A stretch of DNA of 64,000 bases from Comamonadaceae bacterium (GTDB lineage: Bacteria; Pseudomonadota; Gammaproteobacteria; Burkholderiales; Burkholderiaceae_C): the NCBI GenBank assembly GCA_947447985.1, contig CANFLX010000006.1, positions 1 to 64,000 of the forward strand, read 5' to 3'. The notes under the pieces are model-generated. The model saw only the letters and a program-made list of their open reading frames with translations, searched no databases and was not told the DNA's origin. How positions within the stretch are numbered: the first letter of the stretch is position 1; each line of letters opens with the position of its first letter. This document shows, piece after piece, positions 1-64,000 of the stretch. Position numbers and translations under genes: made by a program.

Positions 1-55
1 GATCTTCGTCACGGAAAGAATAAGGCAGGTTGCCTACGTAAAGTTTGTTGCCCAT
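1..55 (-). CDS. RRM-type RNA-binding protein (5' end only)
   Basis: The minus strand starts with ATG at 55 and reads MGNKLYVGNLPYSFRDED before leaving the window. The KLYVGNLPY stretch is the RNP2 motif of the short single-RRM proteins (about 80-150 aa) that are often cold-induced in proteobacteria and bind single-stranded RNA. A GGAG Shine-Dalgarno lies a few bases upstream (near 61-68 on the plus strand). Only 18 residues are visible, so the RNP1 motif and C-terminus cannot be checked. The family call rests on this N-terminus, which is very characteristic. Confidence 0.8.
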   Translation of the reverse strand, partial: MGNKLYVGNLPYSFRDED

Positions 56-329
56 GAAAGGACTCCTCAAAATAACTCAAAACGCGATGGAGTCCAAAAC
101 CGCAATCAACAAACCAATAAAGACTTAGAGCAGACGCGAAACTGACCATACACCGCAAACCTGCTATGCCGTTTAGCCGGCAAAGCGCAACCATTATGCG
201 CTTATTCATACAAAGCGTGCATATTTTTCGCAAAACGGGATAAAAAAGTACGATTTTTGCCTACAAACGGCCATTTTGGGTGACCCAGCACACCAGGGCG
301 GCGGCTGTCAGAGCGGATACCATCGACCC
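56..329. other. Divergent intergenic region, RRM gene / GDT1-like gene
   Basis: This 274-bp AT-richer gap lies between two divergently transcribed genes and must hold both promoters. On the minus strand a CATAAT box (around 193-198) is a possible -10 for the RRM gene. That would give a long 5' leader, as cold-shock RNA-binding genes often have, but no convincing -35 is placed. No coding sequence is evident. I looked for the manganese-sensing yybP-ykoY riboswitch often found before GDT1-family genes and did not recognise its core. Confidence 0.4.
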
Positions 330-890
330 ATGGAAGCATTTCTTATCTCCGCTGGAATCGTCACATTGGCCGAAATGGGCGATAAAACACAGTTGTTGGC
401 GCTGGTTTTGGCGCTGCGTTTTCGCAAGCCCTGGCCCATTGTCCTGGGTATTTTGGTGGCGACGCTGGCCAACCACGGCCTGGCTGGGGCTGTGGGCGTG
501 TGGGTGACGGAGTTTGTGGGGCCGCTGTATTTACGCTGGTTTTTGGCTGGGTCCTTTATTGGTATGGCGGTCTGGATGCTGATCCCCGACGCCATTGACG
601 ACGACGAGGCTGAGTCGGCACCGCGCTGGGGGGTGTTTGGAACCACGGTGGTGGCCTTCTTTTTGGCAGAGATGGGCGACAAGACGCAATTTGCGACCGT
701 GATGCTGACGGCGAAATACCAGACCTATGTCGGCGTTGTCGCCGGCACCACTTTGGGCATGATGATTGCTGACGCGCCGGTCGTCTGGCTGGGCGAACGC
801 ATGACCCGCTTGGTACCCATGCGCGTGGTGCACACGGTCTCGGCCCTGGTATTTGCCGCGTTGGGAATTGCAGCGCTGGTCACGGGCTAA
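330..890 (+). CDS. GDT1/UPF0016 (TMEM165-type) cation exporter
   Basis: A 186-residue inner-membrane protein of the GDT1/UPF0016 family, whose members export Mn2+ or exchange Ca2+/H+. Two copies of the signature EMGDKT (about residues 15-20 and 114-119) sit in two homologous three-helix halves, exactly the family layout, joined by an acidic linker (DAIDDDEAES). The ATG at 330 is chosen because the frame upstream offers only a TTG and the protein then begins directly with the first transmembrane helix. The role as manganese exporter is inferred from characterised homologues. The gene stands alone, with metX starting about 140 bp downstream behind its own riboswitch. Confidence 0.88.
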   Translation: MEAFLISAGIVTLAEMGDKTQLLALVLALRFRKPWPIVLGILVATLANHGLAGAVGVWVTEFVGPLYLRWFLAGSFIGMAVWMLIPDAIDDDEAESAPRWGVFGTTVVAFFLAEMGDKTQFATVMLTAKYQTYVGVVAGTTLGMMIADAPVVWLGERMTRLVPMRVVHTVSALVFAALGIAALVTG

Positions 891-918
891 AACAGGGCTG
901 GTGGGTATACTTAAACCC

Positions 919-971
919 TAGCGCCAATTTGCTCGAGCTTGCGGGCGCTTAATAAATACAGCTAAACCCGG
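919..971 (+). promoter_or_regulatory. SAM-II riboswitch
   Basis: Stem P1 is AGCGCC (920-925) paired with GGCGCT (944-949). Its loop carries AATTTG and CTTGC, and the stem is followed by TAATAAATACAGCTAAA (950-966). This closely matches the SAM-II (SAM-alpha) aptamer, whose hallmark is a GC-rich P1 with a UUGC-containing loop followed by an A-rich segment and GCUAAA forming the pseudoknot. It sits directly upstream of metX, the usual SAM-II target. The motif match was made by eye. Confidence 0.85.
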
Positions 972-1028
972 AAACCCCGCGATCACTTGTTTGACCCGGC
1001 TCCGCGTTTGGCGTTGCCGGGTTTTTTT
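964..1028 (+). terminator. Attenuator terminator and antiterminator of metX leader
   Basis: ACCCGGC (994-1000) pairs with GCCGGGT (1016-1022) and runs into seven T's that end at the base before the metX ATG. The riboswitch tail AAACCCGG (964-971) is the exact complement of CCGGGTTT (1017-1024), so it can act as an antiterminator when not held in the SAM-bound pseudoknot. The sequence therefore supports transcriptional OFF control: SAM bound gives termination. Confidence 0.75.
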
Positions 1029-2225
1029 ATGCTGATCGCCGTACCTCAAACCATGCACTTTGACGCGCCGCTGGCCCTGACCAGCGGTGCGTCCATCCGT
1101 GCCTACGATGTGAGTTACGAGACCTACGGCCAACTCAACGCGGAGCGCTCCAACGCAGTGCTCATCTGTCACGCGCTGAATGCATCGCACCATGTGGCCG
1201 GGGTGTACGCCGGAAAAGCCAAGTCGGAGGGCTGGTGGGACAGCATGATCGGCCCCGGCAAGCCACTGGACACCAACCGGTTTTTTGTCATTGGTGTGAA
1301 CAATTTGGGCTCTTGCTTCGGCTCCACCGGCCCCATGCACGTCAACCCCGATCGGGACGACGGCCAGGTCTACGGCGCAGACTTTCCGGTGGTGACGGTG
1401 GAAGATTGGGTGAACGCCCAGGCTTTGCTCTTGGACCGCTTGGGCATCCAGACCTTGGCGGCGGTGATGGGCGGCAGTCTGGGCGGCATGCAGGCGCTGG
1501 GGTGGGCCTTGCAGTACCCCGGCCGCTTGCGCCATGCAGTGGTGATTGCCAGTGCACCCAACCTGACCGCAGAAAACATCGCCTTCAACGAAGTAGCACG
1601 GCGCGCTATCGTCACCGACCCCGACTTTCATGGCGGCCATTTTTACCAGCACAGCGTAGTGCCCAAGCGCGGTCTGCGCATCGCCCGCATGATTGGCCAC
1701 ATCACCTACCTCAGCGATGACGTGATGAACGAAAAGTTCGGCCGGCAGCAAAAAGGCGCCCCCACGCTCCCCGAGGGGGCCCTCGCGGCTCGGGGTGACC
1801 CGTCGCCGCTCGACGCGGGCGCAGCAGCCTACAAGTACTCCACGCAGGACGTGGAGTTCCAAATTGAGAGCTATTTGCGCTACCAGGGCGACAAGTTTGC
1901 CGATTACTTTGACGCCAACACTTACCTCCTGATCACCCGTGCGCTGGACTATTTCGACCCCGCACGCGCGCATGGCGGCAGCCTGACGCGCGCGCTGGCA
2001 GTGGCGAAGGCCAAGTTCTTGCTCGTGAGTTTTGTGACCGACTGGCGTTTCGCACCAGCGCGCAGCCGCGAGATCGTGAAAGCCTTGCTCGACAACCAGC
2101 GCGATGTCAGCTACGCCGAAATCGACGCGCCACACGGGCACGATGCCTTTTTGTTGGACGACCCGCGCTACCACAGCGTGGTGCGGGCCTATTTCAACAA
2201 CGTGGCGCAGGAGGTGGGCGTATGA
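1029..2225 (+). CDS. metX: Homoserine O-acetyl/succinyltransferase MetX
   Basis: An alpha/beta-hydrolase-fold acyltransferase that activates homoserine with acetyl- or succinyl-CoA in methionine synthesis. The catalytic triad is visible: Ser150 in GGSLGGMQ, Asp338 in VTDWR, and His371 in PHGHDAF. The [12 protein letters not shown] oxyanion region is intact. ATG at 1029 gives 398 aa; ATG at 1050 is an alternative, and neither has a strong Shine-Dalgarno. Residues about 241-268 form a proline/alanine/glycine-rich insertion where homologues I recall have a much shorter linker. It is encoded by a GC-rich palindromic stretch. The stop overlaps the metW start (ATGA), implying translational coupling. 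Expression should fall when SAM is high. Confidence 0.95.
1755..1800. repeat. Palindromic repeat-like insertion inside metX
   Basis: GCCCCC (1758-1763) pairs with GGGGGC (1775-1780), with further CCGAG/CTCGG pairing just downstream. The segment is an in-frame, very GC-rich block inside the MetX coding sequence. It falls where the protein has its linker between the triad-bearing parts. It resembles the small intergenic palindromic repeats common in Burkholderiales. No second copy was seen in this window. Confidence 0.5.
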
Positions 2226-2803
2226 GCGACCAAGCCATCCAGCACGCCTTGGCACAACTGGTCCCGCGCGGCTCGCGCGTGCTGGACCTGGGCTGCGGTG
2301 ACGGCGCCATGCTGGCGCACCTGCAGGCCACACGCGGATGCAGCGGCTACGGAGTGGAAATTGACGATGCCAATGTGCTGGCCTGCGTGCAGCGTGGTGT
2401 CAACGTGGTTCAGCTCAATCTGGACGAAGGCCTGGCCTTGTTTGACGATGCTTCGTTTGACGTGGTGCTGCAGATCGACACCTTGCAGCATCTGCGCAAT
2501 GCCGAGGTGATGCTGCGCGAAACCGCACGCGTGGGGCGCATCGGCATCGTCGCCTTCCCCAACTTTGCGCACTGGCCCAACCGCCTGAGCGTGTTGCAGG
2601 GCCGCATGCCCGTGACCAAGCGCCTGCCCTACCAGTGGTACGACACACCCAATATCCGCGTGGGCACCCACGCCGATTTGGGGCAATTGGCGCAGCGCGC
2701 GGGCCTGAAGGTGGTCGACAGCTTTGGCCTGCAAGACGGCAAGACCGTGCGCTTCATGCCCAACTGGCGGGCCGGTACATCGGTCTACAAGCTGGCGCGC
2801 TGA
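2222..2803 (+). CDS. metW: Methionine biosynthesis protein MetW
   Basis: A 193-residue class I SAM-methyltransferase-fold protein. Motif [12 protein letters not shown] lies at about residues 20-30, followed by the MetW-typical GVEIDDANV and the NFAHWPNR / [17 protein letters not shown] blocks. MetW partners MetX in homoserine acylation in organisms with this gene pair, and its own methyl acceptor is not established. It overlaps metX by four bases, so both proteins should be made in fixed ratio under the same riboswitch. Length and motifs are normal for the family. Confidence 0.95.
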
Positions 2804-2830
2804 GCGCCGTTCTGCTGCGCGCCTTCCGCC

Positions 2831-4186
2831 ATGTCCGCCGCAGACAAGCCCCAACTCGCACCGGTCACCTGGGGCCAGGCCCTGCGCTTTTGGTTCAAGC
2901 TGGGCTGCATCAGTTTTGGCGGACCTGCGGGGCAAATTGCCATCATGCATCGCGAGTTGGTGGAGCAGCGGCGCTGGATTTCAGAACAGCGCTTTTTGCA
3001 TGCACTCAATTTCTGCATGCTGCTGCCCGGGCCCGAGGCGCAACAACTGGCCACCTACTTGGGCTGGTTGATGCACCGCACCTGGGGCGGTGTGGCGGCG
3101 GGCCTGCTGTTTGTACTGCCGTCCTTGGCTCTGCTGATCGGCCTGAGTGGGGCCTACATGGTGTTTGGCACGACGCCCTGGCTGGAGGCGGTATTGTGGG
3201 GCGTTAAGCCCGCCGTGGCGGCACTGGTGCTGCAAGCCGTTTACCGCATTGGCAGCCGTACCTTACGCACACCGCGGCGCGCGCCCTTGTTATGGGCGAT
3301 TGCGCTGCTGAGTTTTGTGGCGGTCGCGCTGGTGCAAGTGCCGTTTCCCGCGGTCGTGCTGGCAGCCGCGCTGATCGGCGCTGTCGCGCAAAGGTTCTGG
3401 CCGGGTCAGTTTGCCAATGGCGGCGCGCATGGGCCTGCTGCTTCAACGCACAATTTAGATTCGACGCCGTTCTGGATCGGCGACGACACTGCGCCACCAG
3501 CCCACGCACGCTTCACAAAAGTTCGTTTGGTGCGTGTGCTGGCTGTCGGCGCCGCACTGTGGCTGCTGCCCATGGCGGCGCTCATGGCCGTCTGGGGCTG
3601 GGATGGCACGCTCACCCGCATGGCCTGGTTTTTCACCAAAGCGGCTTTGCTGACCTTTGGCGGGGCTTATGCCGTGTTGCCCTATGTCTACCAAGGCGCG
3701 GTCGACCAGTTCGGCTGGCTCAGTGCCGCGCAAATGATGGACGGCCTGGCGCTGGGCGAGACGACACCAGGGCCGCTGATCATGGTGGTGGCCTTTGTCG
3801 GCTTTGTCGGCGGCTGGGGCCAGGCGGTGCTGGGCTCCGGAAGTCTGCTGTGGGGCGCAACGCTGGCGGCCGTGGTGGTCACCTGGTTTACGTTTTTGCC
3901 GTCCTTTGTTTTTATTCTGGCGGGGGGGCCCTTCATTGAATCCACCCACGGCAAACTGCAGTTCACTGCGCCCCTGACCGCCATCACAGCGGCGGTGGTG
4001 GGCGTGATTGCGAGTTTGGGCGTCTTCTTTGTGCTGCATATTGCCTATCCTCGCGGCCCGGCTGCGGGCCTGGATGTAGCGGCCTTGGGGCTGGCAACGG
4101 CTGCGGCTTATGCGCTGATACGCAGAGGCTGGGGCGTGGTGCCGGTGATCGCAGCCTGCGCTGCCATGGGATGGGCCTGGCGCTGA
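2831..4186 (+). CDS. chrA: Chromate transporter ChrA, two-domain type
   Basis: A 451-residue polytopic membrane protein of the CHR family, which exports chromate in resistant bacteria. Both homologous halves are present. The first opens with FWFKLGCISFGGPAGQIAIMH and carries LPGPEAQQLATYLGW. The second has FFTKAALLTFGGAYAVLPYV and LGETTPGPLIMVV. These F-GG-P and PGP motifs identify long-chain ChrA. The gene follows metW by 27 bp without an obvious terminator, so read-through from the metXW unit is possible. Actual chromate resistance is inferred, since some CHR proteins have other roles. Confidence 0.9.
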   Translation: MSAADKPQLAPVTWGQALRFWFKLGCISFGGPAGQIAIMHRELVEQRRWISEQRFLHALNFCMLLPGPEAQQLATYLGWLMHRTWGGVAAGLLFVLPSLALLIGLSGAYMVFGTTPWLEAVLWGVKPAVAALVLQAVYRIGSRTLRTPRRAPLLWAIALLSFVAVALVQVPFPAVVLAAALIGAVAQRFWPGQFANGGAHGPAASTHNLDSTPFWIGDDTAPPAHARFTKVRLVRVLAVGAALWLLPMAALMAVWGWDGTLTRMAWFFTKAALLTFGGAYAVLPYVYQGAVDQFGWLSAAQMMDGLALGETTPGPLIMVVAFVGFVGGWGQAVLGSGSLLWGATLAAVVVTWFTFLPSFVFILAGGPFIESTHGKLQFTAPLTAITAAVVGVIASLGVFFVLHIAYPRGPAAGLDVAALGLATAAAYALIRRGWGVVPVIAACAAMGWAWR

Positions 4187-4205
4187 GCTTCCCAAGGGGG
4201 GGCGC

Positions 4206-4931
4206 TCAGCAGCCCAGCTGGTTCGCCAAGTCCAACAGGTCGCGCGCATGGAGGTCGTTGACCGCAAGCGCCGTGACGTCTTTGGGGTGCAGGGCGCCAT
4301 ATTCCAGCGCTCGCTCCACATAGGCCGTTTGTAAACCGCAGGCTCTGGCGCCTGCCAGGTCGTCATGGTGGGCAGCCACCAGCATCACCTGTTCAGGCGC
4401 CACATCGAACACCCGCGCGACGCCGCCATACGTGCGCGGGTCGGGTTTGTAGGCATGAAACGTCTCGGCGCTCAAAATGCAGTCCCAGGGCAGATGAGCC
4501 TGCTTGGACAAGCGTGTGAGCAAGTTCAGGTTGCCGTTGGACAAGGTGCAGACAAGGTAGTGCTGCTTAAGGCGCGTGAGCCCTTGCACCACGTCGGGCC
4601 AGGGCGAAAGCCGGTGCCAGACGCGGTTGAGGTGCGCGCGTTCCTCCTGCCCCAGATGCGCCAAGCCGAAGTCGGCCACCAGGCCGTCCAGAATGCGCCG
4701 ATGCAAGTCGTCAATCAAGGTCCAAGGCCATTCGCCCGACATCACGCGCGCCATGGCCGGCACATAACCTTTCCGCCAGGCCAGCGCAAACGCATCGCCA
4801 TCCACCTGCGGATAGTGCTCCCGCATCTCGCGCACGATGCTGCCGTGCCAGTCCACGACCGTACCGAAAATATCAAAGGCAAGCACCTTCAGTGCGCGCG
4901 GCTCCAGGGGGTTGGCAGACAGAGATGGCAT
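4206..4931 (-). CDS. HAD superfamily hydrolase, haloacid dehalogenase type II-like
   Basis: The protein has the HAD core. The nucleophile motif AFDIFGTVVDW (Asp near residue 20), a CTLSNGN motif II and a KPDPRTYG lysine motif III are visible, followed by MLVAAHHDDLAGARACG. This pattern fits L-2-haloacid dehalogenases (type II). The genuine substrate is unknown because many annotated members have no dehalogenase activity. ATG at 4931 gives 241 aa, close to the family length. In-frame ATGs at 4949 and 4988 lack Shine-Dalgarno sequences and would add a low-complexity tail. It is convergent with chrA and divergent from the M20 peptidase gene. Confidence 0.8.
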   Translation of the reverse strand: MPSLSANPLEPRALKVLAFDIFGTVVDWHGSIVREMREHYPQVDGDAFALAWRKGYVPAMARVMSGEWPWTLIDDLHRRILDGLVADFGLAHLGQEERAHLNRVWHRLSPWPDVVQGLTRLKQHYLVCTLSNGNLNLLTRLSKQAHLPWDCILSAETFHAYKPDPRTYGGVARVFDVAPEQVMLVAAHHDDLAGARACGLQTAYVERALEYGALHPKDVTALAVNDLHARDLLDLANQLGC

Positions 4932-5040
4932 AGGACGGCCCGGTGGCATTTGAGAAGCTTGGGAGGATAGCGCCAAGCGTGGCATCATGGCGCGCTGCGC
5001 AGCGACCCCGACCCTGCGCCTTGTTCACGGAGACTGCCCC

Positions 5041-6513
5041 ATGACCGCCCGACTGCCTGACACCGCCCTCGATACCTCTCAAGTCCTGCACCAAGTGAGC
5101 CAGGCCTGGGACAGCGACATCCTTGCGCGCCTGAGCGACTACATCGCCATACCCGCCAAATCCCCCGCGTTTGACGCCGACTGGGCGGCCCATGGCTACC
5201 TGGAAACCGTGGTGCGCAACACCGCGCAGTGGATCGAGGCCCAAAAAGTCGCAGGCTTGACGCTAGAGATCGTGCGCCTGCCCGGTCGCACGCCCGTCCT
5301 CTTGTTTGAAGTGGCCGCGACCCGCAGCGCCAGCGACACGGTGAGCGCGCAAACCGTGTTGATGTACGGCCACCTGGACAAGCAACCCGAATTTTCCGGC
5401 TGGCGCAGCGACCTGGGGCCTTGGACGCCCAAGTACCAGGACGGCAAGCTTTATGGTCGCGGCGGCGCCGATGACGGCTACGCCGCCTACGCCGCCATCG
5501 CCGCGATTCAGGCGCTGCAATCCCAAAAGGTGGGGCACCCGCGCATCATCGGCTTGATCGAGACCTGTGAAGAAAGCGGCTCTTACGACTTGCTGCCCTA
5601 TGTCGATGCGCTGCGCACCCGCTTGGGCGACGTGGGCCTGGTGGTGTGCCTGGACTCGGGCGCAGGCAACTACGACCAGCTATGGTTGACCAACAGCTTG
5701 CGCGGCATGGCCAGCGGCGTGCTCAAGGTGGAGGTGCTGACCGAAGGCGTGCATTCGGGCGACGCCAGCGGCGTGGTGCCCTCGAGCTTTCGCATCTTGC
5801 GCCACCTGCTCGACCGCCTGGAGGACAGCGCCACCGGTCGCCTGTTGCCTGAGCGCTTTCATTGCGCGGTGCCGCCTGAGCGCATGGCGCAGGCGCAGGC
5901 CACGGCCGACATCTTGGGTGACGAGCTCTACAAACGCTTCCCCTGGGCGCACTACGACTGCGGAGGTGCCAGCCAGTTTGCGCTGCCCACCACCACCGAC
6001 CCCTTGCAGGCCCTGCTCAACCGCACCTGGATGCCCACGCTGAGCGTGACCGGCGCCGATGGCTTTCCGGAAATGAAAAACGCCGGCAATGTGCTGCGCC
6101 CCTACACCGCTTTCAAGCTCTCGCTGCGCCTGCCCCCGCTGGTGGAAGCCGCCAGCGCTGTGCAAGAACTCAAAGCCCTGCTCGAGGACAACGCGCCCTA
6201 CCAGGCCAGGGTCACGTTTGAAGGCGGCGGTGGCGCCACCGGTTGGAACGCACCCAGCACCGCACCGTGGTTTGAGCAGGCCTTGAATGCGGCCTCGCAA
6301 GCGCACTTCGGTGCGCCCTGCGGTTACATCGGGCAGGGCGGCACGATTCCGCTCATGAACATGCTCAGCACCGGATTTCCCAAGGCCCAAATGATGGTCT
6401 GCGGCGTGCTCGGCCCCAAGAGCAACGCCCATGGACCCAACGAGTTTTTGCATGTGCCCTATGCCAAAAAGCTCACAGCAGCGGTGGCCCAGGTCATTGC
6501 CCGCTTTCCTTAA
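5041..6513 (+). CDS. M20 family metallopeptidase / deacylase
   Basis: A 490-residue zinc-dependent amidohydrolase. Ligand motifs are MYGHLDKQPEF (His111, Asp113), GRGGADDGYA (Asp near 144-145) and ETCEESGS (catalytic Glu177, ligand Glu178). The C-terminal GYIGQGGTIPLMN and HGPNEFLHVPY segments complete the dinuclear site. A lid/dimerisation domain containing TEGVHSGDASG lies between. The start at 5041 has GGAG upstream; an earlier in-frame ATG at 4987 overlaps the divergent gene's leader. Related proteins cleave dipeptides or N-acylated amino acids; the substrate here is not determinable. The next gene starts 23 bp downstream and is probably cotranscribed. Confidence 0.88.
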   Translation: MTARLPDTALDTSQVLHQVSQAWDSDILARLSDYIAIPAKSPAFDADWAAHGYLETVVRNTAQWIEAQKVAGLTLEIVRLPGRTPVLLFEVAATRSASDTVSAQTVLMYGHLDKQPEFSGWRSDLGPWTPKYQDGKLYGRGGADDGYAAYAAIAAIQALQSQKVGHPRIIGLIETCEESGSYDLLPYVDALRTRLGDVGLVVCLDSGAGNYDQLWLTNSLRGMASGVLKVEVLTEGVHSGDASGVVPSSFRILRHLLDRLEDSATGRLLPERFHCAVPPERMAQAQATADILGDELYKRFPWAHYDCGGASQFALPTTTDPLQALLNRTWMPTLSVTGADGFPEMKNAGNVLRPYTAFKLSLRLPPLVEAASAVQELKALLEDNAPYQARVTFEGGGGATGWNAPSTAPWFEQALNAASQAHFGAPCGYIGQGGTIPLMNMLSTGFPKAQMMVCGVLGPKSNAHGPNEFLHVPYAKKLTAAVAQVIARFP

Positions 6514-6536
6514 ATTCTGCATTCAAAGGTTTGTTC

Positions 6537-7382
6537 ATGCGCACCGCCCAACTCTCCGAAATCACCACCCCCCACGGCGCTACGCTGGCACTGCGCGACT
6601 GGCCGCTTGCCGAGGGTGTTGTGCCCCGTGCGCTGGTGTTGATCGTCCACGGTTTGGGCGAACACAGCGGGCGCTACGAGCATGTCGCGCAGCGGCTCAA
6701 CGGCTGGGGATTTGCGGTGCGCGCTTTTGATTTGTGTGGCCACGGCGGCTCCAGCGGCGCGCCGGGCAGCATGCCGGACGACAACCGCTTGTTGGACGAT
6801 CTGGCCACCGTGATGGACCGCAGCCGTGCCGAACTGGCACCCGGCACGCGCCTGGTATTGCTGGGCCACAGCCTGGGCGGACTGATTGCCGCGCGCTTTG
6901 TGTCGCTCCACCTGCGCGCGGTGGACGCGCTGGTCTTGTCCAGCCCAGCGCTGGATGCGGGCCTGAACGCGTTTCAAAAGTTCTTGGTGGCCACGCTGCC
7001 CGCTATTGCGCCCAATCTGCGGGTGGGCAACGGCTTGGATGCGACTTATCTCTCGCACGACCCCGCCGTAGTCGCCGCCTACCGCGCCGACCCGCTGGTG
7101 CATGACCGCATTTGCGCACGGCTGGCACGTTTCATTGCCCAGGCAGGCTTGCAAACGCGGGCACTGGCCGCGCAATGGACTGTTCCCACCTTGTTGATCT
7201 ATGCAGGGCAAGACCGCTTGGTCAATCCCGCAGGCAGCCGCGACTTTGCAAGCAAAGCGCCCGGCGCAGTGTTCACCAGCCAGTGCTTTGAAGACCTGTA
7301 CCACGAGATATTGAACGAGGCCGACAGCGCACCGGTCTTTGCCTTGCTGCAGCAATGGCTGGACCAGCACGCGGGCGCGTGA
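6537..7382 (+). CDS. Alpha/beta hydrolase, monoacylglycerol-lipase-like (S33)
   Basis: A 281-residue lipase-like hydrolase. HGLGEHSGRY at about residues 38-47 is characteristic of the monoglyceride lipase/lysophospholipase subfamily. GHSLGG carries nucleophile Ser112, YAGQDRLVNP supplies the acid, and DLYHEILNE the histidine. ATG 6537 has AAAGG about ten bases upstream; a TTG two codons earlier is less likely. No signal peptide is seen, so it should act in the cytoplasm or at the inner membrane. It follows the M20 gene closely in the same direction. The lipid substrate is inferred from the motif only. Confidence 0.85.
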   Translation: MRTAQLSEITTPHGATLALRDWPLAEGVVPRALVLIVHGLGEHSGRYEHVAQRLNGWGFAVRAFDLCGHGGSSGAPGSMPDDNRLLDDLATVMDRSRAELAPGTRLVLLGHSLGGLIAARFVSLHLRAVDALVLSSPALDAGLNAFQKFLVATLPAIAPNLRVGNGLDATYLSHDPAVVAAYRADPLVHDRICARLARFIAQAGLQTRALAAQWTVPTLLIYAGQDRLVNPAGSRDFASKAPGAVFTSQCFEDLYHEILNEADSAPVFALLQQWLDQHAGA

Positions 7383-7405
7383 TCTGGGTCGTTTCAAACG
7401 CCGCG

Positions 7406-8173
7406 TTAAGCCAGCAGCGCCAGCGCGGCCAATGCCGCCGTCTCCGCGCGCAACACCCGCGCACCCAGCGACACGGGCATAAAGCCACAGGCCACGGCGG
7501 CCTCTTCTTCGTTGGCGCTCAGGCCGCCTTCGGGCCCGGACAAAAATACGGCGGATGTGGTGGCGTGGTCGGCGGCCCAGCTGCGCAAAGGGCGCGAGCC
7601 CTCGCGCAAAGAAAGCAAGAGGCGCTCAACCGATGGTGCCTGGGCATCGCTTGCGGCCAAAGCGCGCAGCCACTGGGCCAATGGCGCCACCGCTTGCACC
7701 TGGGGCACGCGGTTGCCGCCACACTGTTCGCAAGCGGAGATCGCCACGCTTTGCCAGTGCGCCACTTTTTTTTCCGCGCGCTCACCGGCCAGGCGCAGCA
7801 CACTGCGCTCGCTGGTCAAGGGTTGGATGCTGGCCACGCCCAGCTCTGTGGCTTTTTCAATCAGCCAGTCCATGCGTTCGTTGGCTGGCATGACGACCGC
7901 CAGGTGCACCGCACGCGGGGCCTCGCGCTCCACTGTGTGGTGCGCGCCGACCTGCACCTGCACATGGCTGCGTCCCATTTGGGTGACGGTGGCGTCAAAC
8001 TCACCGCCAGGGCTGTTGGTGATGGCACCCGTCTCCCAATGCGGCCCGTGGTTGAACAGGGTGATGCTGTCGCCGGGCTGCAGGCGCAGCACCTGCACAT
8101 GGCGCGCCGCACCCGCGGGGAGTTCGAGCAGATCACCTGTGTGCAGCGGGGCCGGGCAGTAAAAACGCGGCAT
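7406..8173 (-). CDS. rsmE: 16S rRNA m3U1498 methyltransferase RsmE
   Basis: A SPOUT-class methyltransferase that methylates N3 of U1498 in 16S rRNA. The N-terminal PUA-like part begins MPRFYCPAPLHTGD. The SPOUT part shows KATELGVASIQPLTSERS, then SACEQCGGNRVPQV, and the knotted SAM site SGPEGGLSANEEEAA and SLGARVLRAETAAL near the C-terminus. Length (255 aa) is normal for the family. It lies just downstream of the amgK-like gene on the same strand with three bases between, so the two form an operon. In Pseudomonas the same slot after amgK holds murU instead. Confidence 0.93.
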   Translation of the reverse strand: MPRFYCPAPLHTGDLLELPAGAARHVQVLRLQPGDSITLFNHGPHWETGAITNSPGGEFDATVTQMGRSHVQVQVGAHHTVEREAPRAVHLAVVMPANERMDWLIEKATELGVASIQPLTSERSVLRLAGERAEKKVAHWQSVAISACEQCGGNRVPQVQAVAPLAQWLRALAASDAQAPSVERLLLSLREGSRPLRSWAADHATTSAVFLSGPEGGLSANEEEAAVACGFMPVSLGARVLRAETAALAALALLA

Positions 8174-8176
8174 GGC

Positions 8177-9286
8177 TTACGCAGCTCCCGGGCTGCGGCC
8201 AAAACCAAACACGTTGGGCTCTTCAATGCCCTCGATCTGATCGACCAGGCGCAGCAAGGGTTTGAGTTCGCGGTAGCGGGCGCAGGTGGCACGGATGTAG
8301 CCGATAAAGCGCGGCGCATCGACCAGGTAGTGCGGCTTGCCATCGCGCAAGGTCAGGCGGGCAAAGATGCCGGCAATTTTGAGGTGGCGTTGCAAGCCCA
8401 TCCACTCCACGGCCCGGTAAAACACCCCGAAGTCCTCGCCCACCGCAAGCCCGGCCTCGCGTGCCTTTTGCCAGTAGCGCACCACCACGTCCAGACAAAA
8501 ACTTTCATCCCAGCTCAGGAATGCATCACGCACCAGACTGGCGATGTCATAGGTGATGGGGCCATACACCGCGTCCTGAAAATCTAAAACGCCCATGCGC
8601 TGGCCGTTCTCCGGCGCCATCAGGTTGCGGGGCATGAAGTCGCGGTGCACATACACACTGGGCCAGGCCAGGTTGTCGGCGATGATGGTCTCGAAGGCCC
8701 GCTCCAGCACCTGGCTTTGCGCGTCGGTCAACTCCAGCTTGCGGTGCTGGGCGATGTACCACTGGGGAAACAAGTCCAGCTCGCGGCGCAGCAGGGCGTG
8801 GTCGTAGGGCGGCAGCACACCGGGCAGCGAGGCCTTTTGCCAGGCGACCAAGGTGTCTACCGCCTGCAAGTACAAATCCAGGGGTGGCGCTGCCTGCGGG
8901 TCCATGACTTGCATCATGGTGCGCGCACCCAGGTCGGTGAGCAGCAAAAAGCCCTGCGCTTGCTGCCAGTCCAGTACCTCGGGCGCTCTCAGGCCAGCGT
9001 CGTGCAACAACTTCGCCACCTGGACAAAGGGTGCGCTGTTCTCCTTGTCTGGCGGGGCGTCCATGATGACCAGGCTGGCACCATAGACAGCGTCTTGGAC
9101 ATCGATGCGCAAATAACGGCGAAAGCTGGCATCGGCAGAGGCCAGGCGCAGGCTGAGGGGCAGCAGTCCAAAGCGCGGCTGCAGCGCGGCCAACCAGGTC
9201 TGGAACTGGCGCTCGCGTTCGGGATCGGACCACTGCACGGGCGCGTGCAATGGAGTGGCTGGGGGGGTGAATGCAGTAGGGCTCAT
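8177..9286 (-). CDS. amgK: AmgK-like sugar kinase (aminoglycoside phosphotransferase family)
   Basis: A 369-residue APH-fold kinase. The catalytic loop YVHRDFMPRNLM (HxDxxxxN) and the metal motif LDFQDAVYGPITYD match the anomeric MurNAc/GlcNAc kinase AmgK of the cell-wall recycling route that bypasses de novo fosfomycin-sensitive synthesis. ATG at 9286 is chosen because the open frame continues far upstream without coding character. It is divergent from lptD, the same arrangement as in Pseudomonas. The usual partner murU (MurNAc-1-P uridylyltransferase) is not adjacent here. Kinase family is certain; AmgK specificity rests on synteny and motifs. Confidence 0.82.
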   Translation of the reverse strand: MSPTAFTPPATPLHAPVQWSDPERERQFQTWLAALQPRFGLLPLSLRLASADASFRRYLRIDVQDAVYGASLVIMDAPPDKENSAPFVQVAKLLHDAGLRAPEVLDWQQAQGFLLLTDLGARTMMQVMDPQAAPPLDLYLQAVDTLVAWQKASLPGVLPPYDHALLRRELDLFPQWYIAQHRKLELTDAQSQVLERAFETIIADNLAWPSVYVHRDFMPRNLMAPENGQRMGVLDFQDAVYGPITYDIASLVRDAFLSWDESFCLDVVVRYWQKAREAGLAVGEDFGVFYRAVEWMGLQRHLKIAGIFARLTLRDGKPHYLVDAPRFIGYIRATCARYRELKPLLRLVDQIEGIEEPNVFGFGRSPGAA

Positions 9287-9331
9287 GGATAATCCATTTT
9301 CTATCTTTTTGTGACGGGCCTTTTTCCTCCC

Positions 9332-11647
9332 ATGGCTTCTTTTGAACGTGACGCGACGTGCAGGTCGCCCGGTGCCGGCCTGCGGGCGGTGGTGGGCTGG
9401 CTCAGTCTGTGCGCGTTCGCGTGGAGCGCTGCGGCACAGGCACAGACGGTCCCCAAGAACGCGCCGCTTGTCCTGGAAGGCGACCGCCTGCAAAGCCGCA
9501 CCGACAGAGACGCCACCTTGGAAGGTGATGCAGAGCTGCGCAAGGGCGGCACGATTATTCGCGCCGATCGACTGGATTACGACATGCCGACCGACACGGC
9601 GCGCGCCACCGGGCATGTCTGGGTGCAGCGCAACGGCAACACCTACCAAGGCCCCTACCTGGAGCTGGGGATAGACGCGTTCCAGGGATTTTTTACCGCG
9701 CCCAGCTATGAATTCGGGCAAAACGGTGCGCACGGCCAGGCCACGCGGGCCGAGTTTGTCGACAAGGCCCACATGACGGTCTACCAGGCCAGTTACACCA
9801 CCTGCAAGCGCCAACCGGGCCCCGGCTGGTTGCCCGACTGGGTGCTAACCGCGGCACGCATCGACATCGACAACGACGAGGACATCGGTCTGGCACAAAG
9901 TGCGGTGCTGAGCTTCAAAGGATTTCCGCTCTTGCGCGTGCTGCCGATCAGTTTTCCCTTGTCCGAAAGGCGCAAGAGCGGCATGTTGTCGCCCACCCTT
10001 GGCCTGGACAATGCCAACGGTCTGGAGCTGTCCACACCGTATTACCTGAACATCGCACCCAATCGCGATGCGACCTTTACCCCCACCTTCATGACGGCAC
10101 GGGGGGTGAACTTGGGCACAGAGTTTCGCTACTTGGAACCCCAGTATTCCGGTACCGTCCGTTTGAGCTACATGCCCACCGATAAGCTGCGCGACGCGCA
10201 GCGCTGGGACGCCTCCATCGTCCACAACGCCAAGGTCGACGTGCCAGTGGGGCAGGTCACCTTGGCAGCGAACCTGAACCGGGTCAGTGACGACAACTAC
10301 TGGCGCGATTTCACCAACAGCAATGCGATCAATGCCGGTGGCGCCATTGCAGGAGCGACGCAACGGCTCTTGCCCGCAGAAATGGCCACCTCCTGGAGCC
10401 ACGGCGATTTTTCATCCACGTTCAAGGTCTTGAAGTGGCAGACCCTGCAAGACCCGACAGCCCCCATCGTTCCGCCCTATGACCGGGTGCCGCAGTGGAG
10501 CGGGCGTTACGCAAAAAGCAACACGCAAGGGGTGGATTGGTCGATCGATCTGGACATGACGCAGTTCCAGTCCGACCGCAATCTGACGCTGCAAGCCAAC
10601 GCCCAGCGGGCCTTTGGTCTGGCCCAGATCAGCTACCCCATGCTGCGCCCCGCGGGCTTTGTGACACCAAAGCTGCAATTGCACACCACGGGCTACCAGT
10701 TCGACGCCTTGGTGGCAGGCCAACAGACTGCGAGCAGCACGGTGCCCACCTTCAGCTTGGACAGCGGCCTGGTGTTTGAGCGCGAAGCCCGCCTTTTTGG
10801 ACGCAGCTTGATACAAACCCTGGAGCCTCGGGCGTTTTATGTCTACACACCCTTCCACGATCAAAGCCTGCTGCCCAATTACGACACGGGCGCCAACGAC
10901 TTTAATTTTGCAACCATCTACACCGAGAACGCCTTTGTCGGAAACGACAAAGTGTCCGACAACAACCTGCTGACCCTGGGGCTGACCACACGCTACATCG
11001 ACGCGGACAACGGCGCACAGCTCGCCCGATTCGGGCTTGCACAGCGTTTGCGGTTCCAAGACCAAAAAGTCACCTTGGACGGCAGCGGCAGCGGCGCAGC
11101 CTCGGGGGTGAGTGACATTCTGCTGGGCGCCGCCGCCAACCTCACGGACCGCTGGGTCCTTGACTCCACCGTGCAGTACAACGTGCGCAATGAACAATCC
11201 GTACGCGCAGTCATTGGCGCTCGCTACAGCCCCTCCAACTTCCGGGTTTTCAATGTTGCGTACACCTTCCAGCGTGACTTAAGCGAGCAAATTGACACCA
11301 GCTGGCAATGGCCACTGAGTGACTTGGGAGCAGCCCCAGAGACCGACCTTGCCGAAGGGCGTTATTACGCACTGGGTCGCCTGAACTACAGCCTGAGCGA
11401 CGGCCGCTTGGTCAATACGGTACTGGGCGTCGAGTACGATGCAGGTTGCTGGATTGGACGCATGGTGATGGAGCGTGTACAGACCAGCGCAGACACCTCG
11501 AACCAACGATTGATGTTTCAACTCGAGTTTGTCGGCTTTACCCGTGTGGGACTGAGCCCGGAAAAAACCTTGAGCTCCAACATTCCGTATTACCGCAATC
11601 TGCGTGACTCTGGGGCTGCCAGTAATACGATCCGAACCTATGAATGA
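9332..11647 (+). CDS. lptD: LPS-assembly protein LptD
   Basis: The outer-membrane beta-barrel that, with LptE, inserts lipopolysaccharide into the outer leaflet. A signal peptide covers about residues 15-37 (hydrophobic run, cleavage after AQA). The periplasmic OstA/LptA-like domain follows (LEGDRLQSRTDRDATLEGDAELRKG), then the large barrel with FPLSERRKSGMLSPTLG and GVEYDAGCWIGRMVMER, which carries a C-terminal cysteine. A CKRQPGPGWLPDW segment holds another cysteine of the disulfide network. ATG 9332 gives 771 aa; a GTG at 9311 is the alternative. The end overlaps surA. No lipobox is present. Confidence 0.95.
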   Translation: MASFERDATCRSPGAGLRAVVGWLSLCAFAWSAAAQAQTVPKNAPLVLEGDRLQSRTDRDATLEGDAELRKGGTIIRADRLDYDMPTDTARATGHVWVQRNGNTYQGPYLELGIDAFQGFFTAPSYEFGQNGAHGQATRAEFVDKAHMTVYQASYTTCKRQPGPGWLPDWVLTAARIDIDNDEDIGLAQSAVLSFKGFPLLRVLPISFPLSERRKSGMLSPTLGLDNANGLELSTPYYLNIAPNRDATFTPTFMTARGVNLGTEFRYLEPQYSGTVRLSYMPTDKLRDAQRWDASIVHNAKVDVPVGQVTLAANLNRVSDDNYWRDFTNSNAINAGGAIAGATQRLLPAEMATSWSHGDFSSTFKVLKWQTLQDPTAPIVPPYDRVPQWSGRYAKSNTQGVDWSIDLDMTQFQSDRNLTLQANAQRAFGLAQISYPMLRPAGFVTPKLQLHTTGYQFDALVAGQQTASSTVPTFSLDSGLVFEREARLFGRSLIQTLEPRAFYVYTPFHDQSLLPNYDTGANDFNFATIYTENAFVGNDKVSDNNLLTLGLTTRYIDADNGAQLARFGLAQRLRFQDQKVTLDGSGSGAASGVSDILLGAAANLTDRWVLDSTVQYNVRNEQSVRAVIGARYSPSNFRVFNVAYTFQRDLSEQIDTSWQWPLSDLGAAPETDLAEGRYYALGRLNYSLSDGRLVNTVLGVEYDAGCWIGRMVMERVQTSADTSNQRLMFQLEFVGFTRVGLSPEKTLSSNIPYYRNLRDSGAASNTIRTYE

Positions 11648-12968
11648 GCCATTGACCACCATGACTTTGAAACATTGCGCCGCAGCGGCCATCACCCTGG
11701 TAGTGCTGTTTACAGGGCTGACACCGGTGCGGGCACAGAGCAGCCAGGCGGCCGACTTTATTGTTGCGCTGGTCAATTCGGAGCCGATCACGGACGCTGA
11801 GCTGCAGGCCCAAATCAAACAAATGAAAGAGCAACGCGCACAGCAACGACAAAGCGTCCCGCCCGCTGGCGAACTGCGCAGCGCCGTGCTGGAGCGCATG
11901 ATCAGCGACCGCGCTCAACTGCAAGTGGCACGCGACATGGGTCTGCGCGCTGATGCCGCCACCATCGACCAGGCAGAAGCCAATTTGGCTGCGCAAAACC
12001 AGATTGATGTTGCGCAGTTTCGCAAGCTTCTAGAGCAGCGCGGCATGTCGTCTGCTGCATTTCGGGCTCAATTGGCGGATCAAATTTTGCTCAACCGCTT
12101 GCATGAACGCGAAGTGCTGTCCCGGGTGCGCGTGACCGACAAGGAAGTCGAAAATGCGCTGGCGGCACGGCAAGTTGCCAACACGGACCCCTTGTCACAG
12201 GAAATTAATCTCGCGCATTTGCTGGTCGGTTTGCCCGAAAAACCCAGCGCATCGCAAGTCGCGCAGGGGCAAGCCAAAGCACAACGCTTGCAAGCCCGTT
12301 TGCGGGCGGGCGAGAGCTTTGAATCACTTGTCAAGGAGCAGTCTGATGCGAGCCGGGAGTCTGGCGGTCAAATCGGACTGCGCCGCGCGGACCGTTATCC
12401 ATTGATTTTTGTCGAAGCAACCAAGGACTTAACGGTGGGGCAGGTCTCGGAGCCGGTGCGCTCGGATGCGGGGTTTCACCTGATCAAAGTCGTTGACCGC
12501 CGTGCCGGCAGCCTGGTGCAGACAATGACGCAAACCCATGCCCGCCATATCTTGCTGCGTCTGACTCCCGAACTCACCCAAACGCAGGCGCTGGCGCAGC
12601 TAACCCTGTTGCGTCAACGCATTGTGTTGGGTAGCACCAGTTTTGAGGCCGCGGCCCGTGAGGTGTCGCAAGACGCAAGCGCGCCACAAGGCGGCGACTT
12701 GGGATGGTCCAGTCCAGGCATGTTTGTGCCCGAATTTGAAGAGACCCTGGACCGGCTCAAGCTTCAGGAAATCGGCATGCCCATGGTCTCGCGCTTTGGT
12801 GTGCACCTGATGCAAGTACTGGAGCGCCGCACGGTGGAACTCACGCCCTCGCAAATGCGTGAGGCCATGCGTGCAGAGCTCCGCGCAAAGCGCACGGAAG
12901 AGACCTACCAGGCCTGGGAACGTGACGTCCGCAGCCGCGCGTTTGTGGAAATTCGCGAGCCTCAATAA
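11640..12968 (+). CDS. surA: Periplasmic chaperone/peptidyl-prolyl isomerase SurA
   Basis: A 442-residue periplasmic chaperone for outer-membrane proteins, including LptD. The signal peptide ends near VRA at residue 32. A SurA N-domain ([14 protein letters not shown]) is followed by two parvulin domains: the first around INLAHLLVG...[13 protein letters not shown], the second around [13 protein letters not shown]...[17 protein letters not shown]. The start ATG overlaps the lptD stop region, indicating translational coupling. The order lptD-surA-rsmA is the classic proteobacterial arrangement, but pdxA, usually between surA and rsmA, is absent here. Confidence 0.95.
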
Positions 12969-13006
12969 ATGGACTTTCGCATGTACATGCCCCGGGTAGT
13001 ACGCTG

Positions 13007-13777
13007 ATGCAGCACGTCGCCCGCAAGCGTTTCGGCCAGCACTTTTTGTCGGACGGCGGCATCATCGATGCAATTGTCGACGCTATCCAGCCACTGCCGG
13101 GCCAACACATGGTGGAGATCGGCCCGGGACTGGCGGCGCTCACGCAACCCTTGGTAGAACGGCTGGGCGCCCTGTCCGTGATTGAACTGGACCGCGACCT
13201 GGCGCAGCGCCTGCGCGGCCACCCGCAACTCACGGTGGTGGAGTCTGATGTGTTGCGTGTGGACTTTGCGGAGTTGGCGCGCACGCAGTGGCCAGGTTCG
13301 ACGGACAAATTGCGCGTCGTGGGCAACCTGCCGTACAACATCTCGACTCCGATTCTTTTTCACCTGTTGGATTACGTTGACGTGGTGCAGGACCAGCATT
13401 TCATGCTGCAGAAAGAGGTCATTGACCGCATGGTGGCAGCGCCCGATACCTCGGACTTCAGCCGCCTGAGTGTGATGCTGCAGTGGCGCTACGCGATGGA
13501 CGATGTGCTCTTTGTTCCCCCGGAAAGCTTTGATCCGCCACCCCGCGTTGACAGCGCGGTGGTGCGCATGGTGCCTTTGGCGGCGCCCCCCCACATTAAC
13601 GTGAAGTTGTTCAGTGAGTTGGTGCAAGTGGCCTTCAGCCAGCGCCGCAAATTGATTCGGCATACCCTGGGGCGCTGGCTCGAAGAAAAAAACTTTGCGG
13701 GGCATTTCGACCTGCAACGGCGGGCTCAGGAAATCGCAGTGGCGGATTATGTGGCGCTGGTTCAGGCGCTTGGTTAA
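13007..13777 (+). CDS. rsmA: 16S rRNA dimethyladenosine transferase RsmA (KsgA)
   Basis: Dimethylates A1518 and A1519 of 16S rRNA using SAM during small-subunit maturation. The start [16 protein letters not shown] is diagnostic. The SAM motif [11 protein letters not shown], the acidic VIELDRD, and the catalytic motif NLPYNIS followed by TPILFHLL are all present, as is the [10 protein letters not shown] block. Length (256 aa) is normal. It closes the lptD-surA-rsmA unit and is followed 27 bp later by a strong intrinsic terminator. Confidence 0.96.
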
Positions 13778-13797
13778 AGGCGGGACCAATTGGGCAT

Positions 13798-13826
13798 AAA
13801 AAAGCCCGCTTGCGCGGGCTTTTTTA
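13798..13826 (+). terminator. Rho-independent terminator after rsmA
   Basis: GCCCGC (13804-13809), loop TTGC, GCGGGC (13814-13819), preceded by six A's and followed by six T's. The stem can extend to 12 bp and could terminate transcription in both directions. It would end lptD-surA-rsmA on the plus strand and the barstar unit on the minus strand. Confidence 0.93.
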
Positions 13827-13856
13827 TACGAGCACGTGGACCCGCAAATAACGACT

Positions 13857-14069
13857 TTAAGCAGCTGCGAGCCAGTAACCCGCATTAAACGGGCTGCTCA
13901 TGCGCAACGCCAGGGGCGATACGTCAATCAAAAAGTCGCTGGGCAGCTTCTCGCCGCTGTCGGTATCCTCGGTGGCAGAAACTGCCACAGCGGCTTCACC
14001 GTTTGCCTGAATCGCCCGTTCTGCTTGGCTGGTTTGTGCAGAACGGGCTACAGAAAAGAATAGAAGCAC
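13857..14069 (-). CDS. Possible small ORF overlapping barstar gene end
   Basis: A 70-codon frame starting with GTG overlaps the last bases of the barstar-like gene and ends just before the rsmA terminator. The start of the product (LLFFSVARSAQ) is only weakly hydrophobic and the rest is polar. I do not recognise a family. Its only support is position, same strand and no leftover space before the terminator. It may simply be 3' untranslated sequence of the barstar mRNA. Confidence 0.25.
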   Translation of the reverse strand: MLLFFSVARSAQTSQAERAIQANGEAAVAVSATEDTDSGEKLPSDFLIDVSPLALRMSSPFNAGYWLAAA

Positions 14070-14449
14070 CGGAACGGTATCTTCCGCTCCCCCCAGTAGT
14101 CGGCCGTGTCGCGGAAGATATCGAGCAACTGCTCGCGCGCTTCTTTGTCAAACTTGGCGTTGGCTGGAATGTGCTCAAGCACAGCGATAAAGCCAGGCTG
14201 AGGGCCCGACTTGTGAACCGGGTCGGTCATGCTGTCGTACAGTGAGTCAAAGTTCTTGCCCGAGGTGGTGGCGAGCGTGAACTGTGCGCCGATCAGGTCG
14301 AGCACGTCTTGCTTGGTCTGGGCGCTGCCCAAATTAGCGTACAAGAAGTGGTGCCCCAAACCTTGGGCTGCTTCTTGCAAGTCCGACACGCGAAATGCGC
14401 GTATCGATTGAACGATATTCGTTCTTACGGTTCGAAGTGGTGTGTCCAT
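14048..14449 (-). CDS. Barstar-family ribonuclease inhibitor
   Basis: The 133-residue product matches the barstar fold. After about 40 residues it has TKQDVLDLIGAQF followed by the family hallmark SGKNFDSLYDSMTD (barstar's YGENLDALWDCLTG), then GFIAVLEHIPA and REQLLDIFRDTADYW. Barstar blocks barnase-type RNases by plugging the active site with this acidic helix. The first 30 residues are an extension relative to classical barstar (89 aa). The gene lies 32 bp downstream of a secreted barnase-like RNase, so it is presumably the cytoplasmic antidote for that enzyme. Confidence 0.85.
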   Translation of the reverse strand: MDTPLRTVRTNIVQSIRAFRVSDLQEAAQGLGHHFLYANLGSAQTKQDVLDLIGAQFTLATTSGKNFDSLYDSMTDPVHKSGPQPGFIAVLEHIPANAKFDKEAREQLLDIFRDTADYWGERKIPFRCFYSFL

Positions 14450-14481
14450 CCTCGATTCACTTTCATCAATAAAAATTCAAT

Positions 14482-14898
14482 TCAAGGCACGATCGTGCGA
14501 AAACTCGCATAGTGATCAGCCGTGTAGTAACAAGCGTCTGGTGCAGTGGCTGCGCCACCGCACACGATTCTTTGGGCCCCACGGTCTCGCGAGCCTGGCG
14601 TTTTAACGGTGTATTCCCGGTAATAGCCACGCTTTTGCATAGGCAAAAGTCGTTCGCGGTTACCGAAGACAACACCGTCTTTCTCATAAGGAAATGGGAC
14701 GCCACGTTGAATGTTGCGATAGGTCTCGACGCCGGGCGCAGGCAGAGCCTGCAGCGAAATCGTCGGAATTTGTCCGCTGTACGCTTGCGCCAACGGACTG
14801 CTCAACAGGCCGACCGACAGGAGGATGATCCCCCAGTTTTGCACCAAACTGGTGCATTGACCTGTCCAGCGCTTTACCACTTTGAGGCCGCAAACCAC
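14482..14898 (-). CDS. Secreted barnase/RNase Sa-like ribonuclease
   Basis: A 138-residue N1/T1-family guanyl-specific RNase. Active-site equivalents are Glu95 (YYREYTV), Arg110 (AQRIV) and His129 (YTADHYASF), in the same order and spacing as barnase Glu73/Arg83/His102. VVFGNRERLLP corresponds to barnase IFSNREGKLP. A hydrophobic stretch at about 22-36 with cleavage after AQA (39) predicts export. Four cysteines remain, two of them (Cys113, Cys123) in the catalytic part and possibly forming a disulfide. The start is a GTG with weak SD; another GTG lies six codons inside. The barstar gene follows directly. Confidence 0.85.
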   Translation of the reverse strand: MVCGLKVVKRWTGQCTSLVQNWGIILLSVGLLSSPLAQAYSGQIPTISLQALPAPGVETYRNIQRGVPFPYEKDGVVFGNRERLLPMQKRGYYREYTVKTPGSRDRGAQRIVCGGAATAPDACYYTADHYASFRTIVP

Positions 14899-15075
14899 GT
14901 AAAAACCCTGTCAACAATCAAAAAACTACCCAAAACCCAAGTTTCATTGTCGCTGATCCGGGGAAATTGCGCAATACCCCGCGGCCAAGACCACACAGAA
15001 AATTAAGGGTTTACCCCTTATTTTTCAGTTCAAGGCCTGGTTGGCTGTTCGGCGGGGGAAGACGGCGCGCCAGGG

Positions 15076-15414
15076 TCAGGGGTCGAGATGGCGCGTCAGT
15101 TGGTCGTTGCGGCTGTCGCCCAGGCCTTGGGGCCTGGGTTTGCGCACCGCGGGCTGGCCCAGAATACTGACAAAAAAGGCGTCGGCGCCGGCTTTGCCGG
15201 CGGCGTCCATGTGTCCGATCAAGGTGGCGAAATGCACGTCCGCCGCATCGGCCTCGGTGCTGCCAAAACGGCAGGCAAAGTCCCAGTAGTCCACGCCTTC
15301 AGGCAGTGCCGCGCGGCGCTGGCGCGCCACGTATTTGCGCACCTCGTGTTTGCTGGCGTCGAGCAGGCGGTCGCGGTTGCGGCCTTCAACCTGAAGTTGG
15401 AATAGTTTTTTCAT
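15076..15414 (-). CDS. DUF6172-like conserved protein
   Basis: A 112-residue soluble protein beginning MKKLFQLQVEGRNRDRLLDASKHEVRKYV, followed by RRAALPEGVDYWDFACRFG. I recognise this as the small conserved proteobacterial family DUF6172, which has no established function. It lies seven bases upstream of the maeB stop-side boundary and is on the same strand as, and downstream of, maeB, so it could be cotranscribed with it. Lysine/arginine-rich N-terminus; no signal peptide or membrane segment. The family assignment is from memory of the N-terminal motif. Confidence 0.75.
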   Translation of the reverse strand: MKKLFQLQVEGRNRDRLLDASKHEVRKYVARQRRAALPEGVDYWDFACRFGSTEADAADVHFATLIGHMDAAGKAGADAFFVSILGQPAVRKPRPQGLGDSRNDQLTRHLDP

Positions 15415-15420
15415 ACGGCC

Positions 15421-17778
15421 TTATCGCACCGCGTTGGCGTCTGCCACCGTCAGCGCAGTCATGTTGACGATGCGCCGCACCGTGGTACTGGCGGTCAGCA
15501 CGTGAACCGGTTTTGCGGCTCCGAGCAGGACCGGGCCGATGGCGATGTTGCCACCTGCAGCGGTTTTGAGCAGGTTGTAAGCGATGTTGGCGGCATCAAT
15601 ATTGGGCATGACCAGCAAATTGGCGTCGCCCTGCAGCGGGCTGTTGGGCATGAGGGCGGCGCGGGCTTCACCATCGAGCGCCACATCGCCATGCATTTCG
15701 CCGTCCACTTCCAGCCAGGGCGCGGTTTGTTGCAGGATCGCCAAGGTCTCGCGCATCTTGATCGCGCTGGGCTCGTTGCTGCTGCCAAAGTTGGAATGGC
15801 TCAGCAGCGCCGCTTTAGGCGCAATGCCAAAGCGCAGCATTTCTTCGGCGGCCATGACGGTAATGCGGGCCAATTCACCTGCCGTGGGGTCGTAATTGAC
15901 ATGGGTGTCGACGACAAACACTTGGCGGCCTGGCAGCATCAAACCGTTCATGCACGCGTAGATCGATACGTCATGCTTGCTTTCCAGCGGCGCCGAATGG
16001 CGCTTGCCAATCACCTGGTCGATGTAGTTCAAATGCAGCGCAGTCGTGCCCCAGGTGCCGCAGATCAGGCCGTCTACATCGCCTTTGTGCAGCAGCATGG
16101 AACCAATCAAGGTCAGGCGCCTGCGCATTTCGATCTTCGCCACCGGCACGGTGACGCCTTTGCGCTCCGCCATGCGGTGGTAGGTTTGCCAGAAATCGCG
16201 GTAGCGGTGGTCGTTTTCCACATTCACCACGGCGTAGTCCTGGCCCTCGCGCAGGCGCAGTCCGAACTTGGCGATGCGCTCTGCAATCACGGCCGGGCGG
16301 CCTATCAAGGTGGGCATGGCCAGGCCTTCGTCCACCACGATCTGGGTGGCGCGCAACACGCGCTCGTCTTCGCCCTCGGCAAAGGCCACGCGCTTTTTGA
16401 GCGCGTTTTTGGCCATCGCAAAAATCGGGCGCATGGTCGTGCCCGAGGCATAGACAAAGCTTTGCAATTGCTCGCGGTAGGCGTCCATATCGGCAATCGG
16501 GCGCAGCGCCACGCCGCTGTCGGCAGCCGCTTGCGCCACGGCCGGGGCGATTTTCATCATCAGGCGCGGATCAAAGGGCTTGGGAATCAGGTACTCGGGG
16601 CCAAACGCCAGCTGCTCACCGGCATACGCCGCTGCCACCACGTCGCTTTGCTCGGCCTGCGCCAGCTCCGCAATCGCGTGGACGGCGGCGATTTCCATCT
16701 CAATGGTGATGGTCGAGGCGCCCGCGTCCAAGGCTCCCCGGAAGATGTAGGGAAAGCACAAGACGTTGTTGACCTGGTTGTGAAAGTCACTGCGGCCGGT
16801 GGCCATAATGGCGTCGTCACGCACCGCCTTGACTTCGTCGGGCAGGATTTCAGGCGTCGGATTGGCCAGCGCAAAAATCAGCGGCTTGGCCGCCATGCTT
16901 TGCACCATGTCTTGCTTGAGCACGCCGCCCGCCGAGAGCCCCAGAAAAACGTCGGCACCGGCAATCACATCACGCAGGGTGCGCGCGTCGGTTTTTTGGG
17001 CAAATACTTCCTTGTCCACGTCCATCAGCTCGGCGCGGCCTTGGTAGACCACACCGGCCAGGTCGGTGACAAAAATGTTTTCGCGCGGAATACCCAGTTT
17101 GACCAACAGACCCAGGCACGCCAGCGCCGCAGCACCCGCGCCGGAGGTGACCAGCTTGATTTTCTTGGGATCTTTGCCCACCACCTTCAGGCCATTGAGA
17201 ATCGCCGCGCCCACCACAATCGCGGTGCCGTGTTGGTCGTCGTGAAAGACCGGGATCTTCATGCGTTCGCGCAACTTGCGCTCCACATAAAAACAGTCGG
17301 GCGCCTTGATGTCTTCGAGATTGACGCCACCAAAAGTGGGCTCGAGCGAGGCGATGATGTCCACCAGTTTGTCCAGATCGTGTTTTTCATTGATCTCAAT
17401 GTCAAACACGTCGATGCCGGCAAACTTCTTGAACAGCACGCCCTTGCCTTCCATCACGGGCTTGGCGGCCAGCGGTCCAATATCGCCCAGGCCCAGCACG
17501 GCCGTGCCATTGGTGATCACGGCCACCAGGTTGCCGCGGCTGGTGTACTTGAATGCGTTGTTGGGGTCTTTGACGATTTCTTCGCAAGGCGATGCCACAC
17601 CCGGTGAATAGGCCAGTGCCAGATCATGCTGGTTGATCAGCTGCTTGGTCGGAGTGACCGAGATCTTGCCCGGTGTGGGGAACTGGTGGTACTCCAGTGC
17701 CGCTTGGCGCAGTTGCGCCTTTTTCTCTAGTGCGTCAGCGTCGTGGTGGGGCGAGTTGGGGTGCGTATCGTGAGCCAT
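15421..17778 (-). CDS. maeB: NADP-dependent malic enzyme MaeB (fused to phosphotransacetylase-like domain)
   Basis: A 785-residue fusion that decarboxylates malate to pyruvate with NADP. The N-terminal malic part shows [54 protein letters not shown] and the Rossmann segment [16 protein letters not shown]. The C-terminal half (from about residue 450) is a phosphate acetyl/butyryltransferase-like domain, with [36 protein letters not shown] and [15 protein letters not shown]. In characterised MaeB proteins this second domain is regulatory (acetyl-CoA binding) rather than catalytic. Length and order are typical. Confidence 0.95.
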
Positions 17779-17877
17779 CGTGCGTCCTGGTGCGTGGGCG
17801 GAGCCTGCAAACCGGGTGTCGCGGCCCGCTTGCGGGTGAGGGAGCGATTGTAGACGCCGCCCTTACAGCGAAGCGGT

Positions 17878-19098
17878 CTAAAGCACCGTGGTCTTGCTGA
17901 GCTCCATACGCCGTGCGGTTTGCTTGCCGGTCAGCACAAAACCGCGTTGCTGGCCATCGGCGTCCAAGAAGCGCCAGGCGCCACTGGTTTGTGCGGCCTC
18001 TGCGTCCAGCGCGTCGGCCACCCACTGACCAGGTGTGGCGGGGTGCGGTGCAGCCACCACGTTGGGCAAGGCTGGCGTTTTGACAGACATCGGCATCAAT
18101 GGAAACACCAGGGGTGTCGGCGTTCCCGCCAAGGTGGCTGCCAAGGCGCGAGCGGCATTCATGATGGGCATCACATACGGCAGGGTGCGTGCGCCGGCGC
18201 TGGCGTACTGCGCGCAGTCGCCCAAGGCATAGACATGTGCGGCGCTGCTTTGCAGCAAAGCATCCACCACCACGCCGCGCTCGCAGTGGATGTGCGCCGC
18301 CTGGGCCAGCGCCACGTCCGAGCGCAATCCAATGGCGCTGAGCACCAGGTCTGCCTCCACCGTCTCGCCGTTGGCCAGCGTAGCTTGCAGGGGTTTTGCA
18401 CCCGTGCTGCTATGCAGCGACTGCACGGTCGTTTCGAAGTGCCAGGTCACGCCCATGCCCGACAGGGCGGCTCGCATTTGGGTGCTCGCGCCTTCGGGCA
18501 GCAATGCCGCCAAGGGGCGCTGCGCCGGATCCACCACGTGCACCGTGTGGCCGCCGAGCACCAAATCGTTGGCAAATTCACAGCCGATCAGGCCTGCGCC
18601 CATGATCAGCACCGTCTTGGGGTCCGCACCCAGATGCTGCTGAAACTGCGCCAGATCGGTGAGTTGGTTGATGGACTGCACTTGCCCGGCAGCGTCGCCT
18701 TCCAACGGAATGCGGATAGGGTGCGCGCCGGTAGCGAGCACCAATTGCGCATAGGCCACTGGGTGCGCTACCCCGTCAGCGCCCGCTACCGACATGCTCT
18801 GCCCGCGGGTATCGATGGCGTTAACTTGCGTGTGCGCATGCAAGGTCAGGTTCAAGGTCTCGGCCATTTTGGCGGCGGGCGTAGTGACCAGCTGCTCGGC
18901 GCTGCGTTTTTGTGCGCAGGCATTGGACAGGGTGGGCTTGGCATAAAAGTCACCGCTGTCGGCGGTGACCAGCACGATGGGCGTGGTCGTGTCGAGCTTG
19001 CGAAACTCGCGCGCCGTCGTCCAGCCCGCCAAACCGGCGCCGATGATGACCAGCGCCGCGGCCTCGGGCGCCGAAGGGGGGGTGGAGGCGGCGCTCAA
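17878..19098 (-). CDS. Rubredoxin reductase-like FAD/NAD(P) oxidoreductase
   Basis: A 406-residue two-dinucleotide-binding flavoprotein. The FAD motif LVIIGAGLAGWTTAREFRKLD starts near residue 16. The NAD motif VLIMGAGLIGCEFANDLVLGG lies in the centre, and the FAD-contact motif HVYALGDCAQY near residue 300. This resembles rubredoxin-NAD(+) reductases. The start is unusual: the only usable codon before the FAD motif is a TTG directly after the stop of the rubredoxin gene, suggesting reinitiation. Context (rubrerythrin, rubredoxin, this gene) supports electron delivery to rubrerythrin. Confidence 0.85.
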   Translation of the reverse strand: MSAASTPPSAPEAAALVIIGAGLAGWTTAREFRKLDTTTPIVLVTADSGDFYAKPTLSNACAQKRSAEQLVTTPAAKMAETLNLTLHAHTQVNAIDTRGQSMSVAGADGVAHPVAYAQLVLATGAHPIRIPLEGDAAGQVQSINQLTDLAQFQQHLGADPKTVLIMGAGLIGCEFANDLVLGGHTVHVVDPAQRPLAALLPEGASTQMRAALSGMGVTWHFETTVQSLHSSTGAKPLQATLANGETVEADLVLSAIGLRSDVALAQAAHIHCERGVVVDALLQSSAAHVYALGDCAQYASAGARTLPYVMPIMNAARALAATLAGTPTPLVFPLMPMSVKTPALPNVVAAPHPATPGQWVADALDAEAAQTSGAWRFLDADGQQRGFVLTGKQTARRMELSKTTVL

Positions 19099-19263
19099 TC
19101 AGACCACCACGACTTCAAAGTCTGACTTGGCCACACCGCAATCGGGACAGGCCCAGGTCTCGGGCACATCGGCCCACAGGGTGCCGGGCGCCAAGCCATC
19201 TTCGGGTCGGCCAGCGGCCTCGTCATACACAAAGCCACACACGATGCAGATATAGGTTTTCAT
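19099..19263 (-). CDS. Rubredoxin
   Basis: A 54-residue iron protein starting at ATG 19263. The two Fe(Cys)4 knuckles are CIVCG (Cys6, Cys9) and CPDCG (Cys39, Cys42). Between them are the family hallmarks [18 protein letters not shown] and the WACPDC aromatic. Length and spacing are standard. It lies between rubrerythrin (upstream) and the reductase (downstream, starting at the next base) and should carry electrons between them. Confidence 0.95.
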
Positions 19264-19313
19264 GGTTTTTTCTTCCAATTCAATTCGGGGATGTTAAGGG
19301 GCAAACGCGTCGC

Positions 19314-19829
19314 TCAGTGCGCCTGCACGGTGGCGAGCACGGACTGGTAGTGCTTGGCGTGGCGTTCTTCGACTTTGGTGAGTGCGGCAAAGCGCTTTTG
19401 CGCGGTGCCCAAGGTGGTCTTGAGCGCAGTGGCTGCCTGCAAGGTCGCTTGGAAGGCCGCTGCATGGTCCTTGCTCTCGGCGATCTGGGCGTCGATTTCA
19501 GCGATCGCGGCAGTGTTGCCTTCGGCTTCGGCCGTTTTGCGAAAGCCAGGGTACATCTCGGTGTATTCGTAGGTCTCGCCGTCAATAGCCACTTGCAGCA
19601 TTTTTGCGGAGGTCATGCTGGCCTTGGGGTAGAGCAAATCAAGGTGGCCGAAGGCGTGCAGAATTTCTTGCGCTGCCGTTTCTTCGAAGGCGTGGGCCGT
19701 GGCCTCGTCGCCCAAAGCACGCGCCAGCTTGGCGAAGTACAGGTATTTGGCGTGCGCCATGGACTCGCCCGCAAAAGCAGATTCGAGGTTGGCCAGGGTT
19801 TTGATTTCGGGGCGGCTTGGAGTGGTCAT
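19314..19829 (-). CDS. Rubrerythrin without rubredoxin domain
   Basis: A 171-residue ferritin-like diiron protein. Carboxylate/histidine ligands appear in LESAFAGESMAHAKYLYFAK, FEETAAQEILHAFGH, EYTEMYPGFRKTAEAEG and KVEERHAKHY, a full set for a rubrerythrin four-helix bundle. Classical rubrerythrins carry a C-terminal rubredoxin domain. Here it is absent and a separate rubredoxin is encoded next. The expected reaction is reduction of H2O2 to water with electrons from the rubredoxin/reductase pair. A palindrome-rich leader precedes the gene. Confidence 0.9.
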   Translation of the reverse strand: MTTPSRPEIKTLANLESAFAGESMAHAKYLYFAKLARALGDEATAHAFEETAAQEILHAFGHLDLLYPKASMTSAKMLQVAIDGETYEYTEMYPGFRKTAEAEGNTAAIAEIDAQIAESKDHAAAFQATLQAATALKTTLGTAQKRFAALTKVEERHAKHYQSVLATVQAH

Positions 19830-19881
19830 GGCAAATTTCCTGGTGAGGGTTACAAAGTACCGCTGGGGTTAAGTCAATCGG

Positions 19882-19946
19882 TATAGCTTGAATCATAGGC
19901 AAATGCTATGGTTTAAGCCAATTGGAAATGGCTAAGGTCGCCATAG
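19882..19946. promoter_or_regulatory. Palindrome-rich operator region of rubrerythrin operon
   Basis: Three inverted repeats lie within 65 bp. CATAG (894-898)-N7-CTATG (906-910) contains the exact ATAG-N7-CTAT spacing of an OxyR half operator. CCAATTGG (918-925) is an 8-bp palindrome, and ATGGC-N7-GCCAT (928-944) has the same spacing. Positions are relative to 19000. The element fits peroxide control of the downstream operon, but only one OxyR half-site matches well. Confidence 0.4.
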
Positions 19947-20024
19947 CGCAAGCTCCCCTCACAAATTATGGGCAGAGCAAGCGGCCCGCACCGTGTGACA
20001 GAGCACGAAACGCTATGGGCGCAC

Positions 20025-22268
20025 TCACAGTTTGAGTTCGAGTCTGGCTTGCCAATTCACAAAGCTTGGCGCGGTGGTGAGCGTGGTGTCGCGCTGGGCT
20101 TGGCCAGCGGAGTTGGAGGTCAGCAAGGTCCCGCCAGTCAGGTAATCGCGCGCGGTGAAATTGCTGGCCACCACGCGCAGTTGCGCGCGCGGGCTGAAAA
20201 TCCACACCACGGTTGCGTCTGCCACCAACTTGTCGCTTTGAAACACGTCTTGCGCATTGGACAAGCGGGTGGTGTAGCCGGGGGTGAAATTCAGATTGCC
20301 GCTGAACTTGAGCGGCCAGCCCCTGGGCTGGTAGTCAGCACCGAAGTTGGCGGTGCCGTCTGGCTGCTGGTCCAAGCGGTTGTTGGGGCCGCTCACCCCA
20401 TCAAGGCTGGAGCGAAACAGACTCAGGTTGGCGCGCAGGTCCACGGGCGGGGCGTGCGCAAGCCATTCCGTCAGCCTGAGTTTGGCTTCGAGTTCCACGC
20501 CTTGTGTGGTGGCGGCACCGACGTTTTGCATGCGCGCGACCCAACGCGGCACGTTGGACCAGGACACGCTTTCGAGCGTCGTTTGGCTGCGCATCACGTT
20601 GCTGATCTGGCGGACGAAAAAATTAGCGCTGAGCAAACCACCGCGGGACAAGTAGTGTTCAAACGCCAAGTCCACGCCCGTGGCCAGCTCCGGCATCAAG
20701 TTGGGGTTGCCAGCAGTATCCGGTTGCAATTGCGTGTTACTGCCTGAGGCCGGGTACATGGTGTTTTCTGTGTGCGCGGCGATCAAGTTGGACAAATAGG
20801 GTGCTCGGTAGCTGCGCGTCAGGCTGGCGCGCCACTGGTCCTTCACCGCCAGATCGGGCCGCCATACCGCGTGCAACAGCGGGGTCAGCACCTGGCTGTC
20901 GTTGCCCACTTCGTCGGCTCCTGCGCTCACGCTGCCGCGTGTGCGAATGCCCTCCCAGCGCAGGCCCGCGTGCGCTGCCCAGTGCGGATCAATCTCCCAT
21001 TCGTCTTGCGTGTACACGGCGGCACGCACGCTGCTGGCCAGCAAATTGCCGTCAAAGTCGGTGAGCGCCGCTTCACCAGCGCGTCGGGAACTGGCGGTCT
21101 CGTTGCGCTGGTTGGACTCCAGCTCCACCCCGCTGACCAGGCTGTGTTTGTCGGCTATGGACTGGGTGTATTTGGCAGTCGTGCTCCAGGTCGTGTCCTG
21201 CTGGTCGGATTGCGTGTCGCTAGGGTCCGGGTGATGGCCGCCTAGGTAACTTTGCCAAGCCTCGTTGCGCCATTGGCTGCGCCCCAGGCTGCTGTTGAGC
21301 AACCAGCGCCCGCCGCCCTCCATTTTGTGGGCCCAGCTGCCGGCCAAACGCAGGCTGTTGTAGCTGCTCTCCGAGGTGCCTGCACTGCTGTCATAGGGCG
21401 CTTGGCCGGCCGTCTGCGTGAGCACGCTGCTGCTCTGGCCTTTGCGTTGGGTGGCGATCAGCATGGGCATCAGGGTGAAGGTGTCGCCGCCTGCACCATT
21501 CCATTGCAGGCGCGCGTTGGCGTGCAGCATGTCACGCTGGCTGGTGGAGGCCGTGGACTCGACCTGGTTGACCTGCGTGTTGGTGACCAGGTTGTCGCTC
21601 AAGGTGGTCTTGACTTGGTCACTGTTGCGCTCGCTGTGCGCCACCGCCACCGAGACGTTGTAGTTCACCCCGTCCACCGTGTCGTTGCGCGACCACGACG
21701 CGCCCGGTGAGGTGTGGCCGTTTTCCACAGAGGTCCCCAGGTTGAGGTTGTTCAGGGTTTTCGCGTAGCCGCCCCGGGTGATGATGTTGATCGTCCCGGC
21801 CACCGCTTGTGCACCAGTCTCTGCGGTTGGTGCACGCAGAATTTCAATGCGCTCCACCTGCTCAGGCGCAATATCGTCGGTCGAAAAGCCCCGGGGTGCC
21901 CGTTCACCATCAATCAAGATTTGGGTGTAGCCGCTGCCCAGCCCCCGCATGCGGGGTGCACCGCCCTGGCCCGGGCGTCCGCCCACGGTCACGCCAGGTA
22001 AGCGCTTGAACAATTCACCGAGTGTGGAGTCGCCATAGCGTTCAATCTCTTCGCGCCCAATGACGATCTTGGCGGCCGTGGACTGGCGGCGCTCTTCCGT
22101 CTCGCGGTTGGCGCGAATCTCCACGGCTTTGAGTTCGGTGCCTTGCACCTTGGGCGTTGCGTCCGCAGGTGCTTCCGGCGCGGCGGACTGCTCTTGCGCC
22201 ATCAAAGAGGCACTGGCCAAGCCCAGCAGCAGCGCAGCTAGGCGCGTCGGAATCCTTGCGTTCGTCAT
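20025..22268 (-). CDS. TonB-dependent outer-membrane receptor
   Basis: A 747-residue outer-membrane receptor. A signal peptide (LAALLLGLASASLMAQ) is followed by the plug domain, with STLGELFKRLPGVTVGG, PRMRGLGSGYTQILIDGERAP and QVERIEILRAPTAETGAQAVAGTINIIT. A 22-strand barrel follows, including the RSYRAPYLSNL motif. The N-terminus lacks a clear FecA-type signalling domain. The ligand (siderophore, heme, cobalamin or other) cannot be read from the sequence. No Fur box was recognised in the short upstream gap to pepP. The neighbouring genes do not indicate a substrate. Confidence 0.9.
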   Translation of the reverse strand: MTNARIPTRLAALLLGLASASLMAQEQSAAPEAPADATPKVQGTELKAVEIRANRETEERRQSTAAKIVIGREEIERYGDSTLGELFKRLPGVTVGGRPGQGGAPRMRGLGSGYTQILIDGERAPRGFSTDDIAPEQVERIEILRAPTAETGAQAVAGTINIITRGGYAKTLNNLNLGTSVENGHTSPGASWSRNDTVDGVNYNVSVAVAHSERNSDQVKTTLSDNLVTNTQVNQVESTASTSQRDMLHANARLQWNGAGGDTFTLMPMLIATQRKGQSSSVLTQTAGQAPYDSSAGTSESSYNSLRLAGSWAHKMEGGGRWLLNSSLGRSQWRNEAWQSYLGGHHPDPSDTQSDQQDTTWSTTAKYTQSIADKHSLVSGVELESNQRNETASSRRAGEAALTDFDGNLLASSVRAAVYTQDEWEIDPHWAAHAGLRWEGIRTRGSVSAGADEVGNDSQVLTPLLHAVWRPDLAVKDQWRASLTRSYRAPYLSNLIAAHTENTMYPASGSNTQLQPDTAGNPNLMPELATGVDLAFEHYLSRGGLLSANFFVRQISNVMRSQTTLESVSWSNVPRWVARMQNVGAATTQGVELEAKLRLTEWLAHAPPVDLRANLSLFRSSLDGVSGPNNRLDQQPDGTANFGADYQPRGWPLKFSGNLNFTPGYTTRLSNAQDVFQSDKLVADATVVWIFSPRAQLRVVASNFTARDYLTGGTLLTSNSAGQAQRDTTLTTAPSFVNWQARLELKL

Positions 22269-22335
22269 AGTGGGTTGCTGAAAAATAGGCCGACCTTAGC
22301 CGCTTCAGGTAAAGCGCGGATGTCAGCCGGGCCGC

Positions 22336-23727
22336 TTAGGCGCGCATCAGCGCTTCAATGGCGTCGATCTCCACCGGCACGCCACGGCTGATCAACTCGC
22401 AACCGGTGTCGGTGACGATGGCGTCGTCCTCGATGCGGATACCAATGCCGTGGAACTGCTCGGGCACGCCGGGCGCCGGGCGCACATAGATACCCGGCTC
22501 AATGGTCAGCACCATGCCTGCACGCAAAACGCGCGCGGGCCGGTTGACGATGGTCTCGCCGGTAAGTGCGTCGCGCCGGGTGGTGGCCTGGCCGATTTCG
22601 CTGGGTTCGGTGTAAGCGCCGCAGTCGTGCACATCCATGCCCAGCCAGTGGCCGGTGCGGTGCATGTAGAAGGGGAAGTACGCCCGCTTCTCAATCACGT
22701 CTAGCAGGCTGCCCACCTTGTTGGCATCGAGCAGTCCCAGGTCCAGCATGCCCTGCGCCAGCACTGCCACGGTCGCCTCGTGCGGGTCAGTGAAGCGCGC
22801 GCCAGCACGCGTGGCCTGCACCGCAGCGTGTTGCGAGGCCAGCACCAGTTCATACAGCGCGCGCTGCGGGCCGGTGAACTTGCCGTTGGCCGGAAAAGTA
22901 CGCGTGATGTCCGAGGCATAGCCGTCGAGCTCGCAACCTGCGTCAATCAGCACCAGCTCGCCGTCACGCACCAGGCCGGCGTCGGCACGGTAGTGCAGCA
23001 CGCAGGCGTTGTCACCTGCTGCAACGATGGAACCATAGGCGGGGCACTGCGAACCGTGCCTGCGAAACTCGTGCAAGAGCTCTGCGTCCAGGTGGTATTC
23101 ACGCACTTCCTGGCCCGCACGCAGCATGCGCGCGCTCAGCTGCATGGCGCGGATATGGCCACCCGCGCTGATTTGCGCGGCACGGCGCATGGTGTCTTGC
23201 TCAGACGCGTCTTTGACCAGCCGCATTTCATCCAGCGGTTCGCACAAGTCGCGCTGCGAAGTCGGGCACAAGGTGCCGTAGCGCACCCGGTCGCGCAGCG
23301 GCTGCAACCAGCCGTTGACACGGGCTTCCAGCCCCTTGTGCGTCGCAAACGGGTACCACACGGTGTCACAGCCATCCATCAACAGCGGCATGCGGGTGTC
23401 GAGCTCGTCGATGGAATAGGCCTCGTCCACACCCAAGGCAGAAGGTGCCGCCTGCGGCCCCAGGCGTCTACCGTCCCAGGTCTCGCGCTCCAGGTCTTTG
23501 GGCAGGCAAAACAAAATGCTTTTGCCGCTGCCGGTAATCACCAGCAATGCGCGCGGCTCGGTAAAGCCACTGAGGTAATGAAAGTAGCTGTCGAACCGGT
23601 ACAAAAAATCCGCATCGCGATTGCGTTGCTGCTCAGGCGCGGTGGGAATCAGCGCAATGCCCTTGGCGCCCATGTGGGCGGCCAGACGGGCGCGGCGCTC
23701 GGAGTAGTGGGATGCGGTGGTGCTCAT
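22336..23727 (-). CDS. pepP: Xaa-Pro aminopeptidase PepP
   Basis: A 463-residue M24 metallopeptidase that removes N-terminal residues preceding proline. Pita-bread-fold ligands appear in LIDAGCELDGYASDITRTFP (two Asp), HRTGHWLGMDVHD (His), TIEPGIYV (Glu) and GIRIEDDAIVT (Glu). The N-terminal domain has FLYRFDSYFHYLSGFTEP, typical of PepP. ATG at 23727 is preferred over a GTG two codons upstream. In many proteobacteria pepP sits with ubiH/ubiF; here the adjacent same-strand gene is the TonB receptor, with no evident link. Confidence 0.94.
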   Translation of the reverse strand: MSTTASHYSERRARLAAHMGAKGIALIPTAPEQQRNRDADFLYRFDSYFHYLSGFTEPRALLVITGSGKSILFCLPKDLERETWDGRRLGPQAAPSALGVDEAYSIDELDTRMPLLMDGCDTVWYPFATHKGLEARVNGWLQPLRDRVRYGTLCPTSQRDLCEPLDEMRLVKDASEQDTMRRAAQISAGGHIRAMQLSARMLRAGQEVREYHLDAELLHEFRRHGSQCPAYGSIVAAGDNACVLHYRADAGLVRDGELVLIDAGCELDGYASDITRTFPANGKFTGPQRALYELVLASQHAAVQATRAGARFTDPHEATVAVLAQGMLDLGLLDANKVGSLLDVIEKRAYFPFYMHRTGHWLGMDVHDCGAYTEPSEIGQATTRRDALTGETIVNRPARVLRAGMVLTIEPGIYVRPAPGVPEQFHGIGIRIEDDAIVTDTGCELISRGVPVEIDAIEALMRA

Positions 23728-23802
23728 CCGCACATTCTAGAAGTGCGGATGGGGTGTTGGCCGCGTGGGGTCTAGGGTGCTGCGCCCGCCGACCCGAGCC
23801 AC

Positions 23803-23883
23803 ATGGCGATCAACGGCAAGATTCCCATTCCTTTTGATCTGGATACCGAACGGCACCGTTATCTCCGCGTTCTGCAAGGCTAA
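23803..23883 (+). CDS. Possible 26-codon leader ORF upstream of DUF1800 gene
   Basis: ATG at 23803 opens a 26-residue frame (beginning MAINGKIPIPFDLD, ending RVLQG) whose TAA is immediately followed by the ATG of the next gene in another frame. The composition (charged, no low complexity) is protein-like, but no Shine-Dalgarno is evident and I recognise no family. It could be a coupled leader peptide or chance. Confidence 0.3.
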   Translation: MAINGKIPIPFDLDTERHRYLRVLQG

Positions 23884-23884
23884 T

Positions 23885-25453
23885 ATGCTGCGCATGAACC
23901 CTACTTTGCGCTGTGGCAGCGTCTTGAGCTTGCTTTCATTGCTGTTCGTCTGGTCCACCTTGTACGGGTGCGCGCCACTACCAGCCGCTGAAAAAAGAGC
24001 GCCATTGCCCGCGGATGTCCAGGCCTCCTACGCCTGGTTGAACCGGGTTACATGGGGTGCCACAACGAGCGCCGCGCAGCAATTGGCCCAACTTGGGCAG
24101 CGGCAGTGGTTACAACAGCAATTGCAAGCCAGTAACAGCGATCTGCCCGAGCCTGCGCGCACCACGGTGCACGCCATGACCGTCAGCCAAACGGGACTTA
24201 CCGACCTGGTGCTCAAAATGGAGCAGCAGCGTAAGGACGCTGACAGCGTCAAAGACGATGCCGGGAAAAAGCTGGCGCAACAGGCGTATCAAGCGGAGAT
24301 GTCTAGACTGGCTCGCGAAGCGGCAACGCGCCACCTGCTGCGAGCGCTCTACAGCCCCGCGCAAGTGCAGGAGCAGATGACCTGGTTTTGGCTGAACCAC
24401 TTTAATGTGCACAGCGCCAAGCACAACTTGCGCGCCATGGTGGGCGACTATGAAGAGAGTGCATTGCGCCCCAACGCGCTCGGACATTTTCGTGACCTGC
24501 TCGGCGCGGTCGCCTACCACCCGGCCGTGCTGCGCTACCTGGACAACGAACAGAATGCCGATGGGCGTATCAACGAGAACTTCGCCCGCGAACTGATGGA
24601 GCTGCATACGTTGGGAGTGGACGGGGGCTACAGCCAAAGCGACGTTCAAGAGCTTGCCAAGGTGCTGACCGGTGTAGGCGTCAATTTGGGCACCAGCAAT
24701 CCCACCATCCGCAAGGGCCTCAGCCACTGGTATGTGCGCCGTGGCCTGTTTGAATTTAATCCACAGCGCCATGACATGGGCACCAAAACCCTGCTGGGGC
24801 ACCACGTCTCAGGTGGAGGCCTGCCGGAAGTCGACGCTGCGCTCGATATCTTGGCCGGTCACCCTGCGACCGCGCGTTTCGTGAGCCGTAAATTGGCCAC
24901 GTTTTGGCTCTCAGACACCCCACCACCAGCGCTCATCGATCGCATGGTTAGCACCTGGAAGGTCACAGACGGACACATCGCCAAAGTCTTGGAGACTTTG
25001 TTTACCGCGCCAGAATTCATGAATGCGCCGCCCGCCAAGTTCAAAGACCCGATGCGCTACGTGGTGTCCTCGGTGCGGCTGGCCTATGACGAAAAAGTGG
25101 TTCTCAACGTGGGCCCCATGCTGAATTGGATCAATCGCATGGGCGAGCCCCTGTACGGACGCCAAACCCCCGATGGATATCCTCTGGTGGCCTCGGGCTG
25201 GGACAGTGCAGGCCAATTGAACACGCGCTTTGAAATTGCCAAGGCCATCGGCTCCGGCAGTGCAGGCCTGTTCAAAACCGAAGGCCCGCAACCGACAGAG
25301 AGGGCCGCTTTTCCGCAGCTTGCCAATGCTTTGTATTTCCAATCGATTCAAGCCACCCTGAGTGCCGCCACGCGCGCTGCGCTGGAACAAGCGAACACGC
25401 CGCAGGAGTGGAATACTTTTTTGCTTGCCGCACCTGAGTGGATGCAGCGCTAG
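23885..25453 (+). CDS. DUF1800 family protein, predicted lipoprotein
   Basis: A protein of about 520 aa of the DUF1800 family. ATGs at 23885 and 23894 both precede a signal sequence with a lipobox-like TLYGC, suggesting export and lipidation. Family blocks visible are LNRVTWGATTSA, TWFWLNHFNVHS, GHFRDLLGAVAYHPAVLRYLDN, NENFARELMELHTLGVDGGYSQ DVQELAKVLTG and HHVSGGG...DILAGHPATARFVSRKLATF (quoted in parts). Function is unknown. The family nearly always neighbours a DUF1501 gene, as here with a 15-bp gap, implying a shared extracytoplasmic role. Confidence 0.88.
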   Translation: MLRMNPTLRCGSVLSLLSLLFVWSTLYGCAPLPAAEKRAPLPADVQASYAWLNRVTWGATTSAAQQLAQLGQRQWLQQQLQASNSDLPEPARTTVHAMTVSQTGLTDLVLKMEQQRKDADSVKDDAGKKLAQQAYQAEMSRLAREAATRHLLRALYSPAQVQEQMTWFWLNHFNVHSAKHNLRAMVGDYEESALRPNALGHFRDLLGAVAYHPAVLRYLDNEQNADGRINENFARELMELHTLGVDGGYSQSDVQELAKVLTGVGVNLGTSNPTIRKGLSHWYVRRGLFEFNPQRHDMGTKTLLGHHVSGGGLPEVDAALDILAGHPATARFVSRKLATFWLSDTPPPALIDRMVSTWKVTDGHIAKVLETLFTAPEFMNAPPAKFKDPMRYVVSSVRLAYDEKVVLNVGPMLNWINRMGEPLYGRQTPDGYPLVASGWDSAGQLNTRFEIAKAIGSGSAGLFKTEGPQPTERAAFPQLANALYFQSIQATLSAATRAALEQANTPQEWNTFLLAAPEWMQR

Positions 25454-25468
25454 CCACTGGGGTCTCGA

Positions 25469-26686
25469 ATGCATCGCCGCCATTTTTTAAGCACGACTTT
25501 GCGCACCACCGTGGCCGCGACGTTTGGCCTGCCGGGCATTGCACTGCATGCGAAAACCAGCAGCAGCACTGGAACTCCTAAGTTTCTGTTTGTGTTCCTG
25601 CGCGGAGGCATGGACGCAGCAAGCCTGTTGGTGCCCACGAGCAGCAGCTTCTACTACGAAGTCCGGCCCGATATCGCGATTGCCAAACCCAGCTCCGAGT
25701 GGTCCAGCGCATTGCCGCTCACGTCGGACTGGGGATTGCACCCTGTGCTGCGCGATTCCTTGTATCCGATGTTTCACCAAGGCGAACTGGCGTTTGTGCC
25801 CTTCAGCGGTACGGGCGATTTGTCGCGCAGTCACTTTGAAACCCAAGACAGCATTGAGCTAGGTCAGCTCAACAACAACACCATCAACTATGGCTCAGGC
25901 TTCTTGAACCGACTGGCCGTGCAACTGCAGAGCGCTCAAGCGGTGCTGCCCATGGCCTTTACCGATCAATTGCCGATGGCATTGCAGGGCAGTCTGCGAG
26001 TGCCCAATACGAGTCTGCGCAATCTGTCCAAGCCCTCGGTTGACGCACGCCAGAGCAGCGTGATTGCGTCAATGTACAAAGGCAGCCGCCTGGAGGAGTC
26101 TGTGCAAAGCGGTTTTTCCGTTCGTGATCAAGTGATGCGGGAAATGGCTGCCGAGATGGACGCCGCCAGCCGGGGCGCGATGACCGCCAAGGGCTTTGAA
26201 CTGGAGGCCCGCCGAATTGCCCGCTTGATGCGCGACCACTACGCGCTGGGGTTTGTGGACGTGGGCGGCTGGGACACCCATGTGGCGCAAGGCGCCGCCG
26301 CCGGGTACCTGGCAAGTCGTTTGGACGAGCTCGGTCAAGGCCTGGCCGCATATTCCCAGGAGATGGGTGCCCAATGGGGGAACACGGTGGTGGTGGTCAT
26401 GAGCGAATTCGGTCGTACCTTGCGGCAAAACGGCAACCGCGGCACCGACCACGGGCACGGCAGCGTGATGTGGGTGCTAGGCGGGGCGGTGCACGGCGGG
26501 CAAGTCGTGGGTGAGCAAGTGCCCATCCAAGCGACAACGCTTTTTCAAAACCGCGACTACCCTGTATTGAACGAGTACCGCAGCGTATTGGGCGGCATTT
26601 TCAAGCGCCTGTGGGGCTTGAACGACGGCCAACTCCACCATGTTTTTCCTGGTTATGGCGGCGCCCATGACTGGGGCCTTGTCTAA
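25469..26686 (+). CDS. DUF1501 family protein, exported
   Basis: A 405-residue protein with an N-terminal RRHFLSTTLRTTVAATFGLPG, a plausible Tat signal. DUF1501 proteins resemble sulfatase/alkaline-phosphatase-fold hydrolases. Visible blocks are FVFLRGGMDAASLLVP, SRSHFETQDSIE, FVDVGGWDTHVAQG, VVVVMSEFGRTLRQNGNRGTDHGHG and GGAVHGGQVVG, whose Asp/His residues look like metal ligands. The pairing with DUF1800 just upstream is typical. The substrate is unknown. It ends seven bases before the convergent P450 stop, leaving no room for a separate terminator. Confidence 0.88.
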   Translation: MHRRHFLSTTLRTTVAATFGLPGIALHAKTSSSTGTPKFLFVFLRGGMDAASLLVPTSSSFYYEVRPDIAIAKPSSEWSSALPLTSDWGLHPVLRDSLYPMFHQGELAFVPFSGTGDLSRSHFETQDSIELGQLNNNTINYGSGFLNRLAVQLQSAQAVLPMAFTDQLPMALQGSLRVPNTSLRNLSKPSVDARQSSVIASMYKGSRLEESVQSGFSVRDQVMREMAAEMDAASRGAMTAKGFELEARRIARLMRDHYALGFVDVGGWDTHVAQGAAAGYLASRLDELGQGLAAYSQEMGAQWGNTVVVVMSEFGRTLRQNGNRGTDHGHGSVMWVLGGAVHGGQVVGEQVPIQATTLFQNRDYPVLNEYRSVLGGIFKRLWGLNDGQLHHVFPGYGGAHDWGLV

Positions 26687-26693
26687 CGGGCGT

Positions 26694-28127
26694 TCAAAGC
26701 GCTTGGCGCTTTAAGCGCATCAACAGCCCCACCGGCATCATCGCGAACGACAGGCGCTCTTGCGGCGGCAGTCCGTCCGCCGTACCCACGTGCGAGATAT
26801 GAAACCGGCCCAAAAGCACCGTCATGGCAATTTTCATTTCCAACAGCGCCAGGTAGCGGCCAGGGCAAATACGGGGGCCCGCGCCAAATGGGGTGGACAT
26901 GCGTTTGGCAGGGTTGTGGACTTGCAGCCAGCGCTCAGGGCGAAACTCGGTGGCGTGATCTACCAAGTCTTCACGCAGCGTGTCGCTGCGCAGCAGGTTG
27001 ATCACGATGGTGCCCCGGGGCACCTGCACATCGCCCACTGCCAGGTCGCGGTTGGCTTGCAGGGGTAACTGCGGCCCCACGGGCTTGAGGCGCATGGTTT
27101 CATGGATGCAGGCTTGCAGGTAGTGCAATCCATCCATCTCTTCCATGCTGGGGCTGTGGGGATCGCGCACCTGGGCTTGGATTTCGTCTTGGGCCTGTTG
27201 CAGGGCTTCGGGGTGCGTCCACAACAGGTGAATCATCCACGCAATGGTGTTGGCCGTGGTGTCTTCGCCGGCCAACAACATTGTCAGCACATTGCCCGCC
27301 ACCTGTGCATCAGTCAAGCCACTGTCGGGCTTGTCCGCTTCGGCAATCATGGCTTCGAGCAGATTGCTCGGACTGGTGCGCAACCGCGGGTCGTGCTGCA
27401 TGCGCATGCGTGCCTGCGCGATAAAACCATCGACCGCACGGTTGACCTCCACCATGCTGCGCGCCAAAGCCCGGTCGGCGGCGGATGGCAGCAGCCGCCA
27501 CAGCGGCAAGGGCGCAGTGATGCGCCTGAACAGCGCTGGAAAAATCTTGTCCAGATGTTGCTGAATGACGTCGGTGTCCGAGCCCAAGGTGTCTACGTTT
27601 GCGCCAAAGGCCAAGCCGGCAATGGTGTCCACGGTGTAGCGCATCAAATCGCTTTGCAAATCGATGGGGTCGGGGCTTTGCGCAGCACGCTCCCAACGCT
27701 TGCCCAAGCGCTGAGCCACCTGCACCAGCGCCGGAAAATAGCGGCGCACATGGCCGGGATCAAACCCGGCCATCACCATGCGGCGCTGGCGCAGCCAATC
27801 GTCGCCCTCGGCGCTGAACACCCCCGGTTGCAAACCCATTTCCTGCCCGATTTCGCGCAAGCGGGCAGTGCGGCTAAATCCCGAAGGGCGATCGCGCAGC
27901 ACCTTGGCCACGGCAGCATGGTCACTCACCACCAGCAGCTCACGCCCGGGCACACGCAGCTGGTAGTACGGCCCATAGATGCGCGCCCAGTTCTCCAGCT
28001 TCAGGTGCAAGGACGACGATCGAAATTGCAATGCATTGCCCAAGAACGCAACGCCGCGCGGGCCTGGCAGGTCGCGAAGCCTGCGTAATCCAGGGGCTGT
28101 TTCAGTCGTCGATGGGTGAGCTGCCAT
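26694..28127 (-). CDS. Cytochrome P450
   Basis: A 477-residue soluble heme monooxygenase. Heme-binding motif FGAGPRICPGRYLAL contains the cysteine ligand. The I-helix motif AGEDTTANT carries the oxygen-activating Thr, the K-helix ETMRLKP is the ExxR, and FRPERWL is the meander. The N-terminus (LRDLPGPRG...GNALQF) lacks a membrane anchor. The overall look is closer to CYP102/CYP4-type fatty-acid hydroxylases than to CYP101, but the substrate is not determinable. No ferredoxin gene is adjacent. A flavin monooxygenase is divergently encoded across a 190-bp gap. Confidence 0.92.
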   Translation of the reverse strand: MAAHPSTTETAPGLRRLRDLPGPRGVAFLGNALQFRSSSLHLKLENWARIYGPYYQLRVPGRELLVVSDHAAVAKVLRDRPSGFSRTARLREIGQEMGLQPGVFSAEGDDWLRQRRMVMAGFDPGHVRRYFPALVQVAQRLGKRWERAAQSPDPIDLQSDLMRYTVDTIAGLAFGANVDTLGSDTDVIQQHLDKIFPALFRRITAPLPLWRLLPSAADRALARSMVEVNRAVDGFIAQARMRMQHDPRLRTSPSNLLEAMIAEADKPDSGLTDAQVAGNVLTMLLAGEDTTANTIAWMIHLLWTHPEALQQAQDEIQAQVRDPHSPSMEEMDGLHYLQACIHETMRLKPVGPQLPLQANRDLAVGDVQVPRGTIVINLLRSDTLREDLVDHATEFRPERWLQVHNPAKRMSTPFGAGPRICPGRYLALLEMKIAMTVLLGRFHISHVGTADGLPPQERLSFAMMPVGLLMRLKRQAL

Positions 28128-28317
28128 GGAAGCCTTGTCGGTGAATGGAGTGCCGGCAGGTCGTGCCGAACTGCGCGGTCAATCGTAGTGCAAATCCGAT
28201 GTGACTCGGCAATCGGCGCCTGACCGGCCAGGTGTAGCATTGCCCCACCAAAACGCCACCAGGGCCGGTTCATTCCCGACTTCTTGCAATGCAGTGACGA
28301 TGCCCCGAAAGTATTCC

Positions 28318-29595
28318 ATGACGATTGAAACCACAGACACCGTGATCGTGGGCGCAGGCCAAGCCGGTGTGGCCATGAGCGAACACCTGACGCGCCTGGG
28401 CGTGCCACACCTGGTGCTGGAACGCGACCGCGTGGCCGAGCGCTGGCGCTCGCAGCGTTGGGACACCCTGGCATGTAACGGGCCGGCCTGGCACGACCGG
28501 TTTCCCGGCATGGAGTTTGAGGGCCTGGACCCCGACGCCTTTGCCTCCAAAGACGATGTGGTGAACTACCTGCAAGCCTACGCACACAAATTTGGTGCGC
28601 CCATTCGCACCGGCGTGGAAGTGACCCGTGTGCAGCGCAACCAAGGACGCCCGGGCTTTACGGTGGACACCTCGCAAGGGCAGATCGAGGCGCGCAATGT
28701 GGTGGCCGCGACGGGCCCCTTTCAGCGGCCGGTGATTCCACCCATCGCGCCCCAAGACCCCGGCATCGTGCAAATGCACTCCGCGCAGTACCGCAACCCG
28801 TCGCAGCTGCCCCCCGGCGCGGTGCTGGTGGTGGGAGCTGGGTCTTCGGGCGTTCAAATTGCCGCCGAGCTGCAACGGGCGGGCAGGCAGGTTTACTTAT
28901 CGGTGGGCGCGCACGGGCGGCCTCCGCGTGCCTACCGCAACCGCGACTTTTGCTGGTGGCTGGGTGTGCTGGGCGAGTGGGACGCGCAGGCGATGAAGCC
29001 AGGGCTGGAGCACGTAACCATTGCCGTGAGTGGCGCAGACGGAGGCCACACGGTGGACTTTCGCGCACTGGCCCACGAAGGTGTGACGCTGGTGGGCATG
29101 ACTCGCTCGTTTCAGAACGGCGTGGTGCAGTTTGAACCCGACCTGGCCGAGAACATTGCACGCGGGGATGAAAACTACCTCTCGTTGCTCGATGCGGCGG
29201 ACGCCTTTGTTGAACGCAATGGCCTGGACCTGCCGCCAGAGCCCCAAGCCCGCGTGCTGCCGCCGGACCCCGATTGCCTCAGCAACCCACGACAAAGCCT
29301 GGACCTCAGGGACGCTGGCGTGGGCACCATTCTCTGGGCCACCGGCTATGCCTTGGATTACAGCTGGCTGGCGGTGAACGCCTTTGACGCCCACGGCAAA
29401 CCGCAGCACCAGCGGGGCGTCTCCAGCGAGCCGGGCATCTACTTTCTCGGTCTGCCCTGGCTCTCACGCCGGGGCTCGGCGTTTATTTGGGGCGTGTGGC
29501 ACGATGCCAAGCATGTGGCCGACCACATTGACAAGCAGCGCAAATATTTTGCCTACGAGGATGCCGCACAGCGGCTGGCGCACCACAGGGCTTAG
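28318..29595 (+). CDS. Flavin-containing monooxygenase-like NAD(P)-binding protein
   Basis: A 425-residue protein with FAD motif VIVGAGQAGVAMSEHL at the N-terminus and a second Rossmann motif VLVVGAGSSGVQIAAEL about 170 residues in. The active-site region has RWRSQRWDTLACNGPAWHDRFPG, and the late ATG motif is ILWATGYALDYSW. This layout resembles YUCCA/TrkA-like group B monooxygenases. ATG 28318 follows a GAAAG element; an ATG at 28300 is possible. It is divergent from the P450. The substrate is unknown. Confidence 0.85.
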   Translation: MTIETTDTVIVGAGQAGVAMSEHLTRLGVPHLVLERDRVAERWRSQRWDTLACNGPAWHDRFPGMEFEGLDPDAFASKDDVVNYLQAYAHKFGAPIRTGVEVTRVQRNQGRPGFTVDTSQGQIEARNVVAATGPFQRPVIPPIAPQDPGIVQMHSAQYRNPSQLPPGAVLVVGAGSSGVQIAAELQRAGRQVYLSVGAHGRPPRAYRNRDFCWWLGVLGEWDAQAMKPGLEHVTIAVSGADGGHTVDFRALAHEGVTLVGMTRSFQNGVVQFEPDLAENIARGDENYLSLLDAADAFVERNGLDLPPEPQARVLPPDPDCLSNPRQSLDLRDAGVGTILWATGYALDYSWLAVNAFDAHGKPQHQRGVSSEPGIYFLGLPWLSRRGSAFIWGVWHDAKHVADHIDKQRKYFAYEDAAQRLAHHRA

Positions 29596-30752
29596 CTTGC
29601 TTGAAGCTGGCCAAGAAGTTTGGCTAAAAAGGCGTCGCATTGGTCGAGTTGCGCGGCCTCCACAAACTCATCGGGCTTGTGGGCCTGCGTGATGGAGCCC
29701 GGCCCGCACACCACCACCGGCACGCCAAGGCGGGCGGTAAAAAGTCCGCCCTCCGTCCCAAAAGCGAGCTTGAGCACTTCGTTGTCGGGGTGGAAGGAGC
29801 GCACAAAGTCCACCGCGTCTTGGGTAGGTGAGGTGTCCAGGCCAGGGTAGCTGTTGACCTCCACGATCTCCACGCGGGCCTCGGGCACCATGGTTTGGGC
29901 TTGCGCTGTGATGCGGCTCGCTGCTGCCTTCAATACGTCAACCAGCGCATTCGGGTCGTCATGGGCAATGTTGCGGATTTCAAAATCAATCTCGCAGCGG
30001 TTGGGCACGATGTTGAGCGCCACGCCGCCGTTGAACTTTCCCACGTGCAAGGTGGTGTAGGGCACGTCATAGGCCTCGTCGCGCGCGCCCTGGAGGCTGA
30101 TGCCGGCCTGCAGCTGACGCACCTCACTCACCAGATCACAACCCAGGTGCAGCGCATTGATGGTGAGCGGCGCCTGGGCCGAATGGCCCTCGCGCCCATG
30201 GCAGGTGGCATGCAGCGCCGTCTTGCCCTTATGGCCCATGGCCAGGCGCATCAAGGTCGGTTCGCCGACGATGCACAGGTAAGGACGCACCGGCGCCACC
30301 TGGAGCAAGTCCAGCAAACGGCGCACGCCGACGCAGCCGATTTCTTCGTCATACGACAAGGCCAGTTGCAAAGGCCGCTTCAGGCGCAATGTTGCGGCCT
30401 CTATCATCGCGTGCACAGCACAGGCGATAAAGCCCTTCATGTCAGCGCTGCCCCGCCCGTAGAGGCGCCCGTCGCGCTGCGTGAGGGTGAATGGATCTAG
30501 GGTCCAGGCCTGGCCGTCCACGGGCACCACGTCCGTGTGACCCGACAACACCACGCCAGGCACATCGGTCGGGCCAGTGGACGCAAACAAATTGGCCTTG
30601 GTGCCTGTCTCGTCAAACACCAGGCGTGACGCGATACCGTGGGCTGCCAGAAGTGCGCGCACCTGCTCGATCAGCGCCAGATTGGTCTGGCGTGTCACGG
30701 TGCGGTGACCGATCAGTTCGGCGAGGATGGCGAGACTTCGGGTCGTACTCAT
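29592..30752 (-). CDS. argE: Acetylornithine deacetylase-like M20 hydrolase
   Basis: A 386-residue M20A enzyme. Zinc ligands are in SGHTDVVPVDG (His, Asp), RGSADMKGF (Asp), SYDEEIGCVG (catalytic Glu, ligand Glu), VGEPTLMRLAMGHKG and AHKPDEFVE (His). The motif set fits ArgE, N2-acetylornithine deacetylase. Betaproteobacteria normally use ArgJ, and the gene is grouped with DUF1028 and RidA. A catabolic N-acyl amino acid deacylase is therefore as likely as arginine synthesis. ATG 30752 is used, but a TTG six codons upstream overlaps the preceding stop (TTGA). Confidence 0.85.
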   Translation of the reverse strand: MSTTRSLAILAELIGHRTVTRQTNLALIEQVRALLAAHGIASRLVFDETGTKANLFASTGPTDVPGVVLSGHTDVVPVDGQAWTLDPFTLTQRDGRLYGRGSADMKGFIACAVHAMIEAATLRLKRPLQLALSYDEEIGCVGVRRLLDLLQVAPVRPYLCIVGEPTLMRLAMGHKGKTALHATCHGREGHSAQAPLTINALHLGCDLVSEVRQLQAGISLQGARDEAYDVPYTTLHVGKFNGGVALNIVPNRCEIDFEIRNIAHDDPNALVDVLKAAASRITAQAQTMVPEARVEIVEVNSYPGLDTSPTQDAVDFVRSFHPDNEVLKLAFGTEGGLFTARLGVPVVVCGPGSITQAHKPDEFVEAAQLDQCDAFLAKLLGQLQAS

Positions 30753-30766
30753 GCCTGTGCCATGGT

Positions 30767-31441
30767 TCAACGGTCACCCGGCACGCCGTAACTTGGCGCT
30801 TGAGAGGGGTCAATCGCACGCTGGCGGTAGGCCGCAACCTGGGGGGCAAACTGCGTCCACAGGTGGGACAGCTCTTCGATCGGGTTGCCTTCGGTCCAAT
30901 CCACCCGCAAGTCCACGATCGGCCAGGACACATCGTCTACCACCAACAGACCTGCGGAATGCACCGGCCCGGCTTCGCCACCACTTCGCAAACCGGCGTG
31001 CATGGCCTGCATCAAGCGCTCGGCCAAGGGGCCTGTAGAGGCCTCAAAAGCTGCCAGCATCTGTGCAGGCACCTCACCATGCGCCAGCAGGTTGCCAGCA
31101 CACACCGCATCCACGCCCAAAGCCTGCGCAACCACCCCCAATCCACCCGAGCCACTGAAGCAGGCGGTGCCGCCTTGGGCATCGAGCAAGGCTAATTGGC
31201 GGTACTCAATATGAGCGGCCGAACTGCGCAAAATGTCCAGCGCCTGCGCTGCCGTGGCGCCGCGCGCCATCAGGTCCAGCGCTTTGTCCCCCAGCGAGGG
31301 GTCGGTAATGTTCTGGCTAGCCACGGCGCCCACCGCCGCACGCGTGCGGATACAGCGGGCAGCCACGGCAGGTGAGGAGGACGACACCGCAGCGCCCAGC
31401 TGCCCGGTCCATGCGCAGCGCGCCACGATGCTGAAAGTCAT
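30767..31441 (-). CDS. DUF1028 family protein
   Basis: A 224-residue protein beginning MTFSIVARCAWTGQLGAAVSSSSPAVAARC, the signature start of DUF1028, a family with an Ntn-hydrolase-like fold and no settled reaction. Other blocks are GAVASQNITDPSLGDKALDLM, YRQLALLDAQGG and CAGNLLAHGEV, all family-typical. Placed between a RidA protein (upstream, six bases) and an ArgE-like deacylase (downstream, overlapping or nearly so), it is probably in one operon for peptide or amino-acid breakdown. The role is inferred from context only. Confidence 0.88.
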   Translation of the reverse strand: MTFSIVARCAWTGQLGAAVSSSSPAVAARCIRTRAAVGAVASQNITDPSLGDKALDLMARGATAAQALDILRSSAAHIEYRQLALLDAQGGTACFSGSGGLGVVAQALGVDAVCAGNLLAHGEVPAQMLAAFEASTGPLAERLMQAMHAGLRSGGEAGPVHSAGLLVVDDVSWPIVDLRVDWTEGNPIEELSHLWTQFAPQVAAYRQRAIDPSQAPSYGVPGDR

Positions 31442-31447
31442 GTTGGT

Positions 31448-31867
31448 TTACGCCTCTGGAATGACGGCGATGGCGTCAATTTCCACCAGCCACTCGGGAC
31501 GCGCCAGGGCGCTGACCACGAGGCCGGTGGAGACGGGGTACACGCCTTTGAGCCAGCGCCCTACGGTGCGGTACACCGCTTCACGGTAGCGCGGGTCGGT
31601 CAGGTAAATCGTGATTTTGCAAATATGGCCGAGCTCGCTGCCGGCCTCGCGCAAGAGCATGTCGATGTTTTTCATGGCCTGCTCGGCCTGCCCTGCGGCG
31701 TCGCCAATGCACACGCTTTCGGAGCTGTCCAGGTCCTGGCCGATCTGGCCGCGCACAAACACCATGGACCCCTTGGCCACCACGGTTTGGCACAGGTCGT
31801 TGTCGAGCTTTTGCTCGGGGTAGGTGGTGCCGGTGTTGAACTTGCGGATTCGCGTGTGGGTGGTCAT
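31448..31867 (-). CDS. RidA/YjgF family protein
   Basis: A 139-residue RidA-superfamily protein. Typical members deaminate reactive enamine/imine intermediates released by PLP enzymes. The MVFVRGQIGQDL loop, AMKNIDMLLREAG helix and KITIYLTDPRYREAVYRTVGRWL are family features. The C-terminal strand WLVEIDAIAVIPE matches, but the catalytic Arg of RidA proper (in the RVEIEAIA region of E. coli RidA) is replaced by Leu-Val here. It is thus more likely a Rid subfamily with another activity. It opens the RidA-DUF1028-ArgE operon. Confidence 0.87.
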   Translation of the reverse strand: MTTHTRIRKFNTGTTYPEQKLDNDLCQTVVAKGSMVFVRGQIGQDLDSSESVCIGDAAGQAEQAMKNIDMLLREAGSELGHICKITIYLTDPRYREAVYRTVGRWLKGVYPVSTGLVVSALARPEWLVEIDAIAVIPEA

Positions 31868-32011
31868 AGCAGGTCGGGCGTGGGTGCGAAATAGTCAGTG
31901 GACAGAAGCGAGGTTCAATTCTAGGTTTGGGCCGGGCCGCAAGCTGTCACCTTGGGTCCAGGCGGTGCACAATCAATGTGCGAAAGTTCGAATCTGCTAC
32001 TTTTGCCGTAC

Positions 32012-33223
32012 ATGAGCACCCCTGAGCGAAAACCCACCGTCGAAGATTTTGCCCGTATTGGCGGCCTGGAGGCGCTGGTGCGCGGCGGGACCTTGTCGGT
32101 CTATCCGCTGGTGCTGTACCGGGCCTGGGGCAGTGCGGCGGTGGTTTCGCAGATCTACTTTGTGGTGGGCGTGGTGTCGCTGCTCACAGCCCTCATGGTG
32201 CCTGCGCTGGCGCAGCGCTTTCCACGGCGGTGGATTTATCTTTTTGCCTGTGGTTTGTATGCCGCGGGCGCACTGCTCGGTGCATTCGGGGGCCTGTGGG
32301 TGACGGCGGCACTCTTGCTCAGCGTCATGGCCGCCGCCTTGTCTTTCGTTTGCTTCAACTCCTACGTGCTGGACCACATCGACAAAAGCGAATTCAGCAA
32401 GCTGGAGACGCTGCGCTTGTTTTATGGCGGTTTGGGCTGGGTGGCGGGACCGGCATTGGGCGTTTGGCTGCTGTCGGTGGGCGCGTGGGCCCCGTTTGCC
32501 GTGGTGGGTGCTGCGGCTGGGGTGATTTTGTGGCTGGTGTGGGTCACACCCTTGGGGGAAGGTAAAACGATTGCCAGGGCGCAAGGCCACAAAACCAGCC
32601 ACCCATTGGCGCATGTGAAGCGCTTTTTTGCCCAGCCGCGCATGGTGACGGGTTGGCTGATTCCAGTGGTCCGTTCCTGTGGCTGGTGGTTTTACTTTGT
32701 GTATGTGGGCATTTTTGCCCTGGAAAACGGCTTAGGTGACAAGGTGGGCGGCATCGCGTCATCGGTGGCGAATATGGGGCTTTTTCTGGCGCCGCTGATG
32801 CTGCGCTGGATGCGCAAACACTCGGTGCGCACGGCGGTTCGGGCGGGTTGTCTGGGCGGCGGCGTGTTTTTCATTGCAGGCACTTTGGTGTCCCCTTGGC
32901 CTTGGGCCACCGTGACCACACTGGTGCTGGGCACGGTGTTTTTGGTCTTGCTCGATACCTGCGCGGGCTTGCCCTTTTTAATGGCGGTCAAACCCTCAGA
33001 GCGCACCGAGATGTCGGCGGTGTATTCCAGCTTTCGCGACGCCTCGGGAATCATGTCACCCGGCATTGCATGGGTGGTGTTGCAGTTCGCGCCCATCGAG
33101 GGCTTGTTTGCGGTAGCGGGCTTGGCGCTGTTGGCGGCGTGGCTGGTCGCGGGTCAATTGCACCCCGACTTGGGGGTTCCCGGTGCCGAGCGCGTGCGAG
33201 AGCGGTCGACCACAAAAGTGTAG
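32012..33223 (+). CDS. MFS transporter
   Basis: A 403-residue inner-membrane carrier with about twelve hydrophobic segments, including VVGVVSLLTALMVPALAQRF, LGAFGGLWVTAALLLSVMAAAL and VATVTTLVLG-type helices. ATG 32012 (MSTPERKPTVEDFARIGG) is chosen because the cytoplasmic N-terminus then precedes helix 1; earlier in-frame ATGs lie in non-coding-looking sequence. The central loop (HKTSHPLAHVKRFFAQPRM) is basic, as expected for a cytoplasmic loop. The substrate is not recognisable. It is divergent from the RidA operon across about 145 bp. Confidence 0.8.
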   Translation: MSTPERKPTVEDFARIGGLEALVRGGTLSVYPLVLYRAWGSAAVVSQIYFVVGVVSLLTALMVPALAQRFPRRWIYLFACGLYAAGALLGAFGGLWVTAALLLSVMAAALSFVCFNSYVLDHIDKSEFSKLETLRLFYGGLGWVAGPALGVWLLSVGAWAPFAVVGAAAGVILWLVWVTPLGEGKTIARAQGHKTSHPLAHVKRFFAQPRMVTGWLIPVVRSCGWWFYFVYVGIFALENGLGDKVGGIASSVANMGLFLAPLMLRWMRKHSVRTAVRAGCLGGGVFFIAGTLVSPWPWATVTTLVLGTVFLVLLDTCAGLPFLMAVKPSERTEMSAVYSSFRDASGIMSPGIAWVVLQFAPIEGLFAVAGLALLAAWLVAGQLHPDLGVPGAERVRERSTTKV

Positions 33224-33305
33224 GCAACAGACAATCGGCAGCCTGTGCGCTCCAGTGCGCTTATGCTTGCGCCTTGCATTGAAAGACCACCAAGAGGAGC
33301 CCCCC

Positions 33306-33896
33306 ATGAATGCACGCGCCACCTTTACCCGCATGGAAGAAAGCACCAAAGACGATTGGGGCATCATCGTGCCGGAGGTCATGCAGTCCGCCAAGCAGCT
33401 GCCTGACCGGGTGATTGCGCACCTGCGGCTGCTCGAGAACGACTACGGTGGCTTTCCGATCGACCGCTACAGCCATTCGCTGCAGACCGCCACCCTGGCG
33501 CTGGCGGACGGGCGCGATGAAGAGTATGTGGTGTGTGCGCTGCTGCACGATATTGGCGACACGTTGGGCTCCTTCAATCACCCGGACATTGCCGCAGCGA
33601 TCCTCAAACCCTTTGTAAGCGAGGCCAATTTGTGGATGGTGCAAAACCACGGCATTTTTCAGGGCTACAACTTTTTCCACCACATTGGCCTGAACCGCGA
33701 TATGCGCGACATGTTCAAGGGCCACGCCTATTACGACCAGGCCGAAGAGTTCGTGGCGCTGTACGACAACCGTGCCTTTGACCCCGCCTTAGAAATACTG
33801 CCCATGAGCACCTTCGAGCCGATGCTGCGCAGGCTCATGGCCGCGCCCAAAAACTCTGTTTACAAAGCCGCGATGGACGAAGCAAAAACGTCTTAA
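33306..33896 (+). CDS. HD-domain protein, PhnZ/MIOX-like diiron oxygenase candidate
   Basis: A 196-residue HD protein with GAGGAG about eight bases before the ATG. Metal-ligand candidates are His57 (RYSHSLQTA), His81-Asp82 (LLHDIGD), His92 (FNHPDIAA), His115 (MVQNHGIFQGYNFFHH) and Asp154 (LYDNRAFDP). This six-ligand set and the HSLQTA/HDIGDTL/HGIFQGY wording resemble the mixed-valent diiron oxygenases (PhnZ, TmpB) rather than nucleotide phosphohydrolases. Tyr47 keeps the spacing of the PhnZ substrate-loop tyrosine. No phosphonate genes are nearby, so the substrate is unknown. Only four bases separate it from aroG. Confidence 0.8.
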   Translation: MNARATFTRMEESTKDDWGIIVPEVMQSAKQLPDRVIAHLRLLENDYGGFPIDRYSHSLQTATLALADGRDEEYVVCALLHDIGDTLGSFNHPDIAAAILKPFVSEANLWMVQNHGIFQGYNFFHHIGLNRDMRDMFKGHAYYDQAEEFVALYDNRAFDPALEILPMSTFEPMLRRLMAAPKNSVYKAAMDEAKTS

Positions 33897-33900
33897 CAAC

Positions 33901-34971
33901 ATGCCCCACACGCCCGACCACATTCGTACCGACGACACGCGCATTGGCGCGGTTCGACCCCTCATTACCCCCGTACTGCTGCAAGAGCAGTGGCCGGCAT
34001 CCGAAGCCGTGTTGGCCACCGTAGAGCGCAGCCGTGCTGCGATTTGTGATGTGCTGCACGGGCATGACGACCGCTTGATTGTGGTGGTGGGCCCGTGTTC
34101 CATCCACGACCACGAGCAGGCCATGGAATACGCGCATTGGCTCAAGGGCCAGGCCGATGCATTGGCGGGTGAATTGGTGGTGGTGATGCGCACCTACTTC
34201 GAAAAGCCGCGCACCACCGTGGGCTGGAAGGGCTATATCAACGATCCGCACCTGGACGGCAGTTTCTCGATCAACGAAGGACTGGCACTGGCGCGCAAGC
34301 TGCTTCTTGAAATTGTGGGCATGGGCCTGGCGGTCGGAACCGAGTTTTTAGACCTGCTCAGCCCGCAGTTCATCAGCGACTTGGTGAGCTGGGGCGCGAT
34401 TGGCGCGCGCACCACCGAGAGCCAAAGCCACCGCCAACTGGCCAGCGGTCTGAGTTGCCCGGTGGGCTTCAAGAACGGCACCGATGGCGGCGTGAAAGTG
34501 GCCAGCGACGCGATTCTGGCGGCCCAGGCAAGCCATGCATTCATGGGCATGACCAAGTGGGGCCAGGCCGCTATTTTTGAAACAGCGGGCAATGACAACT
34601 GCCATGTCATCTTGCGCGGCGGTAAACAGCCCAATTACGCAGCCGCCGATGTGGCGGCGGCCTGCGCCTTGTTAAAGGGAGCCGGTCTGCGGGAACAAGT
34701 GATGGTGGATGTGTCGCATGCCAACAGCAGCAAACAGCATGTGCGGCAAATCGAGGTGGCACAGGATGTGGCGGGGCAAATTGCGGGTGGCGACTCGCGC
34801 ATTGTCGGCCTGATGATCGAGAGCCATTTGAAAGAGGGGCGCCAGGACATCGTCCCGGGTCAAGCGCTGCAGCGGGGGGTGTCGGTGACCGATGCCTGCA
34901 TCAGCATCGAACAAACGGGTCCCGTACTACAGGGCTTGGCACAAGCGGTGCGCGCGCGGCGCTTGTGCTGA
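33901..34971 (+). CDS. aroG: 3-deoxy-7-phosphoheptulonate (DAHP) synthase, type I
   Basis: Condenses PEP with erythrose-4-phosphate, the first step of the shikimate pathway. Type I-alpha signatures are VVVGPCSIHD, VMRTYFEKPRTTVGWKG, GTEFLDLLSPQFISDLVSWGAIGARTTESQ, GFKNGTDG, and the C-terminal DVSHANSSKQ and MIESHLKEGRQ. At 356 aa it matches the E. coli AroF/G/H group, but feedback specificity (Tyr, Phe or Trp) cannot be told by eye. It follows the HD protein by four bases, hence cotranscription. It is convergent with infA. Confidence 0.93.
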   Translation: MPHTPDHIRTDDTRIGAVRPLITPVLLQEQWPASEAVLATVERSRAAICDVLHGHDDRLIVVVGPCSIHDHEQAMEYAHWLKGQADALAGELVVVMRTYFEKPRTTVGWKGYINDPHLDGSFSINEGLALARKLLLEIVGMGLAVGTEFLDLLSPQFISDLVSWGAIGARTTESQSHRQLASGLSCPVGFKNGTDGGVKVASDAILAAQASHAFMGMTKWGQAAIFETAGNDNCHVILRGGKQPNYAAADVAAACALLKGAGLREQVMVDVSHANSSKQHVRQIEVAQDVAGQIAGGDSRIVGLMIESHLKEGRQDIVPGQALQRGVSVTDACISIEQTGPVLQGLAQAVRARRLC

Positions 34972-34987
34972 AACGTAAAACCGCTGC

Positions 34988-35242
34988 CTAGGTCGTGCGG
35001 CGTGGCACCATGGGTCCACGGCCTTCGATGTGCCGGAAGTTGATGCGACCTTTGCTCAGGTCATAGGGTGAGAGCTCCAGCGACACGCGGTCACCCGCCA
35101 GGATGCGGATGTGGTTTTTGCGCATTTTTCCAGCGGAATAGGCAATCAGCTGGTGGCCGTTGTCCAAGGTGACGCGAAAACGAGTGTCTGGCAAGACCTC
35201 GTTCACAACGCCCATCATTTCAATCAGTTCTTCTTTAGCCAT
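34988..35242 (-). CDS. infA: Translation initiation factor IF-1 (second-copy type)
   Basis: An 84-residue S1/OB-fold protein starting [30 protein letters not shown], with the RNA-binding [22 protein letters not shown] core. IF-1 occupies the ribosomal A site with IF-2 and IF-3. Its extended C-terminus ([12 protein letters not shown]) differs from the 72-aa IF-1 encoded in the ribosomal protein operons. Betaproteobacteria commonly carry a second infA of this longer type. It lies away from ribosomal protein genes here, which supports that reading. Confidence 0.93.
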
Positions 35243-35282
35243 GGTGTGTCCTTTGACGCAATTATCGTCGCAGTTGAAAAAG

Positions 35283-35531
35283 TTAGTGGGTACGGGTGGT
35301 GTCACGCACCCAATTGATGCCCTGGGACAAAGCGTATTGCGCGGCATCGTCATGGGTCAAAAAGTCATCGCAAAAGCGCATCACGCGGTCGGTGCTGGCG
35401 CTGCCGCGGCCGCTGGCGATGGAAACCTGGGCTTCAAAGCGGCCGCTGCCCAAGGGGCGGGGGCAGGCGGCAATACGGTATTTGCCAATGGTCACGGGAG
35501 ACAGGGGAGAAATTATTGTGTTCTGAATCAT
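35283..35531 (-). CDS. Small conserved hypothetical protein
   Basis: An 82-residue soluble protein ([26 protein letters not shown]...), with a compact beta-rich core [27 protein letters not shown] and a helix [16 protein letters not shown]. The coding character is good and it lies 40 bp upstream of infA on the same strand, so it may share its message. I recognise similar small proteins in Burkholderiales but know no function. No signal peptide or metal motif is seen. Confidence 0.65.
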
Positions 35532-35629
35532 TCAAAGTCATGCGCATGCGCCGCTGGCAGGGACACTATGCAATAAGGAAAAAAATACCACCGAGCCGTG
35601 AGAAGCTGGCGTAGCGCCTGACAAATGCT

Positions 35630-35694
35630 GAATTGACGACCCCTCTGCCCGAGGACTGTGCCGGTCTGCGCAAGGGCAACCGCACGGTCAATTC
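35630..35694. repeat. Perfect 8-bp inverted repeat in intergenic region
   Basis: GAATTGAC (35630-35637) and GTCAATTC (35687-35694) flank 49 bp in the 240-bp gap between the small hypothetical gene and the amidotransferase gene. Nothing coding is evident in the gap. It could be an operator pair or chance. Confidence 0.3.
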
Positions 35695-35771
35695 GCTTGT
35701 GGCGATGCGGCTAATGTACCACGTGCACTATTTTTGACGCCCTTTATGCCAAAACGAGGAAAATACGAGCC

Positions 35772-36485
35772 ATGAAAGTCTGCATACTTGAAAACGACGA
35801 CATCGATCCTTCTGTCGTGCCTACCTATCAAGGGTATGGCGCTATGTTTGTGCGCCTGTTTCGCGATGCGGGCGCCGATTGGGAGTTTGATGTTTTCCAC
35901 ACACCTTCGGGCCAGTACCCGGAGTCGTTTGACACCTACGCTGCTGTGGTGCTTACGGGCAGCAAGGCCGATTCTTTCTCCGACGAACCATGGGTGGTAG
36001 AACTGCGTCGCCGTGTGTCCTTGCTGTTGGAGCAGAACAAGAAATTGCTTGGCATCTGCTTTGGCCACCAGTTGATCGCACTGTGCCTGGGGAGCAAGGT
36101 CGGACGGGCACCTCAAGGCTGGGGTGTAGGACGCATGTCCTACGATTGGCACGCAGCGGATTTGCCCTTGGCTCCCGAAGATGGACGCATGTCTCTGTTG
36201 GTCAGCCACCAGGACCAAGTGTTGGAATTGCCCGAGAACGCCGTTTTATTGGCCAGCAACGCCCATTGCCCGATTGCGGGCTACGCCATTGGCGAAGAGG
36301 TGTTTTGCGTGCAAGGACACCCGGAATTTGTTGAAGACTACAGCGCGTTTTTACTGAATCGCCGACGCGAGCGCCTGGGCGAGGACCTGTACCGCACCGG
36401 TGTTTCGAGCTTGCAGCATGGCCATGACGGCCTGGATGTCGCGCGGATGATGGTGGCGTTTGTTGAGGGCAAAGCGGCCGCCTAA
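35772..36485 (+). CDS. Class I glutamine amidotransferase-like protein
   Basis: A 237-residue stand-alone GATase1 domain. The nucleophile elbow LLGICFGHQLIA holds the catalytic Cys, and VQGHPEFVEDY provides His and Glu. The N-terminus (MKVCILENDDIDPSVV) and TGSKADSFSDEPWV resemble the GMP-synthase-like / YfeJ group rather than a pathway-specific subunit. GAGGA about ten bases upstream supports the start. No synthetase partner is adjacent, so the ammonia acceptor (or a gamma-glutamyl hydrolase activity) is unknown. It is convergent with the SDR gene. Confidence 0.85.
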   Translation: MKVCILENDDIDPSVVPTYQGYGAMFVRLFRDAGADWEFDVFHTPSGQYPESFDTYAAVVLTGSKADSFSDEPWVVELRRRVSLLLEQNKKLLGICFGHQLIALCLGSKVGRAPQGWGVGRMSYDWHAADLPLAPEDGRMSLLVSHQDQVLELPENAVLLASNAHCPIAGYAIGEEVFCVQGHPEFVEDYSAFLLNRRRERLGEDLYRTGVSSLQHGHDGLDVARMMVAFVEGKAAA

Positions 36486-36505
36486 CTCACTTTCCCACAC
36501 CGGGT

Positions 36506-37285
36506 TCAGCTGCGCTGCATGATTCCCGCAAGTACGCTGGGTGCAAGACGCTGCAACACCGGAACCGCACGTGCTTTTCCAACCCAAATGACAGGGCGGC
36601 CTTTGTTTATTCCGGCAATCACTTCACTGGCTGCTTGGGCTGCTGAAATCTTGCCTGTGCCTCTGCCCTGCGTCATGGCGGTGTCAACGATTGGCATCAC
36701 CGCCTCGATAACTCGCACAGCACTCCCCTGAAGTTGCACACGAAGCCCTTCGCTGAACAAATGCAAACCCGCTTTCGTGGCACTGTATACCGCTGCGGTC
36801 CGCTTTGGTACAAAAGCCAATCCCGATGTGATGTTCACCACAGTCGCCTGCGGCTTGCTTTTCAAATGGGACAGTAATGTTTGGGTTAGCAGCACGGGTG
36901 CTACGAGATTGATGTCAACTTCTAGGCGCACCTGCGCGGGGCCGTATCCGTCTTCATCCATGCGGACATTGTCTTGTACGCCCGCATTGTTGATCACACA
37001 AGCCAGGTCTGGAAAATCTTTGACCCACTGCACTGCTTGATTAGTGAGTGATGCCACATCTGCGAGGTCACACACCACTGTGTCAATCAAGGGATTGCGA
37101 GCCTTCAGTGCCTGCAAACGCTGAACGCTACGACCAAGCGCCAATACAGGCACTCCGGCTTGGGCGAGTTGCAATGCCAATTCTTCACCAATTCCTGCAG
37201 TGGCACCGGTGACCAAGACGCGGGGCGGGCCCGAATGGCTACCCGCACCTAATGTGCCTCTGTTGTTGCGTGATTTGGAATTCAT
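36506..37285 (-). CDS. Short-chain dehydrogenase/reductase (DltE-like)
   Basis: A 259-residue classical SDR. NAD(P) motif VTGATAGIGEELALQLA is near the N-terminus, followed by NNAG (VINNAGVQDN), the catalytic Ser in NITSGLAFVPKR and YSATKAGLH (Tyr, Lys). A long C-terminal segment (GTGKISAAQAASEVIAGINKGRPVIWVGKARAVP) is typical of DltE/FabG-unlike SDRs. ATG 37285 is preferred since the frame upstream runs through a terminator and has no coding look. The substrate is unknown. Confidence 0.87.
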   Translation of the reverse strand: MNSKSRNNRGTLGAGSHSGPPRVLVTGATAGIGEELALQLAQAGVPVLALGRSVQRLQALKARNPLIDTVVCDLADVASLTNQAVQWVKDFPDLACVINNAGVQDNVRMDEDGYGPAQVRLEVDINLVAPVLLTQTLLSHLKSKPQATVVNITSGLAFVPKRTAAVYSATKAGLHLFSEGLRVQLQGSAVRVIEAVMPIVDTAMTQGRGTGKISAAQAASEVIAGINKGRPVIWVGKARAVPVLQRLAPSVLAGIMQRS

Positions 37286-37354
37286 AATTTGCAACTTTAT
37301 ACCCCGCCACGGATACCCTTGAGGGCATAGGTTCTTCCAGCCCACAAAACAGAC

Positions 37355-37391
37355 AGCCCCCGCGCAGATTTTGCGTCGGGGGCTTTTTTGT
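37355..37391 (+). terminator. Strong intrinsic terminator without an assigned plus-strand gene
   Basis: GCCCCCG (37356-37362) pairs with CGGGGGC (37377-37383). An inner CGCA/TGCG extension and six T's follow (37384-37389). The T-tract is on the plus strand, yet no plus-strand gene lies upstream before the divergent-facing SDR start at 37285. It suggests a short untranslated transcript of about 70-100 nt. Confidence 0.85.
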
Positions 37392-37579
37392 GTGCGGGCA
37401 CCTGGGTAAGGTGCTGTAGTGCAACGCGGGCTTGTGGCCGTGGTCGACGGTTGTTCCTGGTTCGAATCACCGATGCACAAAGTGTAGAACTAAGCCCGTG
37501 ACAGCGGATTGCGTTCTTGTCGCGATATTCAATATTTTTGGCATACTCTGCCTAATTGATATCCATTGAGGACAGAAAA
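37392..37579. other. Intergenic region before the Lrp-type gene
   Basis: The region has a small hairpin CACCT/AGGTG (about 37400-37414) and a tRNA T-loop-like GGTTCGAATC (around 37460), but no cloverleaf can be drawn. An AT-rich stretch just before the Lrp-type gene probably holds its promoter and autoregulatory sites. No coding sequence is seen. Confidence 0.4.
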
Positions 37580-38062
37580 ATGAAGCTAGACCGGTTTGAT
37601 CGCCAGATTTTAGAAGTCCTGCAAGTCGATGGCCGCATCAATAATCAGGACTTGGCCGATCGCATTGGCCTGTCGGCATCACCCTGTTTACGGCGCGTAC
37701 GGGCGCTGGAAGAGGCGGGCTTGATCGTGGCTTACCGCGCGTTTCTGGATGCGCGCAAACTGGGTCTCACATTGATGGCGCTGATCCATATTTCTATGGA
37801 CAAACACACGCCGGAGCGCTTTGCTAATTTTGAGGCCTCGATTGCAGTGCTGCCCGAAGTTTTGGAATGCCTGCTCATTACCGGGCAAGACGCCGACTAC
37901 CAGCTCAAAGTGGCGGTGCGCGATATGGACCATTACCAATCACTCTTGCTGAACCAGGTCACCCGCATCGAGGGCGTGACCGGTGTGCACTCCAGCTTTG
38001 TGTTGCGACGGGTGGTCGATAAAACGGCGCTGCCAGTGAGCGCGGCGGGTCTCGACGATTAA
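37580..38062 (+). CDS. Lrp/AsnC family transcriptional regulator
   Basis: A 160-residue feast/famine regulator. The N-terminal winged helix (LDRFDRQILEVLQVDGRINNQDLADRIGLSASPCLRRV, quoted in full family context) is followed by the RAM ligand-binding domain, with LIHISMDKHTPERFANFE, VLECLLITGQDADYQLKV and IEGVTGVHSSFVLRRV. ATG 37580 is preceded by GAGGA; an upstream ATA/ATT-rich region probably holds autoregulatory sites. The gene stands alone, convergent with minE. The effector amino acid is not predictable. Confidence 0.92.
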   Translation: MKLDRFDRQILEVLQVDGRINNQDLADRIGLSASPCLRRVRALEEAGLIVAYRAFLDARKLGLTLMALIHISMDKHTPERFANFEASIAVLPEVLECLLITGQDADYQLKVAVRDMDHYQSLLLNQVTRIEGVTGVHSSFVLRRVVDKTALPVSAAGLDD

Positions 38063-38075
38063 GGCTTGTGGCCTG

Positions 38076-38336
38076 TTAACGGGCGTCTGGTAACTCGATT
38101 TTGACCTCGAGCACGTCCAAGTTGTCCTGGCGTTCCATATTGACTTTGATGTCATTGGGATTGATGTTGATGTACTTGCTGATGACAGCGATCAAATCAC
38201 GCTGCAAGTCTTGCAAATAATCGGGTTCGGAGGCGTTGCGGCCACTGCGCTCGTGTGCCAAGATGATTTGCAGGCGTTCCTTGGCGACACTGGCCGACTT
38301 TTTCTTCTCACCTAACAAAAACGAGAGGAAGGACAT
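38076..38336 (-). CDS. minE: Cell division topological specificity factor MinE
   Basis: An 86-residue protein that drives pole-to-pole MinCD oscillation. The N-terminal membrane-targeting [13 protein letters not shown], the MinD-activating helix [16 protein letters not shown] and the dimerisation part [19 protein letters not shown] with EVKIELP are all present. It follows minD by four bases in a minC-minD-minE operon. The start at 38336 was chosen over an upstream extension that would read into minD. Confidence 0.97.
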
Positions 38337-38340
38337 GCTC

Positions 38341-39156
38341 TTATTTCCCACCAAAAATACGCTTGAAAAAACCTTGCTTGGGGGCTTCGATAAAGCGCAT
38401 GGGCTTGTCGACACCTAAGAAGCGGTCGATCACGTCTTTGTAGGCTTCTGCCACATCACTGCCTTCCATGTGAACCGCAGGCACGCCTTGGTTTGAGGCT
38501 TGCAACACCGATTCACTCTCAGGAATCACACCGATAAGTTTGATGCGCAAAATATCTTGAATGTCTTCCAAGGAAAGCATTTGGCCCTGGTCCACGCGCG
38601 CCGGGTTGTAGCGGGTGATGAGCAAATGCTCTTTGATGGGATCCAAACCCTCGATCGCTCGTTTGGTTTTGCTGGCCAACATGCCCAAAATCCGATCGGA
38701 ATCACGCACCGAAGAGACTTCGGGGTTGGTCACCACCAAGGCTTCATCCGCGAAATGCATGGCCATCAGCGCGCCGGTTTCGATGCCTGCAGGCGAATCA
38801 CAGACGATGTACTCAAAGTCCATCGCAGCCAAGTCGTTGAGTACTTTTTCGACGCCTTCCAAGGTAAGGGCATCTTTGTCGCGCGTTTGCGATGCGGCAA
38901 GCACGTAAAGGTTGTCGCACTGCTTGTCCTTGATCAAGGCCTGGTGCAAATTGGCTTCACGCTGAATAACGTTGATCAAGTCGTACACCACGCGGCGCTC
39001 GCAACCCATGATCAAGTCCAAGTTTCGCAAGCCCACATCAAAGTCAATCACCGCGGTTTTGTGGCCGCGCAAAGCCAGACCCGAAGCAAAACTGGCACTG
39101 GTCGTCGTCTTGCCTACGCCGCCTTTGCCTGAGGTGACCACAATGATTTTTGCCAT
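38341..39156 (-). CDS. minD: Septum site-determining ATPase MinD
   Basis: A 271-residue deviant-Walker ATPase. [13 protein letters not shown] near the N-terminus is the deviant P-loop, with FDVGLRNLD and CDSPAGIE as switch motifs. The C-terminal amphipathic helix FKRIFGGK targets the membrane. It recruits MinC to the poles to restrict FtsZ ring placement. It sits second in minCDE, transcribed leftward away from the AT-rich candidate origin. Confidence 0.97.
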
Positions 39157-39199
39157 GGATAAAGTGTCTTTCCGTATATTTGGGTCGTGATGATGAATT

Positions 39200-40015
39200 T
39201 TACGATTTCAACGCTTCGATGATGAGTTTCTCTTTTCCATCGTCGCTCAAACGAATTTGTGCTGGTTTTCCAAGCACATCGCCTTCGAGTTCTTTTTCTG
39301 TGGTGCGGTAGATCCCTGCAATCGAGACCAACTCGGGCTCCATGCACAAAGCAAAAATGCGGGCACCGGCATTGCCTCGGGCACCGGCCATGGCTTTGCC
39401 ACGCAAAGGCGCGTACACATGGATGTTGCCATCGGCAATCACCTCTGCACCCCGATTCACCATAGCCAGAACGACCAAATCGCCACCACGGGCATACACC
39501 TTTTGACCTGAGCGCAAGGGCTTGGTTACCACCATGGTGGGCACCTGCACAGGATCACGGGTCGCGGGCGCTGCCGGTGCGCTGGGTTTGGCTGCATGCT
39601 CTGCTGCCGCAACGCTTGCTACAGGCCCAGCTTTCTGGGGGATAGATGACGCCACGCGGCGTGGCTCGGGTGGTGCTTCGGTCAAACCCAGGCGCTGCGC
39701 GACCGAAAGACTCGCGGCATCCAAACCCCGCACAGCCATCGGAACCAGTTTGCAGGCACCCAAGGCCTTGGTGAAGAGCTCCCACTGAGGATGCGGCAAG
39801 CTGATGCCAGTGTGGGTAAAGTCGATGACGACGCCATCGGTGTCAAAAAAATCAGGACTCTCGCCTTTGGGGCCGAAGTTTTTGCTGAGTTCAGCGGCCG
39901 CAATGGCCAAATCACCGGTTTTCAGGACCAGAGCGACCAAAGTGAGCTGAGCACTTTTCAGTTCAAACGCCGCAGGAGCGGCACCCGAAGGTGTGGCAGA
40001 AAAAAGGTCCGTCAC
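39200..40015 (-). CDS. minC: Septum site-determining protein MinC
   Basis: A 271-residue FtsZ antagonist. The N-terminal domain (FELKSAQLTLVALVLKTGDLA) is followed by an alanine/proline-rich linker of about 60 residues. The C-terminal beta-helix has LRSGQKVYARGGDLVVLAMVNRGAEVIADGNIHVYAPLRGKAMAG (the MinD-binding face) and ARIFALCMEPELVSIAGIY. It begins with GTG at 40015. The linker is longer than in E. coli MinC (231 aa). The promoter should lie in the 403-bp gap upstream. Confidence 0.95.
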   Translation of the reverse strand: MTDLFSATPSGAAPAAFELKSAQLTLVALVLKTGDLAIAAAELSKNFGPKGESPDFFDTDGVVIDFTHTGISLPHPQWELFTKALGACKLVPMAVRGLDAASLSVAQRLGLTEAPPEPRRVASSIPQKAGPVASVAAAEHAAKPSAPAAPATRDPVQVPTMVVTKPLRSGQKVYARGGDLVVLAMVNRGAEVIADGNIHVYAPLRGKAMAGARGNAGARIFALCMEPELVSIAGIYRTTEKELEGDVLGKPAQIRLSDDGKEKLIIEALKS

Positions 40016-40418
40016 AGGATTTTGGGTGAATGTGGCACAAGGCGATTTTACCGTATGCAGGCTCTTGACCGAAGAAGATGTTCAATGGTCTGAAGTCGTC
40101 TGTCTTTGTCTCTTTTGGTGTTGTTCTCTTATTGTCTTAATTCTTTATTTAAAGAGTAGTAGTAGTAGTTAAGGAGCCGCTGTTTCTGTGGACAAGTCAA
40201 ATTTTTTATTTAATTTCAAGGACTTACAGTCTGACAAAGCTTGTGCATGGCGCTGTTTTTTGTGTAAGGCTCATGAGGATAAGGTTGTGATTTAGCGCTG
40301 CGCTGTGCATAAGTAGGTTCTTGTTCGGGTCTTATCCACAGGGTTTTCAAAGCCTTGAAGCGGGCTCTGTGGTACTGTCAAATGTGCCTTAGGCATCAAA
40401 AAGTGAAGGAACTGGATC
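40016..40418. other. Candidate chromosomal origin (oriC-like region)
   Basis: This 403-bp gap between divergent minC and the NnrU gene holds DnaA boxes: TTATCCACA (40332-40340, plus, perfect), TTATGCACA (40304-40312, minus) and TTGTCCACA (40187-40195, minus). A one-mismatch TTATCCTCA lies at 40274-40282 (minus). On the minus strand the order is box, GC-rich GCGGCTCC, four CTA repeats, then an AT-rich tract. That is the box / GC spacer / DnaA-trio / unwinding order described for bacterial basal unwinding systems. It also contains the promoters of both neighbours. No coding sequence is seen. Confidence 0.72.
40157..40168 (+). repeat. DnaA-trio-like TAG repeat
   Basis: Four tandem TAG triplets followed by TTAA lie 18 bp from the DnaA box at 40187-40195. 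They are flanked on the other side by TTCTTTATTTAAAG-type AT-rich DNA. This is the 3'-GAT-5' repeat that DnaA binds on single strands in published origin models. Confidence 0.65.
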
Positions 40419-40997
40419 ATGGCCTTGCTGATTTTTGGGTTGTTGGTATTTTTGGGGACGCACGCTTTGCGGTTTGGAGGCGATGCGCGGCGTGATGCGC
40501 TCATTGCGCGTTTAGGTGCTGGGCGCTTCAAAGGCTTGTACTCCGCGCTCTCGGCCATTGGTCTGGTATTGATCGTTCTTGGTTTTGGTATGGCCCGCGA
40601 GATGCCTGTTCTGTTGTGGGTACCACCTGCGGGCATGCGGCATCTGACTTTTTTATTGATGCTTGTTTCGATGGTGCTATTGGCAGCCGCTTATGTACCA
40701 CGCAACGCAATTCGCGCCCGTCTGCATCACCCTATGGTGCTCTCTGTCAAGGTCTGGGCCTTGGCCCATTTGATCTGCAACGGTACGCTGGCCCATGTTG
40801 TCTTGTTTGGTGCCTTTTTGCTGTGGAGTGTGGTGCTGTTCAGGTCATCTCGCCGTCGGGATGCGCTCCAGGAGGTGCAATACGCTCCAGGCGAAACCGT
40901 GCCCACCTTGATCACCGTGGGTGTTGGGGTATTCGTTTGGCTGGTGCTTCTGGGCTGGTTGCACGGAATTTTGATTGGCGTGCGTTTGATTGCCTGA
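40419..40997 (+). CDS. NnrU family membrane protein
   Basis: A 192-residue integral membrane protein with about five or six helices. It begins MALLIFGLLVFLGTHALRF and has the family blocks GGDARRDALIARLG, FKGLYSALSAIGLVLIVLGFG, SVKVWALAHLICNGTLAHVVLFG and FRSSRRRDALQEVQYAPGE. NnrU proteins are linked to denitrification regulons in some bacteria, but the family is broad and the biochemical role is unknown. No nitrogen-oxide genes are nearby. It runs rightward from the candidate origin. Confidence 0.9.
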   Translation: MALLIFGLLVFLGTHALRFGGDARRDALIARLGAGRFKGLYSALSAIGLVLIVLGFGMAREMPVLLWVPPAGMRHLTFLLMLVSMVLLAAAYVPRNAIRARLHHPMVLSVKVWALAHLICNGTLAHVVLFGAFLLWSVVLFRSSRRRDALQEVQYAPGETVPTLITVGVGVFVWLVLLGWLHGILIGVRLIA

Positions 40998-41021
40998 AGC
41001 GGTGAAAGCAGTGAAAGCGGT

Positions 41022-41231
41022 TTAGAGGTGAAGAAAAAACTGAATCGCCATCTTCGCAATAAAGCCCACCATGCCGAAGGAAAGTCCTAAGAACAGGACG
41101 AAGGTACCAAACTTGCCTGCTTTGGATTCCCATGCCAGATGGCCAATGATGAACAGCATGTACAGCATGAATGCGCCCACCCCAAAGGTGAGGCCAAAGC
41201 TGGCAATCTGGTCTTCGCTGTAGCCCCACAT
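41022..41231 (-). CDS. DUF2788 small membrane protein
   Basis: A 69-residue protein with two predicted transmembrane helices (FGLTFGVGAFMLYMLFIIGHLAW and FGTFVLFLGLSFGMVGFIAKMAIQFFL, parts of longer runs) and a conserved WESKAGKFGT turn. This fits the DUF2788 family, of unknown function. Its start codon shares one base with the stop of the upstream DUF2189 gene (TGATG), implying coupling and a joint role in the inner membrane. Confidence 0.82.
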   Translation of the reverse strand: MWGYSEDQIASFGLTFGVGAFMLYMLFIIGHLAWESKAGKFGTFVLFLGLSFGMVGFIAKMAIQFFLHL

Positions 41232-42076
41232 CAGTGAGAAGCCGTTACGGCAGAGAGCGTTAGGTCTTGTTGGCGGCTTGGAAGATTGCTGGTGTCCACC
41301 AAATCACGGTAAGCATGCCAGCTGGCGTGGCCCAAAAGTGGAACCACAGCGACCATACCCAACAGCAAGGAGCACAAGCCCAGCAAGGTCATGACCAGCA
41401 AGATGGCAGCCCATATCGCCATAGGGATTGGATTTTTGAGGACCACACTCCAACTGATCAGAATCGCTTGCAAAAGTGAAACCCGTCGGTCCAGCAACAA
41501 GGGCATGGTCACCACGCTGGATGCAAAGATGGGTGCGGCCATAAAGCCACCCAAGGCAAGCCAGATTTCAAACAAATAACCCTCTTTGGCACCAAGGACA
41601 TAGCGTAAAAAATCAAGCGGACTGTGAATGGCAATGGGTGATAGCAAGGTAATCAATGCTGCGGAGGTCAGCACCCAACCCGTTGCCGCCACCGCAAGCA
41701 GCAAGCCGAACTGCACCATGCACCAGTAGTCGTTGCTGCGTTTGTCATGGTGGCTCAGCTGCCAGTTGCTCCAGGTCGTCCAAATCGTGCGCCAGCCATA
41801 AGCTTGCTTGTTTTCCAGGTCCCGGCTGAGGGCGTACAAGCTGGCTGCCAGCACAGGCGCCACGAACAAAAAGCCAGACAGGGCGCCTGCCAAAAGCCAG
41901 AATCGGTCATAGGCGATCAAGGCAATAACCGCGCCCACAAGTGCCAAAACCAATCCATGGGCCAGGCTGATCCAGCGCAGTTGCACCAGGTCGCGCATTC
42001 CCAGCACCAGCCATTGCAAAGACTGCAAAACGGTGACTTGCCGAATCATGGTGAAAGGGGGGTGTTCGTGCGCCAT
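41231..42076 (-). CDS. DUF2189 family integral membrane protein
   Basis: A 281-residue protein with six or so hydrophobic segments. Family-like stretches are GMRDLVQLRWISLAHGLVLAL, FLFVAPVLAASLYALSRDLE and MPLLLDRRVSLLQAILISWSVVLKNP. This matches DUF2189, sometimes annotated as cytochrome c oxidase subunit I-like although no heme-ligand pattern is evident here. It overlaps the DUF2788 gene by one base. It is divergent from the glutaredoxin-like gene. Confidence 0.82.
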   Translation of the reverse strand: MAHEHPPFTMIRQVTVLQSLQWLVLGMRDLVQLRWISLAHGLVLALVGAVIALIAYDRFWLLAGALSGFLFVAPVLAASLYALSRDLENKQAYGWRTIWTTWSNWQLSHHDKRSNDYWCMVQFGLLLAVAATGWVLTSAALITLLSPIAIHSPLDFLRYVLGAKEGYLFEIWLALGGFMAAPIFASSVVTMPLLLDRRVSLLQAILISWSVVLKNPIPMAIWAAILLVMTLLGLCSLLLGMVAVVPLLGHASWHAYRDLVDTSNLPSRQQDLTLSAVTASH

Positions 42077-42164
42077 GGTTCGAGTGTAAGGATCTGACGC
42101 TGACAGGCAAATGTCGGCGGCAACAGGCGCGGGAGTCGATAATCACTTTTTAGGAGAAAACCCC

Positions 42165-42530
42165 ATGACCAGACCCCTGTTGAGCGAAGCAGACATACAC
42201 CCCGCGATCCGAGACGTGGTCTCCAAGCACCACCGTGAGATCGTGGATGAAGTGAAGGCCGCAGTTGCAAAGCATGCGGTCGTCGTCGTTGGCATGTCGA
42301 TGAACCCCATGCCCAAACGGGCTCGCGCCGCCTTAGACCAAGCCGGTGTCGCTTATGAATACCTGGAGTACGGCAGCTATTTCAATACCTGGCGCAAGCG
42401 CAATGCGTTGAAAATGTGGACCGGCTGGCCCACATTTCCCATGGTGTTTGTCAAAGGCACCTTGGTAGGTGGCGCCTCCGATGTGCAGGCCTTGATCGCC
42501 AGCGGCGAGTTGAAAAAGATGCTGGCTTAA
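42165..42530 (+). CDS. Glutaredoxin-like protein lacking active-site cysteines
   Basis: A 121-residue thioredoxin-fold protein with GGAG eight bases before the ATG. The Grx frame is recognisable: the strand VVVVGMSMNPMPKRARAALDQAGVAYEYLEYG, then a cis-Pro WPTFPMVFVKG and a GGASDV motif that in glutaredoxins holds glutathione. The position of CPYC/CGFS reads NPMP, so both catalytic cysteines are gone. The whole visible protein has no cysteine, so a redox role is unlikely. A structural or ligand-binding role is possible. Confidence 0.8.
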   Translation: MTRPLLSEADIHPAIRDVVSKHHREIVDEVKAAVAKHAVVVVGMSMNPMPKRARAALDQAGVAYEYLEYGSYFNTWRKRNALKMWTGWPTFPMVFVKGTLVGGASDVQALIASGELKKMLA

Positions 42531-42533
42531 GCC

Positions 42534-43019
42534 TTAGCCGTGCCAGGGCCCGCGGCGCAGCATGTGGGCATGCTCAGCGTCCAGGGTTTTTTTCTGCTGG
42601 GCGTCGAGCGCCGCATAAAAGGTCTTGATCGCCTCGTCGCGTTTGTCCATGTAGGGCTTCATCAGCTCTTCATGTTGCGTGCGCAGTTGGTGCATCTTGT
42701 CGATGCGCTCCGGGGTGCTTAGCCTTTCCATCTCCTCACGCTTGGGCGGCGCAGGCAGTGCCGACACGGGGGGCTTCATGGCAGCGGCAAAGGCATTCCA
42801 GGCGGGCTCCTGGGCTGCGGTAATGTGCAATTTGCTTTTGAGTTCGCTCAGGTGTTTGTTCAGGCGTGCTTCCATGCGCTCGGGTGACATCATGAGGGCG
42901 TGGTGCATGCCGAACCAAGCAGCGTGCTCGTCCGGTGGGGGTCCCATTTGGGCGGCAGCACCCAGTGCCAATGAAGCCATACTGCCGGCGACGAGAAGGG
43001 TTTTCCAGGTTTTTGTCAT
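42534..43019 (-). CDS. Spy/CpxP-like (LTXXQ) periplasmic protein
   Basis: A 161-residue exported protein. The signal peptide (KTLLVAGSMASLALGAAAQ) ends near residue 24. The mature part is helical, charged and Met/His-rich (WFGMHHALMMSPERMEARL, AEHAHMLRRGPWHG). It has LHITAAQEPAWNAF, the LTXXQ-type motif of Spy/CpxP, which are periplasmic chaperones for unfolded or metal-stressed proteins. The His/Met content may reflect copper contact, and CopZ/CopA lie 1 kb away. It is convergent with the glutaredoxin-like gene. Confidence 0.85.
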   Translation of the reverse strand: MTKTWKTLLVAGSMASLALGAAAQMGPPPDEHAAWFGMHHALMMSPERMEARLNKHLSELKSKLHITAAQEPAWNAFAAAMKPPVSALPAPPKREEMERLSTPERIDKMHQLRTQHEELMKPYMDKRDEAIKTFYAALDAQQKKTLDAEHAHMLRRGPWHG

Positions 43020-43167
43020 AGCTCAGTCTTTCCAATGCTGCGCTGTTGCGGAAATCGCCAGGCAGTGGTGTCAGTGTGCGAGCGCACTGTGTCGCTGAGA
43101 TGGCTCAATCGCAAGGCTTTGTAAAGTTGCAGGCCTGCGTGAACGAAGATTATTTTGAGGGTTGATC

Positions 43168-44076
43168 GTGTTTAAAAATTTGATGGTCTATCGCTTGTTG
43201 TCCCCCTGGGGGATGTCCCAAGCCCGCTTGGAAGAGGCACTGCGAAGTGCGCATTTTGTGGAGTGTGGCCCGTCCCAGGAAAAATCGGTGGGCTGGGTGG
43301 AGCCGCGCGGCCAGGCCCATGGGGCCTGTGTGGAGGTGGTGGCGGGCCAGTGGATCCTGAAGTGGATGATGGAAGTGAAAAGCGTGCCCGGATCCGTGGT
43401 CAAACGCAAAGTACAGGAACAGGTGGCACACATTGAGGCGGACACCGGTCGCAAGCCCGGCAAGAAAGAAATCCGTGCGCTCAGTGACGATGTTCGCCAG
43501 TCCTTGCTGCCCATGGCGTTTACCAAACAGAGCAGCGTGACCCTGTGGCTAGATCCCCAGGCCCAGCGCCTGGTGATCGATGCGGCCAGTGCCGCCAAGG
43601 CCGACGAGGTGCTGACCAGCTTGATCAAAGCAGTGGATGGCTTGGCCTTAGGCCTGGTCGACACCCAAACAGCGCCCGCCACCGCCATGGCGCATTGGCT
43701 GGGGACGCAAGAGGCGCCACAGGGCTTTAGCGTAGACCGCGAGTGCGAACTTCGCGCCGCTGACGAGTCCAAGGCGGTGGTGCGTTACACCCGCCACGCC
43801 CTGGACACGGACGAAGTGAGCCAACACATTGCCCATGGCAAAGTACCCACCCGTTTGGCACTCACCTGGAACGACCGCGTGTCCTTTGTGCTGACCGATG
43901 CCTTGCAACTGAAAAAGCTGGCGTTTTTGGATGTGGTGGCAGACGAGTCTCCGGCCTCGGCCGCAGACCGCGACCAAGACCACTTCGATGCCGATGTTGC
44001 CATCGCTACCGGCGAGTTGGAACGCTTGTTGCCTGCCTTGTTTGACGCCTTAGGCGGCGAAAGCGCAGTCGTCTGA
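43168..44076 (+). CDS. rdgC: Recombination-associated protein RdgC
   Basis: A 302-residue DNA-binding ring protein that modulates RecA. The start MFKNLMVYRLLSPWGMS is diagnostic, using GTG at 43168 with GAGGG seven bases upstream. ECGPSQEKSVGWVEPRG, VKRKVQEQVAHIEADTGRKPGKKEIRAL and LLPMAFTKQSSVTLWLDP are family blocks. It stands alone and may help manage replication-recombination conflicts near the origin. It is convergent with copZ. Confidence 0.95.
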   Translation: MFKNLMVYRLLSPWGMSQARLEEALRSAHFVECGPSQEKSVGWVEPRGQAHGACVEVVAGQWILKWMMEVKSVPGSVVKRKVQEQVAHIEADTGRKPGKKEIRALSDDVRQSLLPMAFTKQSSVTLWLDPQAQRLVIDAASAAKADEVLTSLIKAVDGLALGLVDTQTAPATAMAHWLGTQEAPQGFSVDRECELRAADESKAVVRYTRHALDTDEVSQHIAHGKVPTRLALTWNDRVSFVLTDALQLKKLAFLDVVADESPASAADRDQDHFDADVAIATGELERLLPALFDALGGESAVV

Positions 44077-44082
44077 TCTGAA

Positions 44083-44280
44083 TCAGGGGGCGACCGCGTA
44101 ACCCTCTTCGACAATGGCATGTGCCAGCATGTCGCGGGCTTTCTCGGAGTGCACCTGTACTTTGTTGGCGCTGCGGTCGATAAGCACTTTGGCCTCGGGA
44201 TCCACCCGCACAATGGCGGCGGTCACGGCTTTTTCGCAATGGCCGCAGGTCATGCCGGTAACGGTGAAAAGTTGGTCCAT
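44083..44280 (-). CDS. copZ: Copper chaperone CopZ-like heavy-metal-associated protein
   Basis: A 65-residue HMA-domain protein. The metal site GMTCGHCEKAV lies near residues 9-19, and the fold continues VTAAIVRVDPEAKVLIDRSANKVQVHSEKARDMLAHAIVEEGY. It carries Cu(I) to the P-type ATPase. Start is ATG 44280; a longer frame upstream runs antisense through the ATPase gene and is rejected. It is divergent from copA, separated by 111 bp. Confidence 0.92.
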   Translation of the reverse strand: MDQLFTVTGMTCGHCEKAVTAAIVRVDPEAKVLIDRSANKVQVHSEKARDMLAHAIVEEGYAVAP

Positions 44281-44391
44281 GGTGGGCTTTCTTGAATAAA
44301 GTGGAACTGAAACGATGGCTATTCGCCCTGAGCTTAACCTTGCGTCGCTGCCCTTAGATTCAAGCCCTGCGCTTACAAAGTTCATTTTCTT

Positions 44392-46692
44392 ATGACGAAC
44401 CCCTCTCCTGCGACTGAATGTTCTTTGGATATTGGCATTGGCGGCATGACCTGCGCCTCCTGTGTCGGGCGGGTCGAAAAAGCCCTCAAGAAAGTGCCTG
44501 GCGTGCACAGCGCCGCCGTGAATCTGGCCACCGAGTCGGCCCGTGTGACTTTTCCGGCGGGATCGGATCAGGCCGCCCCCATGGAGGCCTTGTTGCGCCG
44601 CGCCGTTCGGGATGCGGGCTACGAGCCCAAAGAAGCGCAGGCCGCGATGGACGCCCCTGACGCAGGCCCGTGGGCGGGATTTGCGCCCGTCGCTTGGGGT
44701 TTGGCGCTGTCCTTGCCTTTGGTGCTGCCCATGCTGGGCGACGCCCTGGGCCAGCATTGGATGCTCCCCGCGTTTTGGCAATTTGCCTTGGCAACGCCGG
44801 TGCAGTTGGTGCTGGGGGCGCGCTTTTATGTGGCGGGCTGGCATGCCCTGAAAAATCGCAGCGGCAATATGGATTTGCTGGTGTCGCTGGGAACCACCGC
44901 GGGCTGGGCCCTGTCGGTGTGGCTGTGGCTGAGTGCGCCCGATGGCGATATGGTGCATTTGTATTTTGAAGGCTCCGCGCTGGTGATTACGCTGGTGCTC
45001 TTGGGCAAGTGGCTGGAGGCGCGGGCCAAACGGCAAACCACCTCAGCGATTCGGGCCTTGCATGCCTTGCGGCCCGAGCGTGCCCATTTGCAGCGCCCCG
45101 AAGGCGAGGTCGATGTGCCCGTGGCCGAGGTGCTGGTGGGCGACACCTTGGTGGTCAAGCCCGGCGAGCGCTTTGCTGTGGACGGTGTGGTCACCGAAGG
45201 CGCAACCCAGGTGGATGAATCCATGCTCACTGGTGAGTCTCTGCCCGTGGCGAAAGAGCGCGACGCTCGCGTCACCGGCGGCTCCATCAATGGGGAAGGG
45301 CGGGTGCTGGTGCGGGTGACCCAGGTGGGTTCGCAAACCATGCTGTCCCAGATCATCCGGCTGGTGGAGGACGCGCAGGCCGCCAAGGCGCCCATCCAAC
45401 GCCTGGTAGACCAGGTCAGTGCGGTCTTTGTGCCGGTGGTGCTCTTGCTGGCGGTGGCGACGCTGCTGGGGTGGTGGTTGACAGGCCACAGCTTTGAGCT
45501 GGCCCTGATTCGCGCGGTGGCGGTGCTGGTGATTGCCTGCCCCTGCGCGCTGGGTCTGGCCACACCGGTGGCCATCATGGCAGGCACGGGTGTGGCCGCC
45601 AAGTACGGCATCTTGATCAAAGATGCCCAGGCCCTGGAGTTGGCACACCAAGTGACAGTGGTGGCTTTTGACAAGACCGGCACGTTGACGGTGGGCCGGC
45701 CGCAGCTCACGGCCTTGGTGCCGCTGGAAGCAGCCTCGGGGGCGGTGGCGGATCCCGATGCGCCCGTGGACCCGGCCTTGTTGCAAATTTGTGCAAGCTT
45801 GCAAAGTGGCAGCGACCACCCGCTGGCGCATGCGGTTGTGGCCCGCGCATCCGCACAGTCCGTGGGCCTTTTGCCCCTGTCGGATGCCCGTGCTGTCTCG
45901 GGGCGTGGCACCGAGGGCCTGGTGGCGGGCGCGCGCTACGCCTTGGGCAGTTTGCGTTGGATGCAAGAGTTGCAAGCGCAGCCCGCATCCACCTCGCCTG
46001 AAGGGGCCGGGTGGGCGGCCCAGGCCCGCCAGTTGGAGGCGCAGGGTGCCAGCGTGTCGGCCCTGGCCCACCAGGTCAACGGGGTGTGGGCTCTGCGCGC
46101 CTTGCTGGCTTTTGCTGACGAACCCAAACCCGGGGCCAAAGAGGCGATAGCGCAACTGCGGGCCTTGGGCATTCGCGCGGTCATGGTGTCGGGCGACAAC
46201 TGGGGCGCTGCCCGCGCGATGGCGCGCCGCCTGGGCATGGATGCCCGCGTCGGCAGTGAGGAGGTGCTTGCCGAGGTGTTGCCGGGCGACAAGGCGGCCA
46301 AGATCACTGCGCTCAAAGGGGGTTCACTGGCGCAATACACGGTGGCCATGGTGGGCGACGGGGTGAACGATGCGCCCGCTTTGGCAGCGGCCGATGTGGG
46401 CATGGCAATGGCCAATGCGGGCGGCGGTGGCACCGACGTGGCCATGCAAGCGGCTGGCATCACGCTGATGCGCGGTGAGCCGCGTTTGGTGGCTGCAGCC
46501 CTCGATATTTCCCGCCGCACCGTGACCAAGATTCGGCAAAACCTGTTCTGGGCCTTTTTCTACAACGTGGCGGGTATTCCGCTGGCCGCGCTGGGCTACT
46601 TGAACCCGGTGCTGGCGGGTGCTGCCATGGCGCTGAGCTCCGTCAGCGTCATGGCCAATGCCTTGCTGCTCAAGCGCTGGAAGGGACCCTGA
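44392..46692 (+). CDS. copA: Copper-translocating P1B-type ATPase CopA
   Basis: A 766-residue efflux ATPase. One N-terminal HMA domain (GMTCASC) is followed by eight transmembrane segments. The CPC channel motif [18 protein letters not shown] phosphorylation loop, TGES actuator motif ([10 protein letters not shown]), HP in SDHPLAHAV and hinge [10 protein letters not shown] are all intact. CPC plus single HMA indicates monovalent copper (or silver) export. It is divergent from copZ, and no regulator gene is adjacent. Confidence 0.95.
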
Positions 46693-46726
46693 GCCTTCGC
46701 ATGGCGCGGCCCCCTAGCTGAGGGGC

Positions 46727-47848
46727 TCAGTCCGCAAGCGTGGGGTAGTCGGTGTAGCCGTGTGCACCACCCCCGTAAAAGGTCATGCGGTCTGCGGGGT
46801 TGAGCGGCGCACCTTCGCGCAGACGGCGGGTCAGGTCCGGGTTGGCAATAAAGGGTTTGCCAAAGGCCACCAAATCCGCCCCGTCTGCCAAAGCTTGCTC
46901 TGCCAAGGGCATGTCATAGGCGTTGTTCACCATCCAGGCGGCATGGCCACCGGCGTTGCGGTAGGTCTGGCGCAGCGCGGCATAGTCAAAGGGCGCGTCG
47001 CCTTGTTGGAAGTCGCGCTCGGCGCCGGTGGAGCCTTCGATCACATGCACATAGGCCAACCCCAAGGGGGCGAGCTCTTGCACCATGTAGTTGAACAGGG
47101 GCTGGGGCTGCGGATCAAACGCGTCGTTGGCGGGGGTGACGGGTGACAAACGCAGGGCCACGTGCGCCCCGCCGATGTCGGCACAGACGCCTTGCATGAC
47201 TTCGAGCAACAGGCGTGCGCGGTTTTCGATGCTGCCGCCATAGGCATCGGTGCGGTGGTTGGAGCCGGAGCGCAAAAACTGATCCAGCAAATAGCCGTTG
47301 GCGGCGTGCACTTCCACACCGTCAAAACCTGCAGCGATGGCGTTGCGCGCTGCGTTGCGGTAGTCGGCCACGATGCCGGGCAGTTCTTCCAGACGCAAGG
47401 CACGGGGTTCGGAGGTGGGCACAAAGCGGGGCGTGCCGTCGGAAATGAGCACCGTCTTGGTCTTGGCGGTGAGGGCCGAGGGCGCCACTGGCGCTTGACC
47501 GCCGGGTTGCAGGTCCACATGCGAGACGCGTCCCACATGCCATAGCTGCATGAAGATCTTGCCTCCGGCGGCATGCACCGACGCGGTGACTGGCTTCCAA
47601 GCCTGCACTTGCGCTTCGCTCCAAATGCCCGGCACGTCAGAGTAACCCTGGCCCTGGTGGCTGATTGCCGTGGCCTCGGTGATGATGAGCCCTGCGCCGT
47701 TGTTCGGGTCGGCGCGCTGGGTGTAGTAGGTCACCATGGCGGCGTTGGCCAAAGCGCCCGGTGCGCGGTTGCGCGTCAAAGGTGCCATGACTGCGCGATT
47801 GGCCAAGGTGATGGGCCCGAGAGCCAGGGAGTCAAACAAAGTGGTCAT
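46727..47848 (-). CDS. Old yellow enzyme family ene-reductase (NemA-like)
   Basis: A 373-residue FMN barrel reductase. FDSLALGPITLANRAVMAPLTRNRAPG opens the barrel. LWHVGRVSHV, FDGVEVHAANGYLLDQFLR (His-Asn pair and Tyr) and FGKPFIANPDLTRRL are OYE hallmarks. It likely reduces activated alkenes, N-ethylmaleimide or nitro compounds with NADPH. ATG 47848 is used; the frame extends upstream into the divergent MFS leader. The physiological substrate is unknown. Confidence 0.92.
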   Translation of the reverse strand: MTTLFDSLALGPITLANRAVMAPLTRNRAPGALANAAMVTYYTQRADPNNGAGLIITEATAISHQGQGYSDVPGIWSEAQVQAWKPVTASVHAAGGKIFMQLWHVGRVSHVDLQPGGQAPVAPSALTAKTKTVLISDGTPRFVPTSEPRALRLEELPGIVADYRNAARNAIAAGFDGVEVHAANGYLLDQFLRSGSNHRTDAYGGSIENRARLLLEVMQGVCADIGGAHVALRLSPVTPANDAFDPQPQPLFNYMVQELAPLGLAYVHVIEGSTGAERDFQQGDAPFDYAALRQTYRNAGGHAAWMVNNAYDMPLAEQALADGADLVAFGKPFIANPDLTRRLREGAPLNPADRMTFYGGGAHGYTDYPTLAD

Positions 47849-47922
47849 AGGGGCCTTCTCAATGGCAGGTGGTGGTGGACGCTCAGCGGACAATGCAGGC
47901 CTGTACCCCATCTGGAGATTTC

Positions 47923-49131
47923 GTGACCTCAGCGCTGCGTCCCTTATTTTGGCTTGCTTTGGCGCTGTCGGTGGGCGCGGCTGTCTCCTTGGGTGTCACC
48001 CGTTTTGCCTATGGTCTTTTGTTGCCCGGCATGCGCACGGATCTGGCTTGGAGTTACACCCTGGCCGGCGCCATGAATACCGCCAATGCGGTGGGGTATC
48101 TGCTGGGTGCACTGGCCATGCCGTGGCTGATGCGGCGGGTCTCGCCCACCGTCTTGCTGTGGCTGGGGTCATTGCTGGCCGCTTTGTTTATGGGCTTGTG
48201 CGGCTTTTTTACCGATGCCTCGGTATTGTTGGTGCAACGGCTGCTCGCCGGTTTGGCCAGTGCCTTGGTGTTTGTGTCGGGGGGGTTGTTGGCTGCGCGC
48301 TTGGGCAGCCGTGCGCCGGCACAGGCGGGTTTGCTGCTGGGCGTGTATTACGGCGGAACCGGGCTGGGGATTGTGGTGTCTGCCTTGTTGGTGCCGTGGG
48401 TGCTTGACGCTTTTCAGGATGCGGTGCACAGCTGGCGATTTGCCTGGTGGGCCCTGGCACTGCTGTGTTTTTTCGCGACTGCGCTGTTGCGCTGGCCTGC
48501 GCGGGTCATGGCGCAATGGGAGCAGTTGCCTGCGGCCGATACGGTGTCGTCTTCGGGTGTGGCGTTGGTGTTTCGCGTGCGCCCTTTTGGCTTTGCGCTC
48601 GCGGGCTATGGCTTGTTTGGCGTGGGCTACATCGGCTACATGACCTTTGCGGTCGCCTTGCTGCGCACGCAGGGCGCGAGTGCGCAGGCGGTGACGGTTT
48701 TTTATGGGCTGCTGGGCTTGGCGGTGGTGGCGTCCTCGCGCATTTGGGCGGGTTTGTTAGACCGCCATCGCGGCGGCGGCGCCATGGCGCGCCTCAATGC
48801 GCTGCTCGGGGTGGCCGTGGTGCTGCCGGCATGGACGCAGAGTTTTGCCGTAGTGGTGGTCTCGGGCTTGTTGTTTGGCGCTGTGTTTTTGTCGATCGTG
48901 GCCTCCAGCACTGCGCTGGTGCGCCACAACCTGCCGCCGGCTGCCTGGGCCACAGGCATCAGCGCTTTCACCATCGTCTTTGCGGCCGGCCAAATCGTTG
49001 GGCCCACGCTGGTGGGCTGGATTGCAGACGGCAGCGGCGGCCTGGAGCGCGGCCTGCTGGTGTCTGCTCTCACGCTGTGGCTAGGGGCGTGGTTGGCGTG
49101 GCGCCAAAAGCCCCTGACGCTTGTCGCTTAG
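47923..49131 (+). CDS. MFS transporter, YbfB/YjiJ type
   Basis: A 402-residue twelve-helix carrier. GVTRFAYGLLLPGMRTDLAWSYTLAGAMNTANAVGYLLGAL is the conserved first two helices of the YbfB/YjiJ family, and GVYYGGTGLGIVVSALLVPW is helix 5. It begins with GTG at 47923 preceded by GGAG at about eight bases. An upstream ATG-like start in the frame lacks a ribosome site. It is divergent from the ene-reductase and overlaps the GMC gene end by four bases, convergently. The substrate is unknown. Confidence 0.87.
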   Translation: MTSALRPLFWLALALSVGAAVSLGVTRFAYGLLLPGMRTDLAWSYTLAGAMNTANAVGYLLGALAMPWLMRRVSPTVLLWLGSLLAALFMGLCGFFTDASVLLVQRLLAGLASALVFVSGGLLAARLGSRAPAQAGLLLGVYYGGTGLGIVVSALLVPWVLDAFQDAVHSWRFAWWALALLCFFATALLRWPARVMAQWEQLPAADTVSSSGVALVFRVRPFGFALAGYGLFGVGYIGYMTFAVALLRTQGASAQAVTVFYGLLGLAVVASSRIWAGLLDRHRGGGAMARLNALLGVAVVLPAWTQSFAVVVVSGLLFGAVFLSIVASSTALVRHNLPPAAWATGISAFTIVFAAGQIVGPTLVGWIADGSGGLERGLLVSALTLWLGAWLAWRQKPLTLVA

Positions 49132-50738
49132 TGCGCTGCCCGCAGCAGGTCTGCGGCTTTTTCCGCAATCATGATGGTCGGCGCCGTGGTGTTGCCGCCG
49201 GTCAGGGTGGGCATGATGGACGTATCGACCACCCGCAAGTTTTGAATGCCATGAACGCGCAACTCCGCATCGACCACGGCCATCGGGTCGCTGTGCGGGC
49301 CCATTTTGCAGGTGCCGCTGGGATGGTATTCGGTGTCGCTGTGGTCGCGTAGAAACGCTTCAATCTGCTTGGGGTCGTTGCGGTCTACCGGGTACAGCAT
49401 CTCGCCCCGGTAGTCGTCGAAAGCCTTGGCTTTCAAAATATCCAAGCCGATTTGGGTGCCTTTGACCAGGGTGGGTATGTCGTCCGGGTGTTGGAAGAAA
49501 GCGGGATCAATCAAGGGTGCATCGGTGGATTTGGCGCTTTGCAGCGTGACGCTGCCCCGGCTCTTGGGGCGGCACAGTGTGACGTGCAGTGTGTAGCCGT
49601 GGCCCAGGTGCATTTTGCGGTTGTGGTCGTCCACGATGCCAGTGCACAAGGCCAGTTGGATGTCGGGTTTGTCGGCACTGGCATCGGTCTTTAAAAAGCC
49701 CTGCGATTCGGCCACGTTAGAGGTGATCCAGCCGGTGCGTTTGTTGCGCCATTCAAATATGGATTTGATAATCGTTGCCGTTCCGCTCAGTGACACACCG
49801 AGTGCCACCTCTTTGCGCGGCGTGCGCTGAATCAGGACGGTGGTGATGTGGTCCTGCAGGTTTTGGCCGACGCCGGGCAGGGTGTGTACGGTGGGAATGC
49901 CGTGGGCCTGGAGCTGTGACTGGGGCCCGATACCCGAGAGCATGAGCAGCTGGGGTGAGCCAAAGGCGCCGGCACTCAGAATCACTTCGCGCGCTGCCGT
50001 GACTTGCACCGATTTGCCGTCGTGAAGGTATTGCACGCCTGTGGCGCGCTTGCCGTCCATGAGCACGCGTTCGGTGTGTGCGCCGGTGACCACCGTGAGG
50101 TTGGCGCGGCTCAGGTATGGGGTGATGTAGGCCTTTGCAGCGCTGCAGCGCTCTCCGTCAGCTTGCATGGCCTGGGTGGGGCCGCAGCCGAGTTGCTGTT
50201 CGCCGTTGTAGTCGGCGGTGCGTGGCAAGCCGGTTTGTTCGCAGGCTTGCAAAAACACCTCGTTGATCGGGCTGGGGCTGCGCAAATAGCTCACTTGCAG
50301 CGGGCCGCCAGTGCCACGGTAGGCGTTGTTGCCAAAGCAGTGGTTGTTCTCTGAACGCTTGAACAGAGGCAACACTTCGTCGTACGACCAACCCGGGTTG
50401 CCCAAGCTTGCCCAGTGGTCGTAGTCGGCCTTGTGGCCACGCGTGTAGACCATGGCATTGACCGAGGTGCTACCGCCCATGACTTTGCCGCGCGGTTGGT
50501 AGCCGCGCCGGCCGTTGAAGCCCGCTTGTGGCACGGTTTCATAGCCCCAGTTGTTCAGGTTCAAAGGCGCGCTCACCGCAAACCCCATGGGTGCATGGAT
50601 CAACACCGAGGTGTCCGGCCCGCCGGCTTCGAGCAGGCACACGCGCACCGAAGGGTCCTCGCTCAAGCGGCTGGCCAGCACGCAACCGGCGGCGCCTGCG
50701 CCGACGATGACGTAATCAAATGGAGAGGAGCTGTTCAT
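49128..50738 (-). CDS. GMC-family FAD oxidoreductase (choline/alcohol dehydrogenase-like)
   Basis: A 536-residue GMC protein. FAD motif DYVIVGAGAAGCVLASRLSED, the GGSTSVNAMVYTRG signature 1, and VILSAGAFGSPQLLMLSGIGP signature 2 are present. The active-site His/Asn lie in EYHPSGTCKMG and PTLTGGNTTAPTIMIAEKAADLL. It resembles AlkJ/BetA-type alcohol dehydrogenases. It follows the class II aldolase gene on the same strand with about 50 bp between, so an operon for an alcohol or polyol breakdown is plausible. The actual substrate is unknown. Confidence 0.92.
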   Translation of the reverse strand: MNSSSPFDYVIVGAGAAGCVLASRLSEDPSVRVCLLEAGGPDTSVLIHAPMGFAVSAPLNLNNWGYETVPQAGFNGRRGYQPRGKVMGGSTSVNAMVYTRGHKADYDHWASLGNPGWSYDEVLPLFKRSENNHCFGNNAYRGTGGPLQVSYLRSPSPINEVFLQACEQTGLPRTADYNGEQQLGCGPTQAMQADGERCSAAKAYITPYLSRANLTVVTGAHTERVLMDGKRATGVQYLHDGKSVQVTAAREVILSAGAFGSPQLLMLSGIGPQSQLQAHGIPTVHTLPGVGQNLQDHITTVLIQRTPRKEVALGVSLSGTATIIKSIFEWRNKRTGWITSNVAESQGFLKTDASADKPDIQLALCTGIVDDHNRKMHLGHGYTLHVTLCRPKSRGSVTLQSAKSTDAPLIDPAFFQHPDDIPTLVKGTQIGLDILKAKAFDDYRGEMLYPVDRNDPKQIEAFLRDHSDTEYHPSGTCKMGPHSDPMAVVDAELRVHGIQNLRVVDTSIMPTLTGGNTTAPTIMIAEKAADLLRAAH

Positions 50739-50791
50739 AGGAGTCTTTCGTATGCGGTAGGGGGATCGGTGAGGCGGGTGTAGCCTTTGGC

Positions 50792-51550
50792 TTAATCGCG
50801 GTAGTCGCTGCCCATGCGGTCGAGTTTGCGCAGCAGAGCCGGCCAGGCAAAAGCGCCACCCAGGCCACTGGTTTGGGTGCGCATGGCGTGGCCTACACCG
50901 TCCAAAATGCGCGGGTCCACCTGTGTCAAAGCCACGCCACCGGACTGTGCCGCAAGCTGGATTTGGCAGGTGGATTCAAAGTTGTACATCAGCAAAAACG
51001 CTTCGGGAATGCTGCTGCCTACGACCAACAAACCGTGGTTGCGCAGCATCAGGTGATTGGCCGTGCCCAGATCGGCTTGCAGGCGTGGTTTTTCCTCGTC
51101 GTGCAAAGCCACCCCTTCGTAGGTGTGGTAGGCCAGTGACGCCAGCACAAAGGTCGATTGCTGGCTGATGGGCAGCACGCCACCGGCCTGCGCGCTCACA
51201 CCCACGCCTGCGCGCGTGTGGGTGTGCAGCACGCAACCGGCGTCTTCGCGCACCGCATGCACCGCACTGTGAATCACGAAACCAGCCCGGTTGACCGGGT
51301 GCGGCGACTCGCTGAGCTTTTCACCGTTTTGGTCAATTTTGATCAGGCTGCTGGCCGTGATTTCTTCAAACAGCATGCCGTAGGGGTTGATCAGAAAGTG
51401 GTGCTCGGGGCCGGGAATGCGGGCGCTGATGTGGGTGAAGATCAGGTCGCTCCAGCCGTAGGCTGCGACCAGGCGGTAGCAGGCGGCCAGGTCGACGCGC
51501 AGCTGCCATTCTTCGGGGCTGACCTGGTCTTTGAGTGAGGTGCTGGACAT
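50792..51550 (-). CDS. Class II aldolase/adducin family protein
   Basis: A 252-residue zinc aldolase-fold protein. Metal ligands appear as the HTHTRAG pair (VLHTHTRAGVGV) and the later LRNHGLLVVG histidine. GWSDLIFTHISARIPG and FLINPYGMLFEEITASSLIKID are family blocks. The start at 51550 has GGAG nine bases upstream; earlier in-frame starts have no ribosome site. The subgroup is the one named adducin-like, in which the reaction is often not known. The GMC oxidoreductase lies directly downstream. Confidence 0.88.
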   Translation of the reverse strand: MSSTSLKDQVSPEEWQLRVDLAACYRLVAAYGWSDLIFTHISARIPGPEHHFLINPYGMLFEEITASSLIKIDQNGEKLSESPHPVNRAGFVIHSAVHAVREDAGCVLHTHTRAGVGVSAQAGGVLPISQQSTFVLASLAYHTYEGVALHDEEKPRLQADLGTANHLMLRNHGLLVVGSSIPEAFLLMYNFESTCQIQLAAQSGGVALTQVDPRILDGVGHAMRTQTSGLGGAFAWPALLRKLDRMGSDYRD

Positions 51551-51705
51551 AGTGGAGGTCTCCGCGTGAATGGGGTGATGGGTCACTCTACCCCAGCCTC
51601 TGTGCGATAGCACTTAGGGGAAAGACTAGGAAATGTCTCGCCCGCGTCTCCCAAAACGAGCGCGCCAGTAAAATCGCGCTCCTTCCCCTGCTTTGACTGC
51701 CTGCC

Positions 51706-53700
51706 ATGCTTTATCCCCAACAGTTTGACGTCATCGTCGTCGGCGGCGGCCACGCCGGGTGCGAGGCTGCGCTGGCGGCCGCGCGCATGGGCAGCAAGAC
51801 GCTGCTGTTGACGCACAACATCGAGACCCTGGGGCAGATGAGTTGCAACCCCTCGATTGGCGGCATCGGCAAAGGCCATCTGGTCAAAGAGGTCGATGCC
51901 TTGGGCGGCGCCATGGCCTTGGCAACCGACGAGGCAGGTATTCAGTTTCGCATCCTCAATTCCAGCAAGGGCCCGGCTGTGCGCGCCACACGTGCGCAGG
52001 CCGACCGGGTGCTGTACAAGGCCGCGATCCGGCGCATGCTGGAAAACCAGCCCCATTTGTCCATCTTTCAGCAAGCGGTGGACGACTTGCTGGTCGAGGG
52101 TGACCGGGTGGTGGGCGCTGTCACGCAAATTGGTTTGAGCTTTCGCGCCAAAACGGTGGTGCTTACCGCCGGCACTTTTTTGGACGGCAAGATCCATGTG
52201 GGCATGAACCACTACGCTGCCGGACGCGCGGGCGATCCGCCTGCGGCACGTTTGAGCGCGCGCCTCAAAGAGCTCCAGCTTCCGCAGGGCCGCCTGAAAA
52301 CCGGCACGCCACCGCGCATTGATGGCCGCAGCATCGACTTCAGCAAATGCCTGGAGCAACCCGGCGACGGCATGCCCGGCGGCATGAGCCCGGCGATGCC
52401 GGTGTTCAGCTTTATGGGGCGTGTGGAGCAGCACCCGCAACAAATGCCGTGCTGGATCACGCACACCAATGCGCGCACGCACGAGATTATTCGCAGCGGC
52501 TTTGACCGCAGCCCCATGTTCACCGGCAACATCGAGGGCGTGGGCCCGCGCTACTGCCCCAGCGTGGAAGACAAGGTCAACCGCTTTGCCGACAAAGAGA
52601 GCCACCAGATTTTCCTGGAGCCCGAGGGCCTGACCACCCACGAGTACTACCCCAACGGCATTTCGACCAGCCTGCCCTTTGACATCCAGTACGACCTGGT
52701 GCGCAGCATGGCGGGCTTGGAAAACGCCCATATTCTTCGCCCCGGTTATGCCATTGAGTACGACTACTTTGACCCGCGTGGTCTGAAAAGCAGTTTCGAG
52801 ACGCGCCATATTGGCGGCTTGTTTTTTGCCGGGCAGATCAACGGTACCACCGGCTACGAAGAGGCTGCGGCCCAAGGCCTGTTTGCCGGCGTGAATGCGG
52901 CGCTGCAAGCGGGCGCTCGCACGGCCTGGAGCGCAGACACCTGGCTGCCTGGACGGGACGAGGCCTACCTCGGCGTGCTGGTGGACGACCTGATTACCAA
53001 AGGCGTGACCGAGCCTTACCGCATGTTCACCAGCCGCGCGGAGTTTCGCTTGCAGCTGCGTGAGGACAACGCCGATGTGCGCTTGACCGAAACCGGGCGC
53101 GCCCTGGGCTTGGTCGATGACGCCCGCTGGGAGGCGTTTTGCCGCAAGCGGGAGGCTGTTTCACGTGAAACCGAACGCCTGCGCTCGATCTGGGTCAACC
53201 CCAACAACCTGCCTGCCGAAGAGTCGCAGCGGGTGCTGGGCAAATCCATTGAGCACGAATACAACCTGGCCGACTTGCTGCGCCGCCCCGATGTGCGCTA
53301 CGCCGACTTGATGGGCATGGACGGCGGACGCTATGCGGATGCCGCACTCACGGCCGCTGCGGATGGCACCGCCTCCGATGTGTTTGTGGCCAGCGTGATT
53401 GAGCAGGTAGAGATTGCTGCCAAGTATTCGGGTTACATCGAGCGCCAGAAAGAAGAAGTCGGCCGCGCGGCCTATTACGAGAACTTGCGCCTGCCTGCAG
53501 AGTTGGACTACATGCAGGTGTCGGCCCTGAGCTTTGAAGCACGCCAGCGGCTGAACCAGCATCGCCCCGAAACGCTGGGCCAGGCGTCTCGCCTCTCGGG
53601 CATCACGCCCGCCACCATCTCGCTCTTGTTGATTCACCTGAAAAAAGGCAATTTCCGTGAATTTGCCACGCCCGTGCCCTTGCCGCAGGAGCATGCGTGA
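51706..53700 (+). CDS. mnmG: tRNA uridine-5-carboxymethylaminomethyl modification enzyme MnmG (GidA)
   Basis: A 664-residue FAD protein that with MnmE modifies U34 of certain tRNAs. [21 protein letters not shown] is the FAD site. [58 protein letters not shown] and [18 protein letters not shown] are MnmG hallmarks. A near-consensus parS site is embedded at codons near residue 484. It opens mnmG-rsmG-lysE-parA-hydrolase-parB, the block usually near bacterial origins. The GTG of rsmG overlaps its stop. Confidence 0.97.
53157..53172. other. parS-like centromere site 1 (in mnmG)
   Basis: TGTTTCACGTGAAACC matches the ParB consensus TGTTTCACGTGAAACA at 15 of 16 positions. It is read in frame inside mnmG. 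parA and parB lie 2-3 kb downstream, which supports function. Confidence 0.9.
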
Positions 53701-54350
53701 GCAAGGCTTTGGAGGCGCCGCTGCGCGCCGGCCTGCAGTCGCTGGGCTTGGATCTGAATGACGCGCAGGTCGAGGCCCTGCTGGATTACCTCAGCCTGAT
53801 TCAAAAATGGACCCGGGTGTACAACTTGACGGCGGTGCGCGATCCGCAAGAAATGCTCACCCACCACTTGCTCGACAGTTTGGCCGTCATTGGCCCTATG
53901 CGTCAGCAGCTGGCTGAACGGGGTTTGAGCGAGCCGCTTCGGGTGTTGGATGTGGGCTCGGGTGCGGGCTTGCCGGGTGTGGTGTTGGCCATCTGCTGCC
54001 CTGCCCTGACGGTGCATTGTGTGGACACGGTGGCGAAAAAAGCGGCCTTTGTTCAGCAGGTCGCAGTGAGCCTGAAGTTGCCCAACTTGCGCGGCATCCA
54101 CGCGCGGGTGGAGAGTTTGACGGAGCCCTACGACCTGGTCTGCTCGCGGGCCTTTGCGTCGCTGGTGGATTTCACGACCTGGTCGGTTGCCGCCTTGGCG
54201 CCTACAGGGGTATGGATGGCGATGAAGGGCAAAGACCCGCAGGCGGAAATAGACGCCTTGGACGCAGCGCTGCACGTGTTTCACGTGGAACCGTTGCAGG
54301 TGCCGGGCCTGGAGGCCGATCGCTGCCTGGTCTGGATGCGTCGCGCCTGA
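53697..54350 (+). CDS. rsmG: 16S rRNA m7G527 methyltransferase RsmG (GidB)
   Basis: A 217-residue SAM enzyme that methylates G527 of 16S rRNA; its loss gives low-level streptomycin resistance in other bacteria. [18 protein letters not shown] is the SAM motif, preceded by [28 protein letters not shown] and followed by [12 protein letters not shown] and MAMKGKDP. It starts with GTG overlapping the mnmG stop (GTGA), so translation is coupled. A second parS-like site lies near its 3' end. Confidence 0.96.
54277..54292. other. parS-like centromere site 2 (in rsmG)
   Basis: TGTTTCACGTGGAACC agrees with the ParB consensus at 14 of 16 positions and keeps the central TTTCACGTG. It lies about 1.1 kb from site 1. 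Confidence 0.8.
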
Positions 54351-54391
54351 GCCTTGCTAACGTAAACTCGACCCCTCACTTCAGGACTTCC

Positions 54392-55006
54392 ATGTTTGGC
54401 GTTAGCGATTACGGCACCTTTGTTGTCACCATTTTGGTGTTTTTGCTGATTCCCGGCCCGGGCAATCTGGCCCTGGTGCTGTCGACCAGCAAGGGCGGTG
54501 TGCGCGGCGGTTTGGCGGCCACTCTGGGGGTGATTGTGGGCGACCAGGTGCTGCTGTGGTTGGCGGTGGCGGGTGTGGCGGCTTTGCTGACCGCCTACCC
54601 TGCCGCCTTTCAGGTAGTGCAGTGGGTCGGTGCGGGGTATTTGGCGTGGTTGGGCGGTTTCATGCTCACATCGAAAGCAGGCGCGCCGTCGGCCATCGAT
54701 ATCCGCCCCCACCATTACCTGCGCCAAGCCCTGTTCATCACCCTGCTCAACCCCAAGGCGATATTGTTTTACATGGCTTTTTTCCCTTTGTTTGTGGATC
54801 CGGTGCAGCAACAAGGCTTGATCACCTATGGCGTGATGGCCGCCACGATTGCGGCGCTGACCTTTGCTTATGGAATGGGCGCTACTTTGCTCACCCACTT
54901 TTTTGCCGAACGCGTGCGTGCCAACCCTTTGATTGGCCGCGTCTTGGAAAAAGTAGCCGGTGTTTGTTTGATCGGCTTTGGCCTCAAGCTGGTGGCCTCG
55001 CAATGA
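54392..55006 (+). CDS. LysE/RhtB family amino acid exporter
   Basis: A 204-residue membrane protein. FLLIPGPGNLALVLSTSKGGVRGGLAATLGVIVGDQVLL is the LysE/RhtB signature, and KAILFYMAFFPLFVDP the second. About six helices are present. It probably exports an amino acid such as homoserine, threonine or lysine; the ligand is unknown. ATG 54392 is chosen, as the longer frame overlaps rsmG. It lies between rsmG and parA on the same strand with 41 bp upstream and 70 bp downstream. Confidence 0.9.
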   Translation: MFGVSDYGTFVVTILVFLLIPGPGNLALVLSTSKGGVRGGLAATLGVIVGDQVLLWLAVAGVAALLTAYPAAFQVVQWVGAGYLAWLGGFMLTSKAGAPSAIDIRPHHYLRQALFITLLNPKAILFYMAFFPLFVDPVQQQGLITYGVMAATIAALTFAYGMGATLLTHFFAERVRANPLIGRVLEKVAGVCLIGFGLKLVASQ

Positions 55007-55019
55007 TGCGGGCACGATC

Positions 55020-55035
55020 CGTTCCACGTGAAACC
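55020..55035. other. parS-like site 3 (upstream of parA)
   Basis: CGTTCCACGTGAAACC keeps the CACGTGAAAC core and matches ParB consensus at 13 of 16 positions. It is intergenic, 42 bp before parA, so ParB bound here could also repress parAB. Confidence 0.65.
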
Positions 55036-55076
55036 CAATTGCGGCTAGCCCCTTTATTTTTCCAGCGACACTGACC

Positions 55077-55874
55077 ATGGCCAAAATTTTCTGCATTGCG
55101 AACCAAAAAGGTGGCGTTGGCAAAACGACCACCACGGTCAACCTGGCTGCGGGTTTGGCCAAGTTGGGTCAGCGCGTGCTGATGATTGATTTGGATCCCC
55201 AGGGCAATGCCACCATGGGCTCGGGCGTGGACAAGCGCAGCATTCAGCTCAGCGTGTACGACGTGCTGCTTGAGTCGGCCAGTGTGGCGGAGGCGCGTGT
55301 TCGCAGCGACAAACTGGTGGCTGCGGGCTGCAGCTACGACATCCTGGGCGCCAACCGCGAACTCGCGGGCGCGGAAGTGGAAATGGTGGAGTTGGAACGC
55401 CGTGAGCGCCGCCTCAAAACGGCCCTGGCGGAGGTCGACAAGGACTACGACTTTGTGCTGATCGACTGCCCGCCATCGCTGTCCATGCTGACCCTCAACG
55501 GCTTGTGCTGCGCCGATGGCGTGGTGGTGCCCATGCAATGTGAGTACTTTGCCCTGGAAGGCCTGACCGACCTGGTCAACACCATCAAACAGGTCAAGGC
55601 CAACTTGAACGACGACTTGCGCATCATCGGTTTGCTGCGCGTGATGTTTGATCCGCGCATCACCTTGCAGCAGCAGGTGAGCGAGCAGCTCACCGCCCAT
55701 TTTGGCGACAAGGTGTTTGAGACCATCATCCCGCGCAATGTCCGCTTGGCCGAGGCGCCTAGCTATGGTTTGCCTGGCGTGGCGTTTGACCCCAATTCCA
55801 AAGGTGCGCAGGCTTTTGTGGCCTTTGCGGCAGAGATGCTGCGCCGCTTGCCCAACGCACACCAAGACCGATGA
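55077..55874 (+). CDS. parA: Chromosome partitioning ATPase ParA (Soj)
   Basis: A 265-residue Walker ATPase that moves ParB-parS complexes. The deviant P-loop [19 protein letters not shown], switch I region IDLDPQGNATMGSGVD and LIDCPPSLSMLTLNGLC are complete. The absence of a DNA-binding N-terminal extension marks it as chromosomal (type Ib) ParA. Its stop overlaps the hydrolase start by four bases (ATGA), and parB follows that gene. Confidence 0.97.
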   Translation: MAKIFCIANQKGGVGKTTTTVNLAAGLAKLGQRVLMIDLDPQGNATMGSGVDKRSIQLSVYDVLLESASVAEARVRSDKLVAAGCSYDILGANRELAGAEVEMVELERRERRLKTALAEVDKDYDFVLIDCPPSLSMLTLNGLCCADGVVVPMQCEYFALEGLTDLVNTIKQVKANLNDDLRIIGLLRVMFDPRITLQQQVSEQLTAHFGDKVFETIIPRNVRLAEAPSYGLPGVAFDPNSKGAQAFVAFAAEMLRRLPNAHQDR

Positions 55875-56428
55875 GCACCCCTGTCTTGTTGCTGCCCGGT
55901 TGGCAGAACTCCGGCCCCGCCCATTGGCAAAGCCGCTGGGAAGCCCTCTACGGCTACCAGCGCGTGGAGCAGCACGACTGGATGCAACCCCTGCGCGGCG
56001 ACTGGATCACCCGGCTCGAAGAAGTGGTGCTTGCACAGCCCTCTCCTTGCGTTCTGGTGGCCCACAGCCTGGGCTGTTTGCTGGTATCTGCTTGGGCAGC
56101 CTGCTCGCGCAACACGCACCGCGTGCAAGCGGCCTTGCTGGTGGCCCCGGGTGATGCAGAGCGTGAAGAATTGCGTCCGGTGCTGCACAGCTGGTCGCCC
56201 GTGGTGATACAGCGCCTGCCCTTTGCCAGTGCGCTGGCGGGCAGCCACAACGATCCCTATTGCAGTCTGGAGCGTGCGCAGTGGTTTGCACAGGCCTGGG
56301 GTGCGCAGTGGCATGACTGCGGACATGCCGGACATATCAACGCGGATTCGCAGTTAGGCGACTGGCCCGATGGCCACGCACTGCTGCAGTCTCTCCTCTC
56401 CAACAAGGAAGCCCACCATGGCCACTAA
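55871..56428 (+). CDS. RBBP9/YdeN-type alpha/beta hydrolase between parA and parB
   Basis: A 185-residue serine hydrolase. LLLPGWQNSGPAHWQSRWE is the RBBP9/YdeN start, VLVAHSLGCLLVSAW the nucleophile elbow, SHNDPYC the acid region and GHAGHINADSQLGDWPDGH the histidine. It overlaps parA by four bases and parB by eleven, so the three genes are translationally locked. The activity is unknown; the family includes small esterases. Its place inside parAB is unusual, as most chromosomes have the two genes directly adjacent. Confidence 0.9.
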   Translation: MSTPVLLLPGWQNSGPAHWQSRWEALYGYQRVEQHDWMQPLRGDWITRLEEVVLAQPSPCVLVAHSLGCLLVSAWAACSRNTHRVQAALLVAPGDAEREELRPVLHSWSPVVIQRLPFASALAGSHNDPYCSLERAQWFAQAWGAQWHDCGHAGHINADSQLGDWPDGHALLQSLLSNKEAHHGH

Positions 56429-57371
56429 AAAACCCAAAGGCCTCGGAATGGGCCTCGAAGCCCTGCTGGGCCCCAAAGTCCAGGACACTGCGCCTGACAC
56501 CTCCCTGGACGCCAGCCTGCCCACCACCCTGCTGTTGGGCGACATGGTCGCAGGCATCTACCAGCCGCGCACCCACATGGACGAAGGTGCGCTCTACGAG
56601 TTGGCCGAAAGCATCAAAGCCCAAGGCATCATGCAGCCGATTCTGGTGCGAGAGCTCGACGCCGCACGCGCCAATGCACACCGGCCCGAGGGCTCGAGCC
56701 GCCCGGTGTATGAAATCATTGCCGGCGAGCGGCGATTTCGTGCGGCCAAGCTCGCGGGCCTGGACCGGGTTCCGGTGCTGGTGCGCAATGTGGCGGACGA
56801 AGCGGCCGCCGCCATGGCCTTGATCGAGAACATGCAGCGTGAAGACCTCAATCCGCTCGAAGAAGCGCAGGGCCTGCAGCGTTTGATCAAAGAATTTGGC
56901 CTGACCCATGAGCAGGCCGCGCAATCGGTGGGCCGTTCGCGCAGTGCGGCCAGCAACCTCATGCGGCTGCTCAACCTGGCTGAGCCGGTGCAGTCCATGC
57001 TGATGGCTGGTGACATTGACATGGGCCATGCCCGCGCCCTGCTCGCGCTGGACCGCGCCACGCAAATCACCGCCGCCAACCAGATTGCCAACAAAAAGCT
57101 CTCGGTGCGCGAAGCCGAAAGCCTGGTGAAAAAACTGGGCGCCGAGTTTTCTTTGGTAGCCTCCAAGCCGAAAAAAGAGAAGTCGCGTGACCTGAAAAGG
57201 GTTGAGGAAGAGCTGTCGGACTTGTTCCAAGCCCAGGTCGAAGTGCTTATCAAAAAAAGAATTAAACGAGCAGGCCGCATCGAAGAAATGGGCGAAGTGG
57301 TCATTCAATTTGGATCACTCGAAGCGCTCAATGGCTTGATTGAGCGCCTTGCGCCCAACGGTAACCGTTAG
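56418..57371 (+). CDS. parB: Chromosome partitioning protein ParB (Spo0J)
   Basis: A 317-residue CTPase clamp. The N-terminal ParB/Srx domain has DMVAGIYQPRTHMDEGALYELAESIKAQGIMQPILVREL and the CTP/arginine patch GERRFRAAKLAGLDRVPV. The HTH domain is NPLEEAQGLQRLIKEFGLTHEQAAQSVGRSRSAASNLMRLLNL. A C-terminal dimerisation part follows. Start is ATG 56418 (MATKKPKGLGMGLEALLG), overlapping the hydrolase. The parS-like sites within 3.5 kb upstream are its expected targets. Confidence 0.97.
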   Translation: MATKKPKGLGMGLEALLGPKVQDTAPDTSLDASLPTTLLLGDMVAGIYQPRTHMDEGALYELAESIKAQGIMQPILVRELDAARANAHRPEGSSRPVYEIIAGERRFRAAKLAGLDRVPVLVRNVADEAAAAMALIENMQREDLNPLEEAQGLQRLIKEFGLTHEQAAQSVGRSRSAASNLMRLLNLAEPVQSMLMAGDIDMGHARALLALDRATQITAANQIANKKLSVREAESLVKKLGAEFSLVASKPKKEKSRDLKRVEEELSDLFQAQVEVLIKKRIKRAGRIEEMGEVVIQFGSLEALNGLIERLAPNGNR

Positions 57372-57377
57372 TTACCG

Positions 57378-58175
57378 ATGAAGGCTTCTCACGACCTTCC
57401 AACTCCGCCCCGCAGTCGCTGGCGTGCTGCGCCGCCTTGGCCCTTGCCGGCCCTGCTGAGCTGGGGTGTGAGCTGGGCGGCATTTCGTATTCTTTTGCTG
57501 CGCGACTGGCCCATGGGCTTTGCCTTGCTTGTCGCAGCCCTGTTGGGTGTGGTGCTGAGCTTGTGGGGCGACAGCTGGTGGCGAAAGGCGGTGGTGGCCG
57601 CGGGGTTCCCGGTGTCTTTTGCCTTGAGCCTGCCGCTCTTGGGCCTGGGTGATATGCCCGCCTGGGTCTGGTTGCTGCCACTGGTGGTGATGTTGCTCGT
57701 CTACCCCATGAACACCTGGGCCGACGCACCCTTATTTCCCACGCCAGCACAGGCGCTGTTGTCCTTGCCGGACTATGCCCCCTTGCCCACCGGCGCGCGC
57801 GTGCTTGATGCGGGTTGCGGCTTGGGGCACGGCTTGCTGGCACTGCGCAAGGCGTATCCCCAGGCGCAGTTTTACGGCTTGGAGTGGAGTGCTTCTTTGC
57901 GTTGGCTCTGCGCAATGCGCCTGCCCTGGGCCCAGATCAGCCGGGGTGACATTTGGCAAGCAGACTGGTCGGGCTACCAAATGGTGTACCTGTTTCAGCG
58001 ACCCGAGAGCATGCCCAAAGCGGTCGCCAAAGCGCACCAAGAACTTCGCGCTGGTGCGACCATGGTGAGCCTGGACTTTGAGGCCACCGAGCTTGTGCCA
58101 ACCCATCGCTATAAGGCAAGCGATGGCAAAATGGTATGGATTTACAAAACGCCCTTCATTTTTGCAAGGCCCTAG
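57378..58175 (+). CDS. Membrane-attached class I SAM methyltransferase
   Basis: A 265-residue protein that starts six bases after parB. The first half has about three or four hydrophobic helices (ALLSWGVSWAAFRILLL, FALLVAALLGVVLSLW, VVAAGFPVSFALSLPLLGLG and MPAWVWLLPLVVMLLVY). The second half is a methyltransferase with motif I VLDAGCGLGHGLLALR and YGLEWSASL. This fusion of membrane helices and a methyltransferase is uncommon. The acceptor is unknown. It is presumably cotranscribed with parAB. Confidence 0.78.
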   Translation: MKASHDLPTPPRSRWRAAPPWPLPALLSWGVSWAAFRILLLRDWPMGFALLVAALLGVVLSLWGDSWWRKAVVAAGFPVSFALSLPLLGLGDMPAWVWLLPLVVMLLVYPMNTWADAPLFPTPAQALLSLPDYAPLPTGARVLDAGCGLGHGLLALRKAYPQAQFYGLEWSASLRWLCAMRLPWAQISRGDIWQADWSGYQMVYLFQRPESMPKAVAKAHQELRAGATMVSLDFEATELVPTHRYKASDGKMVWIYKTPFIFARP

Positions 58176-58176
58176 C

Positions 58177-58911
58177 ATGTCCGTTCCCCAGCACGCCACC
58201 GCACCTGTTGCCTCGGCGGCCCACGTGGTGTTGTTTGCGATGTCGACGTTGGCGGAGCGCCGTGACGCCGATACCGAAGCCCATTTGCTGCGCGTGCAAG
58301 GCTACGTCCGCCTGCTCGCGAACGCCTTGCAGCAAGTGCCTGCATTGGCGCCGATATTGACGGCGGACTACGTGGACCATTTGGTCCAAGGCGTGCTGTT
58401 TTATGACATCGGCACGCTGGCGATACCTGAGCGCATTTTGCTCAAACCCGGGCATTTCACCCCTGAAGAACGCAGCACCATGCAAAGCCATACGGTGCGC
58501 GGATACAAGGCACTTTTACAGGCCGAAAAAACCTGCGGACCCGCCGACGCCTGGCTGCAGATGGCCAAGGAATTGGCTTTGTCGCACCATGAGCATTGGG
58601 ACGGTCAAGGCTACCCAGAACAACGCGCGGGCGATGCCATTCCCTTGTGCGCCCGCATTGTTGCGGTGGCCGATGTGTACGACGCCATGGTGAGCAACAA
58701 GGTCTACAAGAAGGGCATGTCGCATGCGCAGGCGGTGGAATGCATTGCCGCCGAACGGGGCGCCCAGTTTGATCCGGTGGTGGTGGACGCTTTTCTGTCC
58801 TGCGCTGCCGACATTGAGCAGGTGGCACGCCGCTATGCGGATACGGATCAGGACCTGCAACAAAAAATGGAAACCCTTGCCGAATCCATCGCCGAACACT
58901 CGGTGATGTAA
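58177..58911 (+). CDS. HD-GYP domain protein with altered HD motif
   Basis: A 244-residue protein in the HD-GYP class of c-di-GMP phosphodiesterases. First helix has HLLRVQGYVRLLANAL, and the end block HHEHWDGQGYPEQRAGDAIPLCARIVAVADVYDAMVS retains the HHE, GYP and the later Asp. However, the central HD motif reads FYDIGTLAIPERIL in place of HDIGKIGIP, losing the metal-binding His and the Lys. Enzyme activity is thus doubtful; it may be a degenerate sensor. Start is ATG 58177. Confidence 0.85.
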   Translation: MSVPQHATAPVASAAHVVLFAMSTLAERRDADTEAHLLRVQGYVRLLANALQQVPALAPILTADYVDHLVQGVLFYDIGTLAIPERILLKPGHFTPEERSTMQSHTVRGYKALLQAEKTCGPADAWLQMAKELALSHHEHWDGQGYPEQRAGDAIPLCARIVAVADVYDAMVSNKVYKKGMSHAQAVECIAAERGAQFDPVVVDAFLSCAADIEQVARRYADTDQDLQQKMETLAESIAEHSVM

Positions 58912-58931
58912 CACGCACAACGCTACAAGTT

Positions 58932-59504
58932 ATGTCAAACCGCCTTACGCAAATCGCCACCCGCACCGGAGACAGCGGCACCACCGGCCTGGGTGACAAC
59001 AGCCGCGTGTCCAAAAACAGCTTGCGTGTGCATGCCATGGGAGATGTGGACGAGCTCAACTCCCACATTGGCGTGCTGCTGTGTGAGGCCATGCCCGATG
59101 GCGTGCGCAAGGTCCTGGTAGAGATTCAGCACCAACTGTTCAACCTCGGCGGTGAGCTGTCCATCCCCGGCTTTGAGCTGCTCAAGGGCGAGGCAGTACT
59201 CGCCCTGGATGAAGCCTTGGAAGCGTACAACCGCGACCTGCCCCGCTTGCAGGAGTTCATTCTGCCGGCCGGTACCCGGGCTGCGTCTTTGGCCCACGTC
59301 TGCCGCACCGTGGCCCGCCGGGCGGAGCGCGCGGTGGTGGCGCTGGGCAATGAAGAGGCGCTCAAAGAAACACCGCGCCAGTACCTCAATCGCCTGTCGG
59401 ATTTGATGTTTGTATTGGCCCGCGTGCTCAACCGCCACCGCACCGATGGCACCGTGGGCGACGACGTCTATTGGAAAAGCGAGCGCATGGCCGCCAAGGG
59501 CTAA
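58932..59504 (+). CDS. PduO-type ATP:cob(I)alamin adenosyltransferase
   Basis: A 190-residue enzyme that converts cob(I)alamin to adenosylcobalamin. The N-terminal TRTGDSGTTGLGDNSRVSKNSLRVHAMGDVDELNS has the ATP-binding TGxxGxT motif. The helical part has VCRTVARRAERAVVALGNEE and the conserved YLNRLSDLMFVLARVLN. Normal length. No cobalamin genes are adjacent, but MetH-type or mutase enzymes would need its product. It starts 20 bp after the HD-GYP gene. Confidence 0.94.
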   Translation: MSNRLTQIATRTGDSGTTGLGDNSRVSKNSLRVHAMGDVDELNSHIGVLLCEAMPDGVRKVLVEIQHQLFNLGGELSIPGFELLKGEAVLALDEALEAYNRDLPRLQEFILPAGTRAASLAHVCRTVARRAERAVVALGNEEALKETPRQYLNRLSDLMFVLARVLNRHRTDGTVGDDVYWKSERMAAKG

Positions 59505-59523
59505 GGTTTCGCTGCGTTGCGGC

Positions 59524-59946
59524 TTATCGTGGCGCCAAAATCGCCATGGTGATGCGCGAGATACAGCTCATGTCCCCCGCATCGTCGCGCAGTTCGATTT
59601 GCCACACATGGGTGGTGCTGCCCCGGTGAATCGGACGTGCAGTGCCGGTGACCCAGCCGCTGCGCACGCCTTTGAGGTGGTTGGCATTGATATCCAAACC
59701 CACTGCGCGGTAACCGGGCGGGCACGAAAAAGCGGCTCCGCAGGAACCAAGTGTTTCCGCCAGCACGACCGAGACGCCACCATGCAGCAAACCATAGGGT
59801 TGGCGCGTGCGCTCATCCACCGGCACGCGACCCACGAGGTAGTCGTCCCCCACCTCCAAGAACTCAATGCCCAAATGGCTGTCGGCGGTGCCGGTGGTGC
59901 CTTGGGTCAACAGTTCAACAGAGACGGGCTTTTGCCAAATGCGCAT
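59524..59946 (-). CDS. Hotdog-fold thioesterase (PaaI/MenI-like)
   Basis: A 140-residue acyl-CoA thioesterase-fold protein. YGLLHGGVSVVLAETLGSCGA is the active-site helix with the GG and Glu of the PaaI/YdiI family, followed by VGLDINANHLKGVRSGWVTGTARPIHRGSTTHVWQIEL. It likely hydrolyses an aryl- or hydroxybenzoyl-CoA-like thioester, but specificity is unknown. It is convergent with the cobalamin adenosyltransferase gene. It has no operon partner. Confidence 0.9.
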   Translation of the reverse strand: MRIWQKPVSVELLTQGTTGTADSHLGIEFLEVGDDYLVGRVPVDERTRQPYGLLHGGVSVVLAETLGSCGAAFSCPPGYRAVGLDINANHLKGVRSGWVTGTARPIHRGSTTHVWQIELRDDAGDMSCISRITMAILAPR

Positions 59947-60016
59947 GGGTCAGTCCTTGACATCAAAACCACCACTGTAGCCACCTTCAAGTGGTCGCAT
60001 GCTGATCCGCAGTCAC

Positions 60017-60904
60017 TCAGGCGAAAGTCTCGGCCAGCTTCGCAATGTGCTGGGGAGAAATGCCGCAGCAGCCGCCCACCATCGATGCGCCCTGGTCCAC
60101 CCAGCGCTGCGCCCAGCCGACATAGGACAGAGGATCCAGGTCCTCGCGGATATCCAGAATGACCGCATTGGCCGTGGCCTTTTTGGACTGCGCGGGAAAG
60201 GCGTTGGCATACACCCCGATATCGACCGACGCACCCGCGATCGCCTGCTTGGCCGCAACCACGGCCGCTTCCATGACTTCTGGCTGGCTGCAGTTGAACA
60301 AAACCGCCTTCGCGCCCAAAGCCAGGGCGGCGTGGACGGCGCTGCTCACCGTCTCGCCAGAGCGCAACACCGGGGTGTCGCCCTCGGGCTCATCGTCCAG
60401 GGTGAACGAAATCCACAGAGGTTTCGCGTTGCCATTCAAGGCGGCATGTACCGCATGAATTTCGGCAATCGAGCTCTGAGTCTCGGCCAGCCAGACGTCG
60501 ACCAAGTCATCCATGCCGGCGATCAATACCTGGTGAATGCGCACAGAGGCCTCACGCTCAAACAAGTCAGGCCGGTACGAGCCCAACGCAGGCGGCAAGG
60601 AGCCCGCCACCGTCACAAGGCGCGCGGCGGCGTCTGCACTGGCGCGCGCCAGTTCGGCCGCCAAGCGGGCCAAGGCCACGCCCTGGTCGTCAAACCGCTC
60701 CTGCCCGATATGAAAGGGCACCACCGCATAGCTGTTGGTCGTGATGATTTGGGCGCCGCCCTGTACAAAGGCATCATGCGCCTGCCGCACAAACTGCGGG
60801 CCTTCTAACAGCGCGAGTGCCGACCACTCTGGTTGCTGAAAGGGTGCGCCCATGCGCTTGAGTTCGCGGCCCATGCCACCGTCCAGAATTTTGATGCCTG
60901 CCAT
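60017..60904 (-). CDS. Homocysteine S-methyltransferase family protein
   Basis: A 295-residue zinc barrel enzyme. LDGGMGRELKRMG starts the barrel and TNSYAVVPFHIG follows. FNCSQPE and MVGGCCGISPQHIAKL carry the three zinc cysteines. It methylates homocysteine from S-methylmethionine or SAM in relatives. The start at 60904 is preferred: GGAG lies nine bases upstream, whereas it directly abuts the alternative ATG at 60913. It is downstream of a RidA gene on the same strand with about 50 bp between. Confidence 0.9.
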   Translation of the reverse strand: MAGIKILDGGMGRELKRMGAPFQQPEWSALALLEGPQFVRQAHDAFVQGGAQIITTNSYAVVPFHIGQERFDDQGVALARLAAELARASADAAARLVTVAGSLPPALGSYRPDLFEREASVRIHQVLIAGMDDLVDVWLAETQSSIAEIHAVHAALNGNAKPLWISFTLDDEPEGDTPVLRSGETVSSAVHAALALGAKAVLFNCSQPEVMEAAVVAAKQAIAGASVDIGVYANAFPAQSKKATANAVILDIREDLDPLSYVGWAQRWVDQGASMVGGCCGISPQHIAKLAETFA

Positions 60905-60956
60905 CGTTGTCATCTCCAAAATGAAGTGTTCCTACGCATTGTGCCTGCCTGGCCTG

Positions 60957-61346
60957 TCAGCCAGTCGGTGGTTTCCACGCGGTCACCTCAATCTCAATTT
61001 TCATGCGCGGATCCAGCAGACCTGCGCACACCATGGTGGCGGCTGGCCGGGCTTGCCCCAGGTACTTTCGTAGCACGGGCCAGCAGGGTTCAAAGTCGGC
61101 GGTATTGGGCAAGATATAAGTCACCCGCACCACATCGTCCAAGTGGGCGCCTGCTTGGGCCAAGGCGGCGGCAATGTTTTTGAAGCACTGCTGCGCCTGC
61201 TCGCGCACGTCATCGGAGATGGTCATGGTGGCGTAATCAAATCCGGTGGTGCCAGAGACCATGATCCAATCACCTGCAACTACGGCACGGGAGTAGCCAA
61301 TGTCGGTTTCAAAGCGAGAGCCGGAGCTGATGGTGTAGCGCTTCAT
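60957..61346 (-). CDS. RidA family protein
   Basis: A 129-residue Rid protein. YSRAVVAGDWIMVSGTTGFDYATM, CFKNIAAALAQAGAHLDDVVRVTYILPNTADFEPCWPVL and the C-terminal MKIEIEVTAWKP fit the family. The strand preceding the end has MVCAGLLDPRMKIEIEV, where RidA proper has an Arg two residues earlier than IEIE; here that Arg is present as RMKIEIE. Start is ATG 61346. It precedes the homocysteine methyltransferase gene, so the pair may deal with reactive intermediates of sulfur amino acids. Confidence 0.88.
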   Translation of the reverse strand: MKRYTISSGSRFETDIGYSRAVVAGDWIMVSGTTGFDYATMTISDDVREQAQQCFKNIAAALAQAGAHLDDVVRVTYILPNTADFEPCWPVLRKYLGQARPAATMVCAGLLDPRMKIEIEVTAWKPPTG

Positions 61347-61536
61347 ACGGAGTCCTATGCCCTGCAGGTTGTGAAGCATGGGATGCTAGCAGTCGCCGCA
61401 GTCTCAAATGCCATCCAAAATTTGAATAGTAGTACCATGGCGCGTTCAACTCTGTGCGCAGACGACCCCCTGTTGCGCGCAATTTGGAATATGACATTGC
61501 ACACCGGCATGGCGGCGTCCATCGACAGGAGACGGT

Positions 61537-62586
61537 ATGAACGAAAACACCAAGGCTCCGCAAGCCACCTATGTCTCTCTGACCGCCGGTCAGCGGGAAA
61601 TGCTGTTGGAGTCGCCCTTGTTGCAAGGGGTGCCCTATGAATCAGTGTTCGATTGGCTGCACTACACCCCCGTGCGTGCGCTGCAGCACGGCGAGACCTT
61701 GATTGAAAGCGGTGTGCACCATGGCAAATTGTTTTTGGTTGTCAGTGGGCAGCTCTCAGTGTGGTTGGATCCTGCACCTGAAATGCCTGACGACACCGTG
61801 GTGCAGCGCGCCCTCTCCGGCCCCGAGGTGGCGCGTATTTTTCCGGGGCAATCGCTGGGCGAGCAAGGCCTGATTGACGGACAGCCGCCTTCTGTGTGGG
61901 CTATCGCTGCTCGGGAATCCCGGGTGTTGGCTATTCCGACCGAAATGGCCTGGCAGACCATGCAGGCAGAACCCAAAATTGCGCTGAATTTGCTGCGCAT
62001 GCTCTCGGATCGCGTGCGTCAGGCCAACGATGGACTGCGCGGCGCCATCGCCAATCAGCAACGCTTGGCACGTGATGCCGACACGGACGCACTGACCGGT
62101 TTGCACAACCGGCGCTGGATGGAAAACATGTTTCCACGCACTTTGCAGCGCTTTCAAACGTCCGAGCGGCCAGTGTCGGTGCTGATGGTGGACATCGATT
62201 TTTTCAAACGCGTCAATGACGAGTTCGGCCACGCGGTCGGTGACCAAGTGCTGCGCGAATCCGCCCAGCGGCTGCTGCGTATGCTGCGCCCGGCAGATCT
62301 GTGCGCGCGCTTTGGCGGGGAAGAGTTTTGTATTTTGCTGCCCGACTTGGACGCGGATCAGGCCACCGTGATCGCCCAGCGGGTGCTGGCGGCGTTTGAC
62401 GCCGAACCGCTGCCCCTGGACTCAGGCGCCACGCTCAAGATCAGCGTGTCCATTGGCGTGGCCGATTGGGACCACGTGGCAGGATTTCAGGACCTGGTGC
62501 GTGCGGCGGATACCGCCCTTTACCAAGCCAAGCGCGACGGCCGCAACCGGGTGGTCACGGCACATCGCAATTCCTTAAGCCGCTAA
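61537..62586 (+). CDS. Diguanylate cyclase with N-terminal cNMP-binding-like domain
   Basis: A 349-residue protein. Residues about 25-150 look like a cyclic-nucleotide-binding (Crp-type) beta-roll ([27 protein letters not shown] and [31 protein letters not shown]). A GGDEF domain follows with [37 protein letters not shown] and the active loop [12 protein letters not shown]. An RxxD inhibitory I-site (RPAD) lies five residues before GGEEF, so product feedback is expected. It should make c-di-GMP in response to a signal at the beta-roll. It overlaps the end of pckG by 12 bp, convergently. Confidence 0.9.
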
Positions 62587-64000
62587 GCGCTGCTCAAGCT
62601 GGGCCTTGGTGGCCACCAGCTCTGCGGGCAGGTGGTAGGCCAACTGGGTAAACAGCTCGGTGTGCAGCGCGATTTCGTGCTTCCAGTCGGCTTTGTCCAA
62701 ACTGGTGACCGTGGCAAATTGTGCTGGAGTGAAGTCCAGACCGTCCCAGGTGATTTCGCCGTAGGTCGGGCTCACGCCAAAGCCGGTTTCCTGGCCCTTG
62801 GCCGTGCCTTCCAGGCGGTCAATCATCCACTTCAGTACGCGCATGTTTTCGCCGTACCCTGGCCACACGAACTTTCCGTCCTCGCCTTTGCGGAACCAGT
62901 TGACACAGTAAATGGCGGGCAGCTTGGCGCCCTTGGCGCTGAGCGTGTTACCCAGGTTCAGCCAGTGCTGGAAGTAGTCGCTCACGTTGTAGCCGGTGAA
63001 TGGCAACATGGCAAACGGGTCGCGGCGAACCACCCCTTGCTGGCCCACGGCTGCCGCCGTGGTTTCAGAGCCCATGGTCGCGGCCATATAGACCCCTTCC
63101 ACCCAGTTGCGTGCTTCGGTCACCAGTGGCACGGTGGTGGAACGGCGGCCGCCGAAGATGAACGCGTCGATCGGCACGCCGGACGGGTCATCCCAGGCGC
63201 TGTCCAGTGCAGGGTTGTTGCCTGCAGCGACCGTGAAGCGCGAGTTCGGGTGGGCCGCCTTGGCGCCGGTGTCGCGCGCAATTTGGGGCGTCCAATCCTT
63301 GCCTTGCCAGTCGATCAGGTGATCGGGCATGCTGCCCGTGTCTTTTTCCATGCCTTCCCACCAGACGTCGCCGTCATCGGTCAGCGCCACATTGGTAAAG
63401 ATCACATCGTGGCCCAGGCTGGCCATGCAGTTGGGGTTGGTGTGGTAATTGGTGCCGGGGGCCACGCCGAAGTAGCCCGCCTCGGGGTTGATGGCATACA
63501 GCTTGCCGTCGGAATGGGGCTTAACCCACGCAATATCGTCGCCAATGGTGCTGACTTTCCAGCCATGGAAGCCCTCGGGGGGCACCAGCATGGAGAAATT
63601 GGTTTTGCCACAGGCGCTGGGGAATGCCGCTGCCACATGGTATTTTTTGCCCGCCGGATTGGTCACACCCAAAATCAGCATGTGCTCGGCCAGCCAGCCC
63701 TGGTCGCGGCCCATGGTCGACGCAATGCGCAGCGCAAAACATTTCTTGCCCAGCAAGGCGTTGCCGCCGTAGCCGGAGCCGTAGGACCAGATTTCACGCG
63801 TTTCGGGGAAGTGCACGATGTACTTGGTCTTGTTGCACGGCCATTTCACGTCGGCCTGGCCTACGGCCAGCGGCGCACCCACGGTGTGCATGCAAGGCAC
63901 AAAATCGCCGTCGGCTCCCAGCACGTCATACACCGCGCGGCCCATGCGGGTCATGATGCGCTGGTTGACCGCAACGTAGGCGCTGTCGCTGATCTCGATG
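62575..64000 (-). CDS. pckG: Phosphoenolpyruvate carboxykinase (GTP), 5' end missing
   Basis: About 474 C-terminal residues are visible; the start lies beyond the right edge, where the frame is still open through [20 protein letters not shown]. The enzyme makes PEP from oxaloacetate with [14 protein letters not shown]-type P-loop ([16 protein letters not shown]), the metal motif [20 protein letters not shown] and [13 protein letters not shown] are diagnostic of the GTP-dependent class. The C-terminus is complete ([12 protein letters not shown]). It converges on the diguanylate cyclase gene. Confidence 0.96.

Follow-up and report, generated by a model that had tools for sequence, protein, structure and literature searches.

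A predicted chromosomal origin of replication apart from dnaA, between minC and nnrU, in a Rhodoferax-type bacterium

Results

A compact module lies between minC and nnrU

The DNA analyzed here (the window) covers positions 1 to 64,000 of contig C6 (105,889 bp), part of a draft genome of 2.85 Mb in 86 contigs. In a MinC comparison, the titles of its closest relatives included Rhodoferax and uncultured Comamonadaceae. The original prediction for this DNA had placed an origin-like region between min genes on the left and mnmG-rsmG-parA-parB on the right, and Pfam bore this setting out for minC, nnrU, mnmG, rsmG, and parB. For minD and parA, Pfam returned the MinD/ParA fold in both cases, and the names follow from position. 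The parS-like sites that had been described 13 to 15 kb away were also recovered, four of them where 0.15 would be expected by chance in the window. These four sites (53157-55035) fall in or near mnmG, rsmG, and the beginning of parA.

TABLE 1 Features of the minC-nnrU gap and its flanks in the window, and module pairs of genus g56
Feature	Position	Strand	Remarks
minD	38341..39156	-	Pfam MinD/ParA fold; named by its place after minC
minC	39200..40015	-	Pfam MinC_C and MinC_N; directly beyond the AT-rich side of the module
AT-rich tract	about 40110..40154		73% A+T; presumed site of first unwinding
oriC core module (predicted)	40128..40348	-	About 220 bp; match to model R1, 118.8 bits
DnaA-trios, CTACTACTACTACT	40155..40168	-	(CTA)4 on minus strand; 3'-GAT-5' on plus strand
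Spacer from R3 to trios	40169..40186	-	18 nt, 50% G+C
DnaA box R3, TTGTCCACA	40187..40195	-	Exact; adjoins trios
IHF-like site, TAAGTCCTTGAAA	40214..40226	-	One mismatch to TAAnnnnTTGATW
Weak box, TTATCCTCA	40274..40282	-	One mismatch; at a conserved AGTTRTYCA-like element
DnaA box R2, TTATGCACA	40304..40312	-	Exact; mostly near-invariant in the module alignment
DnaA box R1, TTATCCACA	40332..40340	+	Exact; orientation opposite to R2 and R3; alignment conserved around TGTGGATAA
nnrU	40419..40997	+	Pfam NnrU; on the box side of the module
mnmG (gidA)	51706..53700	+	Pfam GIDA
parS-like site	53157..53172	+	1 mismatch
parS-like site, further	53630		3 mismatches
rsmG (gidB)	53697..54350	+	Pfam GidB
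parS-like site	54277..54292	+	2 mismatches
parS-like site	55020..55035	+	3 mismatches
parA	55077..55874	+	Pfam MinD/ParA fold; named by its place before parB
parB	56370..57371	+	Pfam ParB_N, HTH_ParB, ParB_C
Module pair, G409:C1	4615156 and 4635857
Module pair, G350:C1	98493 and 118968
Module pair, G282:C22	58169 and 68615
Module pair, G202:C1	48937 and 95364

Read along the minus strand, the gap presents R1 (reversed), R2, the weak box, the IHF-like site, R3, an 18-nt spacer, the trio run CTACTACTACTACT, and an AT-rich tract, in that order. All three exact DnaA boxes and the one-mismatch copy that had been claimed were located, and the claimed succession of box, spacer, CTA repeats, and AT-rich DNA was confirmed, with base compositions as given in Table 1. 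The run of DnaA-trios, at least three of which mark a DnaA-trio element, stands on the expected strand as (CTA)4. An IHF-like site among DnaA boxes is a mark of E. coli-type origins, and here the site is predicted from sequence. A mark of a DnaA-dependent oriC, box clustering above chance level within AT-rich intergenic DNA, was likewise found: across the 106-kb contig, the gap scores highest for boxes and contains the most AT-rich stretch of 250 bp, and the rest of the 64 kb contains one other TTRTNCACA box, at 1295. In Markov simulations of the window, single boxes occurred at 3.8 per simulated window, three TTRTNCACA boxes within 160 bp were seen in 2 of 300 runs, and a box followed after 10 to 22 nt by (CTA)3 was seen in none of 300.

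The module is conserved as a unit upstream of minC

The original prediction had suggested looking for the boxes and the CTA repeat in relatives, and both are kept upstream of minC. Within the window's genus, the module was present at this place in 23 of 24 loci, the window included (genome G007, which gave no minC match, is outside this set); in the sole miss, L013, the contig stops 139 bp upstream of minC. None of six loci from other families of the order carried it there. Among 80 named loci the module was found in 39, each with a copy ending 86 to 226 bp from the minC match. The 41 misses came mostly from other genera, e.g., Acidovorax, Variovorax, and Simplicispira, and include one locus titled Rhodoferax (L215, 40% MinC identity), two titled uncultured beta proteobacterium (L147 and L156), and two cut short upstream (L158 and L175).

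Of the 23 genus modules, 21 have (CTA)3 without interruption; the other two, and most of the printed named-locus variants, have one triplet changed, usually the third. To describe conservation across the whole unit, we aligned 58 modules, which remained of 69 sequences after removal of two chance pattern hits (L070 and L075), one expanded repeat (L063), and eight sequences of more than 90% identity. Invariant or nearly invariant bases fell in R1, R2, the weak box, a CACA element, the IHF-like site, R3, and the trios. Of these, the R3 CACA (or AACA) and the trio run had served to select the modules, and the remaining elements had not. The IHF consensus TAAnnnnTTGATW (PMC10380432), searched with C or T at its first position, recurred at one and the same module place: 32 of the 58 modules match it exactly there, and 53 do when up to one mismatch is allowed, compared to no exact match and at most three one-mismatch matches at six control offsets. 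The spacer between R3 and the trios measures 18 nt in 37 of the 58 modules and 14 to 16 nt in 6; one module gave no spacer value.

Some loci depart from the single compact form. In L063 (G190:C21), the trio run beside an origin-like module is expanded to 21 CTA units (476-538), and tandem duplicate modules lie upstream of minC in two Rhodoferax-type loci, L011 (G014; 2450-2673 and 2899-3122) and L179 (9054-9275 and 9584-9802).

The module is separated from dnaA

As had been claimed, no dnaA lies nearby: the gene is absent from the window and from the entire 105,889-bp contig, which extends 40 kb to the left of the module and 65 kb to its right. The genome's only dnaA match is on contig C57, and on that contig the module model found no match. 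Four relatives place the two on one map, namely G001 (module at 59.6 kb, dnaA at 0.5 kb), G006 (598.4 and 653 kb), G388 (1,958.7 and 2,017.7 kb), and G165, a member of the window's genus (286.9 and 272.1 kb). The predicted separation of origin and dnaA is thus also seen in these relatives, at 54 to 59 kb in G001, G006, and G388 and at 13 kb in G165. We found neither a close cluster of three exact boxes nor a (CTA)3 in the dnaA regions of G001, G006, and G388. Across four Rhodoferax segments (835,713 bases, including four dnaA regions), each segment gave one module match, and in four Rhodoferax genomes there was no model match at dnaA up to an E value of 10, on which ground we rejected a second origin at dnaA in Rhodoferax.

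Gene order suggests that dnaA of the window's genome lies beyond the left end of C6. Positions 877 to 16,833 of the window match G165:C11 at 226 to 255 kb in inverted orientation, and this G165 stretch ends about 16 kb before dnaA. The inversion implies that one of the two genomes was rearranged near the origin. Between gyrB and minC, G001:C1 carries two blocks (5.4 to 37 kb and 38.5 to 55.6 kb; about 32 and 17 kb) that are largely absent from G165, where their sole counterpart is one protein match of 58% identity to the second block. These blocks go with a dnaA-origin distance of 59 kb instead of 13 kb.

The module is found throughout the family at changing addresses

A sequence model of the module, for which some of the matched genomes had themselves supplied sequences, found it in 382 of 399 sampled family genomes and in 135 of 141 genera (E ≤ 0.001). 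In a sample of the order, 53 of 150 genomes matched, 4 of them in the family; the 49 matches among 146 genomes of other families had weaker scores (best E value, 1.9e-14).

We then placed the module relative to dnaA in 82 genomes, comprising 80 plus G001 and G006; these were drawn from the best matches listed and not at random, so the sample favors strong matches. Among the matches listed, the module followed dnaA at a distance of at most 1 kb in 32 of the 82 (17 genera), lay more than 1 kb from dnaA on the same contig in 38, and was on a separate contig in 12. The detached modules on the same contig were 7.6 to 283 kb from dnaA, excepting two genomes that span contig ends (G293 and G161); both were included in the 38 on the basis of raw distance, and G293 is probably adjacent. 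In nine of the dnaA-adjacent loci that we fetched, dnaN follows. The original prediction had presented separation as unusual against the usual place next to dnaA; the separation stands, and its rarity does not, given that just 32 of these 82 genomes, among the matches listed, have the module adjacent.

Detached modules have many different neighbors: minC in Rhodoferax and in genus g104, mnmG in G274, nnrU in G101 (whose 3-kb locus lacks minC), minD in G052, a pterin-binding MetH-like gene in G278, Spy-like and GAF/PAS genes in G307, an Hsp70-like gene in G170, and siderophore-interacting and glutaredoxin genes in G409. It is because these neighbors differ that we speak of repeated relocation. 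The DnaA tree, on which we did not base this conclusion, has five changes between the adjacent and detached states on the best tree and five to six in bootstraps, of which its well-supported branches force just one; 4 of its 34 rows were left out, and 18 further genomes are absent from it. Differing neighbors may reflect either a moving origin or genes rearranged around a fixed one.

An oriC would be expected once per chromosome. The window's genome has one module match, and at least two were found in 121 of the 382 matching family genomes. Among the matches listed, 21 two-module genomes had known places. Their layouts include close tandem pairs (e.g., G307, G234, and G340), pairs that flank dnaA on either side (G376 and G313), and, in genus g56, two complete modules in inverted orientation 10 to 46 kb apart (Table 1). 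Copying followed by loss would be a natural route for relocation. We tentatively propose that the oriC of this family is a self-contained cassette of about 220 bp, consisting of boxes, IHF site, and trios, that has repeatedly been copied or moved around dnaA, over distances of up to about 280 kb, to new addresses that include minC, mnmG, nnrU, minD, metH-like, and Spy-like genes. Chromosomes with two cassettes, such as the inverted pairs of g56, may be present-day intermediates, with both origins usable, and detachment need not cost the trio system. We regard this proposal as a whole as plausible, if slightly short of an even chance.

GC skew minima coincide with the module in three relatives

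A skew minimum at about 40.2 kb had been named as a check on the original prediction, and it did not appear: the window's contig has its raw minimum at 11,270, its fitted change lies 27.5 kb from the module, and the module fits 4.7 log units worse. The genome is an 86-contig draft with weak skew and a rearranged left flank, and we discarded the weak and shifted skew of the window and its contig as proof of an origin.

The same check in seven relatives gave a divided result, with three minima within 1 kb of the module, three displaced by 22 to 32 kb, and one near dnaA. The first three minima were taken within fetched stretches of 120 or 400 kb. In G165 the raw minimum (286,330) and fitted change (286,001) fall next to the module start (286,872), and dnaA (272,070) fits the skew 10.4 log units worse. 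In two members of another genus, the module is directly upstream of minC (by Pfam in G303 and by eye in G424). The raw minimum of G303 (706,453) is 932 bp from the module start (707,385) and its dnaA (526,970) is 179 kb off, with a wide bootstrap interval of 522,501 to 707,501; in G424 the minimum (2,120,016) is 987 bp from the module start (2,121,003) and dnaA (2,404,137) is 283 kb off.

In G001, G006, and G388, both estimates were shifted from the module towards dnaA, the raw minimum by 22 to 28 kb and the fitted change by 23 to 32 kb; the module fit 5.1 to 7.7 log units worse than the fitted change. Along the sampled chromosome of G006, the skew changes sign near 0.6 to 0.62 Mb, the region with both module and dnaA, with exceptions at 700 to 740 kb, 1.0 Mb, and 3.86 Mb. 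These three genomes are syntenic and therefore amount to about one observation. Their displaced minimum falls at the blocks largely missing from G165. As the full cause of the displacement, however, the two blocks were rejected, because their removal left minima at 37,315 (G001), 748,239 (G006), and 1,980,991 (G388); they explain the displaced skew only in part. Given that block removal left the minimum off the module, we put weight for this clade on G165 and on a gene-wise fit. When only conserved genes were used (48, 48, and 38 genes in G001, G006, and G388), the module came within 0.2 to 0.5 log units of the best place and dnaA was 4.1 to 4.5 log units worse; the best place was still 6 to 9 kb from the module, on the dnaA side (G165 coordinates).

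In the seventh relative, G409 of genus g56, the minimum is close to dnaA and at least 144 kb from both modules of this genome, which lie 157 to 178 kb from dnaA. This may reflect either a recent relocation or the presence of a second origin at dnaA.

Discussion

The minC-nnrU gap as a probable detached oriC

Given that the whole module is conserved in relatives and that skew minima fall at it in G165, G303, and G424, we concluded that the minC-nnrU gap is very probably the chromosomal oriC of this Rhodoferax-type bacterium, detached from dnaA. The original reading of the gap as origin-like is upheld by the same two lines of evidence. We infer that the window's own genome uses this origin. DnaA would bind R1, R2, and R3, and IHF would bend the DNA between R2 and R3 and so bring the boxes together. 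R3 would then guide DnaA across the spacer onto the plus-strand 3'-GAT-5' trios, forming a filament that would open the AT-rich tract on the minC side. Helicases would be loaded at the opened tract, forks would leave both ways, and ParA-ParB-parS, 13 to 17 kb to the right, would segregate the copied origin.

We weighed three other explanations. The module could be a recent or secondary origin, with the long-term or main origin of G001-type Rhodoferax 22 to 32 kb towards dnaA, the region to which the skew of G001, G006, and G388 points by both minimum and fitted change. We consider this improbable. In 180- to 280-kb segments of these three genomes, the module is the top box cluster, the most AT-rich place, and the only model match; the displaced place coincides with the blocks largely missing from G165, whose own minimum is at the module. 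Moreover, conserved genes alone fit the module nearly as well as the best place, and the three genomes count about once.

Marginally less probable still is that the module is a DnaA-binding control site, either a datA- or DARS-like sink or a DnaA-controlled minC/nnrU promoter, with the working origin at dnaA. Its position in a divergent promoter gap and the G409 minimum would suit such a role, and E. coli datA is likewise described as having DnaA boxes with an IHF site between them. Against this, neither a close cluster of three exact boxes, a (CTA)3, nor a module match was seen around dnaA in G001, G006, and G388, and C57 gave no module match; the minima of G165, G303, and G424 are at the module; and the same module lies directly downstream of dnaA, the usual place of oriC, in 32 of the 82 placed genomes among the matches listed. 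A chance cluster of boxes with a simple repeat, for which the expected frequency of single boxes could be cited, has a negligible probability in view of the simulations of the three-box cluster and the box-trio pair, and is ruled out by conservation of the module in 135 of the 141 genera sampled.

Comparison with known origins

oriC usually adjoins dnaA, though not necessarily (PMC10225481), and origins apart from dnaA are already known, with E. coli (PMC8287927) and Bordetella pertussis (PMC9584773) as described cases. The literature that we found, mostly at the level of titles and abstracts, did not mention the module, its minC address, or its repeated relocation; DoriC may hold single predictions. 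Relative to that literature, what is new is a conserved origin core whose address changes, which retains its DnaA-trios even away from dnaA, and which frequently gives two matches in a genome. This bears on the question of how an essential origin can move. With one module beside dnaA in some genera and far from it in others, and with possible two-copy intermediates, relocation becomes testable by replication profiling. Genomes numbered from dnaA would not start at the origin in many members of the family, and these origins may escape prediction programs that depend on dnaA or on a spacer of at most 16 bp.

The nearest comparison is within the family. The dnaA-adjacent modules of related genera (e.g., G120, G337, and G204) can be aligned with the window's module end to end in the rows in hand, and share its box spacing, IHF-like site, and trios; they differ in address, beside dnaA there and beside minC in the window. 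The B. pertussis origin is on the gidA side. In its described position it resembles the present case, lying away from dnaA, and the center of rearrangement in that species is reported to be offset from dnaA towards the DoriC origin (PMC9584773).

In layout the module resembles the basal unwinding system (BUS) described for Bacillus subtilis and other bacteria by Pelliciari et al. (2021; PMC8287927), in which a DnaA box, a spacer, and a run of 3'-GAT-5' trios on one strand are followed by an AT-rich tract, and it may open in the same manner. It differs in having a single box beside the trios, where a tandem set is the most frequent arrangement in that account, and in its 18-nt spacer, compared to a published peak at 10 to 13 bp. 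That search was limited to trios within 16 bp of the box (PMC8287927), and the module, although BUS-like in layout, falls outside this limit.

With the E. coli oriC, the module shares its detachment from dnaA (PMC8287927), an IHF site, which is predicted here, and gidA (mnmG) in the neighborhood, 11 kb away in the window. The immediate neighbors differ, being gidA and mioC in E. coli (PMC10225481) and minC and nnrU here. The original prediction had likened the arrangement to E. coli, which holds for the separation and not for the trios: the window's module keeps a strong trio run, whereas the BUS score of E. coli is described as relatively weak (PMC8287927). It offers a counter-example to the E. 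coli-based suggestion, made in that study, that a split between oriC and dnaA accompanies divergence from trio-based opening (PMC8287927).
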